21,637 bases of DNA from a virus. Position numbers and translations under genes: made by a program. The notes beneath the pieces were generated by a model. It made no database searches. It was given only the letters and a program-made list of their open reading frames with translations, and was not told the origin of the DNA. Every line of letters begins with the position of its first letter. Within the stretch, counting starts at the first letter, position 1. Positions 1 through 21,637 of the stretch are shown piece by piece. Location: positions 1 to 21,637 of the IMG/VR virus record IMGVR_UViG_3300008216_001633, one strand, 5' to 3'.

Positions 1-4
1 AATC

Positions 5-880
5 ATGAAGAAACGTAAGTTTAGTACACCTTCACTTAAGTTTGCTTTCTCGATAGGTAGTTTTAAACTACCTAAGTTCTGGTCTTTCAGAGTTCCTATT
101 GGTGGTGGCGTCTATATGGGTGGAGGCAAGCTGATTGTTGGCTCACTCTCTGCTGTAGCACTTGGTTTTCTTGCATCACTTTTCTTATTAGTTTCTACTG
201 GTGAACAACAGATTACCTTTCCTATGTTAGGAGCATCTTACGAGGCTCCGTCTATGGTAGGGCATACCATAGTGGATGCCGAGTTCCCTGCTGAGCGTAG
301 TCAAACTTTGCAGATCAATATTCCACAGGGTGAAAGAATTGATCTGATGCAATTCAAGAATATATCTCTAGGTAAAGGCGGTCTTAGTACCGCCTTTCAG
401 ATTACAGGCACTAGTACTAGTGATGTTTTAACCATTGGAACCCTTACCATCATGAACTCAGAATTTCCAAGCATGGATTTTGCTAATGGTGATGTATATA
501 CGATCAATGCTACAAGCTCCGTAGTTGCTGCTGGGCATACTTTTGAAACTACTATGTCCTCCAGCACGAATGATGTAGTGATAGGTAGTAGTCGTGGTGC
601 AGTTAATTACATAGCTGAAGACATGACAGTTGACAGGATTATCATCCGACAAACTACAACCGGGGGCGATGTAATAATCGATAATCTAATTTTGGATGGA
701 GTCAAGGCATGGAATGGAAACTTTGACGCTGACTACTTTGAGATTGGGAGTTTAAACTTAATTAATATTCGTGTCGGTGACGATGGTGATATAGACAGTG
801 CCGACTTGGTGATTAATTCCAGCGTTAATGCAAACACTGTTAATGATGGAGTCAAGGAGCAACCAGTGTTTATAAGGTGA
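5..880 (+). CDS. Membrane-anchored beta-rich protein, probably virion-associated
   Basis: A 291-residue protein with a very basic N-terminus (MKKRKF...), a Gly-rich stretch, one hydrophobic segment at about residues 43-65 (LIVGSLSAVALGFLASLFLL) and then a long hydrophilic region rich in Ser/Thr/Val/Ile/Asp. The C-terminal half has alternating short strands (DRIIIRQ, DVIIDNLILDG, FEIGSLNLINIRV, SADLVINSS) that look like a beta-solenoid or surface fibre. No enzyme motif is visible. The start lies only 4 bases from the window edge, so no ribosome site can be checked and the true start could be upstream. The next gene follows after 4 bases. It has the same orientation as the structural module on the right, so it may be the end of that module in a circular or permuted genome. 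The gene contains two perfect hairpins (252-272, 374-397), a 14-base palindrome at 409-422 and one GTTTAAAC site. The function is unknown; a virion or envelope-anchored role is inferred. Confidence 0.7.
   Translation: MKKRKFSTPSLKFAFSIGSFKLPKFWSFRVPIGGGVYMGGGKLIVGSLSAVALGFLASLFLLVSTGEQQITFPMLGASYEAPSMVGHTIVDAEFPAERSQTLQINIPQGERIDLMQFKNISLGKGGLSTAFQITGTSTSDVLTIGTLTIMNSEFPSMDFANGDVYTINATSSVVAAGHTFETTMSSSTNDVVIGSSRGAVNYIAEDMTVDRIIIRQTTTGGDVIIDNLILDGVKAWNGNFDADYFEIGSLNLINIRVGDDGDIDSADLVINSSVNANTVNDGVKEQPVFIR
252..272. repeat. Inverted repeat, 8-bp stem
   Basis: CTATGGTA, loop GGGCA, TACCATAG, inside the coding region of the first gene. Confidence 0.6.
374..397. repeat. Inverted repeat, 9-bp stem
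   Basis: AAAGGCGGT, loop CTTAGT, ACCGCCTTT. Both arms are coding. There is no T-run, so it is not an obvious terminator. Confidence 0.65.
750..757. promoter_or_regulatory. GTTTAAAC palindrome, site 1
   Basis: Core flanked by GGGA and TTAA. Coding, read as AGT TTA AAC (Ser-Leu-Asn). It is the leftmost of 14 exact copies. Confidence 0.55.
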
Positions 881-884
881 TCGT

Positions 885-1055
885 ATGTTAGCAGCTATAA
901 AATTTGCACTTAAATACAGCGCAGTAGTGCCAGACCTAATAGAGTTTATATCTATATGTGCTGTAAGCAGTGAAGGTGGATACTCAAAGAGAGAGAGGTC
1001 ACTGCTTATGAAAAAGTACTGGGACCTGGTGAAAGTTATCCAGGCTAATAGTTGA
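885..1055 (+). CDS. Small hypothetical protein (56 aa)
   Basis: ATG at 885 follows AAGGTGAT, a good ribosome-binding site that overlaps the end of the upstream gene. The product is MLAAIKFALKYSAVV... ending ...LVKVIQANS: an amphipathic or mildly hydrophobic N-terminal third, one Cys and a basic C-terminal helix. The stop codon at 1053-1055 lies 2 bases from the stop of the convergent minus-strand gene, and the TGA is part of a TTGAGTTTAAAC palindrome. I recognise no family. The close 3' spacing to the upstream gene suggests co-transcription. It is probably real, because the ribosome site and spacing are convincing for such a short ORF. Confidence 0.6.
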   Translation: MLAAIKFALKYSAVVPDLIEFISICAVSSEGGYSKRERSLLMKKYWDLVKVIQANS

Positions 1056-1063
1056 GTTTAAAC
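1056..1063. promoter_or_regulatory. GTTTAAAC palindrome, site 2, at a convergent gene junction
   Basis: Extended form TTGAGTTTAAACCTCA from 1052. It contains the TAA stop of the leftward gene, and its left arm contains the TGA of the rightward gene. Confidence 0.6.
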
Positions 1064-1282
1064 CTCATCTTCTTTCCACCAGTTCATGGTTTTCCATCTG
1101 TCTTTTAGCTGATCTCTTGTAAGGTTATGACCCAAGTGATAGCAGTTATGCTTCACACAGTAATAAACTTCTACTGGTGAAACACTTAGAACTATCTGTT
1201 CGTAGTATTCTTCTACTGCTCTATCGGCATCCTCTCTTGTGCGATGCCTGATCTTATAATCACAGTCATCTTGTTTTGCCAT
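1058..1282 (-). CDS. Zinc-binding phage mini-protein (YYC..C.HLGH type)
   Basis: A 74-residue protein. The N-terminal half is a charged helix (RHRTREDADRAVEEYYEQ), followed by VYYCVKHNCYHLGHN at about residues 39-53, whose Cys and His residues can bind one zinc ion. I know this arrangement from many small uncharacterised phage proteins: a helix rich in R/E and A, then YxCxxCxxWHLGH. Here the second Cys-pair spacing is longer (CVKHNC) and Trp is replaced by Tyr. It lies 3 bases downstream of the GNAT gene and is the last gene of the leftward block. Its stop codon lies within a GTTTAAAC palindrome. A nucleic-acid-binding role is possible but not shown. Confidence 0.75.
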   Translation of the reverse strand: MAKQDDCDYKIRHRTREDADRAVEEYYEQIVLSVSPVEVYYCVKHNCYHLGHNLTRDQLKDRWKTMNWWKEDEV

Positions 1283-1285
1283 ATG

Positions 1286-1825
1286 TCACTCGTAATGACT
1301 GCGTGACCAAGGGTTGGGCATCTTTACTCCTTCCCTTTTCATTTGCTGATAGCCACGCAAGTCGATCTCCTTTTGACTGGGTTCTACAGGGGGTAGAGTA
1401 AACAATGGCTCTTGTACATCTGTACGCCAGTGGTTTATATCCCTGTTTCTTTTCACTCCTCCAGCAGTAACTCTTGTACAGTAGAATCCAATAGATTCCC
1501 AGAACAAATTACTATCACTGCTAGATGCTGTCCTTAAACGTATACCAGTACCAGCTCCAGCTTTAGACATGGCAATTAATTTACTGACCATACTCCATCC
1601 TAGATACCTTCTCCTTGAATCATAATCAACACATGCTTGGTATATAACTACATCATGTCCACTCCTTACAGGACCATGCCATATATATCCAGCAGCTTCT
1701 CCATTATCCTCACAGGTTAGAACACGATTCTCCTCTATCGCTTTCTCTAACGTAGTGAGTGGATAAAATGCTAGATCATCAGCATTCTTTTTCTGTAAAT
1801 AATCTATGTATGTTATTAAGCTCAT
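1286..1825 (-). CDS. GNAT-family N-acetyltransferase
   Basis: A 179-residue protein with the GNAT fold signature: a strand-rich N-terminal half (EAAGYIWHGPV), then IYQACVDYDSRRRYLGWSMVSKL at about residues 81-103. This covers beta-4 and the acetyl-CoA pyrophosphate loop, with R-R-R-Y-L-G in place of Q/RxxGxG/A. The LRTASSSDSNLFWESIGF segment matches the beta-5/alpha-4 part common in phage GNATs (acid/aromatic ...N-FW...GF). A C-terminal extension rich in Pro and Lys follows. It would transfer an acetyl group from acetyl-CoA to an unknown amine; phage examples often modify host proteins or metabolites. The ATG has no clear ribosome site: its leader is a TATATATA tract just after a strong hairpin at 1841-1874. 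The start is therefore the weak point. Confidence 0.8.
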   Translation of the reverse strand: MSLITYIDYLQKKNADDLAFYPLTTLEKAIEENRVLTCEDNGEAAGYIWHGPVRSGHDVVIYQACVDYDSRRRYLGWSMVSKLIAMSKAGAGTGIRLRTASSSDSNLFWESIGFYCTRVTAGGVKRNRDINHWRTDVQEPLFTLPPVEPSQKEIDLRGYQQMKREGVKMPNPWSRSHYE

Positions 1826-1840
1826 ATATATATAATATAA

Positions 1841-1874
1841 ATATAAGAGTTGAGTTAAGACTCAACTCTTATAT
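1841..1874 (-). terminator. Long hairpin between the RecA-fold ATPase and the GNAT gene
   Basis: A perfect 15-bp stem (1841-1855 with 1860-1874) and loop TAAG, directly after the ATPase stop on the minus strand. It is followed by the AT-rich run TTATATTTATATTATA rather than a clean T-run, so it may be a partial terminator or a 5' stabilising hairpin for the GNAT mRNA. The inner part, TTGAGTTAAGACTCAA at 1850-1865, has the same arms as the dispersed 16-bp palindrome. Confidence 0.6.
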
Positions 1875-1878
1875 ATAA

Positions 1879-3135
1879 CTAGTCTTGTTTAGCTAGTCCG
1901 TAGATTTTCTCATTCTCTTTGAGACCTGTTGCTATCAGCTCTTTGTTTCGGAACATTATCTTTAGCTGATCTGTGATAGCACTTCTTTCTACTTCAAAGG
2001 TCTTAGCCAGTTCGGTAGCAGTCTTCGCTCCGACCTCATCGAGATAGTCCTTGAGAGATGAGTAGAGATTTTTCTCCTTGTCTATAAGTCCTGCGGTTTC
2101 TTCCTTTGCAGCAAACCTGATTCCATTGATGCCGTTCTCATTGAAACTGTAGTGAAGTCCCATTGGTTTAGGTACTGGCATATCATTTGCCTTGGTCACT
2201 TCCAGTAGTACAGCAATACTTCCAGTATCATCTATGATCTTTGAAGAGTGACGTAACATTACATCTGCGCCAGCTTCATACTGTGAGTTCCCATAGTAGA
2301 TAGTCTCGTCATACTTGGGAGTGTGGGCTATCGCTAGCCACGACACACCTAATTTATTAAGCATGTCTATTGTAGCTGTGGCTACCTTGTCTTCTTTCAT
2401 GTCACCAGTACCAGCTCTTGAGATAGAGTCCAGTACTATGAATGTAGTATTGTTCTCTTGTATGTATTCCTCCATTACATCTTTTATATCCACGAGTGTT
2501 GCACCCTTGCCATTAAGAACACTAAGTGAGGAGTTTGAGTTTAAACCCAATGCTTCCGCCACTCCCAGTATCCTTGGTGGGATAGTTGAGCTAGGTCTTT
2601 CTAGGTTCACATATAGAGTATCTCCCTGCTCAGTATTCCAGTAATGGTTAGTTCCATAGTTGACAGCCAGTGCCATCATTAGACCAGTGAAACTCTTTCC
2701 CCTGCCAGGCTTGCCGTACATGATAGTTCCACCACCACTCAGGACATGAGGCTTCAAGGTATAGCCAATGTTTCTTTCTGCACCCTCTACCTTTACTGGT
2801 GCTTGTATAGATAAGTATTCTGGATAGACTGCGAGACAGAAGTCATTCATCTGTTTGACCAGATCACCTTTCGGAATAATCGTGGCAGCATCTCCATATG
2901 TCTCACCTAGAAATTTATAGGCAGAATTACACAGCTTGGTTCTTTCTTCACTGCGCTTGATATTACATACGGTATAGGCAATGTTCTCTCCATTAAATGC
3001 TATGCCTAGCTCTGCATGTATCCCTGTCTTTTCAGGACGTATGTCATGAGCACTAAGAGTTATTGCGTTTAAACCCAACTCAATATGTTTTAGAATACCG
3101 TCATTCTTGTCCCTTGTTAACGCTCCGCCTACCAT
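1879..3135 (-). CDS. RecA-superfamily ATPase (RepA/DnaB-like), probable replication or recombination protein
   Basis: A 418-residue protein. Walker A is GKPGRGKS at residues 141-148. Walker B is FIVLDSIS at about 232-239, with the acidic D236. AIAHTPK at 268-274 fits the sensor/motif-3 position of RecA-fold ATPases of the AAA_25/RepA type. An N-terminal region of about 120 residues without clear motifs precedes the ATPase core. The C-terminal 65 residues (LYSSLKDYLDEVGAKTATELAKTFEVERSAITDQL...) form a predicted winged helix for DNA binding. Start: AGGAGGAG stands 4 bases before the ATG. The gene overlaps the upstream small ORF by 35 bases and sits with two nucleases and Bet, which argues for genome replication or recombination-dependent replication. 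It could be a helicase loader, a helicase or a RadA-like recombinase; motifs alone do not decide. Confidence 0.8.
   Translation of the reverse strand: MVGGALTRDKNDGILKHIELGLNAITLSAHDIRPEKTGIHAELGIAFNGENIAYTVCNIKRSEERTKLCNSAYKFLGETYGDAATIIPKGDLVKQMNDFCLAVYPEYLSIQAPVKVEGAERNIGYTLKPHVLSGGGTIMYGKPGRGKSFTGLMMALAVNYGTNHYWNTEQGDTLYVNLERPSSTIPPRILGVAEALGLNSNSSLSVLNGKGATLVDIKDVMEEYIQENNTTFIVLDSISRAGTGDMKEDKVATATIDMLNKLGVSWLAIAHTPKYDETIYYGNSQYEAGADVMLRHSSKIIDDTGSIAVLLEVTKANDMPVPKPMGLHYSFNENGINGIRFAAKEETAGLIDKEKNLYSSLKDYLDEVGAKTATELAKTFEVERSAITDQLKIMFRNKELIATGLKENEKIYGLAKQD
2539..2546. promoter_or_regulatory. GTTTAAAC palindrome, site 3
   Basis: TTGAGTTTAAACCCAA at 2535-2550 has one mismatch to the 16-bp consensus. 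Coding in the ATPase gene (GGT TTA AAC, Gly-Leu-Asn). Confidence 0.6.
3067..3074. promoter_or_regulatory. GTTTAAAC palindrome, site 4
   Basis: TTGCGTTTAAACCCAA at 3063-3078, 62 bases inside the 5' end of the ATPase gene. Confidence 0.55.
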
Positions 3136-3328
3136 AAAACTCCTCCTGATATCGCCGTGTAGATTGCCTTGCTTTATTTATTCTTTCTTTAGCCAACTCC
3201 AGTGTTTCGGGTGAAGGCTTATCTTTTTCTGGCATCGGATACCAGATAGCCCCACAGTATGGTGAGGCTACTGACATGTCCCATTTGCATGTCATTAGTT
3301 CTTGGCACACAGAATCATCACAGGTCAT
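3101..3328 (-). CDS. Small Cys-containing hypothetical protein (75 aa)
   Basis: Starts in an ATGA overlap with the stop of the upstream PD-(D/E)XK nuclease gene and overlaps the downstream ATPase gene by 35 bases, so it is embedded in a translationally coupled run. The N-terminal third has four Cys (C3, C8, C14, C25) that could hold a metal. The C-terminal half is charged and helical (PETLELAKERINKARQSTRRYQEEFYGRR). I recognise no family. Its coupling to the nuclease and the ATPase suggests an accessory role in DNA metabolism, but this rests only on position. Confidence 0.6.
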   Translation of the reverse strand: MTCDDSVCQELMTCKWDMSVASPYCGAIWYPMPEKDKPSPETLELAKERINKARQSTRRYQEEFYGRRSVNKGQE

Positions 3329-4293
3329 AGCTTCACCGAATGGTATTTAGAGTACTTCTGAGCCTCATACAGAAGCGTAGCGTGTAAGAAAGCCTGTCCA
3401 CCTATCAGTTGCTCTGGAAGATGGTTAATAGAGACTTTCTCGTTCTCTTCATCTATGTGTATGACAGCACCACCAAGCTGTAGTTCATCTACCCTGTGGT
3501 GCATCTGGTCCTTGTATCCACTCCATATATCTATACCGTTGCCAATCATAGATGCTATACAGGCTATGTATGCAGAGACCTGCAGTGCATCCTTGAAGTA
3601 AATGTTGCTACCTGTCTTGAAGTCACAGACATATATCGTGTTGTCTTCATTGGACAACACTATGTCTATAGCACCACCAACAGCTAGGTCAGTGTGGAAT
3701 ACAGGCAGCTCAGTGCCTTTGATTTTAAACCCCATCTCTGCTATCCAAGAGTCTATCTTTTCAAAGCAGACTTTTAATGCCTCGGTACTATCCTCATCAG
3801 TTAAGTGACCTTTCCAATCACCATTGGTGAGGTATGCCTCAACAGCATTATGTATACGAGTACCCCTATTGCCTGCCTTCTTTAGCACTTGGTCTGGTAT
3901 GCCTTTAGCTTCAACAAGTGTTGTAGTTACTTCATCTTCATACCTTTGAATAATCCACCCAGCAAGCTCCTCTTTATCTGTAAATGAGTCCAAGTTAAGT
4001 AACTCTTCTTTAGATGCTAGTAGCTCATCATAGATTGCTTTTGATATCGGAACTTTTCTTTCTGATATATATTCCAGTGCATGCTTCACTTGCCATCTGG
4101 CAATAGGGCTAGTGCCACTACCATCTGTAGCACTAGTAATACCAGTGACTGAGGGCATCTGTACTCCCTCATAGTCCTCATTAAAACCACTGACCATATA
4201 CTTATGACCACGACCTATTGTTTTCTGTTCAACTGTTACTTCTTTACAATGGTTTTGTTCTTGATGTAGCCATCGCTTATACGTTTTCTTCAT
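3325..4293 (-). CDS. PD-(D/E)XK exonuclease (Cas4/RecB-like)
   Basis: A 322-residue protein with the full RecB/Cas4-type nuclease signature: RGTRIHNAVEAYL with H148, TELPVF with E195, GGAIDIVL with D210, the catalytic core CDFKTG (D224-x-K226) and QVSAY with Q238. Such phage exonucleases resect double-stranded ends to provide the single strand used by an annealase, here the adjacent Bet protein. The upstream gene overlaps its start by 17 bases, and a purine-rich GGAGAAAGTA precedes the ATG. I see no helicase domain and no iron-sulfur Cys cluster of the Cas4 kind, so it is a stand-alone nuclease. It most likely plays the lambda Exo role. Confidence 0.85.
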   Translation of the reverse strand: MKKTYKRWLHQEQNHCKEVTVEQKTIGRGHKYMVSGFNEDYEGVQMPSVTGITSATDGSGTSPIARWQVKHALEYISERKVPISKAIYDELLASKEELLNLDSFTDKEELAGWIIQRYEDEVTTTLVEAKGIPDQVLKKAGNRGTRIHNAVEAYLTNGDWKGHLTDEDSTEALKVCFEKIDSWIAEMGFKIKGTELPVFHTDLAVGGAIDIVLSNEDNTIYVCDFKTGSNIYFKDALQVSAYIACIASMIGNGIDIWSGYKDQMHHRVDELQLGGAVIHIDEENEKVSINHLPEQLIGGQAFLHATLLYEAQKYSKYHSVKL

Positions 4294-4615
4294 TACTTTC
4301 TCCTAGTAATTTTATTTCTCGAATCAAAAAGGCTCTTGCTTTATTCTTTGTGTAGACTCTGACTACACCACCCATAGATTTCTCCGATTCCCATGAGGCT
4401 GCTTCAAGCTGTTCCATAGCATAGGCTAGCCATCTTGGTATTCCAGCTTGAGTACTCTTGACTTCATATACCGCATCAGTAGTTTCAACATCAGTGTGGG
4501 GTCGGGACTTGTCTAGGTTCCTGACCCCACCTAATGCGATAGCTACCCTGCGCTCATAGGTTTTACCCCTACGTCTGTTACCAGCGTTGCGCTTGGTAGT
4601 ATCTTTATTAGCCAT
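4277..4615 (-). CDS. Holliday-junction-resolvase-like PD-(D/E)XK endonuclease
   Basis: A 112-residue basic protein. E21 in GKTYERRVA, D42 in RPHTDVET and the E51-V-K53 pair in VYEVKST match the compact PD-(D/E)XK fold of archaeal-type Holliday junction resolvases and related phage endonucleases. The RWLAYAMEQLEAA helix follows, as in that family. The N-terminus is rich in Lys/Arg for DNA contact. It would cut branched recombination intermediates or specific DNA ends. It overlaps Bet by 8 bases and the exonuclease by 17, so the three are one recombination cassette. The ATG lacks a strong ribosome site, consistent with translational coupling to Bet. Confidence 0.8.
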   Translation of the reverse strand: MANKDTTKRNAGNRRRGKTYERRVAIALGGVRNLDKSRPHTDVETTDAVYEVKSTQAGIPRWLAYAMEQLEAASWESEKSMGGVVRVYTKNKARAFLIREIKLLGESNEENV

Positions 4616-5714
4616 TGCGGTATTCTGCTTCGTGTTCTATGCAGGTCCAGACACCAGCCTCTATCTCTACTTCACCGTCTGCATCACACAGCATGCATAC
4701 TTCTTTAGCTACTTTTTCCCCTGCAAGCTGAGCCATCCACCATGTTACTGTTTGTCCTGGTGCATTAGCCTTGACATATTCAGCAGTATCTGCACCGTGT
4801 GCTTCCTCTATTGCCTTAACCCATTCAGTCTGGAATGTAATCTTGGGCTTGTCATAATTACAGTTGCACCACTTCTCGTTTGGCCCCATGTGAGAGTAAT
4901 AGACACCGTAGTTGCCATCTCTTTTGTCCATCTGTTCGTTGTGTGAAGGACATAGGATTGATTCTGGTGGTATTGGCTCACTGAGTACCTGTGGTTTTGC
5001 ACTTGTAATAACAGGCTCCACTGTAGTAGTTATCTGTTCTACTTTAGGCTTGACAAGTACTACCTCTGCGCCGAAAGACTCAGCATGTTGTACCAAGGGA
5101 GTAGAGACTTGAGCCTTATCTATGCTCTCTATCTCCTGTATAAGATCAACATCTTTAAACTTGTCAGCCTGTGCCATCTCTTCAGCAGAGTATGCTCCTG
5201 CAAACTTGTCTGGATATGCCATTCTCAGTGCCTTGACTATGGCACACTTCTCTATCATAGTTCCTGGCATCTTTGCCCATAGACTTTTGCCTGTGTCAAA
5301 GTCACTTAGTAATACAGTTGTAGGCATTGTCCCGTCCTTAGTGTGGACATCAGCCCATCCACCTACTAAGCTGTCTGTTGGTAGCATGAAAGTACCGATT
5401 AACTTTGTTTCCTGTGACTCTCCCTGCCTTACAACCAGTATCCCTGACTCCCATGTAGCATTCTGTGATCTTGCTACCTTGGTAAAGAAATCTTTACCAG
5501 TAATAAAACTAGCAGGGCTAGTATCGGTATACTTAACGATGTGTATATCTCTCAAGAATGGATTCGCTCCAAGGGATTCACATAACCTCTTGAATACATA
5601 CATCTCTGCATCTGTTGGTTGCTTTGTATTCTGTGATACAACCAGTGCTCGCAGATCATCCATGTTTACTTCATGTCTAGGACTTGTTGTGTTTAAACTC
5701 AATTCACTTGTCAT
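4608..5714 (-). CDS. bet: Phage recombination protein Bet (RecT/Red-beta annealase) with zinc-binding tail
   Basis: A 368-residue protein. Residues about 20-185 carry the Bet/RecT pattern: DAEMYVFKRLCESLGANPFLRDIHIVKY, SFITGKDFFTKVA, and WAKMPGTMIEKCAIVKALRMAYPDKFAGAYSAEEM. The product anneals complementary single strands during phage recombination. Beyond about residue 250 there is an unusual tail with two possible zinc sites: C255/H258/H275/C283/C285 and C340/C343/C358/H361. Lambda Bet, at about 260 residues, has no such tail. GGGGAG precedes the ATG by 6 bases, and the gene overlaps its upstream neighbour by 11 bases. The downstream genes are a resolvase-like endonuclease and an exonuclease, a classic recombination set. 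A GTTTAAAC site lies 16-23 bases into the coding sequence. Confidence 0.88.
   Translation of the reverse strand: MTSELSLNTTSPRHEVNMDDLRALVVSQNTKQPTDAEMYVFKRLCESLGANPFLRDIHIVKYTDTSPASFITGKDFFTKVARSQNATWESGILVVRQGESQETKLIGTFMLPTDSLVGGWADVHTKDGTMPTTVLLSDFDTGKSLWAKMPGTMIEKCAIVKALRMAYPDKFAGAYSAEEMAQADKFKDVDLIQEIESIDKAQVSTPLVQHAESFGAEVVLVKPKVEQITTTVEPVITSAKPQVLSEPIPPESILCPSHNEQMDKRDGNYGVYYSHMGPNEKWCNCNYDKPKITFQTEWVKAIEEAHGADTAEYVKANAPGQTVTWWMAQLAGEKVAKEVCMLCDADGEVEIEAGVWTCIEHEAEYRNG
5691..5698. promoter_or_regulatory. GTTTAAAC palindrome, site 5
   Basis: TTGTGTTTAAACTCAA at 5687-5702 has one mismatch to the 16-bp consensus. It sits at codons 5-10 of bet, where a bound protein would block early elongation of transcription. 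Confidence 0.6.
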
Positions 5715-5958
5715 TGGCTTCTCCCCAATTTAGTTGCTTAAAAATTCTAGCTAACTTTTGTTTGTACTTTGCTTTTCTTTTATTTTCAGTAGCCTTTTTC
5801 TTCTTGGCTGCTTGTTTCTTTTTTTCTGATGTCATCCAGTGATTGTCTCCATCATTACTGTTAGGAAAATCTTTCACTGCCATACATTTCTTGCACCTCC
5901 CTCTACTGTATGGTCCATTAGGTTGTTCAATTAACCAGTGGTGTACGCATTCATCCAT
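5704..5958 (-). CDS. Zinc-ribbon mini-protein with Lys-rich tail
   Basis: An 84-residue protein. The N-terminus MDECVHHWLIEQPNGPYSRGRCKKCMAVKDFPNS contains C4, H6/H7 and C22/C25, a small zinc knuckle of the C-x-HxW...G..CxxC...F type that I recall from phage and bacterial hypothetical proteins. The second half is a highly basic helix (KKKQAAKKKKATENKRKAKYKQKLARIFKQ) suited to nucleic-acid binding. AAAGGA precedes the ATG. It is the first gene after the intergenic region with the candidate small RNA and overlaps bet by 11 bases. A DNA- or RNA-binding helper of the recombination cassette is plausible. Confidence 0.7.
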   Translation of the reverse strand: MDECVHHWLIEQPNGPYSRGRCKKCMAVKDFPNSNDGDNHWMTSEKKKQAAKKKKATENKRKAKYKQKLARIFKQLNWGEANDK

Positions 5959-5978
5959 ATATTGTCCTTTCTTATTTG

Positions 5979-6009
5979 TTGACCGCTATATATTGTTGTG
6001 TTATATAAT
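5979..6009 (+). promoter_or_regulatory. Sigma-70-like promoter on the plus strand, facing no coding gene
   Basis: TTGACC at 5979-5984 and TATAAT at 6004-6009 with a 19-base spacer. A 17-base spacing to TATATA at 6002-6007 is also possible. It points right into a stretch without a plus-strand ORF that ends in an intrinsic terminator. On the minus strand the same AT-rich stretch offers TATAAC with only a poor -35 for the genes to the left, so it might serve both directions. Confidence 0.5.
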
Positions 6010-6013
6010 TTAA

Positions 6014-6102
6014 AAAGTCCGAAACTAATAGGTTTCTCCTCTATTGTCGGGCTGTCTTGCTTTAAGAGAGCAGCGTTCCCTCCAAGGCACTGCTCTCTTT
6101 TT
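6014..6102 (+). ncRNA. Candidate small RNA with C-rich anti-Shine-Dalgarno-like segments
   Basis: About 90 nt between a promoter (5979-6009) and a plus-strand intrinsic terminator. The 5' end can form a small hairpin, GAAAC-TAATAG-GTTTC at 6021-6036. Next comes the pyrimidine stretch TCTCCTCTA, then the terminator hairpin, whose 16-base loop is CGTTCCCTCCAAGGCA. CTCCT and CCCTCC are complementary to AGGAG/GGAGG ribosome sites, which most genes here use. No ORF on either strand covers this stretch. The exact 5' end is inferred from promoter spacing, and the RNA is a prediction. Confidence 0.45.
6064..6102 (+). terminator. Intrinsic terminator on the plus strand
   Basis: A 10-bp stem AAGAGAGCAG / CTGCTCTCTT (6064-6073 with 6090-6099) running into TTTTT at 6098-6102. 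On the minus strand the stem is followed by AAAGC, so it does not look like a leftward terminator. Confidence 0.65.
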
Positions 6103-6113
6103 GTAACCATTAA

Positions 6114-6317
6114 TTATAGCAGTATTGTGGGCTTAATCCTATGGTTTTTCTTGTAGTCTTCGACTGTACTTCTAAGAACTCTGATGCTTCTTTCCCCTGC
6201 TCCGACATGGAATGCTTCAAGGTCACCAGTCTTGATCATCTTGTAAACAGCAGTCTTGTGCATGCCTAGCATGGAGCATACTTGCGGTACTGTTAGCGGT
6301 TCATCTTTGTTTAACAT
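6114..6317 (-). CDS. Excisionase-like HTH DNA-binding protein
   Basis: A 67-residue protein of the HTH_17/excisionase (MerR-like winged helix) type. LTVPQVCSMLGMHKTAVYKMIKTGDLEAFHVGAGERSIRVLRSTVEDYKK shows the helix-turn-helix at about residues 8-28, the GDLEAFxVG wing and the IRVLRSTVEDY end typical of these proteins. Members act as excisionases or small transcription regulators. No integrase is seen in the window, so a regulator role is as likely as excision. AGGAG stands 9 bases before the ATG. It is the only clear small DNA-binding regulator in the early block, and so a candidate (not shown) for recognising one of the palindromic sites. Confidence 0.8.
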   Translation of the reverse strand: MLNKDEPLTVPQVCSMLGMHKTAVYKMIKTGDLEAFHVGAGERSIRVLRSTVEDYKKNHRIKPTILL

Positions 6318-6332
6318 GAATTAGACTCCTAA

Positions 6333-6575
6333 TTATTTCCTTCTCCACTCTCGTAGAAATGCTTGATTTTTTAATTGCCGTTCATGCTCGCTAATAGTTG
6401 CTACAGCATCCTTCTGAGAATATCCGAGCTGCTTCATCCTAGCTACACTAACTACTGTGACATTACATTCGCCGCAACACTTTCCTTTAGCTACAGGTGC
6501 TGCATTATGTCCGCCATCCCATCCATCAGGGTCAGCCTTTATTTCTTCTTCACATATCACGCATATTTTTTCCAT
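6333..6575 (-). CDS. Zinc-finger-like phage mini-protein (CxxC...GHN...CCxxCN)
   Basis: 80 residues when started at the ATG that overlaps the stop of the upstream ATP-grasp gene (TAATG), with GCAGGAG 10 bases upstream. A longer in-frame start at 6647 would lie wholly within that gene and has less support. The sequence MEKICVICEEEIKADPDGWDGGHNAAPVAKGKCCGECNVTVV has C5/C8 and C33/C34/C37, with GW.GGHNA.PV..GKCC..CN, a pattern I know from many unnamed phage proteins. The C-terminal half is a charged helix. It probably binds zinc; the function is unknown. Confidence 0.75.
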   Translation of the reverse strand: MEKICVICEEEIKADPDGWDGGHNAAPVAKGKCCGECNVTVVSVARMKQLGYSQKDAVATISEHERQLKNQAFLREWRRK

Positions 6576-7366
6576 TAAGCTGTTACTCCTGCCGTTATCG
6601 GTCTTACTTGTAGTATCCAGGGTTTGTCGTCTTGATCTATTGCCCACTCTATATCCACAGGTCTGCCGTAGTTATTTGCTAGCCTCTTAGCTTCAGTCCA
6701 TATGGTATGCAAGGAAGTCTGTCCAAAGAATGGGCTGACTAGGTAGTCATCACGGTTTAGTTCTGGCGTTACAAAATTTTTGGGGTCTAAAAAGAGCATG
6801 CTACTATCACCAGTACCATCCACTACACCGCCTGCTCCTTCTTCATACTCCAACATCATCCTGTCAGTACCTTCCACTGGCTCCTTGGTGAATAGAACAC
6901 CAGAGTACTTGGCATCTACCATATTCATAATGATTACAGCAGGTACACTTAGAGTTGATAGGTCACGAGCTTCTTGATAAGTTAGTACTCTTTCTGCTAG
7001 AGCCGAGTCTCTCACCTCTCTTACTGCATGCTCTATACCAGAGATTGGGACATTGAGTTTAGACTCAAATATTCCTGCGAAACTTTGGTTCTTTCCGTCT
7101 TCTCCTATAGCAGAGGAACGTACCGCATAGGTACTTTCCTTAATGAATTTATACTGCACAGAATCTAGGTTGCTAGGACCAATAGAATGCCACGCCTTGT
7201 TACATATATCAGGCAGCCTATCATCAGGACAGTCAGAAGTTATAACTACCCAGTCAGGCACTAGAACAGGGTCTATCTTCCTGAGTTGTAGTGCCTTGCC
7301 ACCTATTACATTAACTGTATGGTCAGGTTTACTGGGGTAATCTCGTACCAAATATCTACTGTTCAT
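6575..7366 (-). CDS. Stand-alone PEP synthase/PPDK-type ATP-binding (ATP-grasp) domain
   Basis: A 263-residue protein matching the N-terminal nucleotide-binding domain of PEP synthase, pyruvate phosphate dikinase and rifampicin phosphotransferase. Motifs in order: IGGKALQL at 21-28, VPDWVVIT at 36-43, YAVRSSAIGED at 80-90, QSFAGIFES at 94-102, VPAVIIMNMV then YSGVLFTKEP at 154-163, PVDIEWAID at 236-244 and LQVRPIT at 252-258. In full enzymes this domain transfers the beta-phosphate of ATP to a swivelling His domain. Here the gene ends just after RPIT and neither the His domain nor the PEP/pyruvate barrel is fused. A separate His-domain protein is encoded at 10051-10368 in the same leftward block. 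At 263 residues it is shorter than the usual 330-350 but keeps all core motifs. AAAGGA precedes the ATG, and there is a 10-base overlap with the upstream gene. Confidence 0.85.
   Translation of the reverse strand: MNSRYLVRDYPSKPDHTVNVIGGKALQLRKIDPVLVPDWVVITSDCPDDRLPDICNKAWHSIGPSNLDSVQYKFIKESTYAVRSSAIGEDGKNQSFAGIFESKLNVPISGIEHAVREVRDSALAERVLTYQEARDLSTLSVPAVIIMNMVDAKYSGVLFTKEPVEGTDRMMLEYEEGAGGVVDGTGDSSMLFLDPKNFVTPELNRDDYLVSPFFGQTSLHTIWTEAKRLANNYGRPVDIEWAIDQDDKPWILQVRPITAGVTA
7053..7068. promoter_or_regulatory. Core variant of the 16-bp palindrome
   Basis: TTGAGTTTAGACTCAA: full consensus arms with one core change (TTTAAA to TTTAGA), inside the ATP-grasp gene. Confidence 0.45.
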
Positions 7367-7682
7367 TGTTGTCCTTTATGTAGTTCTTTAGTGTGAATGT
7401 CAGTGACTCTACTGATTCTTTCTGCATCATCTTTAAGTTCCAGTCTATTGTCGAGCACTCCTTCTCGACATCCTTGACGATGCGGTCAACATAGTTCAAT
7501 AGCTTTTTCTCGTCATCAAACATGGGGACATGCCCATTGTGCTGTTGCAAATCAAACACAGATGTTGGACATCCAGCTCCACTTCTACTGCACTTAACTA
7601 CTGGTGCTTGTGTTCCCAGTTCCAGTAGCATCTTCACCCAGTCCTTCGGTGGCTGTGAGTAAAATGTCGCTGTCCCCTGCAT
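7356..7682 (-). CDS. Hypothetical protein between phosphatase and ATP-grasp genes
   Basis: 108 residues if it starts at the ATG at 7682, which has AAGGGG 6 bases upstream. The ORF stays open upstream to 7754, but that stretch lies in the low-complexity tail of the phosphatase gene in another frame and has no better ribosome site. Even with this start it overlaps the phosphatase gene by 89 bases; a later start at 7631 would reduce this. The sequence contains KCSRSGAGCPTSVFDLQQHNGH (two Cys, a possible metal or redox pair) and a helical C-terminus (KKLLNYVDRIVKDVEKECSTIDWNLKMMQKE). I do not recognise a family. Its place between two parts of a phosphotransfer module makes a related role possible. 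Confidence 0.6.
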   Translation of the reverse strand: MQGTATFYSQPPKDWVKMLLELGTQAPVVKCSRSGAGCPTSVFDLQQHNGHVPMFDDEKKLLNYVDRIVKDVEKECSTIDWNLKMMQKESVESLTFTLKNYIKDNNEQ

Positions 7683-8574
7683 CAGTTTCCCCTTCTGGTT
7701 CCTCACTGTCTGCAGTTTCACTTGTAGGTTCAATAGTTTCTTCGATTGTTCCATTTTGTTTAGCTAACTCCTCCGCATATTTTGCAATTAAATCTTCCTG
7801 GGGTTTGGTTTCAATAGCCTTGTCGCAGTGCTTTGCCCGTACCATCTTGATGGCATCCTCCGCTGTCATCCCTTGGTACACCAGTATTCCTGCCAGTAGT
7901 GTTCCTGTCCTGCCATGAGAGCCGTGGCATCCTATCTCTAGGGTTTCTCCCTCAAATATTCTAGATAGACACCAGACTACAGCCTCGCTGTACTCTCTTA
8001 GCGGTATGCCCTGCATATCTGCCCACTTGATATAGAGTGTGGGTATATCTTCCTTTTCAAACAGGTCTGGATTAACAGGAGCATTGGCTGTAAACCAGAA
8101 CATGTTACCGAGCATCCATCCTGAGTCCATGTAGCATCCCATCGTAGGGTCTGCTCCTGTTCTCTTAGCACTCGGTGTTCCCTTACCAGACAGGTATATC
8201 TTCCATCCATCTAGTAGATCGAACTCATCCATCCAGTGGTTACAGGGTTTGTATACTGGGTATGAGTATTTGCTCTTTGTATAAGTAGAGCCTTTGGTTA
8301 TCTTGTTGCCTCCCCATCCATCAACTGCTGTCTCTAGCTCAAGGACATCAGCATCAAACATCTGTAGTCTAGTGTCGTCAAACACATAGACATCTACGTC
8401 ATCACCCCTGACACCAACAACTCTTCCCCTTTTCTTATCAGGTGTTTTTACTATGTCACCCTTGAGAAAGAACGATATATCTCCTACGTCTTTCCATAGG
8501 TTCCCTTGATACTTCTTCTTTTTCTTACCCAATAGTTTTCTCCCTTTTCTTAGCAGCTTTCGCATTGATAACAT
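7594..8574 (-). CDS. Tyrosine/dual-specificity-type protein phosphatase with SH3-like N-terminal domain and acidic tail
   Basis: 326 residues from the ATG at 8574, chosen because AAAGGAGGAGAT lies just upstream; an ATG at 8643 is in frame but lacks one. Order: a Lys-rich N-terminus; a small beta-barrel-like segment at about 36-82 (KGDIVKTPDKKRGRVVGVRG...VFDDTRLQMFDADVLEL), similar in style to KOW/SH3 domains; then the phosphatase domain. IKWADMQGIP carries the general acid candidate D186. C216-HGSHG-R222-TG is the CX5R catalytic loop, and GMTAEDAIKMVRAKHCDKAIETKPQEDLI is the following helix and Q-loop region. The usual His before the Cys is Gly. The last 50 residues are acidic, Thr/Ser/Glu-rich and probably disordered. 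It would hydrolyse a phospho-residue or another phosphoester. It is flanked by the two halves of a split phosphotransfer enzyme. Confidence 0.8.
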   Translation of the reverse strand: MLSMRKLLRKGRKLLGKKKKKYQGNLWKDVGDISFFLKGDIVKTPDKKRGRVVGVRGDDVDVYVFDDTRLQMFDADVLELETAVDGWGGNKITKGSTYTKSKYSYPVYKPCNHWMDEFDLLDGWKIYLSGKGTPSAKRTGADPTMGCYMDSGWMLGNMFWFTANAPVNPDLFEKEDIPTLYIKWADMQGIPLREYSEAVVWCLSRIFEGETLEIGCHGSHGRTGTLLAGILVYQGMTAEDAIKMVRAKHCDKAIETKPQEDLIAKYAEELAKQNGTIEETIEPTSETADSEEPEGETDAGDSDILLTATEGLGEDATGTGNTSTSS

Positions 8575-9380
8575 TGACACATCTCCTCCTTTATTGTGTC
8601 TAGTGGTAGTAACCCCTGCACTATGTGGGACGAGTAGTACCACAGCTTGCAGTAGCTACCATTCTGGTTTAAATCCAGAACATACTTCACATCTTGTGTG
8701 TTCCACCACTTGTTGAAATAGATACCACCGTTATGCTGTAGTCCCCAGCATGTATCGACAAATGTTTGAGGTGTTGTTTCATCCCTTTCAAACATGTATA
8801 GGGTATTGGCTATGGTTCCCCACCTGTGTCCACCGTAGCTTGCACCCCATTTGCCACCGTCATTGAATGCTTCCACTGCCCACTTGAGTGCCAGTACTCC
8901 ATACCTTGACCTAAACCAGTACCATCCTTCCCAAGCATGAGTCCTTCCACCCTGTACAGTGCCATCTCTCAGTGCTTCCTTCAGTGGTCTTGCAAATCCA
9001 TCAGTACTCCTACTGTGCCTTAGCTCACCACCTACTGCCATGTCTGTGTATCTAGAGAACTGGTCAACCAGTATGTCAGTGTGTCTTGCCAGGTATGGTT
9101 TAAACCTTTCCTCATCGTAGATAGTAGCCAAGTGGAGTATGTAGTAGTCGGCAGCAGCCTTCGATAGGTTCCAGCCTGTTGAGTTTAAACCCCAACGGTT
9201 TGCTCCAGCTTTTACCAGTACTTTCTGGTTTGGATTAACAGGTCCAGTATCTTGATATGTATTAACTACAGCTTCTGTAGTAGTCTCGGTGATATTAACC
9301 CAAGTGCCGTGCCACTCCTCTATAAAATAGGTAGTTTTACCTACCTTGTTGTCTAACCAGTGATCACTTAGGTTGCTCAT
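8550..9380 (-). CDS. Trp-rich phage protein of unknown function
   Basis: A 276-residue protein. The middle reads DMAVGGELRHS at about 113-123, then RTHAWEGWYWFRSRYGVLALKWAVEAFN, KWGASYGGHRWGTIANTL, TFVDTCWGLQHNGGIYFNKWW. I remember this spacing (GGELRH ... W...YG..AL..A...FN...W...YGG..W ... FVD..W.LQHN.G..F.K) from unnamed phage proteins, without a known function. The conserved His, Arg, Asp and Trp residues suggest an enzyme or ligand-binding fold. The C-terminus has C268-Q-C270-YQ-C273-ES-C276, a possible metal knot that lies in the overlap with the phosphatase start. It begins 3 bases after the SprT-like gene and carries two GTTTAAAC sites. Confidence 0.7.
   Translation of the reverse strand: MSNLSDHWLDNKVGKTTYFIEEWHGTWVNITETTTEAVVNTYQDTGPVNPNQKVLVKAGANRWGLNSTGWNLSKAAADYYILHLATIYDEERFKPYLARHTDILVDQFSRYTDMAVGGELRHSRSTDGFARPLKEALRDGTVQGGRTHAWEGWYWFRSRYGVLALKWAVEAFNDGGKWGASYGGHRWGTIANTLYMFERDETTPQTFVDTCWGLQHNGGIYFNKWWNTQDVKYVLDLNQNGSYCKLWYYSSHIVQGLLPLDTIKEEMCQCYQCESC
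9098..9105. promoter_or_regulatory. GTTTAAAC palindrome, site 6
   Basis: GGTTTAAACC, flanks TATG and CTTT. Coding as AGG TTT AAA C (Arg-Phe-Lys). Confidence 0.5.
9183..9190. promoter_or_regulatory. GTTTAAAC palindrome, site 7
   Basis: TTGAGTTTAAACCCCA from 9179, a complete left arm. It is only 85 bases (8 turns) from site 6, in the same gene. Confidence 0.55.
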
Positions 9381-9382
9381 GT

Positions 9383-10057
9383 TTACTGATCCTGCTTTTC
9401 AAAGTCAGTCATGCACTTTGTACAGTATGCTTCTAGGTTTACTGCACATCGGACATTGACTGGTGGATTACAGGCACAAGACCACTTCTTCTGCTTGCCT
9501 TTCGATGGTGTCTTAGGGGTTATCACGTTTAAGTGGATTGGTTCAGTCGTTGACGTAACAGTTACATCAGCTTCAACTGCTTCATAGTCCACTATCTCTG
9601 ACCTTATCTCATCTGCACCTATCTTGGTCAGTGTTTCAACAAAGACAACAGGGTCTATAGATAGAGCATCACCGTTCTTATCTGTTGCCACACCCCACTG
9701 GTTCATCTCATCCCTGAATATCTTGGTGTGATACCACTGTCCCTTCGGCTTGTGTATATCCTGATAGGCATGGACTGCATTGTGCAGTACTGCTATCACT
9801 GTCTCCACTTTAGTAAGGTCAGTCCTCATATCAAAGTGGTGCTTGAGACTGATGTTGTCACCCTCAAAGTAGTATTCCCCTGCTTTCTTGAGCCTGTCAT
9901 CGAATCCTATAACTACTGTTGGCAGGTTCTGTTGATATAGAAAATCATTCACTGCTCCATACAGTGTGTATGCCTTGTCAGCCTTGACCTGGTGCTTCCA
10001 GTCTAAGCTAGTTCTAGCGTGTTCTTGGACTGCCTTGTTTATACCTCCAGTTACCAT
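9383..10057 (-). CDS. SprT-like zinc protein lacking the catalytic glutamate
   Basis: A 224-residue protein with SprT/Spartan-like layout. The metal-site helix is VIAVLHNAVHAYQDIH with H92 and H96, and the third ligand H110 is in QWYHTKIFRDEM. A C-terminal zinc ribbon has KWSCACNPP (C194, C196) and AYCTKCMTDF (C212, C215). SprT proteins carry HExxH; here the motif reads HNAVH, so Asn93 replaces the general-base Glu. On known chemistry it should bind zinc but not cleave peptides normally. SprT relatives act on DNA-bound proteins. A linker at about 155-190 is acidic, then Lys-rich. AAAGGAGG lies 10 bases before the ATG, and the start overlaps the His-domain gene by 7 bases. It may be a DNA-binding remnant, or a protein with a new use for the fold. 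Confidence 0.78.
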   Translation of the reverse strand: MVTGGINKAVQEHARTSLDWKHQVKADKAYTLYGAVNDFLYQQNLPTVVIGFDDRLKKAGEYYFEGDNISLKHHFDMRTDLTKVETVIAVLHNAVHAYQDIHKPKGQWYHTKIFRDEMNQWGVATDKNGDALSIDPVVFVETLTKIGADEIRSEIVDYEAVEADVTVTSTTEPIHLNVITPKTPSKGKQKKWSCACNPPVNVRCAVNLEAYCTKCMTDFEKQDQ

Positions 10058-10368
10058 GTAATCTGTGCCTCCTTTATTCCCTTGACACTGATTGTTATGA
10101 ACTTGCCTGCTAACTGGGTAGCATTACCAGTTCTAACTATGCATGGTTTGTTCATTTCCCTTGCTACTATCGCAGCGTGGCACGTTATCGAGCCGATGTT
10201 AGTGGCAATAGCTGATGCCAGCTTCATTACTGGTACATTAGCTGGTACTGTCATATTAGCTACCAGTATGTCTCCTTCCTTGAAGTTAGGATCATCTGGT
10301 GTTCTAGCAATACCAGTTGCTTCTCCCTTGACTGCTCCGAATCCTTTCATTTCACTTATAACTTCCAA
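10051..10368 (-). CDS. Stand-alone PEP-utilising (phosphohistidine) mobile domain
   Basis: A 105-residue protein matching the swivelling His domain of PEP synthase, PPDK, enzyme I and rifampicin phosphotransferase. It reads GEATGIARTPDDPNFKEGDILVANMTVPANVPVMKLASAIATNIGSITCHAAIVAREMNKPCIVRTGNATQLAGKFITISVKG. The phosphate-accepting residue is H64 in SITCHAAIVARE (family: GGxTSHAAIVAR). The domain is complete but nothing is fused to it, whereas the family normally has ATP-binding and substrate domains in the same chain. The partner is probably the ATP-grasp protein at 6575-7366. Start: TTG at 10368, with GGAAGGAG 8 bases upstream and a stop of the preceding gene just before it; an ATG six codons in is the alternative. 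Confidence 0.85.
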   Translation of the reverse strand: MEVISEMKGFGAVKGEATGIARTPDDPNFKEGDILVANMTVPANVPVMKLASAIATNIGSITCHAAIVAREMNKPCIVRTGNATQLAGKFITISVKGIKEAQITW

Positions 10369-10578
10369 TTAACTTACTCCTTCCCCTTCTAAGAGGTCGA
10401 TTGCTGCTGTTACTGCATCACTATCCATCTCATCGAACTGTTCAACAGCCTGTTTAAACGGTAGTATCTCTTGCTCTAGAGTAGAGACAGCTTCATTTAT
10501 GTTCTCTATTTTCTGGTTGGCACTCCCTATTATTTCTTCTCCTCTTTCTGCTAGCTCTCTGATTTCCGAGATATCCAT
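10369..10578 (-). CDS. Small coiled-coil acidic protein, first gene of the phosphotransfer operon
   Basis: 69 residues from the ATG at 10578, which has AAGGAGG 6 bases upstream. An in-frame start at 10632 would lie upstream of the inferred transcription start and is rejected. The sequence MDISEIRELAERGEEIIGSANQKIENINEAVSTLEQEILPFKQAVEQFDEMDSDAVTAAIDLLEGEGVS is almost wholly helical and acidic, with heptad-like spacing of I/L/V. Phages often carry such small helical proteins; no family is recognised. It stands at the 5' end of the leftward operon, directly before the His-domain gene (stop and TTG adjacent), and could be a partner or scaffold for it. Confidence 0.7.
   Translation of the reverse strand: MDISEIRELAERGEEIIGSANQKIENINEAVSTLEQEILPFKQAVEQFDEMDSDAVTAAIDLLEGEGVS
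10452..10459. promoter_or_regulatory. GTTTAAAC palindrome, site 8
   Basis: Flanks GCCT and GGTA, with no arm conservation beyond the core. Coding as CCG TTT AAA CAG. Confidence 0.4.
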
Positions 10579-10607
10579 ATAGACCTCCTTGTCTACTTGT
10601 TTCTCTA

Positions 10608-10622
10608 CGCCGACCTTCGGCG
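10608..10622 (-). other. Leader hairpin
   Basis: CGCCGA, loop CCT, TCGGCG, in the 5' untranslated part between the promoter and the ribosome site of the 10369-10578 gene. It would stabilise the mRNA 5' end. Confidence 0.4.
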
Positions 10623-10631
10623 AGTCGCTCA

Positions 10632-10660
10632 AACATACCGAGACTACTAATGAATGTCAA
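10632..10660 (-). promoter_or_regulatory. Sigma-70-like leftward promoter of the phosphotransfer operon
   Basis: On the minus strand: TTGACA (10660-10655), a 17-base spacer, then TATGTT (10637-10632). Transcription would start near 10625, about 47 bases before the ATG at 10578. The -35 box is the left arm of the 11-bp inverted repeat at 10652-10679, so a dimer bound there would shut the promoter. Confidence 0.65.
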
Positions 10661-10679
10661 TGTATTCTCATTGACATTC
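10652..10679. promoter_or_regulatory. Operator-like inverted repeat, copy A
   Basis: An 11-bp arm GAATGTCAATG, loop TATTCT, CATTGACATTC. Each arm holds a TTGACA -35 hexamer pointing outwards. The core TGTCAATGTATT..CATTGACA recurs at 12842-12863 (copy B). Confidence 0.6.
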
Positions 10680-10694
10680 TGTGTAGTATTGGTA

Positions 10695-10967
10695 TTAATA
10701 CTCGTTTGGAAACAGTACCGTTGTGACTTCTGTGTCCCTGATAATCCAGATTTTGTCACCGCCTTTGGGGTCAGGGTAAGAAGCTAGGATATACCCGTAC
10801 TCTCCCTTCTGTAGTGACTGTAAACTATCGGAGTTTTTACTCCAGTCTTCCTTGTCCAAGTCACCCCAGTCACTAGACATGAACCTGTTTAAACTCTTGT
10901 GCACTCTCATCGCAAAGTCTTTATCACTTGCGACCTTTTCGTTTATACCTCTTGTCATTACTATCAT
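10695..10967 (-). CDS. DUF3768-like small protein (WGDLD...IWII...TTVLFPNEY)
   Basis: A 90-residue protein with SSDWGDLDKEDWSKNSDSLQS, GEYGYILASYPDPKGGDKIWIIRD and TTVLFPNEY, which fits a family of uncharacterised plasmid and phage proteins (DUF3768-like, from memory). The function is unknown; the pattern suggests a compact alpha/beta domain. AGGAG stands before the ATG. The stop of the upstream gene shares bases with the start, so it is translationally coupled. It is the last gene before the intergenic operator/promoter at 10632-10679. It carries a GTTTAAAC site near its 5' end. Confidence 0.7.
   Translation of the reverse strand: MIVMTRGINEKVASDKDFAMRVHKSLNRFMSSDWGDLDKEDWSKNSDSLQSLQKGEYGYILASYPDPKGGDKIWIIRDTEVTTVLFPNEY
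10887..10894. promoter_or_regulatory. GTTTAAAC palindrome, site 9
   Basis: Right arm TCTT, left ACCT. Coding as AGT TTA AAC (Ser-Leu-Asn), 74 bases into the gene. Confidence 0.45.
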
Positions 10968-11176
10968 TAGCTTTGCTCCTCATGCTGTTCCAACTTTTGT
11001 TTCTTCCCGTAGCTGTAGGACGTAGGGATTCCCTCCTTGTCTATCCTGCTTCTTAGCTTCTCTAGCCTGGTAGTATCATCTAGCTTGTATAGTTCAAGGC
11101 GTAGTTCCTCTACCTTGAGCAGTGCCCATTGGACTGCCAAGTCTATCGCTGTTAGTAGCTCATGTTCTTTGCTCAT
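10967..11176 (-). CDS. Small charged helical hypothetical protein
   Basis: 69 residues from the ATG at 11176, with AGGGGGA 4 bases upstream. An in-frame ATG at 11206 sits right beside a terminator and is less likely. The sequence MSKEHELLTAIDLAVQWALLKVEELRLELYKLDDTTRLEKLRSRIDKEG is a long amphipathic helix followed by a basic, Gln/Glu-rich tail. No family is recognised. It directly precedes the DUF3768-like gene (1-base overlap) and lies downstream of the terminator at 11212-11241, so it needs read-through or its own promoter. Confidence 0.6.
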   Translation of the reverse strand: MSKEHELLTAIDLAVQWALLKVEELRLELYKLDDTTRLEKLRSRIDKEGIPTSYSYGKKQKLEQHEEQS

Positions 11177-11211
11177 ATATCCCCCTAGCTTGCTGTATTT
11201 GGACATAAAAA

Positions 11212-11241
11212 TAGGGCAAGGTATCCAAGTACCTTGCCCTA
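11212..11241 (-). terminator. Intrinsic terminator on the minus strand
   Basis: A perfect 12-bp stem (11212-11223 with 11230-11241), loop TCCAAG, followed on the minus strand by TTTTTATG. It ends the transcript of the 11253-11501 gene. Confidence 0.8.
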
Positions 11242-11252
11242 GATTTAAGACG

Positions 11253-11501
11253 TTAATCTAGAATACAGGTCATGCTTTTTATCTTGTGCTTAGCACAGTA
11301 TTTGTGGTGCATAACATCTCGTTTGACTATTAGCGTGTAGTATTCGAGGCCATGTACCTTGAGGAATAGTTTTTTGTCGGTATAGGTATCGAACACTAGC
11401 TTTAGGTTTAGTATCCTTTCCTCTACTTCCTCTAGAGTATTTGGTGTATCGAGTTTACTATCCCCGAACATTAGGCTTTCTGTTATGTCTATTGCTACCA
11501 T
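11253..11501 (-). CDS. Hypothetical protein (82 aa)
   Basis: MVAIDITESLMFGDSKLDTPNTLEEVEERILNLKLVFDTYTDKKLFLKVHGLEYYTLIVKRDVMHHKYCAKHKIKSMTCILD. It has an acidic N-terminal half, a strand-rich centre and a C-terminus with HHKYCAKH...C, which could bind a metal. AAGGAG stands 10 bases before the ATG. It is the last gene before the terminator at 11212-11241. No family is recognised. Confidence 0.6.
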   Translation of the reverse strand: MVAIDITESLMFGDSKLDTPNTLEEVEERILNLKLVFDTYTDKKLFLKVHGLEYYTLIVKRDVMHHKYCAKHKIKSMTCILD

Positions 11502-11515
11502 AGCTTTCTTGCTCC

Positions 11516-11722
11516 TTATTTAACCTTGACTAACTTGCCGTTTTGCATAGTACCTTGAGCATACCAAGTATGTGGTGCTGGATAGTGTGGTCCTTCCAGA
11601 TAGACAGTACCGTTTTCGGGTATTGTTCCTAAGCCTGGTTCGTACACTTCAACTATTTCACCATTCTTTATAGCATCCTTGAGTGCTTTCTTAGTTTTGT
11701 AGTTCTTAGAGGCGTAGGTCAT
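11516..11722 (-). CDS. Small conserved-type phage protein (TKKALK...GPHYPAPHTWYA)
   Basis: A 68-residue protein. The pattern KNYKTKKALKDAIKNGEIVEVYEPGLGTIPENGTVYLEGPHYPAPHTWYAQGTMQNGKLVKVK is one I recall from small phage and plasmid proteins of unknown function: a short basic helix, then a beta-rich half with the signature EGPHYPxPHTWYA. The two His residues and Trp/Tyr suggest a binding site. AAGGAG precedes the ATG. It lies 14 bases upstream of the 11253-11501 gene, probably in one transcript. Confidence 0.7.
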   Translation of the reverse strand: MTYASKNYKTKKALKDAIKNGEIVEVYEPGLGTIPENGTVYLEGPHYPAPHTWYAQGTMQNGKLVKVK

Positions 11723-11737
11723 ATATTCTGCTCCTTA

Positions 11738-12229
11738 TCACCAAGGCAGTTTCTCTACTTGTTCATCGGTGACTAAGCCTGTAGCTCTACATACCTTGCA
11801 TTCTGCTTTAGCACAGTCACATTCCCAGTCAAACGGCATCCTAGTTTGTACCCTTCTGCTAGGTTTCTTTGGGTTTAACCTCAAACCCATGCTGCTAAAT
11901 AGCCTGTCGATAGAATCACCTTCCTTGTTTCTATTCATCTGGTCTCTTGTTAGCTTGTGTTTAAACCTGTAGATTCTCTCTAGTTCTTTAGCTGTTAACT
12001 CATTCAGCTTGCCGACTGTAGTTAGCTTCAGGTCTTCCTTGTCTCTAATCTGGTTGTAGCCTTTTAGTCCTGCTTGAAGCAGGAAGTTATGCTGACACTG
12101 GTTAGAGCATAGGTAGATCAGTCCTTTAGGACTGTTGATAGTAGTTCTACATTCCCTAGAGCACTGGAAGCATATGTCACTTACTGTAGTCACTTCTAGT
12201 ACTCTTAGTTTCGCTTGATTCTTAGGCAT
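11738..12229 (-). CDS. Protein with two zinc-binding Cys clusters
   Basis: A 163-residue protein. The N-terminal cluster is CFQCSRECRTT...YLCSNQCQHNF (C20, C23, C27 and C41, C45), a treble-clef or MYM-like finger. The C-terminal cluster is WECDCAKAECKVCRATG (Cys pairs at about 137-147). Between them lies a helical, basic region (TAKELERIYRFKHKLTRDQMNRNKE). It is probably a nucleic-acid-binding protein, perhaps a regulator, because it is near the divergent control region; no exact family is named. AAGGAA precedes the ATG. Its 5' half holds two short hairpins (12068-12084 and 12119-12134), the left edge of the hairpin-rich zone. Confidence 0.65.
   Translation of the reverse strand: MPKNQAKLRVLEVTTVSDICFQCSRECRTTINSPKGLIYLCSNQCQHNFLLQAGLKGYNQIRDKEDLKLTTVGKLNELTAKELERIYRFKHKLTRDQMNRNKEGDSIDRLFSSMGLRLNPKKPSRRVQTRMPFDWECDCAKAECKVCRATGLVTDEQVEKLPW
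11959..11966. promoter_or_regulatory. GTTTAAAC palindrome, site 10
   Basis: TTGTGTTTAAACCTGT from 11955. Coding as AGG TTT AAA CAC (Arg-Phe-Lys-His). Confidence 0.45.
12068..12084. repeat. Inverted repeat, 7-bp stem
   Basis: TCCTGCT, loop TGA, AGCAGGA, coding. Confidence 0.45.
12119..12134. repeat. Inverted repeat, 7-bp stem
   Basis: CAGTCCT, loop TT, AGGACTG. The centre reads CTTTAG, as in many repeats of the neighbouring array. Confidence 0.5.
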
Positions 12230-12278
12230 GGCTTAGTTCCTTGCTAGGTTAGGATTTAGGTTAGCTATAAACGAGAAA

Positions 12279-12308
12279 AGCCCTACAGGACTAAAGTCCT
12301 GTAGGGCT
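12279..12308 (-). terminator. Intrinsic terminator of the 12327-12743 gene
   Basis: A perfect 14-bp stem (12279-12292 with 12295-12308) and a two-base loop; on the minus strand it runs into TTTTCTCGTTT. It separates the 12327-12743 gene from the rest of the leftward block. Confidence 0.75.
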
Positions 12309-12312
12309 AGTG

Positions 12313-12336
12313 GGTTAGCTAGCTAGCTAGCTAACC
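12313..12336. repeat. Perfect 24-base palindrome over the stop codon
   Basis: GGTTAGCTAGCT followed directly by its reverse complement; internally a run of AGCT units. The TAG stop of the leftward gene (12327-12329) is inside it. Confidence 0.7.
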
Positions 12337-12743
12337 TTGATTCCCAAATCAGCCAAGGCTGATTTGCCTCTTCCACTAGAATCTCTGTATGCAGAGATTC
12401 TAGCACCGGGAACTCCCTTACCGCTTTGACCTCGACCGACTAATCTCACCGAGATTAGTTTTAGCTCTTCGGCTTTTTCCATCGCCGAAATGACAGCTTT
12501 GCTGTCACAGTCGTAGTAAAGCCTAAAGGCTTCGTTGAATCCACTCAGTACTGAGTGGAAGCTAGTGGTCTTACGAGTAAGACCAGTTTTCTTATCGGTG
12601 AATTCTTCACCGATATTCCCCTTAGTTCCAGCTAGGCTAGACTTAGGGTCTAGCCAGAGTGCTAGAAAGTCTCCGACTTTCATCTTGCCGTCGTCTCCAG
12701 CTTTCTCTAGCTTCGCTAGTGCTGCTTTGGTCAGCTTGGACAT
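12327..12743 (-). CDS. Hypothetical protein encoded by a hairpin-packed gene
   Basis: A 138-residue basic protein, MSKLTKAALAKLEKAGDDGKMKVGDFLALWLDPKSSLAGT..., with VLSGFNEAFRLYYDCDSKAVISAMEKAEELKLISVRLVGRGQSGKGVPGARISAYRDSSGRGKSALADLGIKVS at the C-terminus. The N-terminal Lys/Ala helix and the Gly/Arg/Lys-rich end suggest DNA or RNA binding, but no family is recognised. AAGGAGGACATAA precedes the ATG. The gene is its own transcription unit, with a terminator just downstream. The oddity is the DNA itself: the coding sequence is almost continuous short-loop inverted repeats (see the array entry), with third-position choices that complete the stems. The protein reads as a normal globular sequence, so both layers appear to be kept. 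Confidence 0.75.
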   Translation of the reverse strand: MSKLTKAALAKLEKAGDDGKMKVGDFLALWLDPKSSLAGTKGNIGEEFTDKKTGLTRKTTSFHSVLSGFNEAFRLYYDCDSKAVISAMEKAEELKLISVRLVGRGQSGKGVPGARISAYRDSSGRGKSALADLGIKVS

Positions 12744-12751
12744 TTATGTCC
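12738..12751 (-). promoter_or_regulatory. Start-codon hairpin of the 12327-12743 gene
   Basis: On the mRNA, GGACAT-AA-ATGTCC: the AUG lies in the 3' arm and the 5' arm joins the AAGGAGG ribosome site. The next hairpin (12756-12769) sits just upstream. Translation could be limited by this fold. Confidence 0.45.
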
Positions 12752-12840
12752 TCCTTGCCCTTTAGGGCATCTCCCTCAGTTTACTGAGGGGTTTGTTCGG
12801 CGAAATTGCCGATGTATTCATCCCACCTCCCTAAGACTCT

Positions 12841-12864
12841 GTGTCAATGTATTACCATTGACAC
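12841..12864. promoter_or_regulatory. Operator-like inverted repeat, copy B
   Basis: GTGTCAATG, loop TATTAC, CATTGACAC. It shares TGTCAATGTATT and CATTGACA with copy A at 10652-10679. The pairing resumes after one mismatch (CTC/GAG). Confidence 0.6.
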
Positions 12865-13000
12865 TGAGAGCGAAGCGATCTTAGGGTGGTAGACTTCTGA
12901 TGGGGAGGGGTATTTAGGGAAGGTATTGAATGCTCTTTCTTCCAGGAGGGGAGTCAGCGACCTCCAATTTCAACCTGAGATGTTTACATCTCAGAGTCCA

Positions 13001-13008
13001 GTTTAAAC
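13001..13008. promoter_or_regulatory. GTTTAAAC palindrome, site 11
   Basis: TCCAGTTTAAACTCAA at 12997-13012, a complete right arm, in the divergent control region. Confidence 0.55.
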
Positions 13009-13127
13009 TCAAACTGCCAGACTAGCAAGCTAGTCTGTGGTAAACTCAGCGGAAATTCGACAAAGAGTATGTAAACATACTCAAGCTACTAAACCTAGCG
13101 GTTTACCGCTAGGTCAGAGAGGTAAAT

Positions 13128-13628
13128 ATGCTAGGTACTAGGATAGATAGCAAGACTGATGATACTTATAAAGCACTAAGTCCTAGCCAAAAACGTAGCT
13201 GGAGAAACCAAGATAAGTTCTTATCTTGCTACAGTGAGACGAGGAGCAAGACTACATCTGCTAGTTATGCTGGAGTTAAGTATCGAACAGTAATGAAGTG
13301 GCAGAAGGATAACTACTTTGGTTTCATGGAACGGTTAGAAGAAGCAGACTTCCAGTTCTGTGAGTCACTTGAGCAGTTGGCATTGGAGAGAGTTAAGATG
13401 CAGGACGCTAAGTCCAATCCGATCTTGCTGATCACACTGTTGAATGCGAACTTGCCTATGAAGTATAGACCTACTGTCGTCATGAACGATGATACTGCTA
13501 AGGATGTACTGAGAGAGCTTAGAGCCTTGTCTAAAGACTCACCTGAACAGCTTGCTGAAGCTCCTGAACCAGAGAAATCAGCTCTTGATCAAGTTAACGA
13601 GATACTGACTAGTAAGATAGATGAGTAG
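13128..13628 (+). CDS. Terminase small-subunit-like DNA-binding protein
   Basis: A 166-residue protein. QKRSWRNQDKFLSCYSETRSKTTSASYAGVKYRTVMKWQKDNYFGFMERLEEADFQFCESLEQLALERVKM matches the small-terminase pattern: a KF...Y..T..KT.A...AG....TV..W helix-turn-helix at about residues 24-60, then a helix with aligned acidic residues and LE..A..R. The IL.LI.LLNANLPMKYRP end of the domain is also typical. It would recognise the packaging site and recruit TerL. The C-terminal third is acidic and Pro-rich. AGAGAGG precedes the ATG, directly after the last hairpin of the array. The gap to terL holds two short genes and two intergenic stretches. Confidence 0.7.
   Translation: MLGTRIDSKTDDTYKALSPSQKRSWRNQDKFLSCYSETRSKTTSASYAGVKYRTVMKWQKDNYFGFMERLEEADFQFCESLEQLALERVKMQDAKSNPILLITLLNANLPMKYRPTVVMNDDTAKDVLRELRALSKDSPEQLAEAPEPEKSALDQVNEILTSKIDE
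13209..13228. repeat. Inverted repeat, 9-bp stem
   Basis: CAAGATAAG, loop TT, CTTATCTTG, coding in the small-terminase-like gene. It is the last strong repeat of the run beginning near 12068. Confidence 0.6.
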
Positions 13629-13695
13629 GGGGCATGGCTTAGACTTTGTGTTTGTATGGTATCTATACCAGTGCCAGTTTATTTTATATAAATAG

Positions 13696-13723
13696 ACAGA
13701 TAAGTCTTTAGAGACTTATCTGT
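13696..13723 (+). other. Strong hairpin after the small-terminase-like gene
   Basis: A perfect 12-bp stem (13696-13707 with 13712-13723), loop TTAG, then TATATATACTATA rather than a T-run. A 14-base palindrome ACTATATATATAGT follows at 13730-13743. It may be an attenuator or processing site between two late genes. Confidence 0.55.
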
Positions 13724-13766
13724 ATATATACTATATATATAGTCTATATATATTAAGAGAGTTAAT

Positions 13767-13937
13767 ATGAATGATTTGTTTAGAAAGATACGCCCTCAGA
13801 TTATATTAGCGATATTTGTACTGGGACTTATCAGCACTGTGGCTCTTATGAGAGATGGCGAGCAGTACATAGCAGTGGTTACTGGATGTACTGGTGGTAT
13901 CATTGCCCTGGGGATGAAGCTATTAGACGGTGAGTGA
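13767..13937 (+). CDS. Small two-helix membrane protein (holin-like size)
   Basis: A 56-residue protein: MNDLFRKIRP, hydrophobic segment QIILAIFVLGLISTVALM (about 11-28), short polar turn RDGEQ, second hydrophobic segment YIAVVTGCTGGIIALGMKLL (about 34-53), then DGE. A basic N-terminus, two membrane helices and a polar tip are compatible with a class II holin or another small phage membrane protein. The only ribosome site is a weak AAGAGAG before the ATG. It stands between the small-terminase-like gene and the intergenic region upstream of terL. The holin role is only a suggestion from size and topology. Confidence 0.55.
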   Translation: MNDLFRKIRPQIILAIFVLGLISTVALMRDGEQYIAVVTGCTGGIIALGMKLLDGE

Positions 13938-13986
13938 TGTGGGGATGGACGGTGGCTTCATTCCCTGCAACACTGCAACACTTAGA

Positions 13987-13994
13987 GTTTAAAC
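13987..13994. promoter_or_regulatory. GTTTAAAC palindrome, site 12
   Basis: TTAGAGTTTAAACTGAGA; intergenic. Confidence 0.5.
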
Positions 13995-14070
13995 TGAGAC
14001 ACTGTAAAAGAATACTGTAAAGTATGCGCCAGATGATCTGTCGTAGTTTTGTCCGATCGGCCAAAACGTA

Positions 14071-14078
14071 GTTTAAAC
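14071..14078. promoter_or_regulatory. GTTTAAAC palindrome, site 13
   Basis: TAGTTTAAACTA, a 12-base perfect palindrome; intergenic. Confidence 0.5.
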
Positions 14079-14168
14079 TAGAGTTATGTTGCTAGTATGG
14101 CAACATTTACTAGTAAAGGCACTAGTGCCTATCAGTTAAGGCACGGGTACATTGATAGTAAAAGGGGA

Positions 14169-14176
14169 GTTTAAAC
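14169..14176. promoter_or_regulatory. GTTTAAAC palindrome, site 14
   Basis: GGGAGTTTAAACTCAA with a complete right arm, 45 bases before the ATG of the basic mini-protein. It is the last exact copy in the window. Confidence 0.55.
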
Positions 14177-14220
14177 TCAATTCATTCGCAAACGAATTAA
14201 ACCAAAGAAGGAGGTTCGAT

Positions 14221-14331
14221 ATGCCGAAGGTGGGTAAGAGGCAATTTGCCTATACGAAGAAGGGTAAGGCTGCAGCTACGAAGTACGCCAAGCAGTCAGG
14301 GAAGAAGATGACTAAGAAGAAGAAGTACTGA
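14221..14331 (+). CDS. Basic 36-residue protein upstream of terL
   Basis: MPKVGKRQFAYTKKGKAAATKYAKQSGKKMTKKKKY. Nearly half the residues are Lys/Arg. AAGGAGG stands 5 bases before the ATG, the best ribosome site of the late genes, and its stop overlaps the terL start (TGATG). I recall short peptides of the form MPxVGxxxFxYTxxGKAAAKxxA in the structural modules of many environmental phages. DNA binding during packaging or a role as a virion-associated peptide is plausible, but no function is established. Confidence 0.75.
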   Translation: MPKVGKRQFAYTKKGKAAATKYAKQSGKKMTKKKKY

Positions 14332-15650
14332 TGGCTTCTCCTGTCTTTGAGATAGTTGGCTTTGACCCTACGGATGAGCAGTCCCAGATATTAAATTCAG
14401 GCAAGAGGTTTATACTCGTTGCAGGGGGTGAGCAGGCTGGTAAGTCGATGGTGGCTTCCAAGTTCCTACTCCATAAGTTCCTTGAGGACGACAGTCCTGG
14501 TTTATACTGGCTGGTAGCTGCGGATTACGAGAGAACGAGAGCGGAGTTTGAATATCTTTCTGAGGACTTTGCAAAGCTCGGCATACTTGCCGAGGTTACA
14601 AAAAGGGTAGACCCTGGCAGGATCGTACTTGCAGATGGGACACGGATCGAAACCAAGTCAGCCAAGGACCCAAGGACACTCGCAATGCGAGCACCCAATG
14701 GTATCGTTGGCTGTGAAGCGTCACAACTTGATCTGGAAACCTTCTACCGAATGCGTGGAAGGTGCGCCCCGAAAGGTGGCTGGCTGTTCCTTGGTGGGAC
14801 ATTTGAAAGCTCTCTTGGATGGTATCCGCAGACGTTTACGGCTTGGGAGTCGGGGGTAAATGACGAGCAGTCATTCTCCCTGCCCAGCTACTCCAACCAC
14901 CACCTCTACCCTGGTGGCAGGAATGATCCTGAGATAAGAAGACTGGAGGCGGTGTCGAGCGATGATTTCTTTATGGAGAGGATTGAAGGAAAGCCTGTAC
15001 CGCCTAGAGGACTTGTCTTCAACGAGTTCAGAGCCAATATACACGCAGGAGAAATTGATTATATCCCACACGAGCCTGTTCATATTTGGATTGACCCTGG
15101 GTATGCTGGCGGTTATGCGCTGGAAGCGGTACAGATCATAGACGATCATGTGAGAGTCTTTGACGAGATATATGAGACAGGTCTTGTCACGGAAGAAGTT
15201 GCAACTATAGCCATGACCAAACCGTGGTGGCAGGATGTGGAGTACGGGGTTATAGACATCGCAGGCACTCAGCATCAGGCTATGCCAGCACCTGCCGAGG
15301 TGTGGATGGCTAACACTGGTTTATACCTTGCCTCACAGAAAGTTCCCATCAACGATGGGACGGAAAGACTGAAGAGTTTCCTGAAAGTCGATCCCATCAC
15401 TGGCTACCCGAAGTTGAGTATAGACTCAAAATGCAGTGGTGTTCTCTCCGAGTTCGGCGCAGTGGCAAATCCTTTCACTGGTCAGTCACAGGCATACAGA
15501 TGGAAGATGGACAGGGACGGAAATATAGTTGGTAACGTGCCAGAAGATAAGTATAATCATGGTGTAAAGGCATTGATTTACGGTCTCGTGTACCATTTTG
15601 GGTACAGCTACGCTAGTGACAGGAAGAAGATAAAGGTGAAGCACTGGTGA
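14331..15650 (+). CDS. terL: Terminase large subunit
   Basis: A 439-residue DNA-packaging motor. The ATPase domain has Walker A GEQAGKS at 33-39, a GIVGCEASQLDL segment at 124-135 as the likely Walker-B/acidic region, and the coupling motif GGTFESS at 155-161. The nuclease domain has an RNase-H-like fold with IWIDPG (D255) and VIDIAG (D309), followed by a C-terminal segment with KVDP and KMDRDGNI. It pumps DNA into the prohead and cuts it. It is translationally coupled to the basic mini-protein upstream and overlaps the portal start by 4 bases (GTGA). Base composition rises in G+C here and stays higher through the portal gene. Confidence 0.9.
   Translation: MASPVFEIVGFDPTDEQSQILNSGKRFILVAGGEQAGKSMVASKFLLHKFLEDDSPGLYWLVAADYERTRAEFEYLSEDFAKLGILAEVTKRVDPGRIVLADGTRIETKSAKDPRTLAMRAPNGIVGCEASQLDLETFYRMRGRCAPKGGWLFLGGTFESSLGWYPQTFTAWESGVNDEQSFSLPSYSNHHLYPGGRNDPEIRRLEAVSSDDFFMERIEGKPVPPRGLVFNEFRANIHAGEIDYIPHEPVHIWIDPGYAGGYALEAVQIIDDHVRVFDEIYETGLVTEEVATIAMTKPWWQDVEYGVIDIAGTQHQAMPAPAEVWMANTGLYLASQKVPINDGTERLKSFLKVDPITGYPKLSIDSKCSGVLSEFGAVANPFTGQSQAYRWKMDRDGNIVGNVPEDKYNHGVKALIYGLVYHFGYSYASDRKKIKVKHW
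15414..15429. promoter_or_regulatory. Core variant of the 16-bp palindrome in terL
   Basis: TTGAGTATAGACTCAA: both arms perfect, core TTTAAA changed to TATAGA. The only arm-complete copy in the late arm. Confidence 0.4.
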
Positions 15651-17485
15651 GAAAGACTGCAGACGAAATAGCAAAACTGGTTGAGGGACACAGAGACTCG
15701 ACATATCCCTTCAGAGATAGGATGCAATCTGACTATGACCTGTACATTATGCGCCCATACGATGCTGGTGACGGGTACGAGTCATATACATCCAACGAGC
15801 CACGCACTTATGCCGACAAGATAATCTCATGGATGAGTTCTGCGGAGCTGATCATACGAATCCCCAACATCGAAGAGCCGAGGGAGATGAGAGAAGTCAA
15901 TGATGCCAAGGAGAAGTTTCTCGTAGGCATTCTCAGGGCTGCGGATGAACGGCTACGGCGCAGGCTTCAGCCATCACTTAGAGAACAGTTGGCATGGTTT
16001 GTTGCTCTCAGAGGATGGTATGCAGGAAGGGCATTACTTCACATCGACTCCAAGGAGAGAACACAGGTTGATATAACTCCGTGGGACCCTCTTCATACAT
16101 ACTGGGGTGAAGGTGAAGAGGGTCTTGCGTGGGCATGTTATCGGATACACAAAACAAAGGATGAGATTCTTCAGCAGTACAGTATTAAACTTGACGAGCA
16201 GGATGACGAGACACCTATAGAAGTCTATGACTACTATGATGAAGAGCATAATATTGTCTGTACGGGCGATACCATACTGAAGCAGGCTACTCCCCACGGA
16301 GCCGACAGGGTTCCAGTGTTTATAGGTATGGTTGGACCTCAACCGCTCGTACAGAATATAGATAATACATCCGTAACCGACACTATCGTTGAGTACGGGG
16401 AATCCGTTTTTGCTCCCAACAGGGAGATATACGATAAGCACAACTTCACCATGTCAGTGATGATGGAGATGGTTGCCCGTTCCCGTAAGCAGGGGATAAC
16501 CATCACATCAAGAGATGGGCAGAAGACACTTGATGAAGACCCGTACAAGGCAGGAGCCGAGGTTGCTCTTGCACAGGGAGAGGATATAAAGCCCCTTGGA
16601 CTGATGGAAGTCGCCAAGGAGACTGGAGCCTATATGGGCATGGTCTCAGGAGAACTTCAGCGTGGGGCTATACCGCATACCGTGTACGGAGACCTGCAGT
16701 TCCAGCTATCGGGATTTGCCATTAATACTCTCAGGCAGGGTATAGACAGTGTTCTACAGCCACGGATAGTGGCAATGGAAGATGCCTACATACAGATTTC
16801 TCATCTTATATGCGACCAGTATTCCACTGGAATATACGATCCTGTCAGTGTGAGCGGAAGAGACAGAAACAGGGTTTATTTCAGTGAGGCTGTGGCTCCT
16901 GACTCCATAGGCATGGCAGGAACTCCAGAGATATCTCTTGTAAGCCAGTTGCCAGAAGATGATATGTCCCGTATGAGCATGGCGCAGATGGCAAGAGAGG
17001 GTCCGACCCCCTTGCTGTCAGACATCTATGTCAGGGATAAGATACTTGGAATGCAAGATGCTGATTCTATAGAAGACTCAATCAAAGAACAGATGGCAGA
17101 GAGAGTGCTGCCAGAAGCCTCTCTCTGGTCTCTTCTTCAGGCAACTGAAGAACGTGGACGACCTGATCTTGCCCAGTTCTACTACGGTGAGTTGATGCAC
17201 TTACTAATGCAGAAGCAGATGATGAGACAGCAAAGCATGATGCCACAGCAGCCGGGTGCCCCTCAAGGTCCCGGTGCTCCTCAAGGAGCTGGTGGCGGAC
17301 AGGGAGGTCCACCGACAGCAAACCCAATGGTTATGCCTAATGCCATGATGGGCGTTCCGCCTCCTGCCCCGACACCACAGGGTGGTCCCAATGTTCCGCC
17401 TGGCTCTCCGAGACCAGGTGCACAGAACGGTCAGGGAGCAGAAGAGGCATTAAGGAGTCTGGGGTTACTGGGACCAAGGGGGTAG
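15647..17485 (+). CDS. Portal protein
   Basis: A 612-residue protein, starting at GTG within the terL stop (GTGA). The N-terminal and central parts fit phage portals of this architecture: RDRMQSDYDLYIMRPYD, the helical SWMSSAELIIRIPN, LAWFVALRGWYAGRALLHIDS, ITPWDPLHTYWGEGEEGLAWACYRIHKTKDEI, PVFIGMVGPQP, and the long helix/loop SVFAPNREIYDKHNFTMSVMMEM followed by PHTVYGDLQFQLSGFAINTLRQGIDSVL. The last 90 residues are Gln/Met, then Pro/Gly-rich (QQPGAPQGPGAPQGAGGG...), a disordered tail. As portal it would form the dodecamer at the capsid vertex and dock TerL. Gene order (terL, then portal) supports the call; family details cannot be checked without comparison. Confidence 0.8.
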   Translation: MRKTADEIAKLVEGHRDSTYPFRDRMQSDYDLYIMRPYDAGDGYESYTSNEPRTYADKIISWMSSAELIIRIPNIEEPREMREVNDAKEKFLVGILRAADERLRRRLQPSLREQLAWFVALRGWYAGRALLHIDSKERTQVDITPWDPLHTYWGEGEEGLAWACYRIHKTKDEILQQYSIKLDEQDDETPIEVYDYYDEEHNIVCTGDTILKQATPHGADRVPVFIGMVGPQPLVQNIDNTSVTDTIVEYGESVFAPNREIYDKHNFTMSVMMEMVARSRKQGITITSRDGQKTLDEDPYKAGAEVALAQGEDIKPLGLMEVAKETGAYMGMVSGELQRGAIPHTVYGDLQFQLSGFAINTLRQGIDSVLQPRIVAMEDAYIQISHLICDQYSTGIYDPVSVSGRDRNRVYFSEAVAPDSIGMAGTPEISLVSQLPEDDMSRMSMAQMAREGPTPLLSDIYVRDKILGMQDADSIEDSIKEQMAERVLPEASLWSLLQATEERGRPDLAQFYYGELMHLLMQKQMMRQQSMMPQQPGAPQGPGAPQGAGGGQGGPPTANPMVMPNAMMGVPPPAPTPQGGPNVPPGSPRPGAQNGQGAEEALRSLGLLGPRG

Positions 17486-17488
17486 TGC

Positions 17489-19336
17489 GTGGGGTTTAGA
17501 AGGGTATCCCGAGATGAAAATGGGATGTTTGTTGACAGGATCAATGATGCTGGTCGTGTAACTTCAACCATATCTTATGGCATGGGTGGAGTTTATGTAG
17601 ACCCGATTATGTACGGGGGATTCAATGAACCCGAACTTCCTCCAGAACCAGTAGCCCCTCCTCCTGTTGTTCAGGGACCAGTTCTTCCGGGTCAGTCAGT
17701 GGAGCAACCTACTCCATTAACCAGTCCATTAAATTTACCTCTTACACCTCCAGTTAATATTCCTGCAACTCCTGCTGATCCTGAAGAAGACCCAGAAGCG
17801 TTTGCAGGTCCAGGAACTGCGCCACCTGTATCTAATGTTCCTAGTGCAGTTCGTGGATGGCATACACCAGTTGATGACTTCGGACTGACAATGGACCCAG
17901 AGATGATCGGTACTGGTGGTGAGCAGCCTGAACCTACTGAATATGGTGAAACATCATACTGGACCGATTCTACAACTGGAATCAGTTACCAGTTCAAAAA
18001 AGAAAGGGTTGATCGTAAATGGTGGCCTGATACTGACAAGATTGTATTTGATACTGATGCTGGTCAGCAGGCATACGATAATCGCAAGTCATTATATTGG
18101 GGAGCAGCTAGTCCTGTAGCAGATTTAGAAAAAGTTCGTTTAGAGAGAGAACTTGAAGCAGGAGAAAGCTCATACTCTATAAGATTCAGTGATCTTGAAA
18201 AGATAAAATCAGAGATAGTGCAGATTTATTATCCAGGGGGAACGGACTTCCATAGATCAGATTTTATGAAATGGTTTTTGGGATCTTATGCTGCTGACAT
18301 ACATGCACCTTCAGGGGAGGGTCATCTCGAAGAAGCATTAGGAATAATTCTTGATAATATGCCAGGGGTATTATCTGGATTTGATAAAAATAATAAAGAC
18401 GATTTAGAAAAATGGTTAACAGCTAAAGATAATGCTCTTGGTGTTCTTGCTACTATAGTAGGAAGAAGTAAAGAATTCCTCCGTCAGAACCTACCCACTG
18501 ATAAACCCTGGGCGGTTTTAGATAAGACATATAAATTAAGTCCTTTCTGGACAAAAGAAGTTGTTTCTACATCTTTTCCACCAGATTTAGCTGAAGACCC
18601 AAGACCTGACTCAGACTTTACTCCCAGCAGCTACTCTTCTGTTCCTTGGAGTCCTATATACCAAGATTTTCTTAATGATAAATTTGGTGCAGCAGGCAGT
18701 CCTGCCGTATTCAAATACCATTCAGATCAGGGACTTTCAAATGATCCCCTTCAGAGAACTACTTACACACAGTTCTTGACACAGGCTACGGAAGATGACC
18801 CGTGGGGAGGGAAGCTAGAAGGTGGTCATGTCATAGGGGCAGAACCTCAAGGTGGGATAGTATTCGGTCCACAGTCAAATATATATGATCAAAATAGATA
18901 TAATAACTTTTTACAGACTTATGTTCCGCTCACTGGAGATTCTCTTACTGGCAGGATAGGCGAGATTATTGATGTTGTAAGGCAGGTAGACTCTGATAAG
19001 CCTGGTGGAACGTGGGATAGATATGATCCTGTTGGGGTAGATCAGGATTATTCTTCTGAGCAACTACAAGCATATAGATGGAGACATTCATTCTTTGAAG
19101 GTCCCAGATCAGTAGTAAACCAGAAGGCACTTGCTGCTCTTCCGATTATGCAGAATACTCACCCGACACTGAGGAATGAAACTTCTAAAATATTACATCG
19201 TCTGCATAACGACTGGCTTACTACTCCTGATAAAGACCCAACTGTGTCGTGGCTTGAGTATGTTCACGAAAATGATTATTTTGGTATGATACCTACAAAT
19301 ACACAGATAGGTTCTGGATTAAGTCCGGGAGGATAG
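17489..19336 (+). CDS. Large putative structural protein with Pro-rich N-terminal linker
   Basis: 615 residues, starting with GTG 3 bases after the portal stop. Residues about 45-115 are Pro-rich (PPEPVAPPPVVQGPVLPGQ..., TPPVNIPATPADPEEDPEAF), probably flexible. The middle is acidic and aromatic without known motifs (ERVDRKWWPDTDKIVFDTDAGQQAYDNRKSLYWG, YPGGTDFHRSDFMKWFLGSYAADIHAPSGEGHLEEALGIIL). The C-terminal segment LRNETSKILHRLHNDWLTTPDKDPTVSWLEYV resembles the C-terminus of the next gene. From position it is a virion or head-associated protein (internal, scaffolding or head-tail). Codon use is more AT-rich than the portal gene. Confidence 0.65.
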   Translation: MGFRRVSRDENGMFVDRINDAGRVTSTISYGMGGVYVDPIMYGGFNEPELPPEPVAPPPVVQGPVLPGQSVEQPTPLTSPLNLPLTPPVNIPATPADPEEDPEAFAGPGTAPPVSNVPSAVRGWHTPVDDFGLTMDPEMIGTGGEQPEPTEYGETSYWTDSTTGISYQFKKERVDRKWWPDTDKIVFDTDAGQQAYDNRKSLYWGAASPVADLEKVRLERELEAGESSYSIRFSDLEKIKSEIVQIYYPGGTDFHRSDFMKWFLGSYAADIHAPSGEGHLEEALGIILDNMPGVLSGFDKNNKDDLEKWLTAKDNALGVLATIVGRSKEFLRQNLPTDKPWAVLDKTYKLSPFWTKEVVSTSFPPDLAEDPRPDSDFTPSSYSSVPWSPIYQDFLNDKFGAAGSPAVFKYHSDQGLSNDPLQRTTYTQFLTQATEDDPWGGKLEGGHVIGAEPQGGIVFGPQSNIYDQNRYNNFLQTYVPLTGDSLTGRIGEIIDVVRQVDSDKPGGTWDRYDPVGVDQDYSSEQLQAYRWRHSFFEGPRSVVNQKALAALPIMQNTHPTLRNETSKILHRLHNDWLTTPDKDPTVSWLEYVHENDYFGMIPTNTQIGSGLSPGG

Positions 19337-19345
19337 GAGTTAGTT

Positions 19346-19915
19346 ATGTCACAAGCAACATCAGCAACATTCAACCCGATGGAAGGTGCTTACAGGTACT
19401 GGCTTTCTCAGCAGTTTGATCCTACCCAGTTATTTGGGAGGGCTGCAGGAGCAGCTTACGGACCAATGTCTCAGATGGCATACTGGACTGCTCCCCAACA
19501 GGGATATAATCCAGATACAGACTTAGGCACTAACCCATATGCATCTTTTCTTGGCGGTACTGGCGCAGGTGCTTATTCGCCTATGACCTCTGCACAGTGG
19601 CAGCAAAGAGCAGCAGATGTTTCGAGTGCTCTTGGCGGTACTGCAGGAGCAGGATACACACCAGAGGATGTACAGAGAATGCAGCAGAGATTCGGGGCTG
19701 TTGAAGGGTCCGATCCTGCACAGGTAGCTGCTCGACAGGCTGGAATTGTGAACCAAGCAGCACTGTCAAGATCACCTCTTGCTCTCAGGGGAGAGACACA
19801 GGCTATCCTTCAAAGATTGTTTGACCAGTGGGCAGGATCAGGACAGACAGGAAGTTATCTTGATTATGCTCAAGGTACTGATCCTGGATCAGTATGGAAA
19901 GCATTTGGTATATAA
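19346..19915 (+). CDS. Small Gly/Ala/Gln-rich structural protein
   Basis: A 189-residue protein with a degenerate repeat: LGGTGAGAYSPMTSAQWQQRAADVSSA and LGGTAGAGYTPEDVQRMQQRFG at about 69-118. The C-terminus LRGETQAILQRLFDQWAGSGQTGSYLDYAQ lines up with the C-terminal segment of the upstream 615-residue protein (LR.ET..IL.RL...W.......S.L.Y). AGGAG precedes the ATG. It is likely a virion protein, related by partial duplication to its neighbour. Confidence 0.65.
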   Translation: MSQATSATFNPMEGAYRYWLSQQFDPTQLFGRAAGAAYGPMSQMAYWTAPQQGYNPDTDLGTNPYASFLGGTGAGAYSPMTSAQWQQRAADVSSALGGTAGAGYTPEDVQRMQQRFGAVEGSDPAQVAARQAGIVNQAALSRSPLALRGETQAILQRLFDQWAGSGQTGSYLDYAQGTDPGSVWKAFGI

Positions 19916-20251
19916 ATGTCAAACCAATATGACTGGGGTGAATTTGGCGATGTTCCAGGTCAGTACCTAGAGTTAAATCCTGCTGCTGCTTATTACAGCT
20001 ATGGGGAAGAATGGGGTGCACCATCTGGGCAGCGTCATTACCAGAGCCAGTTTCAAAACGTATATAACCAGTATCTTGGGTCTCTGGGTGGACTTCTCAG
20101 GCAGGGAACTATACCTACTGAAACTGAGAATACCTTTGCTGGATTTCTCAAGGACTATGACTGGACAGAGAAATACACTGCTCTTCCACCAGAGATGAGA
20201 GGAAACTTTACATCCCAGTTTAATCCGAGGACCAGACAAATCTACTTCTAA
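19916..20251 (+). CDS. Small putative structural protein
   Basis: A 111-residue protein, starting directly at the stop of the previous gene (TAA then ATG) with no strong ribosome site, so probably translationally coupled. The sequence FQNVYNQYLGSLGGLLRQGTIPTETENTFAGFLKDYDWTEKYTALPPEMRGNFTSQFNPRTRQIYF is aromatic and has a pattern (Y..YLG......G..P..TF..FL..Y.W...Y..LPP..RG) I associate with short structural proteins of uncultured phages. No defined function. Confidence 0.6.
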   Translation: MSNQYDWGEFGDVPGQYLELNPAAAYYSYGEEWGAPSGQRHYQSQFQNVYNQYLGSLGGLLRQGTIPTETENTFAGFLKDYDWTEKYTALPPEMRGNFTSQFNPRTRQIYF

Positions 20252-21637
20252 TGTCAAATGAGCATTGGTATTACGGAAAAGAGAAATGGTGGGACAAGAT
20301 TCCCATTCCAGCTCTCAAGGTAGCAACAAGCCGAGATGAGTGGAAAGAGAATCTACAAAGACGTAGCGAATCAGAATGGTTTAAAACCATATCCGATGCG
20401 CTAGTATGGGATTCTCCCCCTGAAGGCGGTCAGCGTGGGGGTGACTGGACCTCCAGAATCCAGAGTATGCTCGGCACAATGGGTGAGGTACTACCTTCTC
20501 TACCCTTCCAGTATTTTGGTCAAGTAAAAGATATAACTGATGTTGCAACTGATGCTCTTCTACCTGAAGGATATACTGAGGCAAACCAGAGAATAAGGCA
20601 GTATGCTACTGCGCCCTACAAGAATGTTGCCGAGGGACTTCTCAATCTTTCTGCAGGCAAGGGATATACATGGGATGTTCCATCTTGGGATCAGATTCTT
20701 TTACCTGGTAAGGCTCAAGAAGCGAATGTTATTGCTTCAGAGTTAGGAATCTCAGAAAGTGTTCTTGCTCAAGGTGTGAAAGATGACGGAACTATAAATA
20801 TTAATCTCTCTCCTGCAAGGGGAGAGGAAGTATTTTATAATCGCCAGCTTGGTGCTCCCAATGTAATCACAGATATATCTACTAAGATATGGGCAGAGCC
20901 AGTAGAACTAATTCTAGACCCTGATAAGAGGCGTACTGTTTCTATCGAAGCCAATAGGCTTCGCAGAGAAGGGTACGAGAGAACACAGGAAGCCATACCC
21001 CATATCACTTATGGTCCAGAAGAAGATGAGAACGGAAGACCTATTGCAAATAATACTGGTCTATTTAAAGAGGTATGGCGTAAAAAAAATGTCATACATT
21101 CACCAGATATCATAGGTGAAGTAAGTGCAAGAGACCTAAGAAGCGGAATAGTAAACTCTCTTAGCGCAGGTCCAGTTCCCCAGAATATGGCAGAAGTGGG
21201 AGTAAAGATAGGAGCAGAGTTTGCTGCGGCTATTCCCACTGCTGGTGCATCCATAGTCTTCAACCCTGAAATCAATGCTCAGGGAGGTCTATTCTATAGT
21301 GATGAAGAAGGTCTGATGGGTGACTTTGAAGCAGCACTCAATACTCTTGAGTTTGCTTCTCCTCCATTCGCTGCGATCTTCGGACCTGCTGATGCTTATA
21401 TTAAACCCATGTGGAGGCAGTGGAAAGCTGCCAGAAATGGTATGTCAGGCACGTTTAAGTCTGATTTCCACGCTTTATATAACCTAAAGGCATTCGATCC
21501 ATCGGTTGATATAGCAGAGTATGGTACAAACTCTGTAAGGCTTAGACAGCAGATGATAGATATGGGTATAAATGACTCAGAAGCTGATCTACAGACTAGG
21601 ATAATTGGTCAGATTTCCAACAGCACATCTGGAGATA
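20251..21637 (+). CDS. Large virion protein, 3' end beyond the window
   Basis: Open reading frame from ATG at 20251, overlapping the previous stop (TAATG), without a stop to the last base: 462 codons visible. The visible part is rich in acidic and aromatic residues (MSNEHWYYGKEKWWDKIPIPALKVATSRDEW..., SEWFKTISDALVWDSPPEGGQRGGDWTSRI, QMLGTMGEVLPSLPFQYFG-type stretch, then a long segment with AEFAAAIPTAGASIVFNPEI-like hydrophobic runs). No catalytic motif is seen. Large open proteins after portal and small structural genes are often internal virion or injected proteins; this is inference. Confidence 0.7.
   Translation, partial: MSNEHWYYGKEKWWDKIPIPALKVATSRDEWKENLQRRSESEWFKTISDALVWDSPPEGGQRGGDWTSRIQSMLGTMGEVLPSLPFQYFGQVKDITDVATDALLPEGYTEANQRIRQYATAPYKNVAEGLLNLSAGKGYTWDVPSWDQILLPGKAQEANVIASELGISESVLAQGVKDDGTININLSPARGEEVFYNRQLGAPNVITDISTKIWAEPVELILDPDKRRTVSIEANRLRREGYERTQEAIPHITYGPEEDENGRPIANNTGLFKEVWRKKNVIHSPDIIGEVSARDLRSGIVNSLSAGPVPQNMAEVGVKIGAEFAAAIPTAGASIVFNPEINAQGGLFYSDEEGLMGDFEAALNTLEFASPPFAAIFGPADAYIKPMWRQWKAARNGMSGTFKSDFHALYNLKAFDPSVDIAEYGTNSVRLRQQMIDMGINDSEADLQTRIIGQISNSTSGD

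Follow-up and report, generated by a model that had tools for sequence, protein, structure and literature searches.

The window analysed here, the whole of a 21,637-base virus record, comes from a tailed phage that carries the genes for both terminase subunits. The gene for the small subunit, TerS (13128–13628, plus strand), is the first rightward gene of a divergent pair, and that for the large subunit, TerL (14331–15650, plus strand), was used as the query in searching for relatives. On the minus strand, to the left of TerS, lies an ORF of 138 amino acids, p138 (12327–12743). A dense array of hairpins, belonging to neither strand in particular, extends from 12279 to 13114 and consists of perfect stems with unrelated arms and physical loops mostly of 3–4 nt.

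At the end of the array, a 14-bp stem (12279–12308) is followed on the minus strand by TTTT and, from its sequence, is probably the intrinsic terminator of p138. A 12-bp stem with a formal loop of 0 (12313–12336) overlaps the end of p138, and within the gene lie stems of 10 bp (12345–12366), 12 bp (12376–12403), 9 bp (12439–12459), 7 bp with a triloop (12491–12507), 10 bp (12540–12559), 9 bp (12566–12585), 10 bp with a triloop (12593–12615), 8 bp (12635–12655) and 7 bp with a GGA triloop that is C-G closed on the minus strand (12665–12681). The intergenic part of the array (12773–13114) has stems at 12773–12790, 12841–12864, 12975–12994, 13018–13037, 13065–13082 and 13093–13114, and a further stem (13209–13228) lies inside the 5' part of TerS. 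The 1-kb bin that ends at the cumulative GC skew minimum of the window (12001–13000) falls within the array.

When loops of up to 6 are allowed, 12279–13114 holds 21 non-overlapping perfect stems of at least 6 bp, 17 of at least 7 bp, 15 of at least 8 bp and 12 of at least 9 bp. The initial annotation had listed these last twelve, and all of them lie exactly where it placed them, with stems of 9–14 bp and loops of 0–6; its figure of about 24 hairpins is also fair, since 23 are counted once 5-bp stems are allowed. Its description of the stretch as almost continuous inverted repeats captures the density but is generous at a 7-bp cut, where 322 of the 836 bases lie within perfect stems. An inverted-repeat scan finds just 22 stems of at least 7 bp in the 20,625 bases outside 12229–13240, whilst the 1,011-base stretch around the array has 23 stems of at least 6 bp against 2.25 in base-shuffled copies. 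No direct repeat of at least 10 bases (0 families) occurs in 12230–13240, so that the arms are not copies of each other, in agreement with the initial annotation, which had argued that the array is not a copied element. The array stretch is present without a single substitution in three further IMG/VR records (L003, L004 and L005), and an assembly accident is therefore unlikely.

Other features of the window can be noted here. The palindrome AGTTTAAACT occurs five times (749–758, 13000–13009, 13986–13995, 14070–14079 and 14168–14177; shuffles give an expectation of 0.01), and GTTTAAAC fourteen times. The longer form is also present in the related genomes G002, G003 and G008, and both are absent from G005 and from the part of G006 that was read; the palindrome may be an operator or some other motif of this subgroup. 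A perfect 15-bp stem with a 4-nt loop (1841–1874), between leftward ORFs at 1286–1825 and 1879–3135, is terminator-like. Two early ORFs on the minus strand, 6575–7366 and 10051–10368, carry dikinase-like domains, with matches to the ATP-binding PPDK_N domain (E 1.6e-32) and the mobile PEP-utilising domain (E 6.3e-22) respectively; as predicted from these matches, the two ORFs are a split enzyme in a phage, and proteins of G002 resemble them by eye. The minus-strand ORF at 7594–8643 has weak Pfam matches, below the cut-off, to dual-specificity phosphatases and a PHROG label of thymidylate synthase, labels that disagree. A very large late protein is encoded in G001 (3,057 aa, 8075–17248) and G002 (2,929 aa, 8494–17283), and its counterpart runs off the right end of the window.

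Hairpins within p138 and its homologues

Nine perfect stems of at least 7 bp lie inside p138, against a mean of 0.47 and a maximum of 3 in codon-preserving shuffles. The initial annotation had named such shuffles as a possible source of refutation; this fails because they do not reproduce the stem count (0 of 300 reach 9). When 11 other ORFs of the window were codon-shuffled, only the adjoining 163-aa ORF beat all of its shuffles (3 stems, 0 of 300).

The p138 protein itself has no PHROG or Pfam match, and weak family matches (E 0.012 and 0.07) were obtained for single homologues only. A structure model of modest confidence (mean pLDDT 74) gave no match to known folds at E 0.001 or below, all matches being weak, and at most suggests a winged-helix protein. 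A profile search of IMG/VR found p138 at 20 loci; there was no match in GenBank phages, nor in GTDB genomes by a pattern scan.

Fourteen p138 genes were examined for stems of at least 7 bp, one that is cut short (L014) being omitted. The window, L010 and L012 have 9 each, L018 has 6, L099 has 5, L016 and L095 have 3, L024 and L098 have 2, L015 has 1, and L008, L023, L029 and L094 have none. Thus the trait is graded and can vanish while the protein stays. In L010, at 59% protein identity, the number of stems equals that of the window but the arm letters are mostly different, and the loops are mostly triloops where those of the window are mostly tetraloops. The TTTA and TAAA loops that had been remarked upon are frequent in the window, though not in every relative. 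At the codons matching the stem at 12593–12615, L010 and L018 also have stems, with other letters in the arms, whilst the stem at 12665–12681 has identical letters in L010. Joint maintenance of structure and protein, as had been proposed, therefore holds in close relatives, but some homologues keep the protein without the stems.

A place in the genome rather than a gene

The search with TerL gave 302 relatives, and the analysis was continued with the best 80. Eight records were profiled for hairpins. The main peak lies just upstream of TerS in the window, G001, G002, G003 and G005 (the window and G001 being one species); it is weaker in G008, G004 is hairpin-dense at the end of its contig, and in G006 the 40,000 bases that were read, out of 47,221, have no clear peak. 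Thus, as with the stemless p138 genes of L008, L023, L029 and L094, not every phage of the group has an array.

No p138 gene was found in G005, where the peak covers about 2.4 kb of L044, with a GP88-family gene (Pfam PF17338, E 2e-30), a 69-aa ORF, a 233-aa ORF and a leader. Amongst the best 80 of 202 GP88 homologues in IMG/VR, 8 have 8–16 stems in the matched stretch and 72 have 0–2, whilst codon shuffles of all 80 give a mean of 0.43. The terminase of the group is present on seven of the eight hairpin-rich GP88 pieces; the exception, L141, has a GP88 protein identical to that of L142. The feature is thus tied to a position in the genome that is common to the relatives and not to the p138 gene, a point that was invisible to the initial annotation.

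In the four records tested (the window, G001, G002 and G005), the peak lies at the cumulative GC skew minimum, where leftward early genes diverge from rightward late genes. The array thus lies at the divergent centre of a phage genome of about 37 kb, a size inferred from overlapping records. A peak at a divergent skew minimum is what an origin of replication would look like; transcription alone can also give it, as GC skew follows transcription too.

Other hairpin-rich stretches were seen as well. In L073 (G004), a dense array at 115–615 has 16 stems of at least 7 bp; part of it falls inside a rightward ORF of 129 aa, which matches a release-factor-like family below the threshold. L149–L152 (2066–3066) carry several copies of stems with the arm TTGTCCCGA, which resemble a copied element, unlike the arrays reported here. 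L156, from another contig, of 65,751 bases, has 10 stems in 1 kb (282–1282) with loops of 4–8, a different geometry.

Perfection and geometry of the stems

The stems are close to being perfect or absent. In nine hairpin-rich ORFs (L144 was omitted as a near copy of L142), there are 97 perfect 7-bp stems against 2.1 expected from codon shuffles, but only 9 with one internal mismatch against 10.4 expected and 22 with two against 22.2; at an 8-bp cut, one-mismatch stems number 3 against 5.1. In the whole hairpin-rich regions, whose limits were chosen by hand around the arrays, the 7-bp cut gives 22 one-mismatch stems where 19.4 are expected, and the 8-bp cut 15 where 6.9 are expected; the latter excess is modest and far below that of perfect stems (93 against 0.55).

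The geometry is also sharp. Over eleven hairpin-rich regions (15,221 bases), stems with a loop of 3 are at chance frequency at 2–4 bp, twofold above it at 5 bp, and then number 73 against 3.4 at 6 bp, 71 against 0.83 at 7 bp and 31 against 0.2 at 8 bp, with none longer than 11 bp. Loops of 4 behave similarly, with a tail to 15 bp, whilst loops of 5–8 are near chance, with some excess for long stems. The stems of the arrays are mostly of 6–10 bp, the longest being 17 bp.

The closing pairs of 108 triloops are C-G in 85, T-A in 17, A-T in 6 and G-C in none, where about a quarter each would be expected. Triloops of the GNA type number 40 on the coding strand and 22 on the other, and C(GNA)G on either strand accounts for 49 of the 108 triloops and 49 of the 169 hairpins overall. 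GNA loops are reported to form extraordinarily stable DNA mini-hairpins (PMC4686876), and the extrusion of the phage N4 promoter hairpins from supercoiled DNA is described as requiring the C-G closing pair and the G and A of the loop (PMC4496689). Loop energies from ViennaRNA take one value for all the triloops printed, with RNA and DNA parameters alike, and so these tables cannot separate the cases. Within ORFs, 84 of 125 stems pair codon positions in the register 1-3', 2-2', 3-1', against 50% by synonymous sampling; like the triloop and geometry counts and the ordered comparisons of GP88 genes, this count includes related sequences, so that the numbers are not independent. A hint of helical phasing of hairpin centres at 10.5 bp (0.185) was lost with more regions and periods, 8.7 bp being equally high, and was discarded.

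Paired changes in the arms

When six GP88 genes are aligned by codon, many stems fall at matching codons, and there is covariation between synonymous positions: the third base of a valine codon and the third base of a leucine codon, for instance, change together as T-A, A-T and C-G. In the 12 ordered comparisons amongst the four closest genes, 169 stems could be compared without gaps: 133 are perfect, 23 carry a single mismatch and 13 have at least two. In the first two classes, 156 stems together, both sides of a pair changed 47 times, whilst one side alone changed 19 times at the outermost pair and 4 times further in; the other 13 stems contain 44 one-sided changes. When only the inner six pairs are considered, 104 of 110 are perfect at 83–85% identity, 24 of them through one compensated pair, and the rest comprise two each with one, two and five mismatches. 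At 65–72% identity the corresponding numbers are 109 without a mismatch, 18 with one and 78 with two to six. Comparisons across alignment gaps were set aside in these counts of 169 stems and of inner pairs, as in the one-arm test below.

The four closest GP88 genes were also tested for covariation, with the structure taken from one of the four sequences. In this alignment 97.9% of 376 cells are paired. Of the 95 pairs, 6 have both members altered and none survives as G-U; 7 are not paired in at least one sequence, and 5 of those belong to a single helix. If the partners are slid by 1–3 columns, 25–38% of cells are paired and 0–1 pairs are changed on both sides. In 500 shuffles, none reaches the paired percentage and none the covariation score, 6 reach the six both-side pairs and 251 reach the number of pair types; two of the five covariation measures are thus weak against the shuffles. 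Across all 30 ordered comparisons of the six genes, whole stems show 195 double Watson-Crick changes against 557 single changes. Single changes outnumber double ones because many stems are lost at 65–72% identity, and the stems are thus lost in time.

Between the window and L007, the 181-base leader before TerS has 8 pairs altered in both arms; G-T and A-C cells are absent, 2 mismatches are of other kinds and 7 cells are gapped, in an alignment of only 56% identity. Between L044 and L046, at about 5% divergence, 302 pairs show 5 double changes, 6 single changes and 1 broken double, where the rate at unpaired sites (84 of 1829) would give about 28 singles and 0.2 doubles. Stems thus change somewhat less than unpaired sites, which selection also predicts. 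L010 and L012, at about 1% divergence, show 1 double and 1 single change in 155 pairs. Compensatory changes in homologues, which the initial annotation had looked to as a check, are therefore found in the closer relatives, where stems are kept through paired changes, but not throughout: p138 of L008, L023, L029 and L094 and 72 of the 80 GP88 genes are stemless or nearly so.

If one event rewrote an arm from its partner, the differences between two homologous stems should tend to lie in one arm. Of 80 comparisons, 14 have all their differences in a single arm where 11.1 would be expected, which is not significant; individual cases, such as the L146 stem at ORF position 895, resemble such rewriting.

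Discussion

Perfect stems of 6–10 bp with loops of 3–4 nt occur in large excess at this site in several related phages, both inside and between genes, and close relatives hold them at the same codons, often by way of paired changes. Folding at the level of DNA is well supported on the evidence of sequence comparison: G-T cells that are fewer than A-C cells and the lack of a one-mismatch excess at 7 bp favour Watson-Crick pairing of DNA. The reading that best accommodates the data, which is put forward tentatively and with slightly less than even confidence, is that of an array of DNA hairpins at the divergent centre of the genome whose arms are corrected against each other. Judging from gene order and skew, the site is probably a replication origin or the most negatively supercoiled zone of the genome. 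The initial annotation had offered both a DNA-folding, origin-like region and a process that perfects near-palindromes; both fit, and they are not mutually exclusive.

Single strands would fold either when negative supercoiling extrudes a cruciform or where an origin opens the strands, with tight loops such as C(GNA)G nucleating the mini-hairpins. After a mutation in one arm, the folded hairpin would be corrected against itself, through template switching of the polymerase or through mismatch repair acting on the extruded arm, and the mutation would either disappear or be passed to the opposite arm. What is left would be filtered by purifying selection on the proteins, giving synonymous covariation. 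The hairpins would need no job of their own; their place would mark where the DNA folds. The near-binary perfection of the stems and the frequency of double changes favour such correction. Against it stand the one-arm test, since one-event rewriting predicts an effect that was not significant, and the sharp geometry, which is equally expected under selection for extrusion. Conversion alone explains neither this geometry nor the frequent birth of new hairpins.

A somewhat less probable, though serious, alternative is strict selection for working DNA hairpins that are read by a protein or polymerase (a primase, RNA polymerase or initiator) at an origin or promoter zone, where each hairpin must extrude or fold by itself. 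If a single mismatch abolished extrusion, then only perfect stems would count. Selection of this kind would suit the narrow combination of 3–4 nt loops with 6–10 bp, the absence of G-C closing pairs in 108 triloops, the common place at the divergent centre and skew minimum and the retention of inner stems in 104 of 110 close comparisons, and a precedent is provided by N4, where hairpins with a 3-nt loop, extruded by supercoiling, are read (PMC4496689). It is harder to reconcile with arms that share no sequence in the window and with stem numbers and places that differ between relatives, and the lack of an excess of one-mismatch stems would require that tens of sites each matter individually. 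Nor was a hairpin-reading enzyme recognised amongst the proteins scanned, which represent part of each genome. A bolder proposal, which is rather unlikely as it stands, is that of a sequence-independent element: a control or origin zone made of an array of extrudable mini-cruciforms, each with a tight, often C-G closed loop and 6–10 perfect bp, which would be read by shape and would span whatever genes occupy the divergent centre.

Structure selected in the RNA of the leftward transcript, for stability, translation control or as a structured non-coding RNA, had been suggested by the initial annotation but is disfavoured and appears improbable. The minus strand does read as leader, ORF and terminator, and its 858 bases fold with –365 kcal/mol, but the other strand folds equally well (–363 in the window; –414 against –400 in L010). 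In structured RNA, G-U pairs are the usual intermediates of change and single mismatches are tolerated. Here G-T is not favoured over A-C (55 unpaired cells against 88 on the coding strand, over all GP88 pair columns), no pair is kept through G-U, one-mismatch stems are not in excess at 7 bp, and there were 0 matches in Rfam 15 at the gathering score. The rarity of GNRA and UNCG loops was dropped as an argument against RNA, as formal loops of 0–2 cannot be of those types; of 19 tetraloops that could be, 2 were, on the non-coding strand.

Repeated insertion of mobile palindromic elements, such as the Rickettsia palindromic elements or REP sequences, is very improbable. Short palindromes inside genes are known for such elements, as in the Rickettsia case mentioned by Mikhailov et al. 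(PMC6649704), and two GP88 stems do lie in lineage-specific stretches (an insertion in L148 and a C-terminal extension in L146). Most GP88 stems, however, are located where the sequences align without any insertion, paired changes at fixed codons cannot be put down to insertion, and the array has no direct repeat of at least 10 bases; no shared arm consensus was seen, in the window by repeat count and in the other arrays by eye only. Chance, base composition or an assembly artefact, for which only the general abundance of short palindromes speaks, can be practically disregarded, given that codon and Markov shuffles do not yield the counts, that the same stretch is found in three further records and that 72 more distant GP88 homologues have 0–2 stems.

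The arrays are a compact natural system where hairpins at the DNA level evolve jointly with coding sequence, and where some homologues have the array and others lack it. They make it possible to test if paired substitutions in stems come about through single conversion events, and also if short cruciforms occur in living cells at divergent promoters or origins. There is also a warning, in that paired changes in an alignment are no proof of RNA structure.

Comparison with known systems

No description of phage arrays of this density, geometry and place was found in the literature searched, a limited collection and set of terms, but partial likenesses exist. A lambda-type origin sits inside the initiator gene, and the position of the array within a gene that might encode a DNA-binding protein (p138) is similarly origin-like, although p138 as an initiator is only a guess. 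The lambda ori uses iterons, not hairpin arrays, and the L044 group has its array in other genes.

Quasipalindrome correction and the formation of hairpins by template switching are near parallels. Template switching has been reported to create and maintain hairpins in rRNA genes (PNAS 2022, PMC8794818), where, as would apply to the phage stems, one event can alter both partners and events are enriched at short, stable loops. Few one-sided intermediates are seen inside the kept stems of the four GP88 genes, as template switching would give, but double and single changes stand at 5 and 6 between L044 and L046. The setting also differs, being rRNA genes in that study (PMC8794818) and a dense array in phage genes here.

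The promoters of the N4 virion RNA polymerase are short hairpins with C-G closed 3-nt loops and a sheared G.A, extruded from supercoiled phage DNA (PMC4496689); of the 169 hairpins here, 49 have a C-G closed 3-nt loop with G and A on one strand or the other, and the rest do not. As described there, however, they are three early promoters with conserved sequence (PMC4496689), in contrast to many hairpins, often genic, with no consensus in the arms. No RNA polymerase was found amongst the proteins scanned, the late proteins of 3,057 and 2,929 aa lying outside the scan.

The closest described case is that of the nematomorph mitochondrial genes, which contain perfect coding palindromes (Mikhailov et al. 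2019, PMC6649704). Those palindromes, scattered in the mtDNA, were included from a length of 15 bp, with a mean of 43, a maximum of 142 and an average distance of 37 bp (PMC6649704), whereas the phage stems, mostly of 6–10 bp, are mostly below that length and gather at one place in the genome; the preference for C-G closed triloops is a further difference of the phage arrays from the palindromes as described in that report (PMC6649704). In both systems, as far as that account goes, perfect repeats lie in working genes and are gained and lost between relatives, imperfect repeats are not in excess and the pairing of codons has a phase bias (PMC6649704). The nematomorph authors infer conversion from binary perfection and the lack of imperfect repeats (PMC6649704), and the phage stems likewise exceed the expectation from codon shuffles and are perfect or absent within ORFs, with a modest excess of one-mismatch stems at 8 bp in whole regions.
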